Positions 1 through 61,714 of a DNA stretch of 61,714 nt are shown in pieces. The notes beneath the pieces were generated by a model. That model was not told where the DNA came from. It searched no databases and saw only the letters and a program-made list of their open reading frames with translations. The first letter of the stretch is position 1. Every line of letters begins with the position of its first letter. The stretch is from a virus. Both the position numbers and the translations under genes were made by a program. The stretch is taken from IMG/VR virus record IMGVR_UViG_3300032213_001078, positions 1-61,714 of that record; one strand, 5' to 3'.

Positions 1-387
1 GATTGGCCAAGGTTCTACTTCACTACCTCTTTCAAGTACAAGGCGTTTGAGTTGGCCATTGCAATGCGAGTACAAGAGGACATTAATCGCATCATGAAAG
101 GAGAAGAGGTGGTGGACAGATGGAAGAGAGTCAACACTCAAGACAAAGAGGGCAACACAAAGCTGTTCTCAAGAATGGACGTGATCGGACAAAATGGCAA
201 CGAAGGCACTCACTACGAAGAGACGTGGATGGAGTTGGAGTACTACGACGAGTACCAAAAGGCATTGACCACGGGCATGTTCTTCGAGTGGTTCCCTAAT
301 TTGACCGGAAAATGGCAAGAGGACAAGTATTGGTTCTGTCACGAGATGAGAAAGATAAAAAGTTCAAATGATAAAGAGACTAAGTAG
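1..387 (+). CDS. Hypothetical protein, 5' end outside window
   Basis: The reading frame is open from base 1, so the gene begins upstream; the TTG at 52 is only an internal candidate start. The visible 128 residues are hydrophilic and rich in aromatic residues (FYFTTSFKYKAFELAIAM, then WMELEYYDEYQKAL and FFEWFPNLTGKWQEDKYWF). I recognise no domain. Its 3' end overlaps the next small gene by 20 bases, which suggests co-transcription. Coding status is likely because the frame stays open with phage-like composition; function unknown. Confidence 0.7.
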   Translation, partial: DWPRFYFTTSFKYKAFELAIAMRVQEDINRIMKGEEVVDRWKRVNTQDKEGNTKLFSRMDVIGQNGNEGTHYEETWMELEYYDEYQKALTTGMFFEWFPNLTGKWQEDKYWFCHEMRKIKSSNDKETK

Positions 388-493
388 TAAAGACACTAAG
401 TTTTTGGCGAGACTGTTGGGTACGCCTTCTCGTTACACGGACAGAGGATGGATCAACAGGTACTTATCACTACAGAAAACCGTTGAGTTATGA
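368..493 (+). CDS. Small basic hypothetical protein (41 aa)
   Basis: An ATG at 368 opens a 41-residue frame (MIKRLSSKDTKFLARLLGTP, later DRGWINRYLSLQKTVEL) that fills the gap between two genes. It overlaps the upstream gene by 20 bases and the downstream gene by an ATGA junction at 490-493, the packing typical of a translationally coupled phage operon. The product is strongly basic. No family recognised; the main support is the fit between neighbours. Confidence 0.5.
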   Translation: MIKRLSSKDTKFLARLLGTPSRYTDRGWINRYLSLQKTVEL

Positions 494-846
494 TAGGCGG
501 AGCAGCGCTGTTACTAATGCAGCACTTGATGAGCAGTTCGGGACCGTCCTCGTATTATAGGAGTAGTGCCTCAACAATACAAACAAAGAATCAATTACAA
601 CCAAACGAAACAGTTATGTTTATAGAATTAAACGAATTACATTTGGATGGCAGTACAGATGTAAAGCGAATCAACGCTGCCTATATCAAATACATGGAGA
701 CCACTAAGTTCTTTTTGACAGATATGGAAACATACAAGACAACAAAGGACTACGTAGATGCCACAAGAATTACCATGTTCGACGACAGTAAGCTGTTCGT
801 TGCAGACAGTCTGCACGAATTAGGATTTAGATTACAAGTAGTATAA
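490..846 (+). CDS. Hypothetical protein (118 aa)
   Basis: ATG at 490 overlaps the stop of the 41-residue gene, and GAGTT lies directly before the start, as at several other starts here. The first 15 residues are hydrophobic (MIGGAALLLMQHLM), followed by a Ser/Tyr-rich linker and a soluble domain with IELNELHLDGS and TKDYVDATRITMFDDSK. The N-terminus could be a short membrane anchor, but it is at the lower limit for one. No family recognised. Confidence 0.6.
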   Translation: MIGGAALLLMQHLMSSSGPSSYYRSSASTIQTKNQLQPNETVMFIELNELHLDGSTDVKRINAAYIKYMETTKFFLTDMETYKTTKDYVDATRITMFDDSKLFVADSLHELGFRLQVV

Positions 847-857
847 AACAATAAGTT

Positions 858-1235
858 ATGATAAGCGTATTATGCACATTAGCCTGCTTTTTAGCAATAG
901 TATGGATAATGGTATTTGAACCATTCGGAACCAAAGAGAGCAGAAGAAAGAGGTACGGACTAGACCAGTACAGAATACAAAAGCTAGATCGCTACGAGGA
1001 CGCCACGATAGTATCTACAAAGTATTACGTACAGCAGTTAACAAGAGTGCCATTTATACCAGGAAATTGGAAGACGTGGAAGGACATAGAAGAATACCTG
1101 TGTGGAATGGGAGATTGTTATTGGTACACCAAGTATTACAGCACCATAGAAGAGGCGGAGAAGGCCATAAATAAGATGAGGACAGGCGAGCCATTCGAAG
1201 GCACAAAGGAGGAAACAGTAAAATACATACCGTAA
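858..1235 (+). CDS. Hypothetical membrane-anchored protein (125 aa)
   Basis: The first 21 residues (MISVLCTLACFLAIVWIMVF) form a probable transmembrane helix, followed by a basic stretch KESRRKRYGL consistent with a cytoplasmic C-terminal domain. That domain is rich in Tyr and Trp (WKTWKDIEEYLCGMGDCYWY). The start follows AATAAGTT-ATG, a leader shared with genes at 3524 and 8597. It lies in a run of small accessory genes. Function unknown. Confidence 0.65.
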   Translation: MISVLCTLACFLAIVWIMVFEPFGTKESRRKRYGLDQYRIQKLDRYEDATIVSTKYYVQQLTRVPFIPGNWKTWKDIEEYLCGMGDCYWYTKYYSTIEEAEKAINKMRTGEPFEGTKEETVKYIP

Positions 1236-1236
1236 T

Positions 1237-1473
1237 ATGACCAAGACAGCAGTACAGTACATAATAGAGGAGTTCAGTGCTATTCTAGGACCAAATATAC
1301 AATTAGAAGGCATGTCTTATCTACTATTGGCAGACGCAGCACAGAAGGCCAAGGAGATGGAGCGAGAGCAGATGAAAGAGTTCTACGAAATAGGATATCA
1401 AGACTGTCAGTGCAACCATATCAACGATGCAGATAACACCATAGAAGAGTACCTATATAACAAAGACAATTAA
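1237..1473 (+). CDS. Hypothetical protein (78 aa)
   Basis: The gene starts one base after the upstream stop and ends two bases before the next ATG, so it is part of a tight operon. It is an acidic helical protein with a Met/Glu-rich central helix (AKEMEREQMKEFYEIGYQDC). I have an impression of similar short proteins in Bacteroidota phages but cannot name a family. Function unknown. Confidence 0.6.
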   Translation: MTKTAVQYIIEEFSAILGPNIQLEGMSYLLLADAAQKAKEMEREQMKEFYEIGYQDCQCNHINDADNTIEEYLYNKDN

Positions 1474-1475
1474 AC

Positions 1476-1865
1476 ATGAAAGACACGGACATAATAGACG
1501 AGCATTTAATTATCAGAGAGACAGTAGGATACGAGGTATTAAATCAAGTGCCAATAGAGGACATGCCGAAAGTAATGGAGTTCTTACAGATAGTCTATAA
1601 CTATAATCGAATGAAGAAGGTTGCCGGTGATAATATGGTGGAGAAGATACACGAAGTCCACAAAGAGATAGCCGATAGGGAAGAAGAGCAGTTAATAGAA
1701 CGTATAGTAACGAATAATGATATAGTAGGGTTAGATGGTCGTAATAATCCAATGCTTAGACTTGACGGAGTATATTATACCTTAGATCCAAGCTTCAAGA
1801 AGATATTAACGAGAGAAGTAACTAGAGGAGGCCATTGGTGGTGGGATGCGTTAGAACCCAAATAA
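1476..1865 (+). CDS. Hypothetical protein (129 aa)
   Basis: ATG at 1476 follows TAAAC after the preceding stop. The product is soluble and charged, with helical segments (EDMPKVMEFLQIVYNYNRM, KIHEVHKEIADREEEQLIER) and a Trp-rich C-terminus (GGHWWWDALEPK). No motif identifies a function. Position in the left accessory operon suggests an early or middle gene that affects the host, but nothing in the sequence proves this. Confidence 0.6.
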   Translation: MKDTDIIDEHLIIRETVGYEVLNQVPIEDMPKVMEFLQIVYNYNRMKKVAGDNMVEKIHEVHKEIADREEEQLIERIVTNNDIVGLDGRNNPMLRLDGVYYTLDPSFKKILTREVTRGGHWWWDALEPK

Positions 1866-1881
1866 TATTAAATAAACCTAT

Positions 1882-2109
1882 ATGATACCCACACCAAGAG
1901 AGAAAGCCCAAGCACTAATAGACTACTACTACCAATTCATAGAGCAAGACTCGGAGTGGTGCATGATACAGAACAGTAAGCTATGCTCAAGAAAGCTAAT
2001 ACAAGAGGTACTCGCATCGACAAGCATACCAATACAAGTAGAGTACTGGCTACAAGTGAATAGCGCAGTAGACGAGATCTCCTATATAGAAACCTATTAT
2101 CCGAGATAG
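1882..2109 (+). CDS. Hypothetical protein (75 aa)
   Basis: A short soluble protein beginning MIPTPREKAQALIDYYYQFI with Cys and Trp residues in SEWCMIQNSKLCSRKLIQEV. The AxxLIDYYY segment and the later IEYWLQV-like helix give it a compact all-helical appearance. Similar short 'PREKAxxLIDxY' proteins are common in phages of Bacteroidota in my memory, without known function. Thirty-seven bases separate it from the next gene. Confidence 0.6.
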   Translation: MIPTPREKAQALIDYYYQFIEQDSEWCMIQNSKLCSRKLIQEVLASTSIPIQVEYWLQVNSAVDEISYIETYYPR

Positions 2110-2146
2110 AAGCCGTAGAAGATATTTATACAGAAGACCACCAAGA

Positions 2147-2611
2147 ATGATAAAGCTATCAGATATACTACAAGAGATAGGAGACGCCCAATCAAAGCCG
2201 TATCCATGGAAGACCACAGTAGAAAGGGACGATGCAACCAAGTACGAGTTTAAGACAGAGCAAGGCACAGTATACGAGGTAGTAATAGACGCAGAGTCAG
2301 ACGAGGAGGGAGAAACCTTAGGAATAGCAGTGTCGTTCAAACCAAAAGATCTAGAGAAGTACACGAGTACAAACGAAGGCAACCAATACAAGATCATGGC
2401 GACCGTAAAAGAGATACTAGAAGCCTATATGACTTTAGCCAAATCAAGCGGAAGCATGCCAATAGAGTTCATCAAATTTGTACCCGAGAAAGAGAAAGGA
2501 GAACAGGACGAGAGACGCTTCAACTTCTACCTACAATACCTAAAGAGATTGCTACCAAACTGGAAGGTAGAGAGATCCGCCGATAACAAGGTGATCGCAA
2601 GCATTAAGTAA
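2147..2611 (+). CDS. Probable internal head protein with capsid-targeting-like N-terminus (154 aa)
   Basis: The N-terminus MIKLSDILQE-IG matches the (I/L)KLxD(I/L)LxE pattern found on several head-cluster proteins 50 kb away, with an L-x-E candidate cleavage site after Glu10. Downstream are mixed alpha/beta elements (YEFKTEQGTVYEVVIDAES, NEGNQYKIMATVKEILEAY, MPIEFIKFVPEKEKGEQDERR, FYLQYLKRLLPNW), a pattern I recall from uncharacterised proteins of marine T4-like phages. T4 internal proteins carry comparable N-terminal signals removed by gp21; extending that role here is inference. The gene ends the first operon, before a terminator. Confidence 0.6.
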   Translation: MIKLSDILQEIGDAQSKPYPWKTTVERDDATKYEFKTEQGTVYEVVIDAESDEEGETLGIAVSFKPKDLEKYTSTNEGNQYKIMATVKEILEAYMTLAKSSGSMPIEFIKFVPEKEKGEQDERRFNFYLQYLKRLLPNWKVERSADNKVIASIK

Positions 2612-2638
2612 AAGAGCTTAATATAGAATAGAAAAGAG

Positions 2639-2668
2639 CCCAACAAACCTATTACGTTGGGTTTTTTT
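2639..2668 (+). terminator. Rho-independent terminator
   Basis: Stem CCCAAC / GTTGGG (2639-2644 with 2656-2661), an 11-base loop and a run of seven T. It lies 28 bases after the stop of the 154-residue gene and closes the left accessory operon. Confidence 0.75.
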
Positions 2669-2710
2669 ATGTGCGTGCTAGAAAATCCGTGAGAGTGTAG
2701 CAATAACCGG

Positions 2711-2748
2711 GTGGTAAAAAGTGTCAATTTGTGTTAAAAAGTGTCAAT
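2711..2748. repeat. Tandem 18-base direct repeat
   Basis: GTGGTAAAAAGTGTCAAT at 2711-2728 and GTGTTAAAAAGTGTCAAT at 2731-2748 differ by one base and are spaced 20 bases start to start, about two helical turns. This is a plausible paired protein-binding site. Confidence 0.6.
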
Positions 2749-2879
2749 GCTAGGGAGAACTATCACTGAATAAGGGGGCCCCGTAGTGTGGAACTTATAA
2801 ATATCTTATTTGTGCCCACCTCCAGAAAATATTTTTATATTTACACTCAAGATCCAATATAATCCGAAAAAAATCTAAT

Positions 2880-2895
2880 TGTGCAGTAGTGCACA
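2880..2895. promoter_or_regulatory. Inverted repeat before HNH gene (possible operator)
   Basis: TGTGCA-GTAG-TGCACA is a perfect 6-bp inverted repeat with a 4-base centre. It sits 12 bases before the HNH gene start and touches an ATATTTATT element (2895-2903). It could be an operator or a small hairpin; function inferred. Confidence 0.4.
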
Positions 2896-2907
2896 TATTT
2901 ATTCTAT

Positions 2908-3324
2908 ATGAATAAGAAACAACTACAACAGCAAGTCAACAGATACTACTCTACCAATTTACCGTGCAAGATCATAAGCGAGATCATAGGAATAGGCAAA
3001 ATGCAATTCATTGATTTCATAGACAGTCATTTTTGGGACGAATCAATCAATAGAATGAACTACGGAACGGAATGGCAGCTGGATCATGTTGTGCCTCAGA
3101 ATCTATTTGATATGGAGAAGGAAGAGGACGTATTGCTTTGCTTTAACTACATGAACTATATTCCCATGCTGAATCATGATAATAGGTTGAAGGGTGGATC
3201 GATACACTTCTCCATTCACATTCTAAACAAACGTTTGACTCAGTATCCAGACAATCCCATATTGCATAAATTAATGTCTAGGTGCCAAGCAGAGTTGGAC
3301 ACTCGATGGGCTAAATACTCATAA
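2908..3324 (+). CDS. HNH endonuclease (138 aa)
   Basis: The core WQLDHVVPQNLF (about residues 57-68), CFNYMNYIPM (about 81-90) and DNRLKGG (about 94-100) fit an HNH/beta-beta-alpha-metal nuclease: DH for the first metal-binding His, N in the middle and N-x-x-KG at the end. No zinc-knuckle Cys pairs are visible. HNH proteins of this size in T4-like phages are mostly free-standing homing endonucleases. It stands alone between two unusual non-coding regions, consistent with a mobile gene. I saw no split gene around it, so an intron-encoded origin is unproven. Confidence 0.75.
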   Translation: MNKKQLQQQVNRYYSTNLPCKIISEIIGIGKMQFIDFIDSHFWDESINRMNYGTEWQLDHVVPQNLFDMEKEEDVLLCFNYMNYIPMLNHDNRLKGGSIHFSIHILNKRLTQYPDNPILHKLMSRCQAELDTRWAKYS

Positions 3325-3523
3325 CTGATTGGTTTTCAATGGCAGGCCCCCCTCTTTCTGCGTGGAACACTTTGGGTACCAACCTGTTGCAACTCGTTGG
3401 TTCTCAATCGAGAATTTTTAAAATAGTTGCTAAAAGATTTTTTTGGTAAGCAGAATTGCAGTACTTTTACTATGGTTGCAGCCCACCCTATTAACCGCTC
3501 AACCCATTGAAAACCAATAAGTT
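3325..3523 (+). other. Structured non-coding region bounded by inverted repeats
   Basis: No gene found. The region is bounded by a perfect 15-bp inverted repeat (3328-3342 ATTGGTTTTCAATGG; 3504-3518 CCATTGAAAACCAAT). Inside are nested pairings: ACCAAC/GTTGGT around 3378-3402 and TTCTC-AATC-GAGAA near 3403-3416 followed by T/A-rich sequence. The whole segment could fold back as one RNA of about 190 bases ending five bases before the next ATG. A weak promoter-like pair (TTTG 3442-3445, TACTTTTA 3462-3469) lies within it. Confidence 0.5.
3328..3518. repeat. 15-bp perfect inverted repeat pair flanking intergenic element
   Basis: Left arm 3328-3342 and right arm 3504-3518 are exact reverse complements and lie just inside the two flanking genes, starting four bases after the HNH stop codon. 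Arms this long so near both gene ends are unlikely by chance. Confidence 0.8.
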
Positions 3524-3814
3524 ATGAGAAAAATGATACAATCCAATGCCAGCGTAAGTTTCAACGCAGTAGTAACCTATACAGATATCTTGGGCACCAA
3601 GCACAACATCTCTTGTAGAACGCGTAACCAGATCAAGCAGGCCAATGCTTTCTTATCTATGTTCAAGAGAGAAGGCACCACCATCAAAGCTTTGGCAGCA
3701 CAGTACAACGTTAAGAACGGAAAGTTCCAGAACGTAAGCAGGTTAATATCTGACATCGTTATGGTTGGTTTTACGAAAGAAGCTGCACGCAAGATCGTTG
3801 CATCAAGCCTATAA
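3524..3814 (+). CDS. Hypothetical basic protein (96 aa)
   Basis: ATG follows AATAAGTT inside the right arm of the inverted repeat. The product is basic, with VSFNAVVTYTDILGTKHNISC (beta), then RNQIKQANAFLSMFKREG and IKALAAQYNVKNGKFQNVSRLI (helical). The second half resembles a small helix-turn-helix, but I cannot assign a family. It is followed 22 bases later by a second gene with the AAATAAAAGTT leader. Confidence 0.6.
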   Translation: MRKMIQSNASVSFNAVVTYTDILGTKHNISCRTRNQIKQANAFLSMFKREGTTIKALAAQYNVKNGKFQNVSRLISDIVMVGFTKEAARKIVASSL

Positions 3815-3836
3815 TTAAATTAAATAAAAGTTATAT

Positions 3837-4208
3837 ATGAATTACACAGTAAAAGAAAACGTTATAGACGTTACGTTCCCTGAAGAAACAGTAGTAGAAT
3901 CGCACGAAATGTTTTTATCAAGAAGAAGCAACACAATGGCAGGTATCATTGGATTGCTGAGTAGTAGATTGGAGATCATTAACATGAACCTCAGATTTGA
4001 CATGCAGTACGACACCATGACCGCCGATCAGTGGCTTAGAACTGTAAAGCAGTCAAGAATGGAGATACTCGAGTGTTTGATCAAGTACCAACAACTTTGG
4101 GCAATGATGCAAGACTACAAAGAGGGTGACTATGGTATGTCTATGTACCAAGACAAGATGAAGGAGTACACCACGGAGTTAGACGCACTTAAAACTTTAG
4201 CTTTATAA
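3837..4208 (+). CDS. Hypothetical protein (123 aa)
   Basis: A Met-rich, largely helical acidic protein (NMNLRFDMQYDTMTADQWLR, KQSRMEILECLIKYQQLWAMM). The leader AAATAAAAGTTATAT-ATG is the longest form of the start motif in this window. No domain recognised. It precedes the HTH gene, which appears to have its own promoter. Confidence 0.6.
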   Translation: MNYTVKENVIDVTFPEETVVESHEMFLSRRSNTMAGIIGLLSSRLEIINMNLRFDMQYDTMTADQWLRTVKQSRMEILECLIKYQQLWAMMQDYKEGDYGMSMYQDKMKEYTTELDALKTLAL

Positions 4209-4224
4209 TATCGCCAGAATTGGT

Positions 4225-4242
4225 TATATTTACCTATATTCG
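4225..4242 (+). promoter_or_regulatory. Candidate promoter (-7-like elements) for HTH gene
   Basis: TATATTTA (4225-4232) and TATATTCG (4235-4242) each match the Bacteroidota -7 consensus TAnnTTTG except at one position, 20-30 bases before the HTH gene start. No clear -33 TTTG is seen, so this is tentative. Confidence 0.35.
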
Positions 4243-4261
4243 TTAATCAAAAACAATCAAC

Positions 4262-4510
4262 ATGAGCACAAACTCAAACAGACCAAGTAGCTACACTAAG
4301 TTAAGCTACATCCAGAAAGTAAGCCGTATCAACCGCAAATTGCGTAACGGTGACATCACTAACGTAGCAGCTACAACTGGCTTCTCTACGACTCACGTGT
4401 CTGACGTGATTGCTGGTAAGTACTTCAACGACAAGATCGTTAACGAAGCTTACGACGTAACTCGTGGACGTATCAGCAATGCAGTTAAGTTATCTAGCTT
4501 AATGGCATAG
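4262..4510 (+). CDS. Small helix-turn-helix DNA-binding protein (82 aa)
   Basis: The central segment GDITNVAATTGFSTTHVSDVIAG (about residues 34-56) has the spacing of a helix-turn-helix: helix, tight turn at TGFS, recognition helix THVSDVIAG. Small stand-alone HTH proteins of this layout (NGDxxxVAxxTGxSxxHVSxVL) occur in Bacteroidota and their phages. The gene sits alone between a candidate promoter and a strong terminator. Its codons (GTAACGGTGACATCACTAAC) are less AT-rich than neighbours, as expected for high expression. Likely a transcriptional regulator; targets unknown. Confidence 0.65.
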   Translation: MSTNSNRPSSYTKLSYIQKVSRINRKLRNGDITNVAATTGFSTTHVSDVIAGKYFNDKIVNEAYDVTRGRISNAVKLSSLMA

Positions 4511-4518
4511 TGCATTAC

Positions 4519-4549
4519 AAGAAGGGGTTTCGGCCCCTTCTTTTCTTTG
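4519..4549 (+). terminator. Rho-independent terminator
   Basis: A 9-bp stem (AAGAAGGGG 4519-4527 with CCCCTTCTT 4534-4542), loop TTTCGG, then a T-rich tail. It closes the HTH transcript. Confidence 0.85.
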
Positions 4550-4582
4550 TATCCAATTACATCAATATATTAAATAAAAGTT

Positions 4583-5377
4583 ATGACTAAATCAATCGAG
4601 ACGATCTCATTAGAACGCGCAAAAGTAATGGCACCAGCAATCTTCGCTACGGAGCCTGCTTCTTACATCAATCAGAAGCTATACACATTCACACCAACTA
4701 CAGGTATCATTGATCAGATGAACAGCCAAGGATGGCAACTGACAAAGGTACAGCAGTCCCAATCCAAGTCTGCATTACGTAAGGACTACGGTATACACAT
4801 CGTTAGGTTCCAACACCCCGACATCTACATCAAGGACGAGAATGGTGGAGTAGAGGCAAGACCTGAGATAGTAGTAATTAACTCACACGACGGTACAAAG
4901 CCATTACAGTTCGAAGCAGGTCTATTCAGATTGGTATGCGAGAACGGCTTGGTGCTTAAGACACAAGACTTTGGTGGCTTCAAAGAGAGACACACCAAGT
5001 TTACCTTAGACAGTTTAAAGGAGAAGATAGAAGAGAAGATGAGCATCATGAACAAGACAGTAGGTACTATATCCAGATGGGCAGGCAAGGAAATGTCAGC
5101 GGCAGAGAGAAGAGCATTCGCTACAGACGCCTTGAAGTTAAGGATCTCAACTGACAGAACGCCCGAGGAGTACGAGATCATGGAGATATTGAACCCACGC
5201 AGAGACGCAGACAGAGCAAACACTCTATGGCACACATTCAATAGAGTACAAGAGAACCTGATCAAAGGAGGCTATCAGATGAACAACAGAACGGCTAGAG
5301 CCATCACCAATCCTATGGAGGACATGGTTCTTAATCAAGGCCTATGGCAGATCGCTGACCGCTTCGTGGCAGCGTAA
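4583..5377 (+). CDS. DUF932 family protein (264 aa)
   Basis: The segment RPEIVVINSHDGTKPLQFEAGLFRLVCENGLV is the hallmark of DUF932 / phage-plasmid protein TIGR03299, followed by a helical C-terminus ending NQGLWQIADRFVA. Length (264) is within the family range. The start follows AAATAAAAGTT. DUF932 proteins are widespread on phages and plasmids with no settled biochemical role. The gene stands alone, between a terminator and a GC-rich intergenic island. Confidence 0.8.
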   Translation: MTKSIETISLERAKVMAPAIFATEPASYINQKLYTFTPTTGIIDQMNSQGWQLTKVQQSQSKSALRKDYGIHIVRFQHPDIYIKDENGGVEARPEIVVINSHDGTKPLQFEAGLFRLVCENGLVLKTQDFGGFKERHTKFTLDSLKEKIEEKMSIMNKTVGTISRWAGKEMSAAERRAFATDALKLRISTDRTPEEYEIMEILNPRRDADRANTLWHTFNRVQENLIKGGYQMNNRTARAITNPMEDMVLNQGLWQIADRFVAA

Positions 5378-5566
5378 GCTCTGCTTGGATTGCAAAAGGG
5401 TTGCTAGCAAAAGATTTCGGTCAACAACGCTACGCTAGCAACCCGTTAGCGTCCCACCAACGACACGGTTATCGGAGGTAGCGAACTGCTAGGGGGCCCC
5501 TGGTCCCTTGGTCCGTCACCGAGAATTCCCCGGTTTTCACATTGTTAAAAGTATAAATACAAATAT
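5378..5566. other. GC-rich structured intergenic island
   Basis: No gene. In contrast to the AT-rich surroundings it carries an 11-bp perfect inverted repeat (5398-5408 and 5434-5444), a GGGGGCCCC box (5492-5500) and an ACCG...CGGT pairing near 5519-5534. The base composition change and pairing potential suggest a structured RNA or a protein-binding or processing site. TAAAAGTATAAATACAAATAT precedes the next ATG. Confidence 0.5.
5398..5444. repeat. 11-bp perfect inverted repeat, 25-base loop
   Basis: GGGTTGCTAGC (5398-5408) and GCTAGCAACCC (5434-5444) are exact reverse complements; each arm includes the palindrome GCTAGC. Confidence 0.75.
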
Positions 5567-5767
5567 ATGTCACCATTTACGCAAGAACAGATCAATAGCT
5601 ACATTGAATTAGCTGCTTTAAAAACAGCTACAGAATTGGCATTAGAGGACGGAGAAGATTTTAATCCTACCGATATTGGAAATTACGACGACGTATACGA
5701 CAGAGGACTTTTGGACGCTCAAATTGAGAACGCTAGATTCATTTTAACTCTATTTAAAAAAAAATAA
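5567..5767 (+). CDS. Hypothetical acidic protein (66 aa)
   Basis: A small acidic protein (MSPFTQEQINSYIELAALKT, then EDGEDFNPTDIGNYDDVYDR) with a basic tail FKKK. It starts a new run of small genes after the GC-rich island. No family recognised. Confidence 0.55.
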   Translation: MSPFTQEQINSYIELAALKTATELALEDGEDFNPTDIGNYDDVYDRGLLDAQIENARFILTLFKKK

Positions 5768-5791
5768 TTTATAATATAAAAAACAAATAAA

Positions 5792-5959
5792 ATGGCACAA
5801 GAATTAGACTACATTATCGTAGAAGCAAACACGGTTGGAGAATTGGAAAAGAAGGTAAACGACAGACTCTCTTTCGATTATGTTATCACCGATACACCAA
5901 TAGTAATTCACACAGACAATCAAGGCATCCGCTATTTTCAAACCATGACAAAAGCATAA
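5792..5959 (+). CDS. Small DUF1737-like protein (55 aa)
   Basis: MAQELDYIIVEANTVGELEK then KVNDRL fits the DUF1737 pattern Y-x-I-V-x-A-N-T-x-x-E-L-E-x-x-V-N. The Gly-Trp of the family is replaced by FDYVI in the middle. The start follows an AAACAAATAAA leader. A clearer second member lies at 7112. DUF1737 has no known function; the two genes may be diverged paralogues. Confidence 0.55.
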   Translation: MAQELDYIIVEANTVGELEKKVNDRLSFDYVITDTPIVIHTDNQGIRYFQTMTKA

Positions 5960-5962
5960 CCT

Positions 5963-6145
5963 ATGTTCGACTTGCTAATAGATCTTATGACCAACATTAG
6001 TGCCATGGGTAAGGCGTCATCAAGACAGGACACCTTGTGGCGTATCCGTGAGTGCGAGCAGAGTCTAAAGGCCATTGAATTCAGGCTGCAGAATATTAGA
6101 GAGCGCACTATGGCCGACACCCCGGAGGATATCCAATTTCCGTAA
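5963..6145 (+). CDS. Hypothetical protein (60 aa)
   Basis: Starts three bases after the DUF1737-like stop. The product is helical with alternating charge (RQDTLWRIRECEQSLKAIEF, RLQNIRERTMADTPEDIQ), giving a short coiled-coil-like helix. No family recognised. Confidence 0.5.
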   Translation: MFDLLIDLMTNISAMGKASSRQDTLWRIRECEQSLKAIEFRLQNIRERTMADTPEDIQFP

Positions 6146-6171
6146 TTACCCCAAAAATTAAATACAAATAT

Positions 6172-6351
6172 ATGAAAAAATTCATGAAGTATCTCACGCT
6201 AGCATTAATCGTAGCAAACTATTTGCTGTGCCTGTTTAACCTATTACGTGGAGAGTTCACACACGCTCTAAACGAGTTCACCATCGGAACCTTGTTCACT
6301 TATATCTATTTCTCAGAATCGTTCTACGACGACGAACCTTTTAAAAGCTAA
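6172..6351 (+). CDS. Small membrane protein (59 aa)
   Basis: MKKFMKYLTLALIVANYLLC starts a hydrophobic helix after a basic N-terminus, and a second moderately hydrophobic segment (FTIGTLFTYIYFS) follows, so one or two membrane passes are possible. The C-terminus is acidic (YDDEPFKS). The start follows AAATACAAATAT. Small inner-membrane proteins of this type are common phage accessory genes; role unknown. Confidence 0.55.
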   Translation: MKKFMKYLTLALIVANYLLCLFNLLRGEFTHALNEFTIGTLFTYIYFSESFYDDEPFKS

Positions 6352-6357
6352 TCATGC

Positions 6358-6537
6358 ATGAGCAATCAACCAACCAGCAACGAAGATCAACTAATGATCG
6401 AAATGATTCTAGTGGAAGCGGACTCGTGGGGCCTGAGATGGGAAGTGGATCGGGACGCGAAGAGGTATCTAGAGGACGGAACGGCAGACGACAAGGTGGA
6501 GGCCTACATCTGGGCCTACGAGGACTGGATCAAGTAA
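6358..6537 (+). CDS. Small acidic hypothetical protein (59 aa)
   Basis: An ATG four bases after another, out-of-frame ATG (6354) opens a frame with a protein-like sequence: MSNQPTSNEDQLMIEMILVE, then ADSWGLRWEVDRDAKRYLED and a C-terminus AYIWAYEDWIK. The longer frame from 6354 reads as Gly/Arg/Ser-rich low-complexity and looks like its shadow, so I prefer this one. The segment 6538-6629 after its stop has a plausible tail in the other frame (SENEQLNYWKVLDEIREALV), but no good start codon; it may be a frameshifted extension or remnant. Confidence 0.5.
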   Translation: MSNQPTSNEDQLMIEMILVEADSWGLRWEVDRDAKRYLEDGTADDKVEAYIWAYEDWIK

Positions 6538-6630
6538 GTGAGAACGAGCAACTAAACTATTGGAAAGTATTGGACGAGATTAGGGAAGCCCTGGTCGAGA
6601 TCAATCAAACTCTTAAGATGAAACTCTAAT

Positions 6631-7101
6631 ATGAAACGCATATCTGCAGAACAGTCTCGATTCTACGTGCCTTTGGATATTGAGAACGACAAGTACGCTT
6701 TACAAAAGGCCAAAGCATTTACCTGCACTCCGACCGAGGACGGATGGGAGGACGTGACTTACTTTGGCGAGGCCATACTCGATCCAACTGGTAGCGTTAG
6801 AAAGCCGCAGTGGGTCTACGTACTGGTCAATAAGAGTTTACCTGGCGTTTGTAAAATCGGCATGACCACAAAGTCTGTAGACGAGAGGGTACGAGAAATA
6901 AACTCTGCTACTGGCGTGATTACTCCTTGGTTCTCGGTCTACAAACACAAGTGCGTTAACGCTCGATCCATAGAAAAAACAGTGCACGAGAAACTAGAGC
7001 AGTTCGGTAAACGCGTAAACAGAAAGCGTGAAGGCTTCGAGTGTACTACCGAATTGGCAATCGCAACAATAAAAGAGGTCGCTGAGGCCTACGAAATTTA
7101 A
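6631..7101 (+). CDS. T5orf172-domain (GIY-YIG-like) protein (156 aa)
   Basis: Residues about 60-150 match T5orf172: WVYVLVNKSLPGVCKIGMTT (strand pair, VYVL and KIGMT in place of GIY/YIG), then VDERVREINSATGV and the His/Glu helix ARSIEKTVHEKLEQFGKRV with KREGFEC. The family belongs to the GIY-YIG nuclease superfamily and is frequent in phages, sometimes fused to DNA-binding domains. The N-terminal 55 residues are unassigned. It may be a nuclease acting on DNA; substrate unknown. Confidence 0.7.
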   Translation: MKRISAEQSRFYVPLDIENDKYALQKAKAFTCTPTEDGWEDVTYFGEAILDPTGSVRKPQWVYVLVNKSLPGVCKIGMTTKSVDERVREINSATGVITPWFSVYKHKCVNARSIEKTVHEKLEQFGKRVNRKREGFECTTELAIATIKEVAEAYEI

Positions 7102-7111
7102 ACTTACAAAT

Positions 7112-7321
7112 ATGAAAATACAACGTTACGAGGTCGTGTACGCAAACAGCGAGCAGGCATTCGTGGATCAAATTAACCGCATGATCAAGGAGGGTTGGCA
7201 ACCCTTGGGTGGCATGGCCGCAAATTTCCAACACAACGGACAGTTCCAACAGACTGTGTACCATCAAGCAATGGTAGAATACAAGCCTAATTACGAACCT
7301 AGGTTGGATCCATTGGGATAA
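7112..7321 (+). CDS. DUF1737 domain protein (69 aa)
   Basis: MKIQRYEVVYANSEQAFVDQ and INRMIKEGWQPLGGMAANFQ show the DUF1737 features Y-E-V-V, V-N/I-N-x-x-I-x-x-G-W-x-P-x-G-G, and end with a strand TVYHQAMVEYKP. The family forms a small single-domain fold of unknown function. Clearer than the 55-residue relative at 5792. Confidence 0.7.
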   Translation: MKIQRYEVVYANSEQAFVDQINRMIKEGWQPLGGMAANFQHNGQFQQTVYHQAMVEYKPNYEPRLDPLG

Positions 7322-7352
7322 TTTCTCATTTCTGTATTTACAGTTCTGCGGG

Positions 7353-7370
7353 AACGATGGGTCGTTTTCT
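7353..7370 (+). terminator. Weak hairpin, possible terminator
   Basis: AACGA-TGGG-TCGTT followed by TTCT. The 5-bp stem is short and the T run poor, so this is tentative. It lies between the DUF1737 gene and the acidic 386-residue gene. Confidence 0.3.
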
Positions 7371-7385
7371 AATTGATATGGCTTG

Positions 7386-7395
7386 ATATTTATTA
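7386..7395 (+). promoter_or_regulatory. ATATTTATTA element (candidate late signal)
   Basis: ATATTTATTA 22 bases before the ATG of the 386-residue gene; the same element precedes many structural genes on both strands. Confidence 0.4.
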
Positions 7396-7417
7396 ACGTA
7401 TAATTAAACAACATTAC

Positions 7418-8578
7418 ATGAAGAATAACTTCGACTTAAAAGGCTACATGAAGAGCAATCAAGTTGGATCTTACCAACAGCTTAACGAAATGTGGTATCA
7501 AGACATCCAACCTATAGGTGACAATTTCACCGAGGCCGTGGTAATAGATTCACTTAACGAAGAGGAAGAGGAATTAGACGAGAAAGGCGACGTTAAATCT
7601 TTAGGCGACGCTGGTAAAATGGCTCACGCTAACACTCGTACTAATTTGGGTCGTCATCGTTCTAGCGATACTTTAGACAAACAAGTAGCTAAAGATCACG
7701 ACAAGAAAACTGTGGTTGGTGCTAAAGCTGCGGCTTACAAGGCTCCACACATGAAAGAAGAAGAAACAGCAGACGATATTTTTGCTGGATCTGACACTGC
7801 AGATTGGAACGGTAAAGCAGAGAGAATGGATTGGGAAAAAGATTTAGTAGGTAAAGAAGTTGGTAACTGGAAATCCGATATCGAACAACAAGCTGGATCG
7901 ATCTCTTGGACTAGCGAAAAATACCCTAACGCAATCATATACGCTACACCAGGTTGGGAAGGAGTTGACGGTATCGCAGTTGAAGTTCACGAATCAGAAG
8001 AAGGATTTATGGACGAACCAAAACTACAAAAAGTAGTTGCAGCTGGTACAGATCTTTGGAAAACAAAAGAAGGTTATTTAGCTTTAATGGCGAAAATATT
8101 CACTACGTTAGAAAAAATGCTTACACCTGCTGAAGAAATTGCTGAAGATCATGGCACACAAATCAACCACGATTTTAACGACGATATTTCTACAGATCAC
8201 ACAGAGCCGGAACACATGGTTCAAAACGAAGGAGTGCAAGATTGGAATCACACTTGGGAAGAAGACATTGCAGATCTATTAGATGATGGCGTAAGCAAAC
8301 CTGAAATACTAACTCACTTTAAAGATATCTTAAAAAATGCCGATTCTCGTATGGAGGAATCTATCGAAGACGAAGATCCATTCGGTTCTATCAAAACGGG
8401 TATCGATAAGATTACTCAAGGCGATAACGATATGGATATGAGCGACGACGATAGAATGATGAGTTTAGGTGGAGATAGAATAAAAGCAGGTATCGAAAGC
8501 TTAATGGCTGACGGATTCGACTACAGAGAGATCTTGCAGTTCGTTAAAGATACAATCGCAGCTAAGAGAAATTTTTAA
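7418..8578 (+). CDS. Acidic probable virion-associated protein (386 aa)
   Basis: Strongly acidic, with Asp/Glu clusters throughout. The N-terminus MKNNFDLKGYMKSNQVGSYQ continues to QLNEMW and DSLNEEE, L-N-E sites resembling prohead-protease sites. Middle: a conserved-looking segment DWEKDLVGKEVGNWKSDIEQ and SWTSEKYPNAIIYATPGWEG, then EVHESEEGFMDE. The C-terminus has two similar acidic helices (EDIADLLDDGVSKPEILTHF; GIESLMADGFDYREILQFVK), perhaps a duplicated motif. The late-type element upstream supports a structural or internal head role, but that is inference; no family recognised. Confidence 0.55.
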   Translation: MKNNFDLKGYMKSNQVGSYQQLNEMWYQDIQPIGDNFTEAVVIDSLNEEEEELDEKGDVKSLGDAGKMAHANTRTNLGRHRSSDTLDKQVAKDHDKKTVVGAKAAAYKAPHMKEEETADDIFAGSDTADWNGKAERMDWEKDLVGKEVGNWKSDIEQQAGSISWTSEKYPNAIIYATPGWEGVDGIAVEVHESEEGFMDEPKLQKVVAAGTDLWKTKEGYLALMAKIFTTLEKMLTPAEEIAEDHGTQINHDFNDDISTDHTEPEHMVQNEGVQDWNHTWEEDIADLLDDGVSKPEILTHFKDILKNADSRMEESIEDEDPFGSIKTGIDKITQGDNDMDMSDDDRMMSLGGDRIKAGIESLMADGFDYREILQFVKDTIAAKRNF

Positions 8579-8596
8579 TAACAAAAAAAGTAAGTT

Positions 8597-8767
8597 ATGC
8601 AAGTTTTGATAGTAGAAGAGATGGACGAACAAGCGATAGAATGTGACGAAATAAAACTAGTAGCATTCAGACCAAAAATGAGAGCGCTCTGTTTCGAAGA
8701 AGACACTCAGTTCGAAGAAGCTAAAAAGAGATTAAAAGATTTGGGTATCAAATTTGAATTACTATAA
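8597..8767 (+). CDS. Small hypothetical protein (56 aa)
   Basis: ATG at 8597 follows AAGTAAGTT. The product MQVLIVEEMDEQAIECDEIK and the C-terminus FEEAKKRLKDLGIKFELL look like a compact alpha/beta peptide. It ends just before a terminator hairpin. No family recognised. Confidence 0.55.
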   Translation: MQVLIVEEMDEQAIECDEIKLVAFRPKMRALCFEEDTQFEEAKKRLKDLGIKFELL

Positions 8768-8770
8768 GAG

Positions 8771-8791
8771 TAGGGGCCCCAGCCCCTATTT
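8771..8791 (+). terminator. GC-rich terminator hairpin
   Basis: TAGGGG-CCCCAG-CCCCTA followed by TTTCT. It contains GGGGCCCC, which also allows a competing short palindrome. It ends the transcript containing the 386- and 56-residue genes. Confidence 0.65.
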
Positions 8792-8836
8792 CTATGTTAC
8801 TAGGAACTTAAACGAATAGATTTGATAGATTTTTCG

Positions 8837-8844
8837 TATATTTG
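8837..8844 (+). promoter_or_regulatory. Bacteroidota-type -7 promoter element
   Basis: TATATTTG is a perfect match to TAnnTTTG, 16 bases before the glycosylase ATG and after a terminator, where a new transcript is expected. The -33 element is unclear (TTTG at 8821 is too close). Confidence 0.5.
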
Positions 8845-8859
8845 ATTACAATAAAAGTT

Positions 8860-9636
8860 ATGAGATTACAAACATCACCCTACCTCACTAGACAGGAAGA
8901 GTACAGAGACGACCCATGGAAAATGTTAATGGTCTGTTTCATGCTAAATCAAACACATCATAGACAAGTAGACGAAGTTAGAGAACACTTCTTTAACAAA
9001 TGCGGTACAGCAGAACGTTTAATCGATTGTCCGGACGCAGAGATCATAGAGATAATCAAGCCTTTAGGTTTTTATAACAAAAGAGTAAAAGCTTGGAAAC
9101 AGTTCTCTTATGAGTGGTTGGAGTTAGTACAAGAGTATGGCAATCCTATCTATATTCCTACTCACAAACTAATTGGACTTAAAGGAGTTGGTAAGTACGC
9201 AATAGATTCGTGGAGAATATTTCAGTGTAACGAATACGACGACGTAGATCCTGATGATCATGTACTAAACTTCTATGTTGAGTGGGCAAGAGCAGAAAAA
9301 GAGAGAATACTTCGAGAGCAGAACGATGCAAAACCAATGACAGTTTACTACGCACACTACACTAATTCAAGAGAAGAGCAACCTAATTGGAATAGATTAC
9401 AAGATTATGTTTGCTGTGTTATGGCAAGAACTCAAGACGAAGCCATAGAAAAAACTAAACGTATTGCATTAAAAAGAGATGGTGCAGTACACATTAAAAT
9501 TGCAGGTATCGGATTCGGTAGACAGGAGTGGGTAGATGAAGAGAAGTGGTTAGAGACAGACCCAGAATATTATCACATACACACCGAAGCTATGTGGAAG
9601 AGAATGGAAACAAGAAGAATACTAGAAAATAAATAA
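8860..9636 (+). CDS. MBD4-like helix-hairpin-helix DNA glycosylase (258 aa)
   Basis: Residues about 17-150 follow the HhH-GPD fold and align by eye with the MBD4 glycosylase domain: DPWKMLMVCFMLNQTHHRQV, then IIKPLGFYNKRVKAWKQFSY, the hairpin LIGLKGVGKYAIDSWRIF and the catalytic-Asp region DPDDHVLNFYVEW. As in MBD4, Tyr stands where EndoIII has its catalytic Lys, predicting a monofunctional glycosylase that flips out and removes a base such as T or U in mismatches, or a modified pyrimidine. About 100 C-terminal residues are extra and unassigned. I moved the start to ATG 8860 (AATAAAAGTT leader) from an upstream TTG. First gene of a tight four-gene operon. Confidence 0.75.
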   Translation: MRLQTSPYLTRQEEYRDDPWKMLMVCFMLNQTHHRQVDEVREHFFNKCGTAERLIDCPDAEIIEIIKPLGFYNKRVKAWKQFSYEWLELVQEYGNPIYIPTHKLIGLKGVGKYAIDSWRIFQCNEYDDVDPDDHVLNFYVEWARAEKERILREQNDAKPMTVYYAHYTNSREEQPNWNRLQDYVCCVMARTQDEAIEKTKRIALKRDGAVHIKIAGIGFGRQEWVDEEKWLETDPEYYHIHTEAMWKRMETRRILENK

Positions 9637-9637
9637 C

Positions 9638-10807
9638 ATGATTACAGCAAACCCAAAGTGGATTACAACCACACCGTACTACGAAGAATTTTTACGCTAT
9701 TATCAAATGGCTAAAACACAACAAGAAGAGTGTAACTTAGGAATTATAAAACATGCAGACAGTTCTGTACCTGACGAATTAATGAAACACGTTGAACTAT
9801 ACGACGTGGTTGAAAGAAAGTATGCGGGGTTTTCACAGATTGTTAATGACGTATTTTACGGTTTTTCCGAAGATCACCCTTACTGGAATAAAATGACTCA
9901 AGGTCACATGACAAAACAGAGAGAAACCGTTTCTAAAAATTGGACAGGTAAGCGCGACGTGTTCGGTTTAAGAGAGTGGATCTATTTGTTCTTGTTTCAC
10001 AGATTAACAGGATCTGCTATTAACTATTCGATGAAACCTTCAGGGTATCACAATACGCTTCTGTTCGAGATGCATCAAGCTGACAATATACCTCAGCTAA
10101 TCGACATCATAAAAGGAGCAACTAAACCATTTTACACATCGGTAGGTTATCAGTTCCCAAGTTTCCCTAAACCTCAAGGCAATTACAAACGTGGAGGAGA
10201 TTATTTCCTTTGCGAATTCGTTCCTCAGTTAGCAGAAGACGTAGCTACCTTCTTAGAAACTGGTGGAAAGAAAAACTTGAGAGAAGTAGGAGACTTTATG
10301 TTTAAGTGGAACGCAGACAGAGGACTAAGAGCTTTTAGATTTCAGTACGCTGCATTTATTGCTGACATAGCCGATTGGTTCCCTGAATTTGTTAATCGTG
10401 AAAGTCCATTCTATTACGGTACGAATGCAAAGGAGTGCGTTAGCTATTTAGCAAAGAAGTCTACGAAAATGCCAGAAGAAGTATTTTTGGATTCGGTTAT
10501 GATGAAGATATACGACGACACTGGTAGTTTTCCGTATAACGCTGAGGACGTTGCGTGTGACTCAATTAGATGGATTGAGAACTACGTAAAACCAGGAGCG
10601 GATTACGATCACTTAGATTTCGATCATGTATGGAACAGCAGCAGTATTAAAGACCATCCATACGGTCGTCAGAAAGCAATGTTAGATCTTGGTCTTGTCC
10701 CAAGCTTTAACGGTATTACAGAACACCCTTCCGATGACAAGGTACTTAAATCACTTCTTATAACAGAAGAGCAATACAAGGAAAGGGTACAAGAACATTA
10801 TAAATGA
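9638..10807 (+). CDS. Uncharacterised helical protein, possible DNA base-modification enzyme (389 aa)
   Basis: Starts one base after the glycosylase stop and overlaps the next gene by ATGA. It is rich in aromatic residues and His, with conserved-looking blocks: LREWIYLFLFHRLTGSAINY, PSGYHNTLLFEM, TSVGYQFPSFPKPQGNYK and a C-terminal HLDFDHVWNSSSIKDHPYGR. No nuclease or Rossmann motif is visible. Size, helical character and company recall the families predicted to add amino compounds to phage thymine (alpha-glutamyl/putrescinyl thymine pyrophosphorylases, amino-acid:DNA transferases), but I cannot confirm this from motifs. The operon context points to DNA; the biochemical role is open. Confidence 0.5.
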   Translation: MITANPKWITTTPYYEEFLRYYQMAKTQQEECNLGIIKHADSSVPDELMKHVELYDVVERKYAGFSQIVNDVFYGFSEDHPYWNKMTQGHMTKQRETVSKNWTGKRDVFGLREWIYLFLFHRLTGSAINYSMKPSGYHNTLLFEMHQADNIPQLIDIIKGATKPFYTSVGYQFPSFPKPQGNYKRGGDYFLCEFVPQLAEDVATFLETGGKKNLREVGDFMFKWNADRGLRAFRFQYAAFIADIADWFPEFVNRESPFYYGTNAKECVSYLAKKSTKMPEEVFLDSVMMKIYDDTGSFPYNAEDVACDSIRWIENYVKPGADYDHLDFDHVWNSSSIKDHPYGRQKAMLDLGLVPSFNGITEHPSDDKVLKSLLITEEQYKERVQEHYK

Positions 10808-11298
10808 AACAAACAACACAACGCGATTTTAAAATAAAAGCCACAGGCAATATCGCAGAGAAAATAGTGTACAACCACTTTTCAAAAAAACATCAAGTAG
10901 AAATTAACACAGACGAATTCGGTTATTGGGACATGAAAATTGACGGAGCTACTGTGCAAGTAAAAGCAATTACTCCGTTCGTTAAATTCGACTGTTGGGC
11001 AATTAATGCAGGTAAAACAACACAGAATCTAAACAACATATTCAAGTGCGATAAGTTCTACATCTTATCTTTGCCTTCTAAAGTACCACACGAATTCGAT
11101 GGTTATGTATTAGAGGTAGATCCTAAAGAGTGTATGACTAAAGTATTAGAAGGCTCTTTCAACCCAGAGAAAAAACTTTCTTTGATTATTCCTAGAAACC
11201 CAGCTTACGTGAAAAAGCTTTTTAAAATATCAAAAGAAGAAGAGAAGAATATTTTAGAACACGGTACATCAACATTCAGAAAGAAAAATATAAAATAA
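10804..11298 (+). CDS. PD-(D/E)XK-like nuclease fold protein (164 aa)
   Basis: The segment GYWDMKIDGATVQVKAITPF (about residues 39-58) has the core of PD-(D/E)XK nucleases: an Asp on one strand, then Q-V-K on the next, where Gln replaces Glu as in Cas4-, Vsr- or resolvase-like members; an N-terminal helix GNIAEKIVYNHFSKKH would supply the first motif. Later strands FYILSLPSK and FDGYVLEVD fit the fold. It overlaps both neighbours (ATGA, TAATG), implying equimolar production. It may nick or cut DNA after the glycosylase acts, or cut unmodified DNA. Confidence 0.6.
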   Translation: MKQTTQRDFKIKATGNIAEKIVYNHFSKKHQVEINTDEFGYWDMKIDGATVQVKAITPFVKFDCWAINAGKTTQNLNNIFKCDKFYILSLPSKVPHEFDGYVLEVDPKECMTKVLEGSFNPEKKLSLIIPRNPAYVKKLFKISKEEEKNILEHGTSTFRKKNIK

Positions 11299-12302
11299 TG
11301 AGTGACATTTTATTTCCAAACACTTGCGAAGTAGAATTCAAAGGCAAGAAACCAAAAGACTCTTGGATGCGAGATTGGCCATTAGAGCAACGCATTGAAA
11401 AGTTCTTTGAGTTCTGCCAAAAATACGACACAAGACAAGACGCTTTATTAAAGGACGAGTATCAGATCTTCTCTCATCGCTTACATTGGCACGAACATCC
11501 TTATTGCTATTACATGAGAGATAATGTTACTGATAACGAACTAAGAATGTTTTACACTCTAGTGTTTAGTTTTAGTAACGAGCATTGGGGAACTTTTATG
11601 AAACTTGCAAAAGAAGGCGAAGAAGCAACCAAAGAACACTTCGTTAATAATCGTCATGCTAGAAATGATCTATTTCAGATCTACTACCCAAAAGGTACAG
11701 ACGTTAAGAGTTGGTTATTACACGGACCTAAATTTGCAGGCAGAGATTTAGCATATCTTTTACAAGACGTTGAAGATGGTAAACGCGGACCTTACACAAT
11801 GATGGAGTTCGCTAAGAAGTTAGAGTCTTACTTTAAAGAGCATCAAAACTTTAGAAGTCCTTTGTATCCATGTAAGAACACTGCAAGATACATCGCAATG
11901 AGTTATCCACATTTGGTAGATCCTGAGTCTATTCTATTCGGTGGAACTGGACACTTCGATGGATTGCACCAGATATTCGGTGGTCAGAATCTAAACGGTA
12001 AAGTTAAGTATACTATTAACGAAGCTGGAGCATTCATTCCTGAGAACAAACAGGCTGAGCAATGGTTATATCAGATGGATCTATTAGTGAATCACCCTTC
12101 TAATCCCATGACTTCCCAGAAGTATCTGAACATTGAAGACAAGACGTGTTTCTTTTGGAAGCACATCGCAATCTCTCATGGTGAAAAGAAACCGACCAAG
12201 AATATACCTTACACTTGGATTTTCCCAGACAATTTCAGTTTGGCAAAAGAAGGTCAAGAGGAGTTTTTAGAAGGAATACAGCACAGAAGTCTAATGTATT
12301 AG
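11298..12302 (+). CDS. Possible thymine-modifying enzyme of the aGPT-PPlase/ADDT type (334 aa)
   Basis: A Trp/His/Phe-rich protein with distinctive blocks: PLEQRIEKFFEFCQKYDTRQ, FRSPLYPCKNTARYIAM (about 191-207), FGGTGHFDGLHQIFGGQNLN (about 214-233), NIEDKTCFFWKHIAI (about 275-289) and a final PYTWIFPDNFSL. From memory this resembles proteins annotated as alpha-glutamyl/putrescinyl thymine pyrophosphorylase or amino-acid:DNA transferase, which act on 5-hydroxymethyl-dU in phage DNA. Without a profile search this is a hypothesis only. Last gene of the glycosylase operon, followed by a terminator shared with the convergent late operon. Confidence 0.45.
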   Translation: MSDILFPNTCEVEFKGKKPKDSWMRDWPLEQRIEKFFEFCQKYDTRQDALLKDEYQIFSHRLHWHEHPYCYYMRDNVTDNELRMFYTLVFSFSNEHWGTFMKLAKEGEEATKEHFVNNRHARNDLFQIYYPKGTDVKSWLLHGPKFAGRDLAYLLQDVEDGKRGPYTMMEFAKKLESYFKEHQNFRSPLYPCKNTARYIAMSYPHLVDPESILFGGTGHFDGLHQIFGGQNLNGKVKYTINEAGAFIPENKQAEQWLYQMDLLVNHPSNPMTSQKYLNIEDKTCFFWKHIAISHGEKKPTKNIPYTWIFPDNFSLAKEGQEEFLEGIQHRSLMY

Positions 12303-12324
12303 GATCATATAGTTAGTAAATAAG

Positions 12325-12355
12325 AAAGGGAGCTCATTTGGGCTCCCTTTTATTT
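12325..12355. terminator. Bidirectional terminator between convergent operons
   Basis: A 9-bp stem AAAGGGAGC (12325-12333) with GCTCCCTTT (12342-12350), flanked by A and T runs, so it can serve both the plus-strand glycosylase operon and the minus-strand tail operon. Confidence 0.85.
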
Positions 12356-12379
12356 TGTCTTAATATTCTATCGTAAATC

Positions 12380-12853
12380 TTATTCCTCTTCGGCCTCGAG
12401 CTCGGGTGTGATTGGATTGACATCCCTGCGATACCATTTGCCTGCTATATTCTCGTTATAGCTTTCTACCTCTAAAACTCTTAGAGTCATTTGATAATAG
12501 GTCTCCCAATAGCTCATCTGTTTCTTCGTGGTGCAAACTCTTAATATATCTCTAGTGAATGCTTCTTTGCCGAATACTTTGATATCCTCTGTGATTAACT
12601 TACTAGAGCCATAATAGTCTGCCCAATTGCTTTCTTTGATCTCTTTTCTTTTCTTTGGGATACGTCCTGGTTTAATCCACTCTGAAATCTCTTTCTTTGT
12701 TAGAATTTTTGTTAGTACGTTTCTAAGGATTTTTTTACCGACGTAGAATTTGCCGGTTTTATTGTTTGTGACTTTGTAGACAAATCCTACAACATCATCT
12801 GGGAAATCTTTTAGTTGAGTAAGCTGTTTCCCTTCATATAACCAATTTGACAT
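12380..12853 (-). CDS. GIY-YIG-type homing-endonuclease-like protein (157 aa)
   Basis: The N-terminus has DVVGFVYKVTNNKTGKFYVG (about residues 20-39), a VYK...YVG version of the GIY-YIG strand pair, followed by the basic helix region, ESNWADYYGSSKLITEDI and FTRDILRVCTTKKQMSYWET with the metal-binding Glu in the last block. This arrangement is typical of stand-alone nuclease genes scattered in T4-like phages. It is the last gene of the long minus-strand operon, preceded by an ATATTTATTA element, an insertion position typical for mobile endonuclease genes. Confidence 0.7.
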   Translation of the reverse strand: MSNWLYEGKQLTQLKDFPDDVVGFVYKVTNNKTGKFYVGKKILRNVLTKILTKKEISEWIKPGRIPKKRKEIKESNWADYYGSSKLITEDIKVFGKEAFTRDILRVCTTKKQMSYWETYYQMTLRVLEVESYNENIAGKWYRRDVNPITPELEAEEE

Positions 12854-12864
12854 AGACTATTTTC

Positions 12865-12874
12865 TAATAAATAT
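12865..12874 (-). promoter_or_regulatory. ATATTTATTA element
   Basis: On the minus strand, ATATTTATTA ends 11 bases before the ATG of the GIY-YIG gene. Confidence 0.4.
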
Positions 12875-12875
12875 C

Positions 12876-13181
12876 TTAGCTATCCCAACGAATAACAAAT
12901 ACCATATCTGTATTTGGTGGAACTGGGTAAGGAGTAGATAGTTTACCTACTACTAATAATTCGTCTGCATCATTGTATACTCCTACGGTTGTTACGTAAG
13001 GTCTGAACTCTGAACCTGTTACAGCGTCAATATAAGATCCGCTTGTTCCTGCCTTAATTGCAGACGGGTTAAGCGTATAGTTAAAATCGTTTTCATTCAC
13101 TTGACATCTAACCTCTTTTTGATAGATGGTAGATTCTGCTTCGAATGAAAGAGTAAATGGTTCAAATTGGATAAATGGCAT
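12876..13181 (-). CDS. Virion structural protein, fibre-domain paralogue (101 aa)
   Basis: A small beta-rich protein. The segment FNYTLNPSAIKAGTSGSY, then PYVTTVGVYNDADELLVVGK and LSTPY, closely parallels the C-terminus of the 353-residue protein at 25134 (YNYTSNPSF..., FPTTVGMYNDNNELLAVAKM, SKP). Both end with a hydrophobic strand (VFVIRWDS / LIRVKLDW). It is thus probably a tail-fibre or baseplate-associated domain made as a separate chain. This 'T-VG-YN-ELLAVAK' block is frequent in structural proteins of T4-like marine phages. Confidence 0.65.
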   Translation of the reverse strand: MPFIQFEPFTLSFEAESTIYQKEVRCQVNENDFNYTLNPSAIKAGTSGSYIDAVTGSEFRPYVTTVGVYNDADELLVVGKLSTPYPVPPNTDMVFVIRWDS

Positions 13182-13185
13182 ACTC

Positions 13186-13195
13186 TAATAAATAT
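13186..13195 (-). promoter_or_regulatory. ATATTTATTA element
   Basis: On the minus strand the element ends four bases before the ATG of the 101-residue structural gene and touches the stop of the 1030-residue gene. Confidence 0.4.
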
Positions 13196-16100
13196 TAGTT
13201 CTCTCGTCTTTCCTCTGGTTTATAGTGAGCGATTCTATTATGGTGAATAGGACTTGCCAATAATACAGATGGTTTTAAATTTCCTTTTTTAGTTTCTTGG
13301 AACATGTAACTCATCCAAGTCTGTTCGTAAGGTCTTTCCCATGTAGTATCTAAGAACATCTTTTGATTGCCTTTCTTTCCGCATATAGTTGGCCAGTTAG
13401 CGTAGTAAACATCTCCAGTAATATAACCTAAACCATCTACGAATTCTATCTTATCGAATACAGTTCTTGGACAATTAGGATCTAATCCATGTTCAGGCAA
13501 TTTATCATAATCAGGATACAACTCTGTTCTTACTGCTTGAGGAATATTGTACCAAGACACTTGAATGTTATTGTCCATATAAACCTCAGTGAAAGATAAT
13601 TTTAAAAAGTCTACATCAGATCCTCCGTGCATTATCTTTAAAATCTTATCGTATAAATTATCTACGCACAATCTAAATCCGTTTCTACAAAATCCAATCT
13701 CTTCTGGTGGGTGAATACCCATATCATCTTCTAAGAATAAGTAATAATCACTATCTGATTCTTGGAAGTGTTTAGCTGCTCTGAATCTACCGCCGTTAAT
13801 TCCCGTATTCTCGTTTGTTATGATATGTTCGAATCCGTATTTCTCACAAAGTTTAGCATTCTCTATTCTTGCTTCTTCGTTAGTAGAGTTATCAATTAAA
13901 ATATTCCTAGTGTTAGTGATAAACTTAGGATGCTTTAACCAAGTTTGAATAGTATGTTCTACTTGATACGGAAAATTAAAGGTCAACATATAGATAGACA
14001 TTTTTAATTTGTCAACGTCTACTATTCTTTTTTGTAATTTAGCTCTACGTTCTGGTATGGCTTCTAATTCTGCGGTATCGTCTAATGCTTTGCTAACAAA
14101 CTCTTGAATGTGTCCGTTAATTCCTATTCTAGTCGCTCTACATAATTCAGGGTATTTTTCTGCTAATATAGAGAATAAGCTTTCTTCTGTACCCATAAGA
14201 CCTTCGTTCAAAGAGTCGTTTAATAAGTGCCAGTAATAAGAATTGACTTCTTTAATAGCTTCTTTGTTTCCACCGAATAATCCTCCTCTACAAATCCACT
14301 CAACAGTTCCACCAGCCATTCTGTTCAATGCATCCCATTCAAATCCGTGTACTTCTTTAACTCCTTGCCCATAATACGGATAAGGATATTGTACGAATAA
14401 GAAAGGATCTAGATATTTTTCTAACTTATCAAAGAATCTTTCTTGGATTAATAAGTTGTAGTTTATAGTGTTTGTAATTCCACCATCTACCCAAACAAAG
14501 TTATCCGATTGAAAAGAATCATATATAGAAGCATCGTGTAATAATGACATCTTTGACATTACGATTGGATTGTACCACTCTAAACTACCTTGTGGAGAAT
14601 CTTTTAACCAACCGGCTCTATTCAACCAATCTTCTGAAGTTCTAATCTCTTGTGCTTTGTCCCAAAAAGGACCAAACATATTTTTAATATCGTCTAATTC
14701 AAAGTATTTAATTGCAGTGTTAGATGTACTTCTTCTTTGCCAAACAAAATCTTCCAATTCTCTTGGTATAAAGATGAACATATTAACATCCACTTTCAAC
14801 AACTTATCGAAACACTCTAAGTAATGATCGAAAGATCTACCAGGTCTACCAATATTCCAAAGACCTGTTACTACAGTTAGTTTATTTTTTTCTTTTTTCC
14901 AATCGTAATTTTCAGGGATTTGTTTTGCAAATGCGATATCAATTGCTTCTACGTCTTGCGCGCCAATTTCGTAAACGTATCCTCCAATTTCTAATTTTTC
15001 TTTTAATGCAGATAACTCTTCTTCAAAAAGATTCATGTGTTCTATTCTAATACACTTAGGTCTGTACTTGGTTAAATCTAATTGTTTAAATATTTCCCAA
15101 TCCATTCCTTCTGTGTCTGTCAAGAACACATCTATTTTTTCTACATTATTATTTTTTAATATAGAATCTAAAGTAAGACACTTTACATTTATTTTTTCTG
15201 AGTAATTGTCTTTTACGAAAATATCTCTGTCATAATCTGATGCGAAACCGTTTCTTGGTGGAAATGCAGTTGCCATTCCTTTATATCCTAGCTGTAAATC
15301 GTATTCTTGTATTTTACTATCAGGAACATACATCATCTCTAAAGTTCCATCGTAATCTGCTACTGCTACATTTTCAAATATGTGATTAGATCGTGTGCTT
15401 AAATTACTTTTTAACTTCTCGTATACTTCAGGTATTGGTTCTACGAATACTCCTCCCCAACTATATCTATCAATATAGCCTCTCATGTCATCGAAAGTAA
15501 TTCCGTCCATTGCTCCCGCTTGAAATACAAATATATCTTTAAAGTTCTGACCTAAATAATGTAAAGCAATCGCTAAAGAATCGTTGTAAGGTTTTTCGTA
15601 TCCAGCTTTTTCTATTGCGCCAATAGGTTGCTCTTCGTACGCAGATACAGACTCTTCATTAAAGTCGGTAATAGAATTTAATTGGCCTTTTCTAGACCCT
15701 GTCTTTTTTATTACTATATAATTTCCATTCCAAAAATATTCATGATCTTTTATTAAAGGAACGATATCTTCTTTTCTGTCAGCAAATAAATTTGTGGCAT
15801 CTCCTCCGCCTCCTAAATCTTCTATAATATAAAAACCACCAAATTTAACTCTTCCGAATAAATTCTTTAATGTTTGCAATTGTGCCTCTGCTTTGTGCAA
15901 TCCGTCGTCTATAATAATATCGTAAGTGTTGGCTTGTAATGCTTGATCTAATTGTTTTTTATCTCTTGAATCGCAAATAAAAGTATTGATTCTGTCTTCT
16001 GAAATTCTACAATCCTCGGCTATATCTAATCCATGTACTTGGGCTTTTGGAAAATAATCTCTCCACACTCTTAAAGATCCGCCTTGTTTGTACTCAGGAT

Positions 16101-16287
16101 AATATAAATTTTGTATTTGTAGAAAGTGACCTTCTACGTTTACATCTAAACTACCCACTCCAACTTCTAATACAGAAGATACTTCTCCTCTAATTTCGTT
16201 AAATAGGAATTCGTACGCTTGAGAGTAACCACTTATTTTTTTATCGGTATAATATTTGTCGATATAAAAATCTAAATTTTTGAACAT
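13195..16287 (-). CDS. Four-domain sugar-modifying protein: methyltransferase, FkbM methyltransferase, HtrL/YibB-like, GT2 glycosyltransferase (1030 aa)
   Basis: Domain 1 (about 35-160) is a class I methyltransferase: SSVLEVGVGS, GGSLRVWRDYFPKAQVHGLD, YDIIIDDGLHKAE, GGFYIIEDLGG. Domain 2 (about 250-455) is FkbM-type: VFQAGAMDGITFDDM, GVFVEPIPEVYEKLK, IDVFLTDTEGMDWEIFKQLD. Domain 3 (about 468-720) resembles the HtrL/YibB family: VVTGLWNIGRPG, WYNPIVMSKMSLL, FVWVDGGI. Domain 4 (about 763 on) resembles GT2: IYMLTFNFPYQVEHTIQTWL, ILIDNS, NTGINGGRFRAAKHF, YLFLEDDMG. One protein could therefore transfer and O-methylate sugars. It sits downstream of the carbamoyltransferase and GT60 genes, so tail-fibre glycans are the likely substrate. 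Fusion of four such domains is unusual. Confidence 0.75.
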   Translation of the reverse strand: MFKNLDFYIDKYYTDKKISGYSQAYEFLFNEIRGEVSSVLEVGVGSLDVNVEGHFLQIQNLYYPEYKQGGSLRVWRDYFPKAQVHGLDIAEDCRISEDRINTFICDSRDKKQLDQALQANTYDIIIDDGLHKAEAQLQTLKNLFGRVKFGGFYIIEDLGGGGDATNLFADRKEDIVPLIKDHEYFWNGNYIVIKKTGSRKGQLNSITDFNEESVSAYEEQPIGAIEKAGYEKPYNDSLAIALHYLGQNFKDIFVFQAGAMDGITFDDMRGYIDRYSWGGVFVEPIPEVYEKLKSNLSTRSNHIFENVAVADYDGTLEMMYVPDSKIQEYDLQLGYKGMATAFPPRNGFASDYDRDIFVKDNYSEKINVKCLTLDSILKNNNVEKIDVFLTDTEGMDWEIFKQLDLTKYRPKCIRIEHMNLFEEELSALKEKLEIGGYVYEIGAQDVEAIDIAFAKQIPENYDWKKEKNKLTVVTGLWNIGRPGRSFDHYLECFDKLLKVDVNMFIFIPRELEDFVWQRRSTSNTAIKYFELDDIKNMFGPFWDKAQEIRTSEDWLNRAGWLKDSPQGSLEWYNPIVMSKMSLLHDASIYDSFQSDNFVWVDGGITNTINYNLLIQERFFDKLEKYLDPFLFVQYPYPYYGQGVKEVHGFEWDALNRMAGGTVEWICRGGLFGGNKEAIKEVNSYYWHLLNDSLNEGLMGTEESLFSILAEKYPELCRATRIGINGHIQEFVSKALDDTAELEAIPERRAKLQKRIVDVDKLKMSIYMLTFNFPYQVEHTIQTWLKHPKFITNTRNILIDNSTNEEARIENAKLCEKYGFEHIITNENTGINGGRFRAAKHFQESDSDYYLFLEDDMGIHPPEEIGFCRNGFRLCVDNLYDKILKIMHGGSDVDFLKLSFTEVYMDNNIQVSWYNIPQAVRTELYPDYDKLPEHGLDPNCPRTVFDKIEFVDGLGYITGDVYYANWPTICGKKGNQKMFLDTTWERPYEQTWMSYMFQETKKGNLKPSVLLASPIHHNRIAHYKPEERREN

Positions 16288-16297
16288 GTAACTTTTT

Positions 16298-17941
16298 TTA
16301 TTTCAGTATGTAATAATCTTCTAATAGCAAACCATCCATTTGTGTAGACTCTAAAATTTTAAAGGCTTCTTTAATCGTAGAAAGAATAGGACTTCCATCA
16401 ACATTAAAAGAGGTATTCAATAAAACTCCTACTCCTGTTTTTCTATCCATTTCGGTTAATAAATTGTACAACCATTCGTTGTCTTCTTTAGTAACTGTTT
16501 GAACTCTAGCTGTTCCATCTACGTGAGTGATAGCCGTTAATTTCTCTCTCCACTCTTCTTTAACTTTAGGGCAGAAACTCATCCACTTAGATTCTCCTTC
16601 CCATTCAAAATACTTAGATACATCTTCAAGTCTAACTACTGGTGCGAATGGTCTGTACCACTCTCTGTGTTTTACTTTTTCGTTAAGTATATCTTTCATA
16701 TCTGGAATAGACGGATTGCAAAGAATGCTTCTATTTCCTAAAGCACGAGGTCCATGTTCTGCTCTTCCTCTTGCAACACCGATGATTCTACCTTCGATAA
16801 GATCATCTGTCATTTTATCTATGTTGAAATAAGTAGTAGTAGTATTGTAAAAGTTTTGAATATAATGACCGAGAGAATCTATATCAAACAATTCAAGACC
16901 AGAATAAGTAGCATCAAAAGGTTCTTGTGGCTTTAATTGGTTTAACATTAAACCTAAAGCAATACCACAATCGTTAGGATTAGGTCCAACAAATACTTTT
17001 TTATTAAACTCTTTAACTAATCTAGTATTCAATAAGATATTCAATCCGCATCCTCCTGCCATACAGATAGGCAAATCAGGGTATTTTTCAAAATAAGGTT
17101 TTGCATACTCTAAAAAACATTCTTCGAATGCTCTCTGAGAAGTAGCAGCCACATCGTAAGCTGTCTGATCTAGCAATCTGTTTTTTATGTCGAAAGTAAC
17201 ACCTATGTTTTTTCCTAATTCATTAATCTTATTTTCGTAATCGTAGTAACCTGTTTCGTCCCATGGCCCAAAGTGATTTCCATTAGGTCCGCTCTTGTAA
17301 AAATGAATGAAATGAGGTACCCACTCTTCTATTACATTTCCGTAAGAAGCGAGTCCCATAATTTTACCAGAGTATACTAAGTTGCCTATGTTAAGAGGTT
17401 CTTTTTTAATATCGCCTAAATACTCTCCAAATACCATATAAGAAAATCCTAAGTCATAAAAAATATGCGGATTATTTTCATAAGGATTTAAAACTGATTC
17501 TAGCAATTTAGGAGATTCACCTCTTAAGCAATGGTAGATATTAAAAAATCCATCGTTACCTCCACCGTCGAAAGAGAAAGCTAAAGCTTCTTGATAAGGA
17601 GACTGATAGAAACATCCTGCAACATGAGCTTCGTGATGCTTGCCGTGAATGTAATTATCTGCTTTAATAAAAGTTTCTAGCTGGTATCTCTCTTCCATTA
17701 TTACATCTGTATTCATGCAATAACAGTTCTCAAACTTATCTATATTAAATTTTTTCTTTAAAAAGTTTGGAATATACTCTGATAAGAATAATAAATCTGC
17801 ATTCTTAGGACACATGTACTGTGCCATTCCGCTATTCTTATAATTTAAAAATCTTTCTACTTCTAATACGGTTAATATTTTTCCGTTCTCTTCTACTACA
17901 TACGCTGAGTTGTGTGAACCGTAGAATGCTATATTCGCCAT
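16298..17941 (-). CDS. NodU/CmcH-family carbamoyltransferase (547 aa)
   Basis: The N-terminal half is the ASKHA-like fold of O-carbamoyltransferases (IAFYGSHNSAYVVEENGKIL, HGKHHEAHVAGCFYQSPYQE, ALAFSFDGGGNDG), and the C-terminal half has GRAEHGPRALGNRSILCNPS, WYRPFAPVV and GVLLNTSFNVDGSPI, all hallmarks of NodU/CmcH/TobZ. These enzymes use carbamoyl phosphate and ATP to carbamoylate hydroxyls of sugars or antibiotics. Length is near the usual 550-600. Here it lies between a GT60 glycosyltransferase and the multi-domain methyl/glycosyltransferase, so it probably carbamoylates a sugar attached to tail proteins. Confidence 0.88.
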   Translation of the reverse strand: MANIAFYGSHNSAYVVEENGKILTVLEVERFLNYKNSGMAQYMCPKNADLLFLSEYIPNFLKKKFNIDKFENCYCMNTDVIMEERYQLETFIKADNYIHGKHHEAHVAGCFYQSPYQEALAFSFDGGGNDGFFNIYHCLRGESPKLLESVLNPYENNPHIFYDLGFSYMVFGEYLGDIKKEPLNIGNLVYSGKIMGLASYGNVIEEWVPHFIHFYKSGPNGNHFGPWDETGYYDYENKINELGKNIGVTFDIKNRLLDQTAYDVAATSQRAFEECFLEYAKPYFEKYPDLPICMAGGCGLNILLNTRLVKEFNKKVFVGPNPNDCGIALGLMLNQLKPQEPFDATYSGLELFDIDSLGHYIQNFYNTTTTYFNIDKMTDDLIEGRIIGVARGRAEHGPRALGNRSILCNPSIPDMKDILNEKVKHREWYRPFAPVVRLEDVSKYFEWEGESKWMSFCPKVKEEWREKLTAITHVDGTARVQTVTKEDNEWLYNLLTEMDRKTGVGVLLNTSFNVDGSPILSTIKEAFKILESTQMDGLLLEDYYILK

Positions 17942-17944
17942 TTA

Positions 17945-19222
17945 TTAATTATTTATTTGATATTCTATTCTTTCAACCCAACCTTCTTCTTCTGTGAATC
18001 CCCAAAATACTACTCTTGTCGGTTTTTCATCTGTTAAGAAAAACTCTTCGTAATGTATTTGTTGTCCTTTGTGCATAAAGTTTTCCAATTCTGGTCCAGT
18101 AATATACTTGTGATTTACTGCTTTACCAGTTGCATCGTCAAACGCTACTAAGATATGTTTGTAATTCTTTCTTGGAAAATCATGAGGATGTATAGTTACC
18201 AAATGATAGAAAGATCCCATGAAAGACTGCTCCCATAATTCGTCGTCTGCGATGTATGGATTAGGCGGATAGTTATTGTCTAATGTAAACTTCTGAACCG
18301 CTTTTCTTTTAAAGTGGAATCCAGCATACTTTTCAAAATCTCTTAAAGATCTCACTGTACCTAAATCGTATCCAGTCAAATCAATAGTTGGATCTTCTTC
18401 AGTTCTTAACAATACTCTAATTTTCTTTCTTGCGTATTCTTGTTTTTGGAACCAATCTACTCCTAACTTATAATCATCGTCCCACTTCAACATACCAGAT
18501 CTCTCTTCTCTCATAGTAGAATGCCAAACAACTAACTTGTGGGGATGGAATAAATCGTATCCATGAGTGTAAGACCTAACTGTTAAGTTTAATTCTTCTC
18601 CACTAAAATAAATATCGGTATCGTGTCTTATCTCTTTTGCCCATTCAGATCTAGCAAAACAGAAGTGACCTGATAAAAATCTACTCATAGGTGGTTCAGT
18701 CATATCTTGCCAACCGTGTAATAAACCTGGTCTGATGAAGATAGTTCCGTGAGGATAGAAGCAAGCGAAGGTTTGCTGCCATGGCTCCATAGTACGTCCT
18801 TCTGGATCGTTAAATGGTGTATATAAAGGTAAATAAGCCCCTAAGATTGGTTTGTAACCTTGAGCTTCTAAACCGCTATGCATTTCGATTAAAGTCTCGT
18901 CCCAATCTTTTGCAAATCTGTGATGAGAATCTAACTGTAGAATATAGTCTTGATTGGTTAAAAGTTTCTCGTTGATTTGAGCTCTTGCCCATGGTAGACC
19001 TTCGGCTTCGGTGTATAAAACGTCCATAATATGGAAACGTTTGTCGCCTCTAAATTCGTCTACGTTATCGAACTTATCTTCTGGGTTGTATTGTCTACAA
19101 ATACCGAAGTGAACTCTTTTTGGATACTTAGCTTGTGCTAAAGCATCTTTGATTGTTGGTACTAATTCCGGATCTCTATAAGATGGAAGATGCACCAAAA
19201 TTGTAGGTTGTTTCTTTGCCAT
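17945..19222 (-). CDS. GT60-type (Skp1/mucin GlcNAc-transferase-like) glycosyltransferase (425 aa)
   Basis: GT60 hallmarks in order: ILVHLPSYRDPELVPTIKDA, WARAQINEKLL, LQLDSHHRFAKDWDETLIEM (the DSH-x-RF active-site block), FLSGHFCFARSEW and SGEELNLTVRSYTHGYDLFH then VWHSTMREER. Known GT60 enzymes (Dictyostelium Gnt1, protozoan mucin polypeptide GlcNAc-transferases) transfer GlcNAc to hydroxyproline or Ser/Thr. About 120 C-terminal residues form an extra domain also present in the second copy at 20979 (both end with a GW-ER-IE-I pattern). It lies directly downstream of a mucin-like repeat protein, its likely acceptor. Confidence 0.85.
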   Translation of the reverse strand: MAKKQPTILVHLPSYRDPELVPTIKDALAQAKYPKRVHFGICRQYNPEDKFDNVDEFRGDKRFHIMDVLYTEAEGLPWARAQINEKLLTNQDYILQLDSHHRFAKDWDETLIEMHSGLEAQGYKPILGAYLPLYTPFNDPEGRTMEPWQQTFACFYPHGTIFIRPGLLHGWQDMTEPPMSRFLSGHFCFARSEWAKEIRHDTDIYFSGEELNLTVRSYTHGYDLFHPHKLVVWHSTMREERSGMLKWDDDYKLGVDWFQKQEYARKKIRVLLRTEEDPTIDLTGYDLGTVRSLRDFEKYAGFHFKRKAVQKFTLDNNYPPNPYIADDELWEQSFMGSFYHLVTIHPHDFPRKNYKHILVAFDDATGKAVNHKYITGPELENFMHKGQQIHYEEFFLTDEKPTRVVFWGFTEEEGWVERIEYQINN

Positions 19223-19274
19223 AACAGAATTTAAAACTTTTATTTTATATTTGTATCTTTATCTTTTTAGTAGA

Positions 19275-20948
19275 TTAATATTCAGAAGATGTTGCACTTA
19301 TAGTTCCGTTACCATTTGCACTATAATTGTAAAGATCGCTAGCAAATGGAATTCCTTCTGCGACGTCATTATATATTTCAGTTCCTGCATCGTAAACTAT
19401 TAAACTAGTTTGTGCTATTAGTGGACTTGTTGCACCTGCGCTGACTGATACTCCTATTGCAGCGCCTATAGGTACTGTTATTTGTCCGCTAGTAGTAGAT
19501 GTCGCGTTAACTGGTGTATTACCGTTTACTGTTATAGTAAAGTTTCCGCTTTGAGCAAATTGTGAAAAATCATAGTCAATTGTGTATGTAGATGGAGCAG
19601 CGCTTGTAGAAACTGAAGGCGTTACTGATATGCTTGGTGTAGCTGTTATAGAAACACTTGGAGTAACTGATATGCTTGGTGTAGCTGATATAGAAACAGA
19701 AGGCGTAACTGATTCTGAAGGAGTTCTTGTTATAGATACAGAAGGAGTTACAGATTCACTAGGAGTTCTTGTTATAGACACGCTTGGAGTTACAGATTCT
19801 GAAGGAGTTCTTGTTATAGATACAGAAGGAGTTACAGATTCACTAGGAGTTCTTGTTATAGAAACTGAAGGTGTAACTGATACGCTTGGTGTGACTGATA
19901 CTGTAATACTAGGTGTTACTGATATGCTAGGAGTTCTGGTTATAGTTACGCTTGGAGTAATAGAAATACTAGGCGTAGCGGATATTGTGATACTAGGTGT
20001 TCTTGTTATTGAAACAGATGGAGTAACTGTTATTGATGGCGTTACTGTTATGCTTGGAGTTACTGATACGCTAGGAGTTACAGAAATAGAAGGCGTTACT
20101 GTTACGCTTGGAGTAACTGAAATACTAGGAGTTACTGAGACACTCGGAGTTACAGATATACTAGGAGTAGCAGATACAGATACACTTGGAGTAACTGATT
20201 CACTTGGAGTTACTGAAGAACTAGGCGTTCTTGTTGGTGTAATTGAAGGCGTAGGCGATATTGATTCGCTTGGCGTTATTGATACCGATGGTGTATTAGA
20301 AACAGTTATCGATGGAGTTATAGAAATAGTAGGTGTAATACTTGCACTAGGAGTTCTAGTCACCGATGGAGTTACAGATATCGAAGGAGTAAGTGAAACG
20401 CTTGGAGTCTCTGAAGGAGATACCGTAGGAGTATTAGTAACAGAAATACCAGGAGTTACTGATATAGTTGGGGTTATCGATATCGTAGGTGTAATAGATA
20501 TACTAGGAGTAGCTGAAGGCGTTCTAGTTGGAGTACGAGTAACACTTGGAGTTATCGATATGGTAGGTGTAATGCTTGGAGTAAAACTTGGAGTTCTAGA
20601 AGCATTAGGCGTAATAGTAGGTGTAACTGTAGGAGTAAGAGAAACTGATGGTGTAACACTCAAACTTGGTGTCGCACTAACAGAAGCGCTTGGAGTTTCA
20701 CTTGGGGTTATAGATAAAGATGGAGTAACCGAAGGCGTGATAGACGTAGAAGGCGTAAGAGAATAAGGCACTCCATCCTGAGGCGGACCTGGAACGTATG
20801 TGTTTGCAAAAGCCTGCGCTACAGCTTCTTGTGCAAAAGGAATGTTTCTACTCCTTGTGCGATTTTCGTAAAGATTGTTATTGTCGTTTTTAGCATCCGC
20901 AGCCTGTGGGCCTTTGGCTAAACTAGACTTTAAATTTATTAGAGGCAC
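19275..20948 (-). CDS. Mucin-like Ser/Thr/Pro repeat tail protein 1 (557 aa)
   Basis: GTG start (PLINLKSSLAKGPQAAD follows). Residues 1-62 are a non-repetitive head domain, about 63-453 consist of six-residue repeats of type S-(V/I)-(S/T)-(V/I)-T-P with occasional RTP, ATP and NTP variants, and the last 104 residues form a beta-rich cap (TIDYDFSQFAQSGNFTITVN, QITVPIGAAIGVSVSAG). The repeat is a long extended stalk with dense potential O-glycosylation sites. It is flanked by two GT60 enzymes. It probably forms a tail fibre or whisker. An ATATTTATA element lies upstream. Confidence 0.75.
   Translation of the reverse strand: MPLINLKSSLAKGPQAADAKNDNNNLYENRTRSRNIPFAQEAVAQAFANTYVPGPPQDGVPYSLTPSTSITPSVTPSLSITPSETPSASVSATPSLSVTPSVSLTPTVTPTITPNASRTPSFTPSITPTISITPSVTRTPTRTPSATPSISITPTISITPTISVTPGISVTNTPTVSPSETPSVSLTPSISVTPSVTRTPSASITPTISITPSITVSNTPSVSITPSESISPTPSITPTRTPSSSVTPSESVTPSVSVSATPSISVTPSVSVTPSISVTPSVTVTPSISVTPSVSVTPSITVTPSITVTPSVSITRTPSITISATPSISITPSVTITRTPSISVTPSITVSVTPSVSVTPSVSITRTPSESVTPSVSITRTPSESVTPSVSITRTPSESVTPSVSITRTPSESVTPSVSISATPSISVTPSVSITATPSISVTPSVSTSAAPSTYTIDYDFSQFAQSGNFTITVNGNTPVNATSTTSGQITVPIGAAIGVSVSAGATSPLIAQTSLIVYDAGTEIYNDVAEGIPFASDLYNYSANGNGTISATSSEY
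19590..20762 (-). repeat. Coding repeat: about 65 hexapeptide SxTPSx units
   Basis: An 18-base period encodes (S/T)-V-(S/T)-x-T-P-S. Codons vary freely between units while the peptide is kept, so selection acts on the protein. The phasing keeps one antisense frame open across the block. Confidence 0.85.
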
Positions 20949-20958
20949 GCGTGTTTTG

Positions 20959-20967
20959 TATAAATAT
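20959..20967 (-). promoter_or_regulatory. ATATTTATA element
   Basis: On the minus strand, ATATTTATA lies 10 bases before the GTG start of mucin-like protein 1. Confidence 0.35.
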
Positions 20968-20978
20968 TTAGTAAAAGC

Positions 20979-22238
20979 TTATTCGTAGCTAATCTTGTCC
21001 TCAATTCTTTCCATCCAGCCTTTGGATGCGCTATGAGGCCAAACTCTCCATGAAACTGGCTGCTTATCGCTTTCGTATTCTCTCCATATTTGAATAAAAT
21101 GATCGTCTTTGTTCATATTCATAAGACCTTTTAACTCTTCTCCAGAAATGTCTTGTCTATATAAGTCTTTTCCTTCTGAGTCTAGGAAAGCTACCGCAGC
21201 TGAATCGTAGTCTGTTTCTGTCAAAGATCCCTTATACACATTTATACAATACTTTATCTTACTAATTAGTCCTGTTTCGTAGTCTGAAATTATTGGAGGA
21301 AACTGATTGGCTATAGTCTCTTGGTGAATCTGTCTTGTTTTAAACTTAAGACCTGCATACTTTTCATAATCTTCTAAAGTTCTCTCAGTTCCAAATCCGA
21401 AACCTTCTAAAGATCTTCTCTTACAAGGAGGACATCCGCCTGGGTCCATTTCGAATAAGGCTCTAAATCTTGCGTAAGAGGCTTTGTCTAAATCATTAAA
21501 AGTTGAGTGATCGTCCCAATGTCTTTGCTTTCCGTTTCTAGTGTATTCGTGCCAAACGATAGGTCTGTGAGGTGAGAATAGATCGTATCCATGAGTGTAT
21601 GCTCTAGCAGATAAACTGGTCTCTTCTCCATGAAAATAAAACTTAGGATCGTAAGGTACTTCTTTTACAAATTTGCCTAAAGTAAAGATAAAGTGTCCTG
21701 ATAAGAATCTACTTTTGAATGGCTCAGTTCTGTTCTCCCAATTTGGTACATGAAATGGTTGTAAGAACACCGCGCCTTCAGGTAGAAATCTCATGATATT
21801 TAATCCCCACACCTCTTGCACTCTGCCTGCTGGATCGTTATCTGGAAAATACCCTGGAATGTACGCAGATAAAATTGGTTTTTTGTGACCTTTAACTTGT
21901 AAGTAACTAACGTAGTCCTTCAAAGTTCTATCCCAATTTTTTGTAAATCTATGATGAGAATCTAGTTGAAAGTAGTAGTCTTCTCCGTTGTAATAATCTT
22001 GAATTTTATTTCTTACCCAACAAACTCCTAAAGAATCCTTATGATCAATGTCCAATATGGTGAATCTGTCGTCTCTAACGAATTCATTTAGATTGTCCCA
22101 AGTGTCCTCTTCAGAGTGTTGCCAACCCACGCATATGTGCAAGTTTTCTGGTTCTTGACAGTTATTGATTAGATCACGTAAAGTTGGTAAAAGTTCGGGG
22201 TCCCTATAGGCCGCTATCGAAACGAAGATTTTTGACAT
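20979..22238 (-). CDS. Second GT60-type glycosyltransferase (419 aa)
   Basis: Same block order as the 425-residue paralogue: IFVSIAAYRDPELLPTLRDL, CVGWQHSEEDTWDN, CWVRNKIQDYY, FQLDSHHRFTKNWDRTLKDY, FLSGHFIFTLGKF, HGEETSLSARAYTHGYDLFS and PIVWHEYTRNG. The sequence is closer to classical GT60 enzymes (the VWHEYTR ending) than the other copy, so the two may have different acceptors or act in sequence. The C-terminal extension ends WRVWPHSASKGWMERIEDKI. It lies between mucin-like proteins 1 and 2. Confidence 0.87.
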   Translation of the reverse strand: MSKIFVSIAAYRDPELLPTLRDLINNCQEPENLHICVGWQHSEEDTWDNLNEFVRDDRFTILDIDHKDSLGVCWVRNKIQDYYNGEDYYFQLDSHHRFTKNWDRTLKDYVSYLQVKGHKKPILSAYIPGYFPDNDPAGRVQEVWGLNIMRFLPEGAVFLQPFHVPNWENRTEPFKSRFLSGHFIFTLGKFVKEVPYDPKFYFHGEETSLSARAYTHGYDLFSPHRPIVWHEYTRNGKQRHWDDHSTFNDLDKASYARFRALFEMDPGGCPPCKRRSLEGFGFGTERTLEDYEKYAGLKFKTRQIHQETIANQFPPIISDYETGLISKIKYCINVYKGSLTETDYDSAAVAFLDSEGKDLYRQDISGEELKGLMNMNKDDHFIQIWREYESDKQPVSWRVWPHSASKGWMERIEDKISYE

Positions 22239-22292
22239 AACCCAATATTAATCAATTTTTGAAACTTAATAAAATTTTAGTTTAAAGTGATA

Positions 22293-23936
22293 CTAAGCAA
22301 AAGCATTACAGTTCGTGTCAATACCAACAGTAACCGTGGTAACGCCTCTAGTAAAAGTGCTGCCTGGGTAATATGGAGATCCATCTATGTATACAACGTT
22401 GTATATCCTATACGCACTAAATCCGTAAATAGCGTAAGTTCCTGTGCCAACATTAAATGATCCAAACTGACCTTTTGTTACCGTTGAAGACGAACTATTA
22501 CCTATAGATCCTTCAGATGGTCCAATACAATCAGGACCAAGATACATATCAGCACTTATACCATAAGGAGAATCTATAGTGAAATTTCCATCTACGGCAT
22601 CACTTAAATTATATACGAAAACATATTCCCCACCCGCGTTTTGGAATACTCCAGAAATATATAAGAAAGCAGATGTTGGGTAACTAAAATTAGTGTAACC
22701 TCTCACATAATAAGTTCTACCTCCAACTACACTAAATGTTTTATTTGTATTAGAGTTGTAATCTACTGTAGTATCGTTGATTGTATTACCAGCACTATCG
22801 GTTACCAATAATCTTCTTGTTGAAGTTCCGTAAAGCGGTTTTGGATAATCAATGATATTTCCTGTGGCTTGTGCAAATAAAGAATCGTCCTGGAATATTG
22901 TTCCTCCAGTGTATAAAACGTCACCAGGAGTTGTGAATACCTCGTTGACAATATTACTTCCATTTTGATTAACAGCTACATTTCCATCTAAGAAAACTGT
23001 ACCATCATTGTATTCAGAGTTATTATAGTATAACGCTGTGATTGTTAAAGGACTTCTTGATGGTGTAATACTAGGAGTTCTTGATATTGAAATAGTAGGA
23101 GTTCTTGTTATAGAAACAGACGGTGTTACAGATTCTGAAGGCGTTCTTGTTATAGAAACCGATGGAGTTACAGACTCGCTAGGAGTTCTTGTTATAGAAA
23201 CAGAAGGCGTAACTGAAGTACTTGGAGTTCTTGTTACTGTAACACTAGGCGTAACTGATACGCTAGGAGTATTACTTATAGAAATAGAAGGAGTAACAGA
23301 ATTACTAGGCGTTCTTGTTATAGAAACACTTGGTGTAACTGATACACTAGGAGTATTACTTATAGAAACTCCCGGTGTTAAAGATATACTAGGTGTAGCC
23401 GATATAGAAACGCTAGGTGTTCTTGATACCGTTACACTAGGAGTAACTGAAACCGAAGGAGTAACAGATATGCTTGGAGTAACTGAAACCGACGGCGTTA
23501 CTGAAGAAGCCGGCGTAACTGATATCGATGGTGTTACAGATACAGATGGAGTAACAGATATACTAGGCGTAGCAGATATGGATACGCTTGGCGTCGCACT
23601 AGGCGTAACTGAAACTGTAACTGAAGGAGTAACAGATATCGAAGGTGTAGCTGAGATGGATACGCTCGGAGTAACTGAGAACGAAGGCGTAACTGATGGA
23701 GATGGAGTAGGACTTATAGGAACAATGTATCTAAAGTTACTATTTTGTCCGCAAGGATCCATATTTTCTAAAACTATATATTCTGCCGCATCAGGTACAG
23801 ATACTACGTAACCAGCATCTAGTTTGGAGGCCATAACGTTTTGTTCAACTATATTGTTAAAGTTGTCCCAATAGATAGTAAAAGGACCTGTTGCCATTCC
23901 TCTCTTAGTAATTTGTATGTATATCGATTGTGCCAT
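22293..23936 (-). CDS. Mucin-like Ser/Thr/Pro repeat tail protein 2 (547 aa)
   Basis: A unique N-terminal domain (about 1-74, MAQSIYIQITKRGMATGPFT...), a hexapeptide SVTPS repeat stalk (about 75-296) and a large C-terminal beta-rich domain of about 250 residues with Cys (GPDCIGPSEGSIGNS; VGIDTNCNAFA). Head and cap share no obvious sequence with those of protein 1, so only the stalk is common. The C-terminal part is a candidate receptor-binding tip. Four bases or so separate it from the third repeat protein, so they are co-transcribed. Confidence 0.75.
   Translation of the reverse strand: MAQSIYIQITKRGMATGPFTIYWDNFNNIVEQNVMASKLDAGYVVSVPDAAEYIVLENMDPCGQNSNFRYIVPISPTPSPSVTPSFSVTPSVSISATPSISVTPSVTVSVTPSATPSVSISATPSISVTPSVSVTPSISVTPASSVTPSVSVTPSISVTPSVSVTPSVTVSRTPSVSISATPSISLTPGVSISNTPSVSVTPSVSITRTPSNSVTPSISISNTPSVSVTPSVTVTRTPSTSVTPSVSITRTPSESVTPSVSITRTPSESVTPSVSITRTPTISISRTPSITPSRSPLTITALYYNNSEYNDGTVFLDGNVAVNQNGSNIVNEVFTTPGDVLYTGGTIFQDDSLFAQATGNIIDYPKPLYGTSTRRLLVTDSAGNTINDTTVDYNSNTNKTFSVVGGRTYYVRGYTNFSYPTSAFLYISGVFQNAGGEYVFVYNLSDAVDGNFTIDSPYGISADMYLGPDCIGPSEGSIGNSSSSTVTKGQFGSFNVGTGTYAIYGFSAYRIYNVVYIDGSPYYPGSTFTRGVTTVTVGIDTNCNAFA
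23049..23714 (-). repeat. Coding repeat: about 37 hexapeptide SxTPSx units
   Basis: Same 18-base/6-residue period as at 19590-20762, including ISxTPS and TRTPS variants. Confidence 0.85.
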
Positions 23937-23942
23937 TTTCTA

Positions 23943-25124
23943 TTAACAAGTTGAAATTTGTGATCCTACTTGACCTCCACTTACTGCAAATATTTGACCA
24001 GAACTGTTTGCTATAGCCGTTATATTTGTAAATAAGACGTTGTAAGATTGATATAAATAAACGCCTGGTGCAACGTTATTTACTCCAATACCAAAGAATA
24101 CGTTATCTTTATTCGCTACAGGGAATCCACTAGACTGTATAAAGCAAGGATCATATTGTGCGCCTACAGTAGTTCCTAATATAGGTGTTAATGATACGGT
24201 AGGAGTAGGTGTAGGAGTTACAGATACTGTAGGAGTTCTCGTAGGCGTAATTGATACTGAAGGAGTAGCTGTAGGAGTAAGAGACGCAAACGGGGTAATT
24301 GTCTGAGTTACACTAGGTGTAAGTGATACTGAAGGCGTTACACTTATTGTTACTGTAACAGAAGGCGTAATACTTGGAGTAATTGAAATACTAGGCGTTA
24401 CACTTACGCTAACTGAAACGCTCGGTGTTCTTGTTGGCGTAATAGAAACAGAAGGCGTTCTTGTTGGAGTAACAGAAGGCGTAACAGAAGGCGTTAAGAA
24501 CGGAGTCAAAGATACGCTTGGTGTAGGAGTAGGACTAGGAAGAATAGCTTGAATAAAGAAATCAAACGTAGGATCTTGGAAGATACAAACGTAATCAGGA
24601 TCTGTAAACACTATAACTCCTTGAGCGTAAAATATGTTTCCTACTTTTCTATTTCCAACTAAAGCATCTATTAAGTTACCGTTTCCGTCGTCAACAATAT
24701 GATAGTTGGTACTATCTGGATTTAAAGGCAATAAGTGCAAAGTATTTCTTGCTACTTGCTCACCAAATTCGTTTCTTGGAATATAGAAAAAAGAGATTTG
24801 AGAATTAGGAGAGGTGGGAAAATATCTTGCATCCTCATCACCAGATCCTGATGCGGCAGTAGATTGCCACTGAGGATCGTAACCACTACCTGTCGCCAAT
24901 AGAGAACCAGAAATATATTCTTTGTAATAGAGCTGTTTGATCAACTCGTAGTTAAGAGCGTTATTATCCAATGAGCCAGTCACGGTCATAGGATGATTAA
25001 AGCCCCTATTTATCGTGATTCCAACATCGTCTAAAGATTGACTATAATATGATGAAGAATACTTTAATTTAATAGGAGCTGAAGATATGTCTGAAAACCT
25101 TATCGTATTCTTCGAGCTGCTCAT
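23943..25124 (-). CDS. Mucin-like Ser/Thr/Pro repeat tail protein 3 (393 aa)
   Basis: Begins with a longer globular region (1-195): NTIRFSDISSAPIKLKYSSS and NDALNYELIKQLYYKEYI-like text typical of phage tail-associated proteins, then about 120 residues of TPS repeats (196-316, with TPTRTPSV and TPTPTP variants) and a 77-residue C-terminal domain with two Cys (DPCFIQSSGF; end ISTC). It is the first of the three repeat proteins to be transcribed. The N-terminal domain probably attaches to the baseplate or tail. Confidence 0.75.
   Translation of the reverse strand: MSSSKNTIRFSDISSAPIKLKYSSSYYSQSLDDVGITINRGFNHPMTVTGSLDNNALNYELIKQLYYKEYISGSLLATGSGYDPQWQSTAASGSGDEDARYFPTSPNSQISFFYIPRNEFGEQVARNTLHLLPLNPDSTNYHIVDDGNGNLIDALVGNRKVGNIFYAQGVIVFTDPDYVCIFQDPTFDFFIQAILPSPTPTPSVSLTPFLTPSVTPSVTPTRTPSVSITPTRTPSVSVSVSVTPSISITPSITPSVTVTISVTPSVSLTPSVTQTITPFASLTPTATPSVSITPTRTPTVSVTPTPTPTVSLTPILGTTVGAQYDPCFIQSSGFPVANKDNVFFGIGVNNVAPGVYLYQSYNVLFTNITAIANSSGQIFAVSGGQVGSQISTC
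24177..24539 (-). repeat. Coding repeat: TPS-rich stalk of mucin-like protein 3
   Basis: About 120 residues of SVTPS/ITPTRTPS units with less regular spacing than the other two stalks. Confidence 0.8.
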
Positions 25125-25133
25125 TGTTTATTT

Positions 25134-26195
25134 TTACCAGTCTAATTTAACTCTAATTAATGCCTCTTTCGTAAAGTCTTTAACTAAAGGTTTTGACATT
25201 TTAGCTACAGCCAACAATTCGTTATTGTCATTGTACATACCAACAGTTGTAGGGAATGTTTGAGGACTGTTAATGAAGTTAGAATAAACCAAGTTACCAG
25301 AACCAGATATGAATGAAGGGTTACTAGTGTAGTTGTATTCTCCGTTTTTAACTCTTACAAATACATAGTTAGAAGAGATTGTTTCTTGAGAATTTAATTG
25401 GAATCCAGATCCAGTTACAGAGAAAGCTCTAGCTCCACTTACAAATAATTCTAAAACTTTAGAATGATTGAATCCACCTAAAGCTGGTAAAGTACTACCG
25501 GTCATTTGTACGTTTAAACCTCCTGAACCAACTGGCAATGCCAAAGCTGATGGGTTTAAAATGATCGTGCCCATATCAGGTAAGTAGAAACCATAAGATC
25601 CAGCAGTTGTGTATCCTTTTGAAGCTCCCGCTAATGTTGGAGATGATGCAGCACTACCGTTAGATCCTGAAATTAAATTGTATAATCTTCCACCGTCAAC
25701 GTAAGTTATAGTAGAGATATCGTTTGAGTTATCGGTTAAAGATAATAAAGCAGATCCTGTGCCCAATACTAAGTTAAAAGTACCTGGCATTAAACTCTCT
25801 TTGTATCTGTTTCTATCAACAGGAAGAGCAATTAAATTTAAAGAAGAGGTTACTCCAGTTCCGTTATAAGAGAAATCTACTAAAGACTCAGCGTCTCCGT
25901 AAATTAAGTTTCTGTACTGTCCAAAAGTAATTCTACTTGGAGTATTTTGAGGGATCAACGGATTTAAAGGCGCTGAACCAGAACCGAAAGCGTGTCCGTA
26001 AGCAATAGAAAATTGAACTGCAGCATTGCTAAGATTAGATGCTGTTTGATACACATCTAAGTAATAACTTCCTGTAGCATTACCTGCTAAAGTAAAAAAT
26101 TGAGTAAGAACAGGAGAATTTGTGCTCCATGCTGGTGCTGTTACCGAATCTGCTGAGATCACAAAGTCTGTTGCGTCTAATCTTGAGAATGACAT
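25134..26195 (-). CDS. Tail/baseplate structural protein (353 aa)
   Basis: A beta-rich, Ser/Gly-rich protein. The first part has FTLAGNATGSYYLDVYQTAS, GHAFGSGSAPLNPLIPQNTP and RITFGQYRNLIYGD, blocks I associate with structural proteins of T4-like marine phages. The C-terminus (PSFISGSGNLVYSNFINS, then TTVGMYNDNNELLAVAKMSK) matches the separate 101-residue protein at 12876. Position between the large tail protein and the fibres suggests a baseplate adaptor that holds fibres. Confidence 0.65.
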   Translation of the reverse strand: MSFSRLDATDFVISADSVTAPAWSTNSPVLTQFFTLAGNATGSYYLDVYQTASNLSNAAVQFSIAYGHAFGSGSAPLNPLIPQNTPSRITFGQYRNLIYGDAESLVDFSYNGTGVTSSLNLIALPVDRNRYKESLMPGTFNLVLGTGSALLSLTDNSNDISTITYVDGGRLYNLISGSNGSAASSPTLAGASKGYTTAGSYGFYLPDMGTIILNPSALALPVGSGGLNVQMTGSTLPALGGFNHSKVLELFVSGARAFSVTGSGFQLNSQETISSNYVFVRVKNGEYNYTSNPSFISGSGNLVYSNFINSPQTFPTTVGMYNDNNELLAVAKMSKPLVKDFTKEALIRVKLDW

Positions 26196-26204
26196 AGTTT
26201 AATA

Positions 26205-26864
26205 TTATTGAGTTACTTTTGTAATGTTTACTGGTACACTTATTCTTGCTCCTGAATCTCTACCAACGATAACCAATGTGGTGTACAATGTAGAGTTATT
26301 TCCGAATAATGTATTTAATGTTGTAGCTGACAAGTTGATTGTTGTACCAATTACAGTCTTACTAACGTTAGTACCGATTGTAGTTGTGGTATTCAATGCT
26401 GTAGCTTCTGGAGTATTAACACCCAAACCATTGAAGGCACTCATTGTTCTAACGTCTCCGATGGTAGCAACGTAGCCCGATTGCTCGTAAGTGCTTGTAG
26501 CGCCTAAGTAGTTCAAAGTTTGAGGAGTAATAGATAGAGAAGCTCCTTGACGTAAAGAGATTGAGTTGTAGCCCACATCAATGATAGGAAGCTTAGCAGT
26601 ACCTCTTGGTAAAGTAATTAATTTGTACTTCATAATCTCTTGATCGTTAGGATATGCCTGTAAGATTGGCATAGCTTCGATTGCTTCGCCATAAAACGCA
26701 GACCCTGATGGGTGGTTAGGATTGTAAAGGGTATAATCGATCTCGTCGTCTGACAAAGAGAATTGAGTAATTCTAAAAGAACCATCGTTTCTAGCCAAAA
26801 GTTCTCTACCCTTTTTGGTTAAGATGGCGTCTACTACTACTGATGTGCTACTTAAATATGACAT
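26205..26864 (-). CDS. Conserved phage structural protein (219 aa)
   Basis: The N-terminus SVVVDAILTKKGRELLARND, then GSFRITQFSLSDDEIDYTLY, is a block I recall from many T4-like marine phage tail clusters, annotated only as structural. The rest is a beta-rich Thr/Asn domain (TTTTIGTNVSKTVIGTTINL). It is encoded just after the 1365-residue tail protein and preceded by an ATATTTATTT element, so it may begin a late sub-transcript. Confidence 0.65.
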   Translation of the reverse strand: MSYLSSTSVVVDAILTKKGRELLARNDGSFRITQFSLSDDEIDYTLYNPNHPSGSAFYGEAIEAMPILQAYPNDQEIMKYKLITLPRGTAKLPIIDVGYNSISLRQGASLSITPQTLNYLGATSTYEQSGYVATIGDVRTMSAFNGLGVNTPEATALNTTTTIGTNVSKTVIGTTINLSATTLNTLFGNNSTLYTTLVIVGRDSGARISVPVNITKVTQ

Positions 26865-26878
26865 TTTGTGTGCTTTGT

Positions 26879-26888
26879 AAATAAATAT
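26879..26888 (-). promoter_or_regulatory. ATATTTATTT element
   Basis: On the minus strand the element lies 14 bases before the ATG of the 219-residue structural gene, in an 89-base gene-free gap. Confidence 0.4.
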
Positions 26889-26953
26889 TGTGTAAAACTG
26901 TTTTGAAATATAACCTTTTTCTTTCTAATTGATATATAAATATTTGTGGTGCC

Positions 26954-29900
26954 TTAAATTAAATTTTGCTGTTTCAAAGCTTTGACCAAATTTCCCGAGT
27001 TTCTTCTTACTAAAGGGTTAATATATTGAGGGAATACTAAACCATCTTGAGGTATATTGGTACTAGAGGTATAGTTCAATATCAAGTTTGTCTCATCTGG
27101 GATATGCTTTAAGACTATGTATCTAGAAACAAAGCTTGGGAAACTTGTGCTATCTATATTATTCAAACTGATACCTCTATCTATATTAACATAATAGTAA
27201 GTAGTTCCAGCCTCTTGAGCTTGATACGCTGATATTACTCTAAATTCGTCCTCTCTTCCAAATGTTTGAGACTGTTTATTGTAAAGTCTTACCATATCTC
27301 CTTTTTCTACAGTGAATGGGAATACTGGTGTTTCTAAACCTGGCGCTGGTTGACCTGCGAAAGTAAAGCTACCATAGTATAGCGATTGAGTTACTGAAAG
27401 TCTAAGAGTTGTGTTATTAACTGCATACCATCTACTTTGAGAAGTCGATTCACTTACACTATTAAAGAATACTGTTTGATTAAAGGTCTGAACCGTACCA
27501 GGCGTGAAAGCAGATACGTCGAACAACTCAGGCGCTAAGAATAAACTAGGATCTCCAGGCATTACTTGATTTAATGTTTGAGAAAAAGCTGTTCCAGAGT
27601 TATATTCTAAATAAAGAATTTGATCTGAGTAACCTAAATTTATTGCAGCGGAAGTAGCTCTTCTTCTTAATCCTATTCTTAAATTTTGAGAGATAGGAGT
27701 AGGAGTTAAACCATAACTAATAACTACATTGTAAGTAAATTGAATACCTGGTGCAACTAAAGTTGAAGCTATAGAGAAATTATCTATATTATTACTACTA
27801 TTAGGAATAAAGTAGTTGGCAGATCCTGTAGCTTGGAATTGGTTTTGCGCAGCAAAAGGATCTCTAAATAAATAAACCATGTTGGCTGTAGATCCAGTGT
27901 TGTATAAAACTGGAGAGTATCTATAACCGCCTTCAAATAAAGATAAGTTTCTATTGTTAGTTAAAAACTGTATGTTTTGATCATCTGGATTGTAGTCAAA
28001 TAAAGACACATCCACTGTTTCTCCTGATTTGAATACATTCTGAACAGTGAAGATATTCTCGTTAGCTTTTGTTAAGTTCAATACATTTTGATCGTTATTG
28101 AAAATATATTTAATTTGAGCATTTACTCTACCAGGTAATTGGAAAGAAGAAGAGTACATGTCTACTAAGTAAGCATATTGAAACTTAATCTTATCTATCG
28201 CCGCAGTGCTACCATAAGACTCATCTCCTTCTGTATAATCATTATAATTAGCACTTACTGTTTTAGATCCATAATATCTTGGTACTGTGAAAGAATTCAA
28301 TCTATAGTTTGTATCCTGTAATTCTGCGTAAGGATTATTAGGATTAGTGTAAGTATTATAGTTATCTGTCTGAGCTCTATTAATAGACTGAGTGATCAAA
28401 CCTAAATTAATAGGAGTTAACTGATCAGAAGTATAGTCTAAATTAAAGAATCTTTCTGATCTAACTGAAGCGGAAACGTTTTGATAAAGATAATCTAAAG
28501 AATATGTAGTGTAATTAGTTTGAACTCCATTATATTGTATAGAAGAAACTTCTGTTTGATCTCCTATAGAAGTTTGAGTAGTCGCAGTAATTACTGTTCC
28601 TCCAAATTCTCCATTGTATAATTCTATTCCATCTGTGCTAGTGTATGGAATTAATCCCAAAGAAGAAGTATAAAAGCCAGAGTTAGTAGTACTTCCAGAA
28701 ATAGCTCCAGCAATGCCTCCGTCTACGTAGATCATATCAATAGACTGGGATACGTTATTATCCATGCTCATGCTAGGCTCGTGTCTAGCGTACTTATTTC
28801 TCTCTAGAATGTGACTCTTAACAATTATACCAGTAGACAAATTTGCTCTCGCTGGCACAAAGTCTCTAACTGTTTTAAATAGTACGTTGTTGTAGTACTT
28901 GATTAATCTAATATATTCCCAAACACTATGAGGTTGAGTATAAGATGCAAAATATGCTTCTTTTTGAGCTTCTAAACTTGGGTAATAATTAGCGTAAGCA
29001 TCCGAAGGTTTACCTATTAATTGATTGATATTCAAAGTAGGCAAAGAACCAGTTATGTTTGCATTGATAGTATTTGCAGGAGAAAAACCAACTTCTACGT
29101 TTGTTGAGTTAATTCTTTTATCTGTGTTGTACCATTGAAGTGTAGCATAAGGAGAAAGTACAGACGCACTCAATTCAGTAGGAGTTGTGTATTGATCCAT
29201 ATGTTGAAAGATCATATGGTTGTCTTCCATAGAGCCTGACACGATATCAATCTTGTCATTATTTATTTCAAATACACCAACACTTCCAGACCAGTATTCT
29301 CCGCCAAATTCGTTAACTGTTAAGATGCTTTCAGGAATACCGAAAGTAGAAATTAATGCTTTAACAGATCTTTGAGTTCCTCTTGTTTTTAACAAGTAAG
29401 GTAAGTTATGATAAAGTCTTTTATATAATTCGCCTTGTAAATCTTCGTTTCCTAAAGTTGGAATACTAGAGGTAACATAAGTGTTTATAACTTCTGATCC
29501 TGTTGGAGGCAATAAAGTTCCATCAGGATTAATACCAAATAATGTATAGTATAAGTTGTCTGAAACGTTTGAGTTCGTATATAGTTCGAATCCTAAACCT
29601 CTTAAAGCATCAGATACCATGTCTAAAGATATTCCAGTTTCAGGATTATTAGTAGCATCATATCTTGTAGTAACGTCTTTGTAGTACAACCAAATATTAT
29701 CAAAGTGTTGACCAATCATATTCAAGAATGTCGTGTAAGGAGCATTGCTTGGATCGTCCAACAAGTATTGTGGAATAGCGTTAGTTAATTGATCTTTGTT
29801 TGTCGCATCGTAAAGAGAAGCTGAGTATAACAAAGAAGAGGTATAAGCACTAGGAACAGTTTCAGCAGAGCCTAACCAATTTATGGCTTCTGAAGAGGTT

Positions 29901-31051
29901 ACTGAATACAGCTCGTAAGGTTGTGTATTGGTTTGTTTAGGCCAAGCCCAACTAGCCGACGTAAAATATAAGTAGTATTCATAAAGATCAAACTTCTCTA
30001 TAAGACTATCAACAGATTTTTGAATTACATTTATAGAAGAAGACACAATGTTGATACTAGTACCATTATTGTAAAGTTCGTTCTGCGCAGCAATTTGTGC
30101 ATTGTAGCTTTCTAATAACTGCAACTTATATACGAAGTTGTTTACTCTTTCTGTAGCGTTAGAGAAGTGTATGAAGTTACCAAAGTTAGTGTAGTCTACG
30201 TTAATATCTACTGACTTGTCTTGATAGTAAGACAACATCTTTTGGTAAGAAGAACTAATTTCACTTGTCAAAAGACTTGCATAAGAATAGTACTCTGTAG
30301 TTTGACCGTTCTTGTCGTTTACAGCTATCTTAAAGTTAGGACCTCTTAAAGAATCTGTAGTAACTTGTACATTAGCTTCTATTTGAAAGTCTATATTAAA
30401 GCTAACAGACTCCGCAACTTTATCGACCAACCATAATTCAGACTTAACATCGTAAGCTTCAGGAAGTGGTTCGTAAAGTTTAATAAGTAGTGTAGATTCG
30501 CCTGTGTCAGGATCTTCTGAATAAGCTACGTTATTTGCAATGATTAACTCGTTATTTCCAAAGTTTAAATAAAAGTCTGGATAATAATTTTTTGTAGTAA
30601 CGTAGTTTTGATATTGACTAAAAGCATTTAGTATTACAGTGTTACTTAATACTTGAGAAGCCAATCGTATTTCTGTTCTTGAAGAAGAGATTTCTTTTAT
30701 CCAATAAAAAGTACCAAAAGATGAATTGAATAGTCTTCTTAAAAAATTGTATTGAGTATTTAGTGTTCCTCTATTAAAACCTAAAGTAGTTAAATCTTTT
30801 TCTGGATCTAATACTAAAGCAGAGTATCTATTCTCGTTTATTTTATTCTTAGAATCTGGATAGTAGTCTTCTAATTGATAGTTAACAAACTCTAAGTTTC
30901 CATTTTGATCGTACACGAAAAATTCTATATAATCGCTTGAGTCTCCAAACTCAGCTGTTATATAGTTTGACGTTATTAATCGATCGTCTTGAGGAGAATA
31001 ATCCTGTTGAACAATTCCAGGTCCATCATATATTATGTTAACTTTTTCCAT
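26954..31051 (-). CDS. Large tail/baseplate structural protein (1365 aa)
   Basis: The largest gene in the window. A central block LYKRLYHNLPYLLKTRGTQR, then SVKALISTFGIPESILTVNE, is a signature I recall from large baseplate-cluster proteins of T4-like marine phages. The rest is rich in Asn, Tyr, Ser and Thr with beta character and no hydrophobic segments. It follows gp6-like, 367- and 114-residue genes in transcription order, so it probably forms peripheral baseplate structure connecting fibres. The overlap with the 114-residue gene is one base. Confidence 0.7.
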   Translation of the reverse strand: MEKVNIIYDGPGIVQQDYSPQDDRLITSNYITAEFGDSSDYIEFFVYDQNGNLEFVNYQLEDYYPDSKNKINENRYSALVLDPEKDLTTLGFNRGTLNTQYNFLRRLFNSSFGTFYWIKEISSSRTEIRLASQVLSNTVILNAFSQYQNYVTTKNYYPDFYLNFGNNELIIANNVAYSEDPDTGESTLLIKLYEPLPEAYDVKSELWLVDKVAESVSFNIDFQIEANVQVTTDSLRGPNFKIAVNDKNGQTTEYYSYASLLTSEISSSYQKMLSYYQDKSVDINVDYTNFGNFIHFSNATERVNNFVYKLQLLESYNAQIAAQNELYNNGTSINIVSSSINVIQKSVDSLIEKFDLYEYYLYFTSASWAWPKQTNTQPYELYSVTSSEAINWLGSAETVPSAYTSSLLYSASLYDATNKDQLTNAIPQYLLDDPSNAPYTTFLNMIGQHFDNIWLYYKDVTTRYDATNNPETGISLDMVSDALRGLGFELYTNSNVSDNLYYTLFGINPDGTLLPPTGSEVINTYVTSSIPTLGNEDLQGELYKRLYHNLPYLLKTRGTQRSVKALISTFGIPESILTVNEFGGEYWSGSVGVFEINNDKIDIVSGSMEDNHMIFQHMDQYTTPTELSASVLSPYATLQWYNTDKRINSTNVEVGFSPANTINANITGSLPTLNINQLIGKPSDAYANYYPSLEAQKEAYFASYTQPHSVWEYIRLIKYYNNVLFKTVRDFVPARANLSTGIIVKSHILERNKYARHEPSMSMDNNVSQSIDMIYVDGGIAGAISGSTTNSGFYTSSLGLIPYTSTDGIELYNGEFGGTVITATTQTSIGDQTEVSSIQYNGVQTNYTTYSLDYLYQNVSASVRSERFFNLDYTSDQLTPINLGLITQSINRAQTDNYNTYTNPNNPYAELQDTNYRLNSFTVPRYYGSKTVSANYNDYTEGDESYGSTAAIDKIKFQYAYLVDMYSSSFQLPGRVNAQIKYIFNNDQNVLNLTKANENIFTVQNVFKSGETVDVSLFDYNPDDQNIQFLTNNRNLSLFEGGYRYSPVLYNTGSTANMVYLFRDPFAAQNQFQATGSANYFIPNSSNNIDNFSIASTLVAPGIQFTYNVVISYGLTPTPISQNLRIGLRRRATSAAINLGYSDQILYLEYNSGTAFSQTLNQVMPGDPSLFLAPELFDVSAFTPGTVQTFNQTVFFNSVSESTSQSRWYAVNNTTLRLSVTQSLYYGSFTFAGQPAPGLETPVFPFTVEKGDMVRLYNKQSQTFGREDEFRVISAYQAQEAGTTYYYVNIDRGISLNNIDSTSFPSFVSRYIVLKHIPDETNLILNYTSSTNIPQDGLVFPQYINPLVRRNSGNLVKALKQQNLI

Positions 31052-31395
31052 TAAAGTACTTTATTGATAGTTAGATACGTTTGACTTAAATCTAAAATCT
31101 GTTGACGAAGAGCGTTGATCTCTTCTATCAATGCCTGCTTCTCAGGATCTAATACAGATCCGCCTATATATTCTTGACTTCTTGCAACTAAAGACTCATG
31201 AGATTCCGATGTACCATTTGCTGGAATATCAAAAAATAACTGATCATAGTATCTAAAAAAATCTTCTACGGTAACAGACTCTGGCGCTGGAGCTGGTATT
31301 GCAGCAGGCGCCAATTCTGTAAAACTAGAATTTATTACCTTGTTATAGGTATTGACTCCTCTTACCTCTTTTACTAAATCTACCGATGTTGACAT
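31051..31395 (-). CDS. Small baseplate-cluster protein (114 aa)
   Basis: Short protein with an Ala/Pro-rich middle (PAAIPAPAPESVTVEDFFRY) and a C-terminal coiled-coil helix (KQALIEEINALRQQILDLSQ). It is coupled to the 1365-residue gene by a one-base overlap. The coiled coil may trimerise or dock to its large neighbour. No family recognised. Confidence 0.6.
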   Translation of the reverse strand: MSTSVDLVKEVRGVNTYNKVINSSFTELAPAAIPAPAPESVTVEDFFRYYDQLFFDIPANGTSESHESLVARSQEYIGGSVLDPEKQALIEEINALRQQILDLSQTYLTINKVL

Positions 31396-31397
31396 TT

Positions 31398-32501
31398 TTA
31401 TCTAATTATTTTGAAGATGTAATCGTTATCTACATCTATGCTTTCTCCAGTTGGTAATACAGTTTTTATTAAAATCTTATAGTATCTTTCAGGTTCTAAT
31501 CCTACCATATATAAATCAAAGTAACTACTAGTCGCATCACAACTTATTTTTGTGTATGTTGAATCGAATTCTACAATAGTTTCTTCTGCTTTTAAATCGT
31601 ACAAAGACCAATAAGATGCTCTAGGTAATGCCTTATTCACGTTATAAACAGATGAAGTAGTGAATGTTCTAGCTGGGTATTTATCTCTTGCGTTAACTCT
31701 AAATCTATATTTAGTAGTGTCAGATTTGTAACTACCTACGTTATTGTCTAGACTTAATATAAAGTTGTTATTAGATAATACACTTAAGCTACCAGTCGTA
31801 TAAACGCTATCGTCCCATTTCATTTCTAAAGTAGGAGGATATATAGTATGTGTATCTACTGAGAAGAAGTTAAGCGCTACGAAACTAGCTGAGTAGTTTT
31901 CTACGGCAGTTGGGTGTTTAACAATGAATCCGTTATTTTGAGATCCGCTAAACCAACTATTAACTATTGGAGTCACATCTACATTAATATCCTTATCATC
32001 TTTGTAAGTGTAAGATTGAGTAGCGAAAGAACCAGTCCAGTTACCGCCTCCAGGAGTTAAGAAGTAAGAAGCATTCACCCAAGTGTTAGATGCTGTAACG
32101 TAAGCGGTTGGACTGTACCAAGAAACTCCATTAACAGTATCAGGAAAATCGTTGTATTTACCAGTACCCATTTGCCAAGAAGAAGAGACTTGTCTTATTT
32201 CTAGACTATATGTAGTTGATAAATTTTCAGCGTTAGCAAGGTATAATTTAAAGCCAGCTTTCCAAGAACCAGTAGAGTAAGACTTTATGGTGTTGATATC
32301 TGCATCGCTAAATAATACCAAAGCTCTTCTAAGATCGTCGTTAGATATTGGTCCAGCTGGATCTATATCAACAGAGTAATCAACTAACGTAGGGTTATTT
32401 TTAGCTGACACTTCTAATATCTCATCAAGACCTGTATTTTTTACAGGAAATCTTGAATAGATTGTTGCGTCTGCTGTGGGAAATATTTTATATACTGCCA
32501 T
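31398..32501 (-). CDS. Tail structural protein with DNRLRE-like fold (367 aa)
   Basis: The start MAVYKIFPTADATIYSRFPV followed by regular strands, YSLEIRQVSSSWQMGTGKYN, INVDVTPIVNSWFSGSQNNG and FIVKHP resembles the beta-sandwich of DNRLRE/disaggregatase-related domains (TADATI..., 'W-G...D-T-I-x-x-W...N-G-F-x-x-K'). Such domains bind carbohydrate or serve as structural modules. Encoded next to the gp6-like wedge protein, so probably part of the baseplate periphery. Confidence 0.6.
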   Translation of the reverse strand: MAVYKIFPTADATIYSRFPVKNTGLDEILEVSAKNNPTLVDYSVDIDPAGPISNDDLRRALVLFSDADINTIKSYSTGSWKAGFKLYLANAENLSTTYSLEIRQVSSSWQMGTGKYNDFPDTVNGVSWYSPTAYVTASNTWVNASYFLTPGGGNWTGSFATQSYTYKDDKDINVDVTPIVNSWFSGSQNNGFIVKHPTAVENYSASFVALNFFSVDTHTIYPPTLEMKWDDSVYTTGSLSVLSNNNFILSLDNNVGSYKSDTTKYRFRVNARDKYPARTFTTSSVYNVNKALPRASYWSLYDLKAEETIVEFDSTYTKISCDATSSYFDLYMVGLEPERYYKILIKTVLPTGESIDVDNDYIFKIIR

Positions 32502-32511
32502 TGTTTATTCT

Positions 32512-34368
32512 TTAAAATGTTACTACTCTACCTTTTATGTCTGTTTGAGGAAACTTTAATTCGAATATAGACGGATCCAAAGAAGGATAGATCACATTGT
32601 TTAAAGTTGCCGCTTTAATATCGTAAGAGTACTTAGAGTAGTTATTTGCTTCTCCTGATTTATTTGATATTGATACATCTTTAACTGTTTGAACTCCATC
32701 TATTTGATCTAATAAAGCGTATAGATCTCCTAATATAATAGGTTGATTTATTTGCCAATTGTCTTTGTCAAAATAGTTTTGTAAAGATAAAATACATCTA
32801 GCTAAAACGTCTTGGCTTGTATAGTTAGGTCTTATTACAATATCAAAGTTACATCCAATATTAATTATATACGCTGGCTTAATATTGATGGCGTCTGTCA
32901 ACATTCTATAATCTGATATGTAAGTTTTTAAATTTTCCATAAGAGGCATAGAAGGAGTAGCCAAATGATTATTGTTGTCTAAACCTAATACATAAAGACT
33001 CACCATTATTTGATCTCTTTGGCTATTATCTGCCGCTAAATAATTTGTATATGTAGCATCGTCTTTTGTGATATACGCTTTAGATATTTTACCAAACTTA
33101 GAAGGCATACTTAAACATCTTGCCAAATAATCCTCTTGTGTAACAGCTCTTAATTGACTAGAGAACTCTGCTTGAATGTTTAGTTTTAATTCAACATCAG
33201 AATCTCCATCTCCGCCACCAGAAGCTGGATCAATGTTATTAGTAACTACTGTATTTTCGAAAGATAAGTCTGCCGCTGTTACTGATTTGTTTACTATATA
33301 AGTTAACTCATTAGATAATACGTTAGCAGAAGCTCCGCCTCCAACTAAATAAGTAAATGTTAATGTAGTATTCTGAGGAGCCAATCCGTAAGTTTGTGTA
33401 GTAACAAAATTAGTAGGATCGAATGCAGTGTTTAGTAAAGTCAAACCAGAAGTAAGACCAACTCCAACTGTATTTGGATTAGGAATTACACTAGTGTCTG
33501 AAACTTGATTTATACCAGAACCAAATTCTATATTCATAGTTCCATCAGCTTGATATCTTGTGGTGAATCTTCTAGGAACATTTAATTTTTCTATCATATA
33601 AGGCACTTGATTAGCGCTTTGATAGAATTCTGGGTAATTAGCTGCTGTGTTTGTAACAGGGTTTAAAATATAGTCTTGTGCTAAGTAAGGCACTTCGTAC
33701 CACAAGTTACCGTCTGAATCTTCTACTTTTAAAATGGTAATGATATCAGTGTCTTGTAAATTTATAGTAACAAATCTTTCAGCAGATCCAAAGTTAAACT
33801 GTTGTGTTTTAACTTGACCTGATATTGCTTGAGTAGTTTTTTCTAATAAGAAACTTGTAGGAACTCCAAAAGAATCCACTGTATAAGTAGAAACTGTAGT
33901 AGGATCTAAAGAAGAAGAAGTAGTAAAGTCTACTTTATTTGGAACATAAAAGAAGTTAGAAGTATCTATGTTAGATCTTATCTGCATTCCTTCTGCAATA
34001 GTAAGAGCGTAAGTGAAATCAGGAACAAATGTACCCGCTTCGTTAGCTGAAGGAACCTGTTGATAAACTTGAAGATCCACAACTGCGGCAGAGGTAGTCT
34101 TTGGTCTGTAGCCTAACATGTAAGCCATAGAGTACAAATTACCCTTTTGTTTTGCGTATTGTAAAAAAGTCTCTTGTAATTGATTGTCCAAATAGAAAGA
34201 TAAAACGTCTCCAACGTAAGCGGCCATTTCTATAAACATAGAACCTGGTGAGGCTTGAGTAAAATCGTTATACACCGTAGGATAATACGATTTAGCATAT
34301 TCTATCAAGTCCGATTTAAACGAACTAAAATCTTTATTAAGATATTTTACATCTGTACTGTTTGGCAT
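32512..34368 (-). CDS. Baseplate wedge protein, gp6-like (618 aa)
   Basis: The N-terminus STDVKYLNKDFSSFKSDLIE, then ASPGSMFIEMAAYVGDVLSF and YLDNQLQETFLQYAKQKGNL, is the classic gp6/gpJ-like wedge signature; EDYLARCLSMPSKFGKISKA follows in the C-terminal half. Length (618) is near T4 gp6 (660). In T4, gp6 forms the ring that joins baseplate wedges. It lies next to the gp25-like gene, the usual order. Confidence 0.88.
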   Translation of the reverse strand: MPNSTDVKYLNKDFSSFKSDLIEYAKSYYPTVYNDFTQASPGSMFIEMAAYVGDVLSFYLDNQLQETFLQYAKQKGNLYSMAYMLGYRPKTTSAAVVDLQVYQQVPSANEAGTFVPDFTYALTIAEGMQIRSNIDTSNFFYVPNKVDFTTSSSLDPTTVSTYTVDSFGVPTSFLLEKTTQAISGQVKTQQFNFGSAERFVTINLQDTDIITILKVEDSDGNLWYEVPYLAQDYILNPVTNTAANYPEFYQSANQVPYMIEKLNVPRRFTTRYQADGTMNIEFGSGINQVSDTSVIPNPNTVGVGLTSGLTLLNTAFDPTNFVTTQTYGLAPQNTTLTFTYLVGGGASANVLSNELTYIVNKSVTAADLSFENTVVTNNIDPASGGGDGDSDVELKLNIQAEFSSQLRAVTQEDYLARCLSMPSKFGKISKAYITKDDATYTNYLAADNSQRDQIMVSLYVLGLDNNNHLATPSMPLMENLKTYISDYRMLTDAINIKPAYIINIGCNFDIVIRPNYTSQDVLARCILSLQNYFDKDNWQINQPIILGDLYALLDQIDGVQTVKDVSISNKSGEANNYSKYSYDIKAATLNNVIYPSLDPSIFELKFPQTDIKGRVVTF

Positions 34369-34370
34369 CT

Positions 34371-34784
34371 TTATACGTTTTGTATTGTCAATAACACTTC
34401 GTCTGACTCTTTTGTATTTCTAATATTATAACTAAATTCTATATTAATAGCTCCTATATTAACGTCAGAACTAACTACTAAACTAATTACGTTAACGTTT
34501 GGAAAATTATTTTCTATTTGACTGATTAGCATAGTTCTTAGATCGTCTGTAGTATTTGTTTCTAACTGTTCAAATAAGAATGATCTTAAACCAGCTCCAA
34601 AGTTAGGACTAAAAGGTCTTTCTCTAGGATCAGTTAACAAGAAGTTAATCAAGTTATACTTTGTCTGATCTTTAGTGCTATACACGGTATTGAAAACGTT
34701 AGAAGTAGAAAAAGGAATGCTAACTCCTACTCCAGTAGAAGGGCGCAAATCAAGGGGTGATATTTTTCTTGCGTTATATGCCAT
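34371..34784 (-). CDS. Baseplate wedge protein, gp25-like (137 aa)
   Basis: Length and sequence fit gp25/W-like wedge proteins: STKDQTKYNLINFLLTDPRE, RPFSPNFGAGLRSFLFEQLE and the C-terminal strand IGAINIEFSYNIRNT. The motif DPRERPFxPxFGxGLRxxLFE is diagnostic. gp25 helps start sheath assembly on the baseplate. It overlaps its upstream neighbour by one base. Confidence 0.9.
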   Translation of the reverse strand: MAYNARKISPLDLRPSTGVGVSIPFSTSNVFNTVYSTKDQTKYNLINFLLTDPRERPFSPNFGAGLRSFLFEQLETNTTDDLRTMLISQIENNFPNVNVISLVVSSDVNIGAINIEFSYNIRNTKESDEVLLTIQNV

Positions 34785-35257
34785 TACATTACGCCTTTGG
34801 CTCTCATTTTACTCATTAAATCTGTGAAGTCAGGTACCTCGTTTATTTGTACCATGCTTGGATCAGAACTAGGTCTTGCTGAGGACAACATACCATTAAC
34901 GTCTCCTACTGCAACTTGCTTTGGTTGAAAGAAGCTAGTTGGATCTATTCCTATCGAATCAGGCCCAATGTCTGAAGTGTTAAAAGACATATCGTCCATA
35001 TCACCCATTGTCATTGCTGTTTCATTTAGTATATTTGCCAAAGGATTGCCTGTGAAGTTAGGTTTAGGACGCACTGGTTGTGTGTTTAGTGTGCCTGGTA
35101 CAGCCATTTTAGGTCTCTTTGATTCTTTTATAACCTCTTTAGGAGAGCTTGAGGATTGAATCTCCTTTAAAATGGTAGGCATTTCTTGACGGATCGCATT
35201 TACGACCTCTTCCCTGATCAATTTCTTTAGTAATTCTAATTGGTTACTTTTTGCCAT
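34784..35257 (-). CDS. Baseplate-cluster protein of unknown function (157 aa)
   Basis: The N-terminal amphipathic helix LELLKKLIREEVVNAIRQEM could form a coiled coil; the rest is Pro/Ser/Asn-rich and probably extended (KPNFTGNPLANILNETAMTM, DPTSFFQPKQVAVGDVNGML). It is encoded between the 1053-residue protein and gp25 and preceded by an ATATTTATA element. Possible linker or chaperone of the baseplate. No family recognised. Confidence 0.6.
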   Translation of the reverse strand: MAKSNQLELLKKLIREEVVNAIRQEMPTILKEIQSSSSPKEVIKESKRPKMAVPGTLNTQPVRPKPNFTGNPLANILNETAMTMGDMDDMSFNTSDIGPDSIGIDPTSFFQPKQVAVGDVNGMLSSARPSSDPSMVQINEVPDFTDLMSKMRAKGVM

Positions 35258-35261
35258 ATCC

Positions 35262-35270
35262 TATAAATAT
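35262..35270 (-). promoter_or_regulatory. ATATTTATA element
   Basis: On the minus strand it lies four bases before the ATG of the 157-residue gene; the complementary strand reads TATAAATAT, which contains the T4 late-promoter octamer. Confidence 0.35.
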
Positions 35271-35290
35271 TGATTTTATAATATTCCTTT

Positions 35291-38200
35291 TTATTGAATG
35301 TTTTGAGTAGTCTCAGATTTTCCTGGTCCTGAGTAGTAAGATCCTCCGCTACCAGCATAACTTACAGAACCTCCGCCTCCAGCTCCGCCTCCTGTTGCAG
35401 AAGTAGAAGTTTGAGCCGCTTGATTTGTGTTATTTATTGGTTGACCACCTTCTAATTGCTTTATCTCTGCTTCTAATGCTCTAATTTCTCTCTGATTATT
35501 TTCTATTTTAGGGTCTAAATCTTTCTTAGCCTTGTCAAAAGCTTTTGTGCTTATTGCTCTAGCTTGCTCTTTTTCCTTATTCCAATTAGATATCTGTTCT
35601 TTCAAGTCAGATATTTTATTCTTTCTTTCAGCTATAGCTTCGCTATTCTTTTGCTTATTAGCTAATTTGCCTGAATATCTTCCAGCTGGATCTGTCTGCT
35701 TTAAATTATTGGCAAGATCTGAAGATGCTTTAGCCATCATCTTTCTCATTCTCTTTCTTAATTTCTTACCACCTTTAATGCTATTAATAAATCCATTAAT
35801 ACCTAAACCTTCTGGTGGATCTTCGTCTTCGCTATCAGGATCATCACTGCCTGTATCAAATTCCATAAATTCTATATCGTCTATAGTAAGATCTTCGTCA
35901 GTTAAGAAGTTCATAGACTCTTCCATCACTGAAATATCATTAGCAGAAAAACCAGAAAATCCTAGATTAGGTTGATTTCCTCCTGATTCTGCTTTTTGAC
36001 CTTCTAAATTGGATTGCTTTCTTCTCGCATCTTCAGCTAAGAAAGAATCCAAACTCTTTCCATAATCGTCTCCTCCAATATTTGTTACCATAGAATCCAA
36101 TCCAGCTCCGTTTCCATCGAAGCTTGCATTAGAAATTGGAACATTTAAAGGAGTTCCATTGGCATTAGTACGATTAATAGCAGAAGATTGATTATTTGAA
36201 GCAATTCCTGCTAAACCTAAAGTTTGAGAAACACCTCCATTTTGATTAATATTTTGACCTTGCTTAGAAGCCGCTAAATCTCCAAGTCCTGTCATTAGTG
36301 GACCTGTAAGACCAGAAACTCCTGATCCTCCATTTGGATTAGTACCACCTAAGCCATTTATCATTACGTTAGCTTTTTGAGCGTATCCAAGAGCATTAGT
36401 ATTAACTAATCCTAAAGAAAGTAATTTCGCTTTTACTTCTGCGATAATAATTTTATCGTCAGAAGCATAAGTAGCGTCTGATTGTGTAGCAAGAATTCCA
36501 TTTTGATCTATAGCAATTCCGTAACGTCTTCTTAATTTTATTTCTGTGTCTACTGATTCTTCTGTTAATATTTCTATAGTGTAAGGTCCAAATTTATTAT
36601 TTTTGGCATTCTTTTTATCAAAGTAATTGTTTAAAAAATCTAATAGTCTAAGAGCTCTATCTCTTAAAAGATCTCTTACATCTTTAAATTCATTCATTAA
36701 AGCTGGATCTATATAAGTTCTATTTCTTCTTGCATTTAATTCACTAGCGCTAGGGGTTACGCCTATTACACCGAAACCATTTCCATTTGCGTTAGAGTCT
36801 AGAACTATACCAGAAGTATTGATAGCAGATTGTTCGTTTCCTCTGCCTCTATTATTATTAAGCCCGCTTGCATTTCCTCCACCAGTTCTACCTCCTGTCC
36901 CTCCGCCTGCTGCTCCTCCTGTTCCTGTACCTCCACTTCTATTGTTAGGATTAATATTTGTACCTCCTCCAGCTAATTGATCCAAACCGTATTGATCTAA
37001 TTCTGTTTGTAGTGTTGAAGGATCTCCATATAAACCACTAGGATCAGTATAACAAGATTCTATGTTAAAGATTAAAGCGGTAATTTTTTCTACTAAAGTA
37101 AATAGCTTAGTAACTAAACTTCTCAAAAATCCTATGATAGTTTGTAAAAGTTGATTTATTTGCTTTAATCTTTTTAAGAAAAACAAAAATCCTAGTTCTT
37201 TAATGGTCTGTTGTAAAGTTTCAGCAGCTACAGTAGTTACACCTACTGTGGTAAAAGCATTTGGAATAGGTACTCCTAAAAAGAACTTTCTTAAAATCCA
37301 AAATACCTTTACTAAAAGTAAGAATAAAGATATAATATTGCTAAAGAAAGAAATGATCCTAAGTATTTGGTTTGCAATTCTTATAATCACTCTACATATG
37401 TCTATAATAGTTTTTAAGAAAGGAATAATTTTTCTTGGATCTATTATTTTAGAAATCATTTTAATGAACTTAGAAATTCTACCATCTAAAAATCTATCGG
37501 CTAAGTTAATTGCTCCACTAACTGTAGTTAAATTTTGTATAGATATTGCTATAGTTCTAATATCATCTATTTTCCTTAAAGCTTTTTGTACTTCTTGATT
37601 TGGAAAATTTCTAACGTCTGAGTATTTGTTAAACACTCTATAAACGTCTTCCATAAAATTTGAGAACAACTGTAATTCAGGAAACGCAGCAACTAGTTCA
37701 GCATCTCTTAGTCCACCTTCGCCTAACAATTCTCTTGCCGCTTGAACTTGAGTGTTGCCTTGTAAAGAGTCTCTAAAAGATAAACCTGATGCTTCTTGTT
37801 CTATTTGTTGTTCTGGAGTAAGTACTTGTTCTGGAGGAATTCCTAAAACCTCTTCTAATATTGTTCTAATTTTTTTTATCAATCCTACTAAAGCGTTTTT
37901 CTTTTTAGAAGTAGTATTGTCTCCGTACAAAGAATAGAAGTCATCTATTAGCACTTGTACTTGATAAGCTTTTAATTGTATTTCGTATTTTTTTCTAGCT
38001 AAAGGATCAGATATAGTATTAGGATCTACATTAGGATCGAATGCTTTTCCTCCTGGTATTTGATTCAACGCATACTCTAGAATATTACACATATCAACTT
38101 CTAGTAATTTATCCATTACATAGAATATACCTTTATCCAAAGTCTCCTTAAAACCAGTCATTGGATTAACTGCATCGGATTCTTCTGCTGCAGCAATTTC

Positions 38201-38452
38201 AAATTTTCCGTAGAATAGATCATCCATCTTTGCTCTTATTTCATTGATGGTTTTTCCTGCAACTATAATGGCTTTCTCTATGCCAGGTTCAGCTGTGCTA
38301 TCTGGAATAAGAATATTACTATTAGAATTAAGTTTGTTAATTGATGTTCTATCTGCATCAGAGAGTTTCTCGAAATCAGTTTTAGGTCGTACGTCAGGAG
38401 CTGTCCTAGGAGGCAACTGAGTTATCGGTTTTATTATTGTATTATCTCCCAT
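35291..38452 (-). CDS. Large baseplate/tail protein with hydrophobic core region (1053 aa)
   Basis: The N-terminal quarter is charged and helical; residues about 310-440 contain several long hydrophobic stretches (IIPFLKTIIDICRVIIRIAN, FFSNIISLFLLLVKVFWILR) that could be membrane-active helices or a buried bundle. Two Gly/Asn-rich low-complexity segments follow (near 36840-36960 and at the C-terminus), with a coiled coil near the end (EQISNWNKEKEQARAISTKA). It is encoded beside the spike and OB-fold hub genes, so a role in the baseplate centre or in membrane penetration is possible. No family recognised. Confidence 0.6.
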   Translation of the reverse strand: MGDNTIIKPITQLPPRTAPDVRPKTDFEKLSDADRTSINKLNSNSNILIPDSTAEPGIEKAIIVAGKTINEIRAKMDDLFYGKFEIAAAEESDAVNPMTGFKETLDKGIFYVMDKLLEVDMCNILEYALNQIPGGKAFDPNVDPNTISDPLARKKYEIQLKAYQVQVLIDDFYSLYGDNTTSKKKNALVGLIKKIRTILEEVLGIPPEQVLTPEQQIEQEASGLSFRDSLQGNTQVQAARELLGEGGLRDAELVAAFPELQLFSNFMEDVYRVFNKYSDVRNFPNQEVQKALRKIDDIRTIAISIQNLTTVSGAINLADRFLDGRISKFIKMISKIIDPRKIIPFLKTIIDICRVIIRIANQILRIISFFSNIISLFLLLVKVFWILRKFFLGVPIPNAFTTVGVTTVAAETLQQTIKELGFLFFLKRLKQINQLLQTIIGFLRSLVTKLFTLVEKITALIFNIESCYTDPSGLYGDPSTLQTELDQYGLDQLAGGGTNINPNNRSGGTGTGGAAGGGTGGRTGGGNASGLNNNRGRGNEQSAINTSGIVLDSNANGNGFGVIGVTPSASELNARRNRTYIDPALMNEFKDVRDLLRDRALRLLDFLNNYFDKKNAKNNKFGPYTIEILTEESVDTEIKLRRRYGIAIDQNGILATQSDATYASDDKIIIAEVKAKLLSLGLVNTNALGYAQKANVMINGLGGTNPNGGSGVSGLTGPLMTGLGDLAASKQGQNINQNGGVSQTLGLAGIASNNQSSAINRTNANGTPLNVPISNASFDGNGAGLDSMVTNIGGDDYGKSLDSFLAEDARRKQSNLEGQKAESGGNQPNLGFSGFSANDISVMEESMNFLTDEDLTIDDIEFMEFDTGSDDPDSEDEDPPEGLGINGFINSIKGGKKLRKRMRKMMAKASSDLANNLKQTDPAGRYSGKLANKQKNSEAIAERKNKISDLKEQISNWNKEKEQARAISTKAFDKAKKDLDPKIENNQREIRALEAEIKQLEGGQPINNTNQAAQTSTSATGGGAGGGGSVSYAGSGGSYYSGPGKSETTQNIQ

Positions 38453-38916
38453 TATTTAGTGTATACGACTTTTGAAAGATTAAATGCTTGTCTAGGATTT
38501 GTGCCTCCTCCAGTTACTTGATTATTAATTGCTTTAGCATTTTTAGTTACTAAAGGACCAGTTGATGCTAATAATTGCATAGAAGCTGGAAGATTGGACT
38601 CTGATACTTTTCCTAGTGCATCACCTAATTCAATTAATGTTTCGCTCAATCTAATTAAGATTTGATTTGTTTGGTACCCTAGTAAAACAGGTTCCATACC
38701 CACCATGGTATCAGGAGTTATTTTATTTCCCAAGCTAATTTTAGGTGCGTCTATGTAAACCTCAGCGTTGGCATCTATGTGTACTTCACCACCAGAAGAT
38801 ATACCCACATTCTTTTTACCCAATAAGAACACAGAATCGTTTTTAGCGTGTACAATAACTCTACCGCTACTTACGATTATCTGCTTGCCTTTATATGGAA
38901 ATTCTGGAACGTACAT
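38452..38916 (-). CDS. Probable baseplate spike / gp5 C-terminal-like protein (154 aa)
   Basis: The N-terminal half consists of short repeating strands, GKQIIVSSGRVIVHAKNDSV, FLLGKKNVGISSGGEVHIDA and NAEVYIDAPKISLG, as in the trimeric beta-helix of T4 gp5 or VgrG-like spikes. The C-terminal half is helical (NQILIRLSETLIELGDALGK). It overlaps the preceding OB-fold gene by one base and so probably forms the spike of the same hub complex. Confidence 0.7.
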   Translation of the reverse strand: MYVPEFPYKGKQIIVSSGRVIVHAKNDSVFLLGKKNVGISSGGEVHIDANAEVYIDAPKISLGNKITPDTMVGMEPVLLGYQTNQILIRLSETLIELGDALGKVSESNLPASMQLLASTGPLVTKNAKAINNQVTGGGTNPRQAFNLSKVVYTK

Positions 38917-39869
38917 TATGTATTTCTTATTGCTGTTGAATCTTGTTGTTGTGCTGATAAAATATCATTAGAAGTAGGTGCTTGCTCTATTTCTAATATT
39001 ACTTGAGATTGTTTTGATAAACCTTTTCCATAAGATCTAAATGGAAAATTAACCACATCTTCTAAAACTATTTTTTGAGTAGAAGTTAAATATATAGAAG
39101 AGTCGTCTTTGTTAATGTCTTCTATAGTTGCTGCAAATGGATCAGAATCCACAGGTTGACCTTGACCATTTCTAATAATAGTTATAGGATCACCAGTGCT
39201 TCCAACTTCTGACCAATAATTTAATGCTCTTAATCCTTTTACTGTGCTTCCGAATCTTATTGATTGACCAAATCTTGATTCAAGTATGATATCTCCTTCG
39301 AAAGGTCTTAAGTTTTTTATTCTTTCGTTCTCTATAAAAGTTCTACCAAGAGGAAGTCTAAAAGCTAGTGTATCTGTTTTGCCTTGAAACTCTGGTCTTG
39401 AGCTTGCTTTGCTTATGTATTGACCGTACTCTTCCATATTAGGAAAAGCATTGTGATTAACTCCGTTCCACAAAGCGTAAGGAGGAAAGTAGAAAAGCTG
39501 TTTAGCATTAAAGTCATTATTCAAATCAGGAGATGGTCCACTCATGATTAAAACAATCTCGCCCAATAAAGGGTATTGTTTTATAAAGCTAAATATTGGA
39601 AATGCAGGCTCAGTAACCTCTTTTAATTTGGACTCAGAAAGATTAGAGTACATTACTTCGTATCTTATTTTACCTACATCTTTCCAACTAGTAAAGTCAG
39701 GGTTTGGTTCTAATACGTCTCTAACTGCAGGAAGTCCATCAGGAGAAGTAAAAGCTTGTATAGATCTAGTGAAAGGTCCTTGCACTATGGATTTAACTCG
39801 ACCAATTATAAAGTACTGGCCAAATTTACCCGTTTTATCGGCTTTAAAATTATTACCGAATATACTCAT
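38916..39869 (-). CDS. Baseplate hub protein, gp5 OB-fold-like (317 aa)
   Basis: The segment LRPFEGDIILESRFGQSIRF then GSTVKG and DPITIIRNGQG resembles the OB-fold/needle entry of gp5- and VgrG-like hub proteins (G-D-x-x-x-E-G-R-x-G-x-S-I-R-F-G-S). The first half has NNFKADKTGKFGQYFIIGRV and YPLLGEIVLIMSGPSPDL. No lysozyme domain is present, so host wall digestion is left to other proteins. Encoded immediately before the spike gene. Confidence 0.7.
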   Translation of the reverse strand: MSIFGNNFKADKTGKFGQYFIIGRVKSIVQGPFTRSIQAFTSPDGLPAVRDVLEPNPDFTSWKDVGKIRYEVMYSNLSESKLKEVTEPAFPIFSFIKQYPLLGEIVLIMSGPSPDLNNDFNAKQLFYFPPYALWNGVNHNAFPNMEEYGQYISKASSRPEFQGKTDTLAFRLPLGRTFIENERIKNLRPFEGDIILESRFGQSIRFGSTVKGLRALNYWSEVGSTGDPITIIRNGQGQPVDSDPFAATIEDINKDDSSIYLTSTQKIVLEDVVNFPFRSYGKGLSKQSQVILEIEQAPTSNDILSAQQQDSTAIRNT

Positions 39870-40222
39870 TATGTGCTAGGTAATTGTTTTTTAGGAGCCA
39901 TTGAAGTAACTTCGCTCATTAATTGCTCGATATCTTTCTCTGACAAAAGGCCTCCATCTTCTACAGATTTGTCTTTTGCGTCAGCAGATTTTTGGAAAGC
40001 ACTAAGTATTTTCATTAGCACTTCGTCGTTCTTAAGACTAGAATCCAATAGACCTTTGATCATTGGCATAAGAACTATAGCATCACCAGGACCATCAATC
40101 ATATCAGCTAGACGTAGTATTTCAGACTTTATCGTAGAATCTTGGGACTTATGTTTGTTGTAAACCTCTTCCACCAATTGCGCCAAAGTCTTGCCAGGAA
40201 AGATTTCCTTTTCTAGTTCCAT
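39869..40222 (-). CDS. Hypothetical protein between sigma factor and baseplate genes (117 aa)
   Basis: A helical, charged protein (LAQLVEEVYNKHKSQDSTIK, AIVLMPMIKGLLDSSLKNDE). It starts with MELEKEIFPGKT and overlaps the hub gene by one base. An ATATTTATTT element lies upstream. It could be a baseplate assembly protein; no family recognised. Confidence 0.6.
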   Translation of the reverse strand: MELEKEIFPGKTLAQLVEEVYNKHKSQDSTIKSEILRLADMIDGPGDAIVLMPMIKGLLDSSLKNDEVLMKILSAFQKSADAKDKSVEDGGLLSEKDIEQLMSEVTSMAPKKQLPST

Positions 40223-40232
40223 AGGATTTTTT

Positions 40233-40242
40233 AAATAAATAT
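40233..40242 (-). promoter_or_regulatory. ATATTTATTT element
   Basis: On the minus strand it lies 10 bases before the ATG of the 117-residue gene and touches the end of the sigma-factor gene, a reasonable site for late transcription of the baseplate genes to begin. Confidence 0.4.
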
Positions 40243-41000
40243 TACTGGTCTACGTTTTCAATATGGTGATCCAGCACCTCCTTGTATATGGTCTTGAGCT
40301 TTTTAATAACCTTTGTAATGGTATTAGATTGGCAGTCAGTGATCTCTTTTATGTATATAAAGAGAGCCTTTTTATTGAATATGTCTATGTTGTCTCGCTT
40401 CTTAAACACTTCTAAGATAGCATCTGCAACCTTAATTTCACCTTCTTTGTCGAACAGTTCAACTAGATTATCGTCAACATATTTTATGAATTGATCTATT
40501 ACAGAAACTCTATTAATGTCAGAGGATTCTGGTTCTAAAATTAAAGTTTCATGAGTACTATTGGCGTTATCAATCTCTTCTACCTGTATCTTAGAAACCA
40601 TTTTTTTGTAGTTCTTTTGATTGTAGATAATCAAGTATCTTTTGGCAATGGTACCAAAATAAGAGTAGGCTTTACCTTTTGATTGATCGTAAAGGTGCAA
40701 TTTTTGTAAAAGAAAAGAGATAACTTCGTACTTAAGATCTTCAATATTATCTACTTCTGTGTAATAAAACTTAAAAGTGTGGATAATATTCTCGGCTAAT
40801 TTATAAAACGCGTAGTGAATCTCTTTGTTATAAATTTGATTTGCTACGGCTTGATTTGGAGCAGCGCGATATCTTAAGATTGCCTCTTCAGTTTCAGAAG
40901 TAAAGTAGACATTCTTGGTTTTTGGTTTTCTTTTTCTAGGAGTGCCTTTAATTGTAAGGCCCATGTCCTGTTCTGCTTCAACTATTAAGTCTTCTGCCAT
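40242..41000 (-). CDS. Late sigma factor, gp55-like (252 aa)
   Basis: The central segment TEVDNIEDLKYEVISFLLQK, then LHLYDQSKGKAYSYFGTIAK and RYLIIYNQKNY, is the reduced sigma region 2 typical of T4 gp55-type factors (the phrase KGKAYSYFGTIAKRYLI is highly characteristic). A basic N-terminus (TPRKRKPKTKN) precedes it and the C-terminus is helical. T4 gp55 directs host RNA polymerase to late promoters together with the sliding clamp. Here it probably recognises the AT-only elements noted before structural genes, but this is inference. Confidence 0.82.
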   Translation of the reverse strand: MAEDLIVEAEQDMGLTIKGTPRKRKPKTKNVYFTSETEEAILRYRAAPNQAVANQIYNKEIHYAFYKLAENIIHTFKFYYTEVDNIEDLKYEVISFLLQKLHLYDQSKGKAYSYFGTIAKRYLIIYNQKNYKKMVSKIQVEEIDNANSTHETLILEPESSDINRVSVIDQFIKYVDDNLVELFDKEGEIKVADAILEVFKKRDNIDIFNKKALFIYIKEITDCQSNTITKVIKKLKTIYKEVLDHHIENVDQ

Positions 41001-41003
41001 GGT

Positions 41004-41276
41004 TTATTTTCTCCCTGTAAATTGTTGAACACGTAATTGAATTGCTTTAATTGTTTCAAATAGAGATAACAACTCTGGATCTGATTGAACCCACATTGTC
41101 ATGTCTATTTTATTTACTAAGCCGTTAAACTCGTCTAATAAAGACATTGTATCGTTTACAAAGCCACTTTGATTAAGTACGATCTCTTCTAAACGTTTAT
41201 TTTTTCTATATAAATTGTATACTATAGCGCCAAAGATTGTGACGAACCATAATACTAGTGCAATTATTCCAGTCAT
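41004..41276 (-). CDS. Membrane-anchored coiled-coil protein (90 aa)
   Basis: The first 20 residues (MTGIIALVLWFVTIFGAIVY) form a transmembrane helix, followed by NLYRKNKRLEEIVLNQSGFV and a helical C-terminus. It sits between the HD protein and the sigma factor genes, with gaps of three and six bases. No known function; spanin- or superinfection-exclusion-like roles cannot be separated. Confidence 0.6.
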   Translation of the reverse strand: MTGIIALVLWFVTIFGAIVYNLYRKNKRLEEIVLNQSGFVNDTMSLLDEFNGLVNKIDMTMWVQSDPELLSLFETIKAIQLRVQQFTGRK

Positions 41277-41282
41277 TTTATT

Positions 41283-41915
41283 TTAAATTTGTGTTTCTAC
41301 TCTCGAAGCCATTAAATCGGCTTGATGAAGTATGTAAGGTAAATTAGATTTTAATTCAGAGTCAGAACTGTACGTAATATAATACGGCTTATTTGCTTCT
41401 TCGTACAATCCATCGTGTAATTTGATTGCCAAGAATTCATTTTCGCTAACAGAAATACCAGCTTCTTGTAAATAGAATAAACTTCTATCTGCAATTCTCA
41501 TGTGAGTGATCTTACTATTATATTTAAAGTGTGCTCCTTGTTTCTCTACATGCCAAGAAGAGTCGTTAGGAATATAGAAAGGCTCTTCGTTAGTGCCCAA
41601 TTTACCTAGGTCATGATTAATTGCAGAGAATACTAATTCTTCAATGGTATAATCTTTCTTCTGACCAAAGCGTTCCCATACTTTATCCATTACTAAAGCG
41701 GCTTCAACTACTCTATTAACGTGTTCAACGTAACCTCCTGGAAAACAGTTGTGATGTGCTAATTTAGTAGACGCAGGACTAATAGCTAAAGTAACTTCTC
41801 TACTTTTATAAAATTCCAGTAAAGAGTCTTTTCTATCAGACGTAATATACTTGTCAATGTATCCGTAAAACTTTTGTAAGTTCTCAAGGATTTGTTCTTC
41901 TGTCAGTTTTTTCAT
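41283..41915 (-). CDS. HD-domain phosphohydrolase (210 aa)
   Basis: HHNCFPGGYVEHVNRVVEAA (about residues 53-72) and FSAINHDLGKLG (about 95-106) give the H...HD metal-binding pattern, with IKLHDGLYEEANKPYY providing a later His-Asp. HD proteins of this type hydrolyse nucleotides, phosphorylated metabolites or cyclic nucleotides. The substrate is not evident. The leader AATAAAAGTT-ATG is the only full example on the minus strand. Roles in nucleotide metabolism or in countering nucleotide-signalling defences are both possible. Confidence 0.72.
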   Translation of the reverse strand: MKKLTEEQILENLQKFYGYIDKYITSDRKDSLLEFYKSREVTLAISPASTKLAHHNCFPGGYVEHVNRVVEAALVMDKVWERFGQKKDYTIEELVFSAINHDLGKLGTNEEPFYIPNDSSWHVEKQGAHFKYNSKITHMRIADRSLFYLQEAGISVSENEFLAIKLHDGLYEEANKPYYITYSSDSELKSNLPYILHQADLMASRVETQI

Positions 41916-41931
41916 AACTTTTATTTTTTAA

Positions 41932-42108
41932 TTAAGCTTCGTGCTCAGTGTTGATTAAGTGTTGGATCTCATTTATCTTTTCTTGCATCTTTTCTAAAGT
42001 CTCTTTTAACTCTTGTGGAGGACGCAATTGGGAAATTTGTGAATTTTGGTACATTATCATGTTTACCAACTCACTTAATTTTTTAGTAACTAGTTCTTTG
42101 TATCTCAT
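41932..42108 (-). CDS. Small coiled-coil protein (58 aa)
   Basis: On the minus strand an ATG at 42108 opens a frame (MRYKELVTKKLSELVNMIMY, then ELKETLEKMQEKINEIQHLI) that fills the gap between two genes, nine bases after its upstream neighbour. The heptad-like Leu/Ile/Met pattern predicts a coiled coil. No function assigned. Confidence 0.6.
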   Translation of the reverse strand: MRYKELVTKKLSELVNMIMYQNSQISQLRPPQELKETLEKMQEKINEIQHLINTEHEA

Positions 42109-42117
42109 ATTGTTAAT

Positions 42118-42426
42118 TTAATCTTTTTGTATCGCATCTATGATATTATCTATCGAGTACATGCCCATTGTGCTAATATTCTCAGATATTATTTTTATTT
42201 TTCCTATGTCATTGTACTTTTCGGCGATGTAGAATATCTTGCCTTCCTTATTAACCATTGGGTACATATCCACTCCAGTAACATTTTCTATATTATCACA
42301 CATATTTGGATAGTCTTCGCAAGGAATTGCATCGTACTCGATTTTTAAACGATCTAAAGTTGACTTTAGTTTTTTACATTTATCACAACCTTCTAAAAGG
42401 TATACTTCTAGTTTAATCTTTTTCAT
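42118..42426 (-). CDS. Glutaredoxin/thioredoxin-like protein (102 aa)
   Basis: VYLLEGCDKCKKLKSTLDRL has the redox motif C-D-K-C after the first strand, followed by IEYDAIPCEDYPNMCDNIEN and the loop GVDMYPMVNK, where the Pro matches the cis-Pro of the fold. I chose ATG 42426 rather than the TTG nine bases upstream. Phage glutaredoxins usually reduce ribonucleotide reductase; no such enzyme is in this window. The gene overlaps its upstream neighbour by 14 bases. Confidence 0.75.
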   Translation of the reverse strand: MKKIKLEVYLLEGCDKCKKLKSTLDRLKIEYDAIPCEDYPNMCDNIENVTGVDMYPMVNKEGKIFYIAEKYNDIGKIKIISENISTMGMYSIDNIIDAIQKD

Positions 42427-42598
42427 AATCGTCAAATTCAGGATCTAATGACTTCATTGTTTCTATCCACAAGAGTTTTTGTTGATCGGACATATTTTCA
42501 AATTGCATACTTAGATATAGATATAATGCTTGTATCTCCTCCTCTGTTAGGTTTTCCTTTCCTTCTTCCCCTATGTTTAGTAGTTTTGATAAGTCCAT
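42413..42598 (-). CDS. Small acidic hypothetical protein (61 aa)
   Basis: First gene of the long minus-strand operon, starting from the divergent intergenic region. A helical acidic protein (MDLSKLLNIGEEGKENLTEE, MSDQQKLLWIETMKSLDPEF). No family recognised. Confidence 0.6.
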   Translation of the reverse strand: MDLSKLLNIGEEGKENLTEEEIQALYLYLSMQFENMSDQQKLLWIETMKSLDPEFDDYEKD

Positions 42599-42738
42599 AG
42601 TTATCTGCTGTTGTTTTCCCCCTGTAGTAGAAGGTTTTAAAAATAATTATTTTATAGGATAATAAAAAACTTAAGTTCTAAGTGCGCTCAACAAAGATTA
42701 AATTTTTTTATTAAACATATTTTTTGTATATTAGATTC
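42599..42738. promoter_or_regulatory. Divergent intergenic region between tail and head operons
   Basis: About 140 bases of very AT-rich sequence between oppositely directed genes, so it should contain promoters for both strands. TATATTAG (42727-42734) resembles a -7 element for the primase gene. On the minus strand a TATAAAATAAT stretch near 42640-42655 is a candidate. No -33 element is clear. Confidence 0.45.
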
Positions 42739-43665
42739 ATGGAGAACGAACAGTTAGTATTAGGACTTTTGGAATCTGTACTTGGAAAGGGAAAACCCGA
42801 CAAGAACAAGAAGGATCACGTGTTCCATTGCCCTATATGCAATCACAAGAAGCCAAAATTAGTGGTAAACGTTTCTAGCGGTCAATACAACTGTTGGACT
42901 TGCCATCCACCCACTAAGGGCAAAACGCCTGTGTCCCTATTCAAGAAACTGGGTGTTGACAAAGCGCGCATAGTAGAGATGAAGAGCTACTTTAAAAGCG
43001 ATCGTACCAAAATTGACGATGCTGAAACTACTCGCGTATTTTTGCCAACTGAATTCATTTCGATGACCGATAACGATGGATCTCTAGAGTATCGCCACGC
43101 TGCTGTCTACTTAAAAAAGAGAGGTATCAACGAATCAGATGTAAGAAAATACAACATTGGATATTGTAAAACTGGTCGATACAGAAATCGCGTTATTATT
43201 CCTTCTTACGATAGAAACGGTCAAGTAAATTACTTCATCGCTAGATCTTTTGAAAAGGATCCATATCAGAAGTACGACGCTCCGTCTATTCAGAAGACAG
43301 AGATTGTGGGTATGGAGTACCTTATAAATTGGTCAGTTCCAGTAATACTTTGCGAAGGAATATTCGATGCAATAGCAATAAAAAGAAATGCAGTTCCTCT
43401 ATTTGGAAAAAGTATTCCAAAGGCACTGATGTTAAAACTTGTGGAATGTCAAGTAAAAACAGTATATTTGGCTTTAGACAAGGATGCTCTTAAGGAAGCA
43501 TTGACTTACTCAGAACAATTAATAAATTTGGGTAAGGAAGTCTATTTAATAGAATTAGATGGCAAAGATCCATCCGATTTAGGTTTCGAAAATATGACAA
43601 AATTATTACAACAAGCAAAGCCGTTAACATTCGGTGAGATCATTCTCAAAAAAATGATGGGTTAA
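42739..43665 (+). CDS. DNA primase with zinc finger and TOPRIM domain (308 aa)
   Basis: A CHC2-type zinc finger lies at the N-terminus (FHCPICNHKKPKLVVNVSSG then QYNCWTCHPP), and the TOPRIM domain follows: GYCKTGRYRNRVIIPSYDRN, VILCEGIFDAIAIKRNAVPL (catalytic Glu) and VYLALDKDA (D-x-D). Size (308) fits a DnaG-type phage primase that makes RNA primers with a separate helicase; the helicase is not in the window. I use ATG 42739, not the TTG 15 bases upstream. The next gene starts three bases after the stop. Confidence 0.88.
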   Translation: MENEQLVLGLLESVLGKGKPDKNKKDHVFHCPICNHKKPKLVVNVSSGQYNCWTCHPPTKGKTPVSLFKKLGVDKARIVEMKSYFKSDRTKIDDAETTRVFLPTEFISMTDNDGSLEYRHAAVYLKKRGINESDVRKYNIGYCKTGRYRNRVIIPSYDRNGQVNYFIARSFEKDPYQKYDAPSIQKTEIVGMEYLINWSVPVILCEGIFDAIAIKRNAVPLFGKSIPKALMLKLVECQVKTVYLALDKDALKEALTYSEQLINLGKEVYLIELDGKDPSDLGFENMTKLLQQAKPLTFGEIILKKMMG

Positions 43666-43668
43666 ACC

Positions 43669-46600
43669 ATGATAAGAAAAATATTCCAAGTAAGTGATAT
43701 TCACATTAGAAACTTCAAGAGACACGACGAGTACAGGAGAGTGTTTGAGAAACTTTACAACTACATTAGAGAAAATTTTACACAAGACGATCTAATCTGT
43801 TTGACTGGAGATATCGTACACGCTAAGACTGACGTAACTCCTGAATTAGTAGAAGAGGTACAAGCTTTCCTAAAAAGTCTAGCAGACATTGGAAAAGTAT
43901 TATTGATTCCTGGCAATCACGATGCGAACTTAAACAACGGTCATAGAATGGATGCGTTGACTCCTATCGTTAATGCTTTGAACCATCCTAATCTAACTTA
44001 CCTTAAGAAGACTGAAGTATTAGACATTTATAACAACAACGTTACTTTCTATCACTGGTCTGTTTTTGATAGTCACACCGAGTATCCGAAATGCACTAAA
44101 GAAGGAGAAGACTTTAAGATCTGTTTATACCACGGACCAGTTAGCGGCACTGTAACAGAAAGCGGCTTTGGTCTTTTCGATAATGATGTGAAAGTAGAAG
44201 ATTTTGAAGGCTTTGACTTAGTTTTATTAGGTGATATACACAAAACTCAATTCTTAAACGAAGCCAAGACAATTGGATATCCAGGATCTTTGGTACAACA
44301 GAACCACGCTGAGTCTTTGGTACACGGCATATACGTTTGGGACCTTGCAACTAAGTCTGCAGAGTTTGTGGAGATAGAAAACGACACAGCTTTCTATACA
44401 ATTGAAGTGGACGCAGGAATGTATCAGCCATTACCACAATTACCTAAGAATCTTTATCTAAGAATTAAATATAGGAACACAGATCAATCAGAGATTAAGA
44501 GAATTGTAGCTGAAATTAAGCAACAACATACAGTTTTAGAGACTTCTTTAATGAAGATAAGAGATTTTACTACTTCTTCTAATGATAATAAGAAACTAAA
44601 CGTACACGACGTAAGAGATGTAGAGTATCAGAACACTTTGTTAGTAGATTTCCTAAAAGAAAAGTACGATTTAGACGAACAATCAATCAAAGACATTTGT
44701 GAGATCAACAAGACAATCAATAATGCATTACCCAAGTCAGAAGTTCCAAGAAATTCTATCTGGATACCTAAGACATTCGAATTTTCAAACATGTTTAGCT
44801 ACGGCAAAGGCAACTTTATCGACTTTTCTAACATGACTGGAACTTATGGTATCTTTGCGCCTAATGCTAGCGGTAAATCTACGCTGCTTGACTCAATCGC
44901 TTACTGTATATTCGATAAATGTTCGAGAACTACTAAGTCCGCGCAAGTAATGAACAGCACTTCAGATTCATTTCAGTGTAAATTGGTCTTCGAACTTAAT
45001 GGATTAGAGTACACTATTGAAAGAAAGGGCTCAAAACAAAAATTGGGCAATGTAAAAGTCAATGTGGACTTCTATTATGTAGATCAAGATGGAAGTAAAG
45101 TTTCTTTGAATGGTAAAGAGAGAAACGACACTAACAAAAGCATTCAAAATGTTATGGGTACGTACGAAGACTTCGTTCTTACTGCGTTATCTATGCAAAA
45201 CAACAATACAGGTTTCATTGACATGAATCAAAAGGACCGAAAAGACCTTCTTTCACAATTTTTGGACATAAATGTGTTCGAAGATTTGTACAATCTTGCT
45301 AATAACGAGATGAAAGAGGTCTCCGTTCTTTTGAAAGAGTATCAAAAACAAGACTATTACGAGCTATTGAAGAAAGCAGAGTTCGATGTAGACACATTTG
45401 ACATAGCTTTAGACGAAGCCAAAGACGAAAAGCTTGCTATTGAAGCTAAAAGAAACTCAACTAACAGACTTATACTTAGCAAAACCACTGAATTAATCCA
45501 GATAGATAGCGATATTATTGATATAGAAGAGTTAGAGAGTCAAAGATCAGCGATTGATGCGGGTATTACTAAAGTAACGTGCTCTATAAACGATAATGGA
45601 GATCTTATTGGCTTTGTGGATAAAAAAATAGAGGAACTTAACAAGCAAACAATACACGATAAGTTAATTAAAGACATAAACTTAGAAGATTATAGTCACA
45701 AGTTAAGAAGTTATGAATTAGATACCGCAGCTTTACAAGAAAAAAAGTTAGAATTGAGTCAAGCCAACACTAATCTACGTAATAGTAGAAAGAAAATGGA
45801 GAAACTTGCTGAATTAAAGTACGATCCTAATTGTAAGTTCTGTATGGATAACGTTTTTGTTAAGGACGCCATAGAAACAAAGAACTCCATACAAGAAGAA
45901 GAGAAAGCTGTGAAAGAATTGGAAGAGACTGTAGAACTTTTAGAAAAAAGAATTAAGCAACTGTCTTCTGCCATAGAGATTAAAGCGGCCAAAGACAAAT
46001 ACGACAAAGATTTACAAGCTTTAGAAACCCAAAAGAATAAACACAACGCTGAAGAGAATAAATTAAGAAAGCGACTTAACGAAGCAGAAACTTTATTGGG
46101 CAATATAAACACAAAAATAGATTCTCATAATCAGCAAGAGCAAGCGATTCAAAAAAATAAAGAAACGAACGCTGAAATAGATGAGTTGAATAAAAGCTTG
46201 AGAGCAATAGACAAAGAATTGGACACAGTTAATGACCAAATCTCTGATATTACTGCGAACAAAAAGCTTGCTGAAAACAATAAAGCAAAGTACGAGCAAG
46301 GCATTGGAAAATTAAAAGATTTAGAAACAAAATTCAAGGACTATCAATACTATTTACAAGCAGTACACAGAGACGGTCTTCCTCACAAGCTAATTGCTAA
46401 CATTATTCCTCAAGTAGAAGAGGAGATCAATAATATATTAGCGCAATTGGTAGATTTTCAAGTGGTATTACACGCTGACGATAAAAATATAAACGCATAC
46501 ATCGCTTATGACGAAAATAACTTTTGGCCTCTTGAACTTACTTCAGGCATGGAGAAGTTCGTTGCAAGTTTGGCTATCCGAACCTCTCTTATCAACGTAT

Positions 46601-46818
46601 CCACTCTTCCTAGGCCCAATTTCATGGCAATAGATGAAGGCTTTGGAGCGCTTGACCAAACTAATCTGAGCTCAATGGTCATGCTATTTGATTATCTTAA
46701 GACACAATTTAAGTTTATCATGATCATATCCCATATTGACTCTATGAGAGACGTGGTAGACCATCATATTGAGATAAACAAAGTGAATGGTAGATCCAAG
46801 ATAGAACAAGCAGCGTAG
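43669..46818 (+). CDS. Fused SbcD-SbcC (gp47-gp46) recombination nuclease (1049 aa)
   Basis: Residues 1-310 are the Mre11/SbcD phosphoesterase: VSDIHIRN, LTGDIVHAK, LIPGNHDAN, LYHGPV, LLGDIHKTQ. From about 365 the Rad50/SbcC ATPase begins, with Walker A APNASGKST (397-405), long coiled coils, a zinc hook C722-K-F-C725, the signature LTSGMEKFVASLAIR and Walker B PNFMAIDEGFG. In T4 these are two proteins, gp47 and gp46, which form a complex that resects DNA ends and is needed for recombination-dependent replication and host DNA breakdown. Here both are one continuous chain with no stop or frameshift between. Confidence 0.9.
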   Translation: MIRKIFQVSDIHIRNFKRHDEYRRVFEKLYNYIRENFTQDDLICLTGDIVHAKTDVTPELVEEVQAFLKSLADIGKVLLIPGNHDANLNNGHRMDALTPIVNALNHPNLTYLKKTEVLDIYNNNVTFYHWSVFDSHTEYPKCTKEGEDFKICLYHGPVSGTVTESGFGLFDNDVKVEDFEGFDLVLLGDIHKTQFLNEAKTIGYPGSLVQQNHAESLVHGIYVWDLATKSAEFVEIENDTAFYTIEVDAGMYQPLPQLPKNLYLRIKYRNTDQSEIKRIVAEIKQQHTVLETSLMKIRDFTTSSNDNKKLNVHDVRDVEYQNTLLVDFLKEKYDLDEQSIKDICEINKTINNALPKSEVPRNSIWIPKTFEFSNMFSYGKGNFIDFSNMTGTYGIFAPNASGKSTLLDSIAYCIFDKCSRTTKSAQVMNSTSDSFQCKLVFELNGLEYTIERKGSKQKLGNVKVNVDFYYVDQDGSKVSLNGKERNDTNKSIQNVMGTYEDFVLTALSMQNNNTGFIDMNQKDRKDLLSQFLDINVFEDLYNLANNEMKEVSVLLKEYQKQDYYELLKKAEFDVDTFDIALDEAKDEKLAIEAKRNSTNRLILSKTTELIQIDSDIIDIEELESQRSAIDAGITKVTCSINDNGDLIGFVDKKIEELNKQTIHDKLIKDINLEDYSHKLRSYELDTAALQEKKLELSQANTNLRNSRKKMEKLAELKYDPNCKFCMDNVFVKDAIETKNSIQEEEKAVKELEETVELLEKRIKQLSSAIEIKAAKDKYDKDLQALETQKNKHNAEENKLRKRLNEAETLLGNINTKIDSHNQQEQAIQKNKETNAEIDELNKSLRAIDKELDTVNDQISDITANKKLAENNKAKYEQGIGKLKDLETKFKDYQYYLQAVHRDGLPHKLIANIIPQVEEEINNILAQLVDFQVVLHADDKNINAYIAYDENNFWPLELTSGMEKFVASLAIRTSLINVSTLPRPNFMAIDEGFGALDQTNLSSMVMLFDYLKTQFKFIMIISHIDSMRDVVDHHIEINKVNGRSKIEQAA

Positions 46819-46828
46819 ATATTTATTA
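46819..46828 (+). promoter_or_regulatory. ATATTTATTA element
   Basis: It begins inside the 'gene 46/47' stop codon and ends two bases before the next ATG. So close a position would leave almost no leader if it were a -10 element. Confidence 0.35.
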
Positions 46829-46830
46829 TC

Positions 46831-49281
46831 ATGATCAAAACAGTCATCGCCATATATCCAGGAAGGTTCCAACCATTTGGTAGGCACCACGCTGAATCAT
46901 TCAAATGGCTAGAATCTAAATTTGGCAAAGGAAAAACTTTCATTGCTACCACAGACGTAGTAAACTTGCCAAAAAGTCCTCTTAGCTTCAAAGAAAAGAA
47001 GCAAATCATAGACAAATACGGAGTAGGAAGCAGTCTAGTTCAAGTAAAAAATCCATATCAAGCTCAAGAGATTACTCAAAAGTTTGATCCTGAAACTACA
47101 GCAGTGGTTTTCATGGTTGGAAAGAAAGATATGCAAGAAGATCCTAGATTTAAAATGGGAAACAAGAAAGACGGAAGTCCTTCTTACTTTCAAGTGTACA
47201 AACCAGGCATGAAGATGGAAGGCTACATGAAACACGGCTATTTGATCGTTGCCCCACACACTTCTTACGACATTACTGGCTTTGGTGAAATGAGCGGTAC
47301 TACTATTAGACAAGCCTTATCTTCTAATACAAGCCCAGAAAAATACAAACAGCTTTTTACAGATATATTTGGTTGGTACGATCCTAAAATTGCAGATATG
47401 TTGAAAAAAAAGTTCTCTCAATCTAATAGCGTAAAAGAAACAGTTAGCTTTGAGAAGTCTCTTGTATTAGAATACCTAGTTTACAATTTACTAAACGAAG
47501 GTGGCAAAGTATTCAAGACTGCAAAAGGCGAAGAGGCTACACAAAGAATAAACAGAGCTGACGTTGTACCTACTGTAAAGTATCTAGAAAAAATGACAGG
47601 CTTGAAACTAACAGACAACATGTTAGGAACTACTGGCAAGAAAGATACTAGCGGTGATTTGGACTTGGCAGTTAGCGAAGATGAAATTACAAAAGAAGCA
47701 TTGGTTACTTTATTATTAAAGAAGTTTCCACAAGAAGATATAAAGAAAAGCGGTACAAACGTTCACGTAAAAACTCCAATTAAGGGAAATCCTAAAAACG
47801 GATTCGTTCAAACAGACTTCATGTTTGGCGATAAAGACTTTATGAAATTCAGTATGCAAGGCGGAGCTGAGAATTCTGAATTTAAAGGAGTAGATCGTGC
47901 TTTATTAATGGCTTCTATTGCAAAAGCTCAAGGATTAAAGTGGTCTTACTTAAACGGATTAGTGGATAGAGAAACAAACAAGACTATTACTAAGAATCCA
48001 GACGAGATTGCGCAAAAGCTTTTAGGCAAAGACGCAACTAGAGAAGACTTAGCAAGTGTAGAAGCTATATTGGACGTAATAAAAAAGAGAAAAGACTATA
48101 AAGACTTAATAGCGCAAGCTCAAACAGACTTCGAAAAGAAAGGTTTAACTTTAAACGAAGGTCTATTACTAGAAGCAGACGCAAGAATACAACACCCTGA
48201 AGATTTAACCTATTGGGAAGGTAGCAAAGGCGCTTCAAGAGCTTTGGCAACAATGCTTTCTGTAGCAAAAGATCCAAGCAAGATCTCAGTAAAGTGGGAC
48301 GGAAGTCCAGCCATGATATTTGGAGTAGACGAGAAAGGAAATTTCATTCTTACTGACAAATCTGGGTTTACTGCCAAAGGATACGATGGTAAAGCAAAAT
48401 CTGGAGAAGAATTAAAAGACATGTTTTTAAACAGAGGTAAAAAATCTGGAAAACCAATGTCAAAAGACTACGTTAACTTCGCAAATAACATGGGTGGTAT
48501 GTTCGATGCGTTTAAAAAGGCCTTTCCAAAAGGATTAAAAGGCTATTTTAAAGGAGATCTATTATATCAAGCAACACCACCAGTAAAAGACGGTAACTTT
48601 GTATTCAAACCAAACATAACTACGTACACAGTACCAACCGATAGCGAAATGGGAAAGCAAATTGCTAAGAGTAAAGTGGGTATTGTATTACACAGATACA
48701 TTGCACCAGACGGCAAAGAGTATCCAATCAAGAATATCTCTGACTATAAGTTCACAACTAACTCCGGTCTATTCGTTGTGCCTCCAGTATTCATAAAAAC
48801 TCCTCCAAAAGTTTCTACTAGCTTAGTATCAAAAACAAAGAGTGATATTTCTACTTACGCAAAAGACATAGACGCATTATTGGATAAGTCTAAGTTAAGT
48901 TCTATGAAGCTTTCTAATTTCCCAGACTTATTATATAAGTTCACTAACTCAAAAGTAAGCGATCTAAAGTCTTTGAGCTCTAAAGAATTCATAAAATTCA
49001 TTGAAAAAGAATCTTCTTTGACTGATGCAAAGAGAAACAACATTATACAATACTGTAATGCTAACGCAAAAGCTTTGGATGCAGTATTTTCTATAGCAAA
49101 AGGCATTATAGCAGTAAAAGATGATCTAATAAACCAGTTAGACTCTCAAGATTTAGGAGTTAAAGCTTCTGTAGGAGATATTGCTGGTGGTGAAGGCTAC
49201 GTTGTTGCTGATCCTAAAGGAGATGTTAAATTAGTTAATCGTGCAGGCTTTTCTGCAGCAAACAGAGCAGTTCAAAGATAA
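46831..49281 (+). CDS. Three-domain polyprotein: NadM-like adenylyltransferase, Pol-beta-like nucleotidyltransferase, ligase-like (816 aa)
   Basis: Domain 1 (1 to about 200): AIYPGRFQPFGRHHAESF is the GRFQPxHxGH-type motif of NMN/cytidylyltransferases (the second His pair is HH), with MSGTTIRQAL as the SxTxxR motif. Domain 2 (about 225-440): TSGDLDLAVSE (275-281) and VQTDFMF (D329) give the D-x-D...D triad of Pol-beta-type nucleotidyltransferases. Domain 3 (about 450-816): ISVKWDGSPAMIF (KxDG, K488), FKGDLLYQ, FVFKPN and KVGIVLHRY follow ligase/capping motifs I, III, IV, V. L-N-E-G (223/224) and L-L-E-A (448/449) separate the domains and resemble head-protease sites. Probably a packaged polyprotein for nucleic-acid or cofactor repair after injection; the last step is inference. 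Confidence 0.7.
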   Translation: MIKTVIAIYPGRFQPFGRHHAESFKWLESKFGKGKTFIATTDVVNLPKSPLSFKEKKQIIDKYGVGSSLVQVKNPYQAQEITQKFDPETTAVVFMVGKKDMQEDPRFKMGNKKDGSPSYFQVYKPGMKMEGYMKHGYLIVAPHTSYDITGFGEMSGTTIRQALSSNTSPEKYKQLFTDIFGWYDPKIADMLKKKFSQSNSVKETVSFEKSLVLEYLVYNLLNEGGKVFKTAKGEEATQRINRADVVPTVKYLEKMTGLKLTDNMLGTTGKKDTSGDLDLAVSEDEITKEALVTLLLKKFPQEDIKKSGTNVHVKTPIKGNPKNGFVQTDFMFGDKDFMKFSMQGGAENSEFKGVDRALLMASIAKAQGLKWSYLNGLVDRETNKTITKNPDEIAQKLLGKDATREDLASVEAILDVIKKRKDYKDLIAQAQTDFEKKGLTLNEGLLLEADARIQHPEDLTYWEGSKGASRALATMLSVAKDPSKISVKWDGSPAMIFGVDEKGNFILTDKSGFTAKGYDGKAKSGEELKDMFLNRGKKSGKPMSKDYVNFANNMGGMFDAFKKAFPKGLKGYFKGDLLYQATPPVKDGNFVFKPNITTYTVPTDSEMGKQIAKSKVGIVLHRYIAPDGKEYPIKNISDYKFTTNSGLFVVPPVFIKTPPKVSTSLVSKTKSDISTYAKDIDALLDKSKLSSMKLSNFPDLLYKFTNSKVSDLKSLSSKEFIKFIEKESSLTDAKRNNIIQYCNANAKALDAVFSIAKGIIAVKDDLINQLDSQDLGVKASVGDIAGGEGYVVADPKGDVKLVNRAGFSAANRAVQR

Positions 49282-50057
49282 TGACGCCTAAAGAAAAAAT
49301 AGCATTACTAAAAGATTTCGTAGAATACTGCGAAAATGCTTTAGATATAAAGAATCTGCCAAAGGTAAAGTTTGTTTTCGACAGAAGATGGGCTACAAAT
49401 TTGCACAGTTTCGGTAGATACAGAAACGGAGAAAGAGATGTTACTGTATACATGAGAAACAGAAACATGGCAGACGTACTTAGAACGTTAGCACACGAGT
49501 TAGTACACCACAAACAAAACGAATTAGGCAAACTAGATCCTAGTAGTGGTAAAACTGGATCTGATATAGAAAACGAAGCGAACGCAAAAGCTGGAATCTT
49601 AATGAGAGATTTTGGTAAAGAGCGAGAGGAAATATACGAATCCCAGAGTTTAAAACTCATGGATCTTTTAATGGAAGTAAAAAAAAAGTTAACTAAAAAA
49701 AGATTAACTTATAAGAAGCCTAATTTAGAAATTGAGTGGAACGAGGCTAAAAGATATCCTGAATTTAAAGAAATGGGAAAGAAAGAGTGGATAAAACTAG
49801 CTAGAAAAGGCCGCAGAATGAAATATTCTACGATAAAAAAATTTTTGGGTAACGTAGATTTAAAATTTAGTGGTTTAGCAAAAGAAAAAAAAGATAGATT
49901 TCAAAAAGCTTTCGATAAAGGCATCATAGAAATGCCAATAGTAGTTAAATTTTCTAGTAAAAAATACGATTTAATAGGCGGCAACACTAGATTAGCAGGA
50001 TTGGTCAAAAATAAAATAAATCCTACCGTTTGGGTAGTTAACTTAAAACAAAAGTAA
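49281..50057 (+). CDS. HExxH zinc metallopeptidase fused to ParB-like domain (258 aa)
   Basis: Residues 1-115 hold a zincin domain: RTLAHELVHHKQNELGK (H72-E73-x-x-H76) and ENEANAKAG with the third-ligand Glu. Residues 124-132 (LKLMDLLME) match the N-terminal targeting-like motif of neighbouring proteins and carry an L-x-E site. The C-terminal part ends MPIVVKFSSKKYDLIGGNTR then LAGLV, a ParB/sulfiredoxin-like core (G-G-N-T-R). The layout looks like two proteins joined through an internal targeting sequence. The peptidase could act on host proteins after ejection or on virion proteins; unknown. It overlaps the preceding stop by one base. Confidence 0.72.
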   Translation: MTPKEKIALLKDFVEYCENALDIKNLPKVKFVFDRRWATNLHSFGRYRNGERDVTVYMRNRNMADVLRTLAHELVHHKQNELGKLDPSSGKTGSDIENEANAKAGILMRDFGKEREEIYESQSLKLMDLLMEVKKKLTKKRLTYKKPNLEIEWNEAKRYPEFKEMGKKEWIKLARKGRRMKYSTIKKFLGNVDLKFSGLAKEKKDRFQKAFDKGIIEMPIVVKFSSKKYDLIGGNTRLAGLVKNKINPTVWVVNLKQK

Positions 50058-50058
50058 G

Positions 50059-50631
50059 ATGGAAAAATCGGTTTTGAAGAAAGAGTTTGGCAAGAAAGAT
50101 GTTCAAAGAATGAGGAACATTATTACTGGCAACACAGGAGCTGCTACGCAGACTCTTGCAGGCTGGGAAAAGAAACATATAGATCATAAAGAAGGAGACG
50201 TTTGGGAAGAAGAGGGACGCACATGGACTATAAAGAATGGCATTAAACAGAATCTTACTAAATTAGATGGTATAAAAAAATTGGTGGTGATTCCAATCTC
50301 GTGTCCCAACTGTGGTAAGCACATGAAAATCACCGAAACCAATAAAAAGATGTACTCCATTCACAAAATGTGTTTGGAATGTGTTGTTAACATGGAAGCC
50401 AAGATCAAATTGGAAGGTAAATGGGATCAATACGAAAAGGGCATAGTTAAAGCGAATGCATTGGCGAACCTAGTCGACTTTGAGAAGGCCGTTGATTCGT
50501 GGTACGCAGAAAAAGATACATTTGTCTCGGAATCTGGGGAAATAGAAAGTTGGGGTGGTGGAGACAAGACAAAGATGTACGAAGAGATCAAAACTAGATT
50601 ACAAGAGATGAAAAACACCGATATTTATTAA
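50059..50631 (+). CDS. Zinc-ribbon phage protein of unknown function (190 aa)
   Basis: FGKKDVQRMRNIITGNTG near the start, then HKEGDVWEEEGRTWTIKNGI and KQNLTKLD, a block I recall from T4-like cyano- and marine phages. Two CxxC pairs (ISCPNCGKHM and HKMCLECVVN) form a zinc ribbon at about residues 81-116. The remainder is helical and charged. Located among head and packaged-protein genes; function unknown. Confidence 0.68.
   Translation: MEKSVLKKEFGKKDVQRMRNIITGNTGAATQTLAGWEKKHIDHKEGDVWEEEGRTWTIKNGIKQNLTKLDGIKKLVVIPISCPNCGKHMKITETNKKMYSIHKMCLECVVNMEAKIKLEGKWDQYEKGIVKANALANLVDFEKAVDSWYAEKDTFVSESGEIESWGGGDKTKMYEEIKTRLQEMKNTDIY
50621..50630 (+). promoter_or_regulatory. ATATTTATTA element
   Basis: Overlaps the stop of the zinc-ribbon gene and lies 15 bases before the DUF3008 gene start. 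Confidence 0.4.
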
Positions 50632-50645
50632 TAAAATTTTCTATA

Positions 50646-51278
50646 ATGCCAGCGGTATCTAAAAAACAACAAAAATTCATGGGAATCGTTCATGGATTAC
50701 AAAAAGGAACGGTTAAACCATCAGACGTATCCAAAAAAGCACAAAACGTAGCAAAAGACATGAAACCAAAAGCGGCAACTGACTTTGCATCAACAAAACA
50801 CAAAGGACTTCCTACCAAAGTTAAAAAAGAAAACGTAGAAGGCGCAATAGACACTTTATATATGGTTAGAAAGCCCTATTCTGGCTGTCAATTAACTTCA
50901 TTAGTACAACCTATCGATCCTTTAGTGGGTCTTGGTGGTTCAGAAGTAGTTCCAGATCACGTTCATGCAGTATTTCCAGATAAAGATCAAGCAATGACTA
51001 TCGCTGAAACACTTTACGAAGAGTATTGTGCTAAGATGGAAGCTTTAGAAGAGAAGAAAGGCGCTGTAACAGGCAAGATCTCTTCTGCTATCGACGCTTT
51101 AGAGAAGAAAAGAAAAGAGCACGTTGATATGGCGAAAGCGGATCCTAAGAACGCATCTAAGCACAAAGATAAAATCGCTATGATAGCTACAAAGATCGAT
51201 GATTTGATGAGTAAACTTGAAAAAGTTGAAAGATCAAAGAAAGAAAAAGAAATTGACTCAAAAAAAGATAAAAAATAA
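50646..51278 (+). CDS. DUF3008-domain protein with coiled-coil tail (210 aa)
   Basis: The N-terminus MPAVSKKQQKFMGIVHGLQK, GTVKPSDVSKKAQNVAKDMK, then DFASTKHKGLPTK is the DUF3008 pattern. The middle (APIDTLYMVRKPYSGCQL-like segment and GGSEVVPDHVHAVFPDK) is an extra domain, and the C-terminus is a long Lys/Glu helix (EKKRKEHVDMAKADPKNASK). DUF3008 proteins are small, basic, of unknown role. In this position it may be a DNA-associated internal head protein. Confidence 0.72.
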   Translation: MPAVSKKQQKFMGIVHGLQKGTVKPSDVSKKAQNVAKDMKPKAATDFASTKHKGLPTKVKKENVEGAIDTLYMVRKPYSGCQLTSLVQPIDPLVGLGGSEVVPDHVHAVFPDKDQAMTIAETLYEEYCAKMEALEEKKGAVTGKISSAIDALEKKRKEHVDMAKADPKNASKHKDKIAMIATKIDDLMSKLEKVERSKKEKEIDSKKDKK

Positions 51279-51649
51279 TGGAAGAAGTAGCAAAATTCGT
51301 ATCGACTTTATTAAATAGTCGTCAACAATCACAAGTATACCATTGGCAAGCAGTAGGTGAAGGCTCTAACGCAGCTCACTTAACACTTGCAGCTTATTAC
51401 GATGGTATAATCGATTTAGTAGACGCTTTAGTTGAGTCAATTCAAGGAAGAAATGGCATTATAAGAGGATACGATTTAGCTTTTTCAGTTAAAGAAGACA
51501 ATTCTCCTTTAAGATACTTTCAAGCTTTGGTTAAATACGTAGAAACTGTAAGACAAAGACTACCTCAAGACTCTTATATACAAAATCAAGTAGACGAAAT
51601 AGTAGCTTTAATAGAAACAACTAAGTACAAATTAGAAAACTTAAGATAG
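51278..51649 (+). CDS. DUF5856-like ferritin-fold phage protein (123 aa)
   Basis: A four-helix-like protein: FVSTLLNSRQQSQVYHWQAV, AHLTLAAYYDGIIDLVDALV and ESIQGRNG. The His-x-x-x and Y-Y-D-G-I-x-D-L-V-D motif matches phage proteins annotated DUF5856, whose arrangement resembles Dps/ferritin-like helical bundles. TAATG and TAGTG overlaps join it to both neighbours. If Dps-like, it could bind DNA or metal in the head, but this is speculative. Confidence 0.65.
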   Translation: MEEVAKFVSTLLNSRQQSQVYHWQAVGEGSNAAHLTLAAYYDGIIDLVDALVESIQGRNGIIRGYDLAFSVKEDNSPLRYFQALVKYVETVRQRLPQDSYIQNQVDEIVALIETTKYKLENLR

Positions 51650-52035
51650 TGATTAAATTAGGACACTTATTAAACGAAGTGCTTCAAGAAAAATCTTGTT
51701 GGAAAGGCTATATAGCTAGAGGTACTAAGAAAAAAGGCGATAGAATAGTTCCTAACTGTGTACCTTTGGAAGAGCAAGAGGAATTAGAAGAAGCTGAATA
51801 TCAAGGTAGAAAAGTTACTCTTAATAAGCCTTTCTTAACACCTGATGGACCTAAAAAGAGATCGGTATACGTTAAGAACGCAAAAGGAAACGTAGTTAAA
51901 GTAAACTTCGGTCAAAAAGGAGTCGCAATCAAAAAGCATCTTCCTAAACATAGAAAATCTTACAGAGCAAGACACGGCTGTAGTAACCCTGGACCAAAAT
52001 GGAAAGCAAACTATTGGTCTTGTAAAGCATGGTAA
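51649..52035 (+). CDS. Packaged-type basic protein with targeting-like N-terminus (128 aa)
   Basis: GTG start overlapping the previous stop. The N-terminus MIKLGHLLNE-VLQE-K matches the targeting pattern with L-N-E10 and L-Q-E14 as candidate cleavage sites. The mature part begins SCWKGYIARGTKKKGDRIVP and ends HRKSYRARHGCSNPGPKWKA then NYWSC, a highly basic Cys/Trp module I recall from T4-like phages. After cleavage the product would be strongly basic and could bind packaged DNA. Confidence 0.7.
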   Translation: MIKLGHLLNEVLQEKSCWKGYIARGTKKKGDRIVPNCVPLEEQEELEEAEYQGRKVTLNKPFLTPDGPKKRSVYVKNAKGNVVKVNFGQKGVAIKKHLPKHRKSYRARHGCSNPGPKWKANYWSCKAW

Positions 52036-52036
52036 T

Positions 52037-52720
52037 ATGATAAAATTAAAAGACATACTATTAGAAATGGGTTCGATGACAATCAAACCTATTTTAGATT
52101 TATACGATCAGAGTCCAGATAGAGTTTCTAAAGCTTTATTTCCTGGTCAAAAGACTAAGTCTAAAGACGAAGTAGAAAATGAATTAAGAGGTTTAGATTA
52201 CAATGAATTCAGCGAATTTAGAGATGAATTGGGAGTTGAAATAGAAGAAGCAGAAAGAACTAAAGCTGGAAGAAAAGTAAACAAGGCATATCTTACCAAG
52301 AATAAGTCTGCAATGAAAAAAGAGATCGATAGAGTTGCAAAATTAAGCAATGACGATCCTTCAGCATACACTAAATGGGATGCAGATTACGCAGACAAGG
52401 ACAAAAAGAAACCATACACAACTAAAAAATCTGCAGCCACTTCAGCTTATGAAAAAAGATTCGGAAAGAACGAAAGCATTAACGAAGGCGACGCAGACAA
52501 AGCGTTAGCCAACAAAGCAAAAGCAACTGGCATATCAAAATCTGTTTTAAGAGGCGTATACGATAAAGGTTTAGCTGCTTGGAAAACTGGGCACAGACCT
52601 GGAGTTGGACAACATCAGTGGGCAATGGCAAGAGTTAATTCTTTTGTAACTGGAAAAGGTGGAGCTAGAAAAGCAGATAAAGGTTTATGGAAAAAAGCAA
52701 GCAAATCTAAAAAGAAATAA
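52037..52720 (+). CDS. Packaged-type protein with DUF5824-like C-terminal domain (227 aa)
   Basis: MIKLKDILLE-MG is the clearest targeting-like N-terminus (site after E10). Residues 15-75 are acidic and helical; about 75-150 are Lys-rich; and a second I-N-E-G site (E150/G151) precedes the C-terminal module ALANKAKATGISKSVLRGVY, DKGLAAWKTGHRPGVGQHQW and AMARVNSF, recognisable from phage proteins of the DUF5824 type. The two sites would release a basic DNA-binding-like module. Ends four bases before the next gene. Confidence 0.7.
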   Translation: MIKLKDILLEMGSMTIKPILDLYDQSPDRVSKALFPGQKTKSKDEVENELRGLDYNEFSEFRDELGVEIEEAERTKAGRKVNKAYLTKNKSAMKKEIDRVAKLSNDDPSAYTKWDADYADKDKKKPYTTKKSAATSAYEKRFGKNESINEGDADKALANKAKATGISKSVLRGVYDKGLAAWKTGHRPGVGQHQWAMARVNSFVTGKGGARKADKGLWKKASKSKKK

Positions 52721-52723
52721 TAA

Positions 52724-53518
52724 ATGAAACTTAAAGACCTTCTTAAAGAAGCCGTAGCAGAAATCTCTTACAAAAAATCAGGATTAAAAAATCCAGATAA
52801 GGCAGACTTAAACAAAGATAAAGAAATCTCTTCTTATGAAAAGAAAAGAGGTGGTGCTATTGAAAAAAGTATGAAAACTGAATTCAAAAGTCAAGCTCCT
52901 AAGAAAGAAGGCATTAGATTTGGTAACGAAGAAAGACCAATGGAAACTATGCCATCATTATCAAGAGGAGAAATGGTAGCTATGAATCCTATAAATAATG
53001 TGTGCAAAGAGTGCGGAGCTCCTATGATGTACGAAGACAAAATGTGTATGGAATGTGGATATATGGAAGAAGCAACTCTTTATGGTAAAGACGATACAAT
53101 GGACGACGGATCTCCTTCAGACGCAGATATTGCTGCAGCAGAAGGTGGAGATGGAATGGGAGAAAACATGGATCACGAAGTTTCAATGGCTCAAAACAGT
53201 TTAAAAGCAATCGTAAGCGCAGCTAGCGAATTGATGAACAAAATGGGAGAAGAAGAAAAAGATATACCAGCTTGGATTCAAGATCATATTACAAACGCGG
53301 CTAATTATATTCAACAAGCAAGTCAAAACTATCACGAATATAGTGAACCTAAACACAAAGATGGCGTTAATTTAGAAGATTTAATGGAAAAGAAAGGAAC
53401 AGATAAGTTTGGTTACACTCAAAATGCTCAAGCAGCTGGACCTTTTAGAGGCGCTCAAATGGCAATGCAACACCCAAGTTTAAATTTGGAAAAAAAGAAA
53501 AAACACGCTAGTAAATAA
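52724..53518 (+). CDS. Packaged-type protein with EF-hand-like and zinc-ribbon motifs (264 aa)
   Basis: MKLKDLLKE-AVAE is a targeting-like N-terminus with a site after E9. KADLNKDKEISSYEKKRG is a dockerin/EF-hand-like loop (D-x-N-x-D-x-x-I-x-x-Y-E). CKECGAPMMYEDKMCMECG is a compact zinc ribbon at about residues 90-108. An acidic region and a helical segment (AWIQDHITNAANYIQQASQN, YHEY) follow, and the C-terminus is Lys-rich. The mosaic of small metal-binding motifs is common in such phage proteins; function unknown. Confidence 0.68.
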   Translation: MKLKDLLKEAVAEISYKKSGLKNPDKADLNKDKEISSYEKKRGGAIEKSMKTEFKSQAPKKEGIRFGNEERPMETMPSLSRGEMVAMNPINNVCKECGAPMMYEDKMCMECGYMEEATLYGKDDTMDDGSPSDADIAAAEGGDGMGENMDHEVSMAQNSLKAIVSAASELMNKMGEEEKDIPAWIQDHITNAANYIQQASQNYHEYSEPKHKDGVNLEDLMEKKGTDKFGYTQNAQAAGPFRGAQMAMQHPSLNLEKKKKHASK

Positions 53519-53526
53519 TTATAAGC

Positions 53527-54126
53527 ATGAATCTAGATAAATTAAAAGGACATATACCAGACAAAGTAATTGAACAAATTCCTGGAGTAATGGAGAAATT
53601 CCAAATCAATACTCCATTGCGTTTAGCTCATTTCTTGGCTCAGTGTGGTCATGAAAGCGGTGGATTTAGATTAACAAAGGAAAATTTAAACTATTCTGCA
53701 AAAGGTTTAAATGGTATTTTTAAGAAATACTTTCCAACATTAGAATCAGCTAAAGCGTATGAAAGAAAACCTGAGAAGATTGCTAATAAAGTGTATGGAA
53801 ATAGAATGGGTAATGGTCCAGAATCATCTGGAGATGGTGCAAAATATTGTGGTCGCGGTTATATACAATTAACCGGTAAAGACAACTACACTGCATTCGG
53901 TAAATCTATTAACGAAGACATAGCTGCTAACCCAACAGTGGTTGCAGACAAATATGCTTTATTATCTGCAGCTTGGTTTTTTAGCAAAAACGGTTTGCAT
54001 AAATTAGCTGATTTGGGTGCTACAGACGATGTGGTAACTAAGATTACAAAGAGAGTAAATGGTGGAACTATCGGATTACCAGACAGAATTAAACACTTTA
54101 AAGAGTATCACGCTCTATTAGCATAA
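53527..54126 (+). CDS. GH19 endolysin (199 aa)
   Basis: The glycoside hydrolase 19 fold is clear: RLAHFLAQCGHESGGFRLTK (catalytic Glu at about residue 43), NYSAKGLNGIFKKYFPT, GRGYIQLTGKDNYTAFGKSI and KITKRVNGGTIGLPDRI. Phage GH19 proteins cleave the glycan strands of peptidoglycan during lysis. No signal peptide is seen, so holin- or spanin-assisted release is expected; a spanin-like gene lies 2 kb downstream. It overlaps the next gene's ATG. Confidence 0.9.
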   Translation: MNLDKLKGHIPDKVIEQIPGVMEKFQINTPLRLAHFLAQCGHESGGFRLTKENLNYSAKGLNGIFKKYFPTLESAKAYERKPEKIANKVYGNRMGNGPESSGDGAKYCGRGYIQLTGKDNYTAFGKSINEDIAANPTVVADKYALLSAAWFFSKNGLHKLADLGATDDVVTKITKRVNGGTIGLPDRIKHFKEYHALLA

Positions 54127-55769
54127 TGAATAAAGATTTAGACATATTAAAGGCGATTCTTTTAGAAGCAGAGGAAGACGAGAAAGCGGCTGAAGACAAA
54201 GAAAAAGAAATAAAGAAAGACAACGCTGAAGAAAAAGCTGACGATCGCGCTAACGAAAAAGAAGACAAACCAGATTCTCCTTTCGATAAGGACCCAATGG
54301 GTTTTATTCTTAAGAAGTATCACACTTTGAATATATTATTAGAAGAGTTAATGACTCCGGCTTTTAAGGAATACATTACTGCAATATTCATTCAATCACC
54401 TAAGCCTACTAGTTTTAAAATTGTTTTACACAACAGCCAATACTTCTATTTAAGTTATATGGGAGATGGTACTTACCTTGCCATAATAGCTGGTAAAAGA
54501 CACTATCTATCTAGTATCGGTGAGAAAGAAAGAGCAATGAAAGGCATTAGCCGATTATTACAACAAGGCAGTCCATTAAAAACAAAAGGACCAGAAGGAG
54601 CAGAACAAGGAACAAGAGCAGACGGCGAAGACGACGGTAGTTTAAGTGGTGGAAACAATAACGGAGGTGGAGATCAAACAGGAGTTGAAACTACACCAGC
54701 TACTGAAGAAGGAGGCGAAGAAGAAAACGAACCTCTAACAGAAGCCGCTATTCTTAAAGGCCTTTTAACAGAAGCCGATACTGGTGATGCAACTCTTTTT
54801 GAGTCAGCTTTAGTTTATGCTTGGTACAAAGTAACAGGTTTACCAATGCCAAAAGATGCAATTTTACCTGCTGAATTGGCAAAGTTGAAGAGCAACAAGA
54901 AAATGGTAAACGCAGCAGTTGAAGCTATACAAAAATTAAATTTAGGCACCGGAAAATCTGCAAGAGCTACTGGTAGAACTGGCGAAAAAGCTACTCTAAC
55001 AGACTTTTGGAAAAAACAAGGTGCATCAAATACTACACCTAAAACAGATGTAATTTTAGGAAACAAAAAGATTTCTGTAAAAGCAGGAAATTCTCAATTA
55101 ATGTCTGGAGGTAAAAACGAATCTCTTGCTACTTTCTATGCAGCAGCTAAAAAAGTACCTGGAATTCTAAAAACTAAAGAGGCTCAAGACGTAATAAAAA
55201 CCTTTGAAAAATTTGTTGAAGGCGGATATACAAAAGCAGGCAGTGTAGAAAAAGAATTAACTGCTGGTAAAAATAAAGTGTTAAAAGACGGAGATAAGGC
55301 CCACAAAGAAATGAAAACAAAGCTTCAGGATCTATTCAATAAAAGTCCTAAGTTTAAAATAGCATTTGCAAAAGAGGCAATGTCAGGATACGAAAAATTT
55401 GGACCTAAAAGCCCAGCAAGTGCAGACTACGTTTTATCAGTAGATTCTGGCTTTGGCAGCCCTAAATTACACTCTACTCAAAATGATTCTTACGCAGCTA
55501 AGATTGCAGATCAAATGAATTTAACTGTAAGATTCAAATCAACTTCTCAAAAAATAGGAGGAGAAAAAACTGGTAAATATAGATTCTGGTCAGTGGTATC
55601 TTTAATCTCGGATCCTACCAAATTAAAAGAGGGTATAAGCGATACTATTAAGAACGCATATAACTCGGTTAAAAACTTCATTAATCAGGGCATCTATTCT
55701 CTTACTAAATTTGTAATGGGAGATGACGAAATTGATGTGGAACTTAACAACACCATAGACTTTAGTTAA
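54126..55769 (+). CDS. Packaged-type polyprotein with nuclease-like C-terminal domain (547 aa)
   Basis: The N-terminus LDILKAILLE-A (E14/A15) is a targeting-like sequence, and ILKGLLTE-A (E216/A217) is a near copy inside, next to L-T-E-A (E206). Between them is an acidic domain (Asp/Glu-rich 15-55, helical about 58-145) and a Gly/Glu linker. The C-terminal domain (217 on) contains TPKTDVILGNKKISVKAGNS (D308, K319), an order like PD-(D/E)XK enzymes with Ser in the acidic position, then QLMSGGKNESLATFYAAAKK. I infer a nuclease-like cargo released from an acidic pro-part during head maturation. Unusual C-terminal amphipathic helix (DTIKNAYNSVKNFINQGIYS). Confidence 0.62.
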   Translation: MNKDLDILKAILLEAEEDEKAAEDKEKEIKKDNAEEKADDRANEKEDKPDSPFDKDPMGFILKKYHTLNILLEELMTPAFKEYITAIFIQSPKPTSFKIVLHNSQYFYLSYMGDGTYLAIIAGKRHYLSSIGEKERAMKGISRLLQQGSPLKTKGPEGAEQGTRADGEDDGSLSGGNNNGGGDQTGVETTPATEEGGEEENEPLTEAAILKGLLTEADTGDATLFESALVYAWYKVTGLPMPKDAILPAELAKLKSNKKMVNAAVEAIQKLNLGTGKSARATGRTGEKATLTDFWKKQGASNTTPKTDVILGNKKISVKAGNSQLMSGGKNESLATFYAAAKKVPGILKTKEAQDVIKTFEKFVEGGYTKAGSVEKELTAGKNKVLKDGDKAHKEMKTKLQDLFNKSPKFKIAFAKEAMSGYEKFGPKSPASADYVLSVDSGFGSPKLHSTQNDSYAAKIADQMNLTVRFKSTSQKIGGEKTGKYRFWSVVSLISDPTKLKEGISDTIKNAYNSVKNFINQGIYSLTKFVMGDDEIDVELNNTIDFS

Positions 55770-55801
55770 CAACTATCAAGAAAATTTATTAAATTGGTTA
55801 T

Positions 55802-56026
55802 ATGAAAAAGACTACTTACGGTGTCATGAAAACTATTGATGGCATCACAATCCATTACATACAAGATCCAGGTCAGAACAGAAAACCTCATAATTTAAAC
55901 GGTCCAGCTATGATTTATGCTGACGGTAGAGAGGAGTATTACATAAATGGCCTAAAAATGAATGCTTCCCAATTTACACTGATTAGTAAAAAGCGCGTCT
56001 ATAGCTCAGTGGAAGAAGGAGCTTAG
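55802..56026 (+). CDS. MORN-like small protein (74 aa)
   Basis: KPHNLNGPAMIYADGREEYY then INGLKMN is the G-P-A-x-x-Y-x-D-G-x-x-x-Y-Y-x-N-G pattern of MORN-like repeats that is common in phage accessory proteins. The start follows a TTATTAAATTGGTTAT leader. Function unknown; MORN-like modules usually bind lipids or proteins. Confidence 0.62.
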   Translation: MKKTTYGVMKTIDGITIHYIQDPGQNRKPHNLNGPAMIYADGREEYYINGLKMNASQFTLISKKRVYSSVEEGA

Positions 56027-56030
56027 TGAC

Positions 56031-56040
56031 ATATTTATTA
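56031..56040 (+). promoter_or_regulatory. ATATTTATTA element
   Basis: Lies 15 bases before the start of the spanin-like gene. Confidence 0.4.
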
Positions 56041-56055
56041 GAAAACTAAAAAACT

Positions 56056-56748
56056 ATGAAAATAGCAATTAAAGGCGTTATCGTCTTATTTTTATTGGCA
56101 GCAATTTGGTTACTTTTTAAAGAATTTGATGGTGTTAGATTTAAAACAGAGTCATACGAGAAAGCAATCGATTCTTTAGCAGTTCAAATCGATTCCTTAC
56201 ATGGTCAGAACGATAGTTTAGAGGCTACAATCCAAGTGGTAGAGCAAGAGAACTTGGTTTTAGAACAAAAAACTAAAACATTATCTGGCAAGATAAAAGA
56301 ATTAAAAGAAGACAAGTCAGAGTTAGAGGCTGCAGCAAAAATGAGACCTCATGAGATCGACAGTTTCTTTGTAGTAAGATACGCAGAGCAATATAAAATT
56401 GAAACTAAAGACACCACTATTTTACCAGTTCCAGTTTCTAAAGCAGTAGTAGTTGACCTAGTAGATTTAGACAGAACTAGAAATATTGTATTAAACCAAG
56501 ACAGCTTGATCACTAATTTAGAATCGACTGTAAATGGTAAAGACAAAGTAATTGTAACTTTAAGAACTAAAGAAGGCAACTACGAATCAATCATACAAAA
56601 GCAAGTAGAACAACAAAATAACTACAAAGTAATTGTTGAAGGTTTAAAGGGCGACATTAAAAAATTGGATAGAAAAAACAAAATAAATAAGCTTGCTAAA
56701 TTCGGTATGGGATTCTTAATCCTAGGTCTTGCAGTAACGCATAAATAA
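56056..56748 (+). CDS. Membrane-anchored coiled-coil, possible i-spanin (230 aa)
   Basis: The N-terminal helix KIAIKGVIVLFLLAAIWLLF is a membrane anchor, followed by a long periplasmic-type coiled coil (YEKAIDSLAVQIDSLHGQND, EATIQVVEQENLVLEQKTKT), a globular part (VRYAEQYKIETKDTTILPVP) and a second coil (IIQKQVEQQNNYKVIVEGLK). A second hydrophobic stretch, FGMGFLILGLAVT, ends the protein. The layout fits inner-membrane spanins that finish lysis together with an endolysin; the second hydrophobic end is not typical, so a unimolecular or structural role is possible. It overlaps the terminase gene by one base. Confidence 0.6.
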   Translation: MKIAIKGVIVLFLLAAIWLLFKEFDGVRFKTESYEKAIDSLAVQIDSLHGQNDSLEATIQVVEQENLVLEQKTKTLSGKIKELKEDKSELEAAAKMRPHEIDSFFVVRYAEQYKIETKDTTILPVPVSKAVVVDLVDLDRTRNIVLNQDSLITNLESTVNGKDKVIVTLRTKEGNYESIIQKQVEQQNNYKVIVEGLKGDIKKLDRKNKINKLAKFGMGFLILGLAVTHK

Positions 56749-58349
56749 TGTCAGAGAGTCAAATCGATATAAAGCAAAGAATTAAGGAAGAGTTTGTAAG
56801 GTGCGCTCAAGATCCTGTGTATTTCATGAAGAAGTATTACATGATCCAACACCCACAAAGAGGTCGAATGCTGTTCGACCTTTATCCGTTCCAAGAAAAG
56901 GTTCTAAAACTATTTCAAAAGCATCCGGATTCAATCATAAATAAGTCAAGACAGTTGGGTATCTCTACCTTAGTGTCCGCTTACTCTTTGTGGTTGATGG
57001 TATTTTCAAAAGATAAAAACATTCTTGTAATCGCGACTAAGCAGGACACTGCAAAGAACATGGTTACAAAGGTTAGATTCGCTTACGATAACTTGCCTAA
57101 CTGGATGAAGATAGGAGCTGGAGCAACTTCTAACAACGCATTAAGTTTAAGATTAACAAACGGTTCTCAAATCAAAGCGGTATCAGCAGCCGGTGACGCA
57201 GGTCGTTCGGAAGCCGTGTCGCTCTTGGTAATAGATGAGGCCGCGTTCATTGACAATATTGAAACTATCTACACTGCAGCTAAGATGACCTTAGCTACGG
57301 GTGGTGGATGTATCGCGTTATCTACTCCTAACGGTGTTGGTAACTGGTTCCACAAATCTTACACAGACGCTCAATTACAAAAAAATAACTTCTTACCAAT
57401 CTCTTTACCTTGGACGGTTCACCCTGAAAGAGCGCAAGATTGGAGAGACAAGCAAGACACTGATTTGGGCGCTAGAATGGCAGCCCAAGAGTGCGATTGT
57501 GACTTCGCAACATCAGGTAATACCGTAATTCCTCCAGAAATTTTAACTTGGTACGAGGCCAATATGATATCCGAGCCAATCAATAGAGAAGGCCAGGAAA
57601 AAGCACTTTGGATTTGGGAATATCCTAAGCCCACCACATACTATATGGTAGTAGCCGACGTAGCGAGGGGAGACTCAATGGACTACTCTGCCTATCATGT
57701 TATAGATACAGAGACATTGACACAAGTAGCTGAATTTAAAGCCCAAACAGATACCAGAGTATTTGCCAACGAGCTTATAGCAATAGCAACTAGATACAAC
57801 CAAGCTTTATTGGTAATTGAAAATGCAAATATTGGTTGGGACGTAGTTCAAGGTGTGGTAGAAAGCGGATACTCTAATATACACTTTAGTCATAGATCTG
57901 ACAGTAACGCTGATTTAAACAGCTATTTACAAGTACACTACGGGAATGCAACTTTGGTACCTGGATTTACCATGAGTCCTAAAGTTAGACCTTCTGTATT
58001 AGAAAAGATGAGAGACTTTATAGAAAACAAAACGGTTACTATAAGATCTGTTAGATTATTAGAGGAGCTTCGCGTATTTATATGGAAGAACGGTAAGCAA
58101 CAGGCTATGTCAGGGTATAATGATGACTTAGTAATGGCTTTTGCGATTGCTATGTATTTGAGAGAAACTTCTTTGAGATTCAGAAGAACAGCAGAAAGTC
58201 TAACTCACGCTAGTCTAAATGCTTTCTCAAAAGCTGGAGAAGATAGCCCGATGTATCAGTCTTATACTAATTATGGTAATAACCCATGGCAGCAAGAGAT
58301 TGCGACCCCAATGGGAAACGAACAACAAGATTTAACATGGCTTTTATAA
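56748..58349 (+). CDS. Terminase large subunit, gp17-like (533 aa)
   Basis: ATPase domain: Walker-A region NKSRQLGISTLVSAYS (about 65-80), Walker B VSLLVIDEAAF (D163, E164), coupling motif LSTPNG. Nuclease domain: MVVADVARGDSMDYSAYHVI, LLVIENANIGWDV and MSGYNDDLVMAFAIAMYL provide the acidic residues of the RNase H-like fold. Length (533) is shorter than T4 gp17 (610). It cuts and pumps DNA into the prohead. An oddity is Ile instead of Lys in the P-loop (GIST rather than GKST). Confidence 0.92.
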   Translation: MSESQIDIKQRIKEEFVRCAQDPVYFMKKYYMIQHPQRGRMLFDLYPFQEKVLKLFQKHPDSIINKSRQLGISTLVSAYSLWLMVFSKDKNILVIATKQDTAKNMVTKVRFAYDNLPNWMKIGAGATSNNALSLRLTNGSQIKAVSAAGDAGRSEAVSLLVIDEAAFIDNIETIYTAAKMTLATGGGCIALSTPNGVGNWFHKSYTDAQLQKNNFLPISLPWTVHPERAQDWRDKQDTDLGARMAAQECDCDFATSGNTVIPPEILTWYEANMISEPINREGQEKALWIWEYPKPTTYYMVVADVARGDSMDYSAYHVIDTETLTQVAEFKAQTDTRVFANELIAIATRYNQALLVIENANIGWDVVQGVVESGYSNIHFSHRSDSNADLNSYLQVHYGNATLVPGFTMSPKVRPSVLEKMRDFIENKTVTIRSVRLLEELRVFIWKNGKQQAMSGYNDDLVMAFAIAMYLRETSLRFRRTAESLTHASLNAFSKAGEDSPMYQSYTNYGNNPWQQEIATPMGNEQQDLTWLL

Positions 58350-58358
58350 TATAAAGAT

Positions 58359-60281
58359 ATGGCAGAAAACAAACAAGATAATATATTCTCGGCGTTAAGG
58401 AGACTTTTCTCTACAGACGTTATCATTAGAGACTCTGGTGGTAAGAATTTACAAGTGATAGATACAGAACACATTCAGTCTTCTGGTGTGATTCAAACTA
58501 ACTCGCTAATCGATAGATTCCACAAAGTATACACTACGTCTACAGCGTATGGTGTTAACTTAAATTTAGCTCAGAACTATCAATCAGCTCGTGTACAAAT
58601 TTATGCAGACTACGATGCAATGGATACAGACGCTATCATTGCTTCTGCGTTAGATATTATTGCAGATGAGTGTACGCTAAAGAACGATCAAGGTCAAGTA
58701 TTACACATTACTTCTGCAGACGAAAACATTCAAAATTTATTAGAAAACTTATTCTACTCTGTAATGAACATAGAATTTAACCTATGGTCATGGATTAGAA
58801 ATATGTGTAAGTACGGTGACTTCTATTTAAAATTAGAGATTGCAGAAAAGTTTGGAGTTTACAACGTAATTCCATTCTCTGCTTACAATATTGTTAGACA
58901 AGAAGGTTTTAATCCTAAGAATCCAAACGAAGTGCGATTCAAATATGATCCTAACGCAGCGATCAGTTCCATTTCAGGATTTACTTCAGCATACAATAAT
59001 CAAGACCCAGGAATTTGGTTTGATTTGTACGAAATGGCTCACTTTAGATTTATTGGAGACGTAAACTATTTACCTTACGGTAGATCTTATTTGGAACCTG
59101 CAAGAAAGCTATTTAAGCAATACACTTTAATCGAAGATGCAATGTTGATTCATAGAATTACTCGTGCCCCAGAAAGAAGAACATTCTACGTTAACGTGGG
59201 AGCCATCCCACCAAACGAGGTTGAAAACTATATTCAACGTATGATCGGTAAGATGAAGAAAACTCCACTTATCGATAGTCAGACTGGTCAATATAACATG
59301 AAGTTTAACCAACAAAACTTATTGGAAGACTTCTTTATCCCAGTTAGAGGTAACGATCAATCTACTAGAATTGATACTGCAAAAGGTCTTGAGTACAACG
59401 CTATCGAAGACGTTCAATACTTTAGAGAGAAATTATTTGCAGCGTTAAAGATTCCTAAAGCATTCATGGGATACGAAAAGGACTTAACTGGTAAAGCAAC
59501 TTTAGCTGCTGAAGATATTCGTTTCGCTAGAACAATTGAAAGAATCCAAAGAATCATTGTATCTGAATTGAAGAAAGTGGCATTGGTTCACTTGTACGCT
59601 CACGGCTATACTAACGAATCAATCACCAACTTTGATATTCAGTTAACTAATCCTTCTATCATATACGAGCAAGAGAGAATTGCTATGATGAAAGAGAAGA
59701 TTGACCTTGCTAATCAAGCGGTTGAGAACTCTTCTTTACCAAGAGATTATATTTGGAAGAACGTATTTAATATCTCTGAAGACGAATTTGATGAATTAGA
59801 CGACCTTATTGTAGAAGATCAAAAACGCAAGTTTAGATACAAGCAAATCGCAGAAGAAGGAAATGATCCAGCAGAAACAGGCCAAGCATTTGGTACTCCA
59901 CATCAGATAGCAAGCTTATACGGTGGAAAAGGTGATGGTACATTAGATGTGCCTAGAGGCTATGACGAGACCAATCCAAAAGAGCCGATGAAAGTTCCTG
60001 GAAGACCTCAAAAGTACAAATCAATATACGGAACTGACGAATCTCCATTTGGAAGATCTGGAGTTTACGATATGAATAACCAAAACGCTGAGACCAAAGA
60101 AGACAAGGTTGGCGTTACTTTTAAAGGCGGAGCTTTGAATATGGAAAACACTATGGCTATCTATTTACAGAACAAAAACTCAATTGAAAAGATGTTTGAG
60201 AAGCAAAATGCTAGAAAGACTCAACTTTTTGAACAATCAAGCCTATTAAGCGAAGACAACATCATTGACAATCTAGATTAG
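58359..60281 (+). CDS. Portal protein, gp20-like (640 aa)
   Basis: Fits T4-like portals: DMDTDAIIASALDIIADECT-like text near residue 90 (YDAMDTDAIIASALDIIADE), GVYNVIPFSAYNIVRQEGFN, MAHFRFIGDVNYLPYGRSYL, EPARKLFKQYTLIEDAMLIH and RITRAPERRTFYVNVGAIPP, which is the strongest block. Near 415: EKDLTGKATLAAEDIRFART. Length 640 is longer than T4 gp20 (524) because of a C-terminal acidic extension (about 480-640). It starts nine bases after the terminase stop. Confidence 0.93.
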   Translation: MAENKQDNIFSALRRLFSTDVIIRDSGGKNLQVIDTEHIQSSGVIQTNSLIDRFHKVYTTSTAYGVNLNLAQNYQSARVQIYADYDAMDTDAIIASALDIIADECTLKNDQGQVLHITSADENIQNLLENLFYSVMNIEFNLWSWIRNMCKYGDFYLKLEIAEKFGVYNVIPFSAYNIVRQEGFNPKNPNEVRFKYDPNAAISSISGFTSAYNNQDPGIWFDLYEMAHFRFIGDVNYLPYGRSYLEPARKLFKQYTLIEDAMLIHRITRAPERRTFYVNVGAIPPNEVENYIQRMIGKMKKTPLIDSQTGQYNMKFNQQNLLEDFFIPVRGNDQSTRIDTAKGLEYNAIEDVQYFREKLFAALKIPKAFMGYEKDLTGKATLAAEDIRFARTIERIQRIIVSELKKVALVHLYAHGYTNESITNFDIQLTNPSIIYEQERIAMMKEKIDLANQAVENSSLPRDYIWKNVFNISEDEFDELDDLIVEDQKRKFRYKQIAEEGNDPAETGQAFGTPHQIASLYGGKGDGTLDVPRGYDETNPKEPMKVPGRPQKYKSIYGTDESPFGRSGVYDMNNQNAETKEDKVGVTFKGGALNMENTMAIYLQNKNSIEKMFEKQNARKTQLFEQSSLLSEDNIIDNLD

Positions 60282-60290
60282 AATATTTAG

Positions 60291-60300
60291 ATATTTATTA
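60291..60300 (+). promoter_or_regulatory. ATATTTATTA element
   Basis: Lies 21 bases before the start of the 284-residue head-cluster gene, in the short gap after the portal gene. Confidence 0.45.
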
Positions 60301-60321
60301 GCAAGCCTATCCAAAATAGCT

Positions 60322-61176
60322 ATGGGAATTAAACATTCGAAATATCGTAACACCGGTATTTTATTTGAACTTTTAGTAAGACAAACAACTTCAGACCTTT
60401 TGAACAATCAGGACTCTAAAGCTGTTAAAATACTTAAAAAGCACTTTACCAACACAGAATTGGGAAAAGAGTACAGTTTGTACAGCGCTTTCGTAACCAG
60501 TCCAAAACTTTCAGAAGCTAGGGCCGAGATTCTTATTTCAACCATTTTAGAACAGTATAAGAAATTAAGCCACGAAACACTCAGCCAAGCCAAGTATAAC
60601 CTAATCAAAGAAATTAAGAAAAACTATAACCTAGAAGATTTTTTTAAAGCCAAGATAGAGAATTACAAGCCTTACGCTTCTGTTTATACAATATTCGAAT
60701 CTCAAAATAGTTCAAATTCCGACACCAAACAGATCATTCTAAACAAGATCAATCTTTTGGAGCACATTACTCAAGACTCTATTAAGGACATGCAAGCTCC
60801 TCAATCAATGGTTCAAGAGTTAATGAACGAAGACAAAGAGATCAGACTTTTGACATACAAATTATTGGTTGAAAAATTCAATAAGAAATACCAAGGCCTT
60901 TCAGAAAGACAAAAAGCCATTTTAAAAGAATACGTTTCTAGCATATCAGACTCAGCTAACTTAAGAAAATTCTTAAACGCTAAGTTAAAAGAGATCAAAC
61001 AAGAACTTATCGAGCAAACTGAAAAAGTAGAAGATAAAGTTACCAAGATCAAAGCAGAAGAGGTAGTTAAATTCATAAAGCCTTTAAAAGAGGGCATCGC
61101 TATTAAAGACGAAACAATTACTGGAATTTTACAATATTGTGAATTAATTGATGAGCTAAAAAGAGTGTCTAAATAA
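60322..61176 (+). CDS. Conserved head-cluster protein (284 aa)
   Basis: The N-terminus MGIKHSKYRNTGILFELLVR and QTTSDLLNNQDSKAVKILKK is a block I recall from T4-like marine phages directly after the portal gene. The protein is helical and Lys/Glu-rich, as expected for a prohead core (scaffold) or related assembly factor. No catalytic motif is visible. It is coupled to the next gene by TAATG. Confidence 0.68.
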   Translation: MGIKHSKYRNTGILFELLVRQTTSDLLNNQDSKAVKILKKHFTNTELGKEYSLYSAFVTSPKLSEARAEILISTILEQYKKLSHETLSQAKYNLIKEIKKNYNLEDFFKAKIENYKPYASVYTIFESQNSSNSDTKQIILNKINLLEHITQDSIKDMQAPQSMVQELMNEDKEIRLLTYKLLVEKFNKKYQGLSERQKAILKEYVSSISDSANLRKFLNAKLKEIKQELIEQTEKVEDKVTKIKAEEVVKFIKPLKEGIAIKDETITGILQYCELIDELKRVSK

Positions 61177-61714
61177 TGAAGAAACCTTTCGATAATCAAT
61201 TCGCAACACAAAGATTACTATCAGAGGAAAGTGCAACAGGCGGTGGAGTTTCTAACGGAGCTACATTTACGCCCGGCACTGGAGAACAATATGCAACTAC
61301 GAAAGCTTTCAAAAAGAAGAAAAACGAAGTAAAAGACGTAGAACCAAAATTAGCCGCAGGAAAAGCAGAAATATACCCTCAAAAAAAATGGGGTTGGAAA
61401 GCTGCACCATCTATTCCAAACAGACCATCTAAAGGAGGATTCCAATACAAGCAAATGTTTGAAGAAATGGAAGAGGGAGTTTTACAACCAGTAAATCTGG
61501 ACAAAGATTCTCTATCTCCAATGGAATATCAACAAGCTCACAAATACGAAAAGTTTGATCCAGCACAATGGGATTTTGACGATGTGTCTAAAAGATACAT
61601 TAAAAGAAAATCAGAAACAGATATAGTAAAGGCAAACGAAGAAACTGAAAAGCCTTTCTACGTTAAAGTTTCTGTTAGAGATGCAAAAAGAGCTTTGGAT
61701 GTACTTAGAGACAA
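61176..61714 (+). CDS. Head-cluster protein, 3' end outside window (at least 179 aa)
   Basis: ATG at 61176 overlaps the previous stop and the frame is open to the end of the window. The N-terminus FDNQFATQRLLSEESATGGG continues to GVSNGATFTPGTGEQYAT, and the rest shows GWKAAPSIPNRPSKGGFQYK and VSVRDAKRALDVLRD. The R-L-L-S-E site resembles head-protease sites. In other T4-like phages the prohead protease, scaffold and capsid genes follow, so this is probably a minor head protein. Its end is not visible. Confidence 0.62.
   Translation, partial: MKKPFDNQFATQRLLSEESATGGGVSNGATFTPGTGEQYATTKAFKKKKNEVKDVEPKLAAGKAEIYPQKKWGWKAAPSIPNRPSKGGFQYKQMFEEMEEGVLQPVNLDKDSLSPMEYQQAHKYEKFDPAQWDFDDVSKRYIKRKSETDIVKANEETEKPFYVKVSVRDAKRALDVLRD

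Follow-up and report, generated by a model that had tools for sequence, protein, structure and literature searches.

The operon studied here lies at positions 8860–12302 of IMG/VR virus record IMGVR_UViG_3300032213_001078 (positions 1–61,714; the whole 61,714-nt stretch analysed is hereafter the window), and its carrier is a large lake phage. It holds four open reading frames on the + strand in the order P1, P2, P3 and P4. P1 (8860–9636) starts with ATG and encodes 258 aa, with a longest-ORF alternative that begins at a TTG at 8842; P2 (9638–10807, 389 aa) follows after a gap of 1 base, P3 (10804–11298, 164 aa) overlaps P2 at an ATGA and P4 (11298–12302, 334 aa) overlaps P3 at a TAATG. An intrinsic terminator with a 12-bp stem and a T tail (12324–12351, + strand; −19.7 kcal/mol, folding z −4.8) marks the operon end. 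The four-gene operon that an initial annotation of this DNA had described, with these junctions and a terminator, is real. The same annotation had assigned it a −7 element of its own. The sequence TATATTTG is present upstream of P1 (8837–8844, + strand) and might have a promoter role, but the motif TAnnTTTG is not enriched upstream of the window genes (2 of 56, against 3.1 at random) or of those of G003, the closest long relative, and for this reason we dropped the idea of a Bacteroidota −7 promoter. Shine-Dalgarno-like motifs show no enrichment upstream of genes either, and the window has fewer of them than chance.

By its sequence, P1 is an MBD4-type HhH-GPD glycosylase. The domain (residues ~5–148, + strand) matches Pfam PF00730 with 30.8 bits against a cut-off of 26.2, and when the P1 profile was compared with the PDB it lay closer to MBD4 (E 7e-24) than to EndoIII (3e-11) or MutY (2e-7). 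Tyr113, within GVGKY (9196–9198), replaces the EndoIII Lys as in MBD4, and Asp133, within DDH (9256–9258, both on the + strand), is the predicted catalytic residue in the alignments of the relatives and of human MBD4; all 35 aligned sequences keep both residues, so the MBD4 motifs and the Tyr-for-Lys replacement read in the initial annotation hold. The likeness to MBD4 is confined to the glycosylase domain: unlike the human protein, P1 has no methyl-CpG-binding domain in a Pfam scan and carries an extra C-terminal domain of ~100 aa, which is also found by itself in relatives. The MBD4 Tyr and catalytic Asp are likewise shared with Bosavirus-type phage glycosylases, which have a D-type TS alongside in three isolated phages; in Xanthomonas phage DoCa6, Stenotrophomonas phage AXL_1 and Janthinobacterium phage Donnerlittchen, all of them isolated, unrelated phages, an MBD4-like glycosylase adjoins a D-type TS and a dCMP deaminase. 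P1 showed no homology to P2 or to P4.

The third protein had been called PD-(D/E)XK-like, and its core agrees with this: the residues of an E..D..QxK arrangement (E19, D43, Q52 and K54) are invariant in 10 diverse members. P3 matched no nuclease family in Pfam and no structure in the PDB; its profile matches ExK proteins that adjoin gp42 in relatives (hhalign probability 83%, E 9e-6). P3 diverges fast and is swapped out or missing in relatives, and we predict that it is a PD-(D/E)XK-type nuclease-like protein.

P2 and P4 are encoded in hundreds of metagenomic phage contigs, and because they are strongly conserved (144 near-invariant residues in P2 across 97 sequences) and mostly adjacent, we take them to be real genes. 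Searches of Pfam and PHROG with the window proteins, with 25–27 relatives of each and with the most divergent relatives gave chance matches only, and tblastn of P2, P4 and a divergent P2 against 50,697 phages gave none. The initial annotation had likened both proteins to enzymes of hypermodified thymine. The PF18724 model (amino acid:DNA transferase) matched 0 of 22 records at E up to 10, with all its positive controls (M6, Vi01 and phiW-14) matched, and PF18723 (5-hmdU DNA kinase helical domain) matched neither the window nor six relatives at E up to 10, its controls again being matched; we count these absent Pfam matches against the cytosine reading favoured below. Profile comparison with HMUDK and AADT gave P values of 0.015–0.2, at best a little above background, and was set aside as too weak for stand-alone proof. 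PDB sequence profiles and PDB Foldseek were blank for both proteins except for a weak hint of AGOG. When P2 and P4 were aligned with each other by hhalign we obtained a P of 0.0036, against 0.056 for the best of 23 controls, and a P2 paralogue aligned with P4 at 5e-4; by these profiles P4 is a probable paralogue of P2.

The AlphaFold2 models of both proteins are all-helical (pLDDT 82 for P2 and 90 for P4). Foldseek matched P2 to an AADT-named viral protein (58% identity), to the SP10 5-hmdU DNA kinase (probability 1.00), to HMUDK_hel proteins and to the phiW-14 5-hmdU kinase protein, and P4 to AADT-named and aGPT-PPlase proteins (probability 0.99–1.00). The AADT-named matches (probability 1.00) are close homologues of P2 and P4, and their name serves as a lead only. 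An E-x3-C motif, Glu303-x3-Cys307 in P2 (10544–10558, + strand) and Glu280-x3-Cys284 in P4 (12135–12149, + strand), is common to P2, P4, HMUDK and AADT and is invariant at at least 95% in each of the four families. P4 also has a GTGxxxG (residues 216–222; 11943–11963, + strand) with the spacing of the invariant GPGxxxG of the 5-hmdU DNA kinase; at this position P2 has GTN. These models support the prediction that P2 and P4 are divergent members of an all-helical superfamily of 5-hmdU DNA kinases, amino acid:DNA transferases and aGPT-PPlases. Since the predicted folds and the invariant E-x3-C match that superfamily, the structural guess of the initial annotation is supported, and both proteins do resemble base-modifying families.

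The base concerned is suggested by gene neighbourhoods. In relatives, the genes for P2 and P4 (once P1 too) form operons of overlapping genes together with those for a T4 gp42-like hydroxymethylase and a dCMP deaminase. Contig 3300046777_001081 (L180/L406) has P1, P2, P4, dUTPase, dCMP deaminase and gp42 in one gene run, other relatives have the overlapping orders gp42-cd-P2-P4 or gp42-P2-P4, and 14 distinct P2 proteins are encoded within ~8 kb of a gp42 gene. The gp42-like proteins match T4 gp42 with E down to 2.5e-88. At the site of T4 D179, Asp selects cytosine and Asn selects uracil (PMC5175136; PMC8670742). All 60 of the 60 distinct gp42-like proteins have Asp there, while the dUMP-type enzymes of M6, Vi01 (ViI) and phiW-14, as well as true TS, have Asn in the same alignment. 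The survey of neighbours for thymidylate hydroxymethylases, which the initial annotation had in mind, thus turned up deoxycytidylate hydroxymethylases in their place. A D-type enzyme is present in all records of at least 149 kb except the broken G003, and no dUMP-type (Asn) hydroxymethylase occurs in any large relative. No hydroxymethylase was found in the window, a fragment, nor in its 174 kb relative G003. The G003 contig ends inside dUTPase, which adjoins the hydroxymethylase site in the sister phages G001 and G002, and on this ground we dropped the idea that G003 truly lacks the enzyme; contig L428 is 86% identical to the initial 1.4 kb of G003 and then runs on into cd and gp42, its gp42 piece being too short to reach residue 179. 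A PALP-like PLP enzyme near gp42, whose C-terminal motif is common with the M6 PLP protein at an E of ~0.01–0.05 only, was discounted.

Because relatives of the operon adjoin genes that make hydroxymethyl-cytosine, it probably decorates and maintains modified cytosine. The reading that we favour, with moderate confidence, is that the operon is part of a cytosine rather than a thymine hypermodification pathway, in which P2 and P4 would modify 5hmdC DNA, P1 would repair it and P3 would be an accessory. Counted against it are the window and G003, where no hydroxymethylase was found, the P2 paralogue near gp42 in G001, which is without E-x3-C, and the tightest gp42-P2-P4 operons, from which P1 and P3 are absent. 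Of the proposal made in the initial annotation, DNA base modification stands as the best reading, but on this evidence thymine as the base does not. It is unlikely that P2 and P4 are a pair acting on 5-hmdU of the kind known from M6, ViI and phiW-14, a 5-hmdU DNA kinase with an amino acid:DNA transferase: although every characterised superfamily relative acts on 5-hmdU (PMC6449724), the characterised 5-HMUDK is inactive on 5hmC (PMC6457204) and SP10 and phiW-14 kinase proteins are among the Foldseek matches, the linked TS homologues are uniformly of the Asp type and the Asn type is missing from the large relatives.

An alternative that we regard as improbable makes P2 and P4 base readers or glycosylase-like enzymes, which would process, edit or repair modified bases with P1 rather than write them. 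Their fold resembles HhH glycosylases, Foldseek pairs P4 with the AGOG 8-oxoguanine glycosylase (probability 0.38) and P2 with a viral EndoIII (0.47), both weakly, and P1 is a genuine glycosylase in the same operon; however, the HMUDK/AADT matches are far stronger (up to 1.00), E-x3-C is a motif of modification enzymes, and in relatives P2 and P4 adjoin gp42 without P1. There is similarly little probability in a nucleotide-pool or host-takeover module, with P1 and P3 attacking host or rival DNA, P2 and P4 acting on free nucleotides and virion DNA without a hypermodified base: the dCMP deaminase and dUTPase linkage and the nuclease-like P3 would suit it, but known superfamily members have DNA as substrate, the linked hydroxymethylase makes a product that marks phage DNA, and P1 and P3 are inconstant partners of P2 and P4.

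In the favoured cytosine pathway, a gp42-like enzyme and a dCMP deaminase, whose genes would lie in another part of the genome, would make 5-hydroxymethyl-dCMP, to be incorporated as 5hmdC; gene linkage shows this step in relatives, and for the phage of the window we infer it. P2 and P4 would then act jointly on 5hmdC in DNA, where the hydroxymethyl would be activated and a group coupled to it. On 5-hmdU in DNA, the characterised members of the superfamily first add a phosphate and then couple amino acids. P1 would excise T or 5hmU opposite G after deamination of the modified cytosine, a role that appears to suit the gene neighbourhoods better than the base exchange or destruction of host DNA proposed initially, and P3 could perhaps be an accessory nuclease against unmodified DNA. 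More tentatively, and as a possibility rather than a probability, a large set of uncultured lake phages may have re-targeted a kinase/transferase-type pair from the thymine-hypermodification superfamily to 5-hydroxymethylcytosine, giving a phospho- or amino-acid-type cytosine hypermodification. The pair would be co-transcribed with an MBD4-type glycosylase specialised in the 5hmU:G or T:G mismatches arising from modified cytosine, and the two together would be a viral writer-plus-repair module like vertebrate 5mC/MBD4.

The module shares with the thymidine hypermodification systems of M6, ViI and phiW-14 (PF18723, PF18724) the predicted all-helical fold and invariant E-x3-C of P2 and P4, hydroxymethylase and deaminase partner genes and two superfamily members per genome; it differs in that neither P2 nor P4 is matched by the Pfam models, the linked hydroxymethylase has the dCMP-type Asp rather than Asn, and an MBD4-type glycosylase is in the operon. 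Like the 5hmdC system of T4 (gp42, cd and glucosyltransferases), it has Asp179 gp42-like enzymes and dCMP deaminase linked to P2 and P4 in relatives. Unlike in T4, the downstream enzymes would be P2 and P4: we found no match in G001–G003 for T4 alpha- or beta-glucosyltransferase, gp56 dCTPase, gp1 kinase or denA/denB. A cytosine C5 handle is further decorated in phage DNA by the 5hmdC carbamoyltransferase (MetaGPA, PMC8670742), which has a D-type TS and dCMP deaminase as partners, and by the 5cxmC-glycine ligase CmoXY (PMC12783734), but the enzyme families of P2 and P4 are unrelated to both.

The superfamily of 5-hmdU kinases and amino acid:DNA transferases has so far been tied to thymine, and its characterised kinase rejects 5hmC. 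If the favoured reading is true, P2 and P4, which lie outside Pfam and PHROGs and are linked to a dCMP hydroxymethylase, would carry this chemistry over to cytosine, and new DNA bases and new 5hmC-tagging tools would be expected. Uracil-DNA glycosylase is unable to remove 5hmU or T, and an MBD4-type partner would be a testable answer to how modified-cytosine phages handle deamination to these bases. Finally, the window also encodes a TobZ-type carbamoyltransferase (16298–17941), which we set aside as a rival 5hmC writer because it is flanked by glycosyltransferases.

The operon had the layout described in the initial annotation: the ORF of the glycosylase P1 (8860-9636, + strand) is separated by a 1-base gap from that of P2 (9638-10807, +), which overlaps the nuclease-like P3 (10804-11298, +) through an ATGA, while P3 overlaps P4 (11298-12302, +) through a TAATG and a terminator hairpin with a 12-bp stem (12324-12351) closes the unit. 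Just 5' of the operon region, a gene at 6631-7101 (+) encodes a T5orf172/MUG113 GIY-YIG-type domain protein. Terminase and portal genes are also present in this 61.7 kb IMG/VR virus record, and its closest long relative, G003 (IMGVR_UViG_3300032320_001447, 174 kb), is mostly colinear with positions 2653-61714 at 70-93% identity (~91% over the operon).

P2 and P4 had no match in Pfam or PHROGs, and none among 50,697 isolated phages; profile-guided scans of IMG/VR retrieved 508 P2-related and 407 P4-related stretches. In the loci examined, many of them on contigs that end nearby, P4 accompanied 92 of the 100 distinct P2 proteins. AlphaFold2 models of both proteins were all-helical (mean pLDDT 82 for P2 and 90 for P4), and we compared them with viral structures using Foldseek. 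P4 matched a homologue named as an amino acid:DNA transferase (AADT; 53% identity), a P2 homologue (12% identity, prob 1.00) and aGPT-PPlase clade 1 (prob 0.99), while P2 matched an AADT-named homologue (58%), a P4 homologue (prob 1.00), the 5-hmdU DNA kinase (HMUDK) of SP10 (prob 1.00) and the HMUDK_hel proteins of phiRSL1 (prob 0.91) and phiW-14 (prob 0.54). The two are probably paralogues, judging by an hhalign P of 0.0036 versus 0.056 for the best control (23 control families per query) and of 5e-4 with a distant P2 paralogue. An invariant Glu-x3-Cys is shared by P2 (303/307), P4 (280/284), HMUDK (M6 271/275) and AADT (M6 243/247), and P4 has a GxGx3G with HMUDK spacing. Folds and motif thus bear out the proposed likeness to base-modifying enzymes, but family membership did not follow: by model score neither protein belongs to PF18723 or PF18724, which detected the M6, Vi01 and phiW-14 controls. 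P2 and P4 are best called divergent members of the HMUDK/AADT/aGPT-PPlase superfamily.

M6-type systems employ a dUMP hydroxymethylase, and thymine had been suggested as the modified base; the neighbourhoods pointed instead to cytosine. When the large relatives were searched with Thymidylat_synt, every record of at least 149 kb except G003 yielded thymidylate synthase (TS) homologues. With true TS excluded, the remainder resembled the T4 dCMP hydroxymethylase gp42 and all carried Asp at the T4 Asp179 position, which sets cytosine versus uracil preference (PMC5175136; PMC8670742). Asp occupied this position in 60 of 60 distinct gp42-like proteins from all loci, versus Asn in M6, Vi01, phiW-14 and true TS.

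P2 and P4 are linked to these Asp-type enzymes in relatives. Overlapping genes form a gp42-dCMP deaminase-P2-P4 operon, as in locus L111, or gp42-P2-P4 (L132, 386-1084/1081-2118/2118-3077), and a single 9 kb contig (3300046777_001081) holds PALP-dUTPase-dCMP deaminase-gp42-P1-P2-P4. Fourteen distinct P2 proteins lie at most ~8 kb from gp42, and 24 of 64 partly redundant gp42 loci have a P2-family protein within ~6 kb. The PALP-like PLP enzyme, which may tailor the added group, is conserved beside dUTPase/dCMP deaminase/gp42 in three long relatives (G001 41229-42110; G002 36168-37055; G003 549-1436) and weakly resembles the PLP protein adjoining AADT in phage M6 (E ~0.01-0.05). Two bases 5' of it, in the gp42 cluster of G001, lies a distant P2 paralogue (40160-41227, 24% identity) devoid of the Glu-x3-Cys motif. 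No gp42 was seen in G003 because this contig starts inside dUTPase, whose neighbours in sister genomes are dCMP deaminase and gp42. Contig L428, 86% identical to the first 1.4 kb of G003, continues into both genes, so gp42 is very likely present in the window's lineage.

We propose a pathway, with a putative order of modification steps, in which the window's phage would contain 5hmdC and P2 and P4 would act on it in DNA. Glucosyl is a known decoration of 5hmdC. Others include arabinosyl (PMC6024577) and carbamoyl (PMC8670742). As the characterised 5-HMUDK phosphorylates 5hmU, not 5hmC (PMC6457204), enzymes that modify 5hmdC would have a new specificity; our literature search, which covered thymidine-system papers incompletely, found no description of a superfamily member acting on cytosine. 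The window also encodes a TobZ/NodU-type carbamoyltransferase (16298-17941, -; PF16861 E 5e-64, PF02543 E 8e-27) of the same family as the published 5hmC carbamoyltransferase. It could also serve in glycan modification, since it is flanked on one side by two GlcNAc-type glycosyltransferase genes (17945-19222 and 20979-22238, -; PF11397, E 7e-52 and 3e-69) and on the other by a 1030 aa fusion of FkbM methyltransferase and HtrL/YibB domains (13195-16287, -).

The glycosylase domain of P1 is of MBD4 type by profile comparison with the PDB (MBD4 E 7e-24, EndoIII 3e-11, MutY 2e-7), and Tyr113, together with the predicted catalytic Asp133, was invariant in 35 sequences, in agreement with the earlier assignment. 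P1 had no methyl-CpG-binding domain; stand-alone copies of its C-terminal ~100 residues occur in relatives. Since human MBD4 excises T, U and 5hmU paired with G, the simplest role for P1 would be to repair modified cytosine that has deaminated. Among isolated phages, homologues were confined to Xanthomonas DoCa6, Stenotrophomonas AXL_1, Janthinobacterium Donnerlittchen and close relatives, and all three records inspected have an Asp-type TS homologue and a dCMP deaminase close to the glycosylase; an MBD4-type glycosylase therefore occurs together with a cytosine-modifying TS homologue in two unrelated phage groups. In the Bradleyvirinae loci L429, L430 and L431 an MBD4-like glycosylase adjoins a hydrolase/pyrophosphohydrolase, a TS homologue that has the dCMP-selecting Asp and is annotated as plain thymidylate synthase, and a dCMP deaminase, with an annotated DHFR nearby in two of the three.

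P3 matched no named family or structure, but the PD-(D/E)XK-like character attributed to it stands at the level of the core layout, with E19, D43, Q52 and K54 kept across 10 diverse members; any role of P3 would be a putative one. In relatives P3 is swapped out or replaced by distant versions (~37% identity) between neighbours at 90-96%, P2 and P4 exceeding 90%, a pattern suggestive of a nuclease gene that is mobile or strongly selected. The ExK proteins immediately 5' of gp42 in L111 and in a further locus, L112, are P3 homologues (hhalign 83%, E 9e-6).
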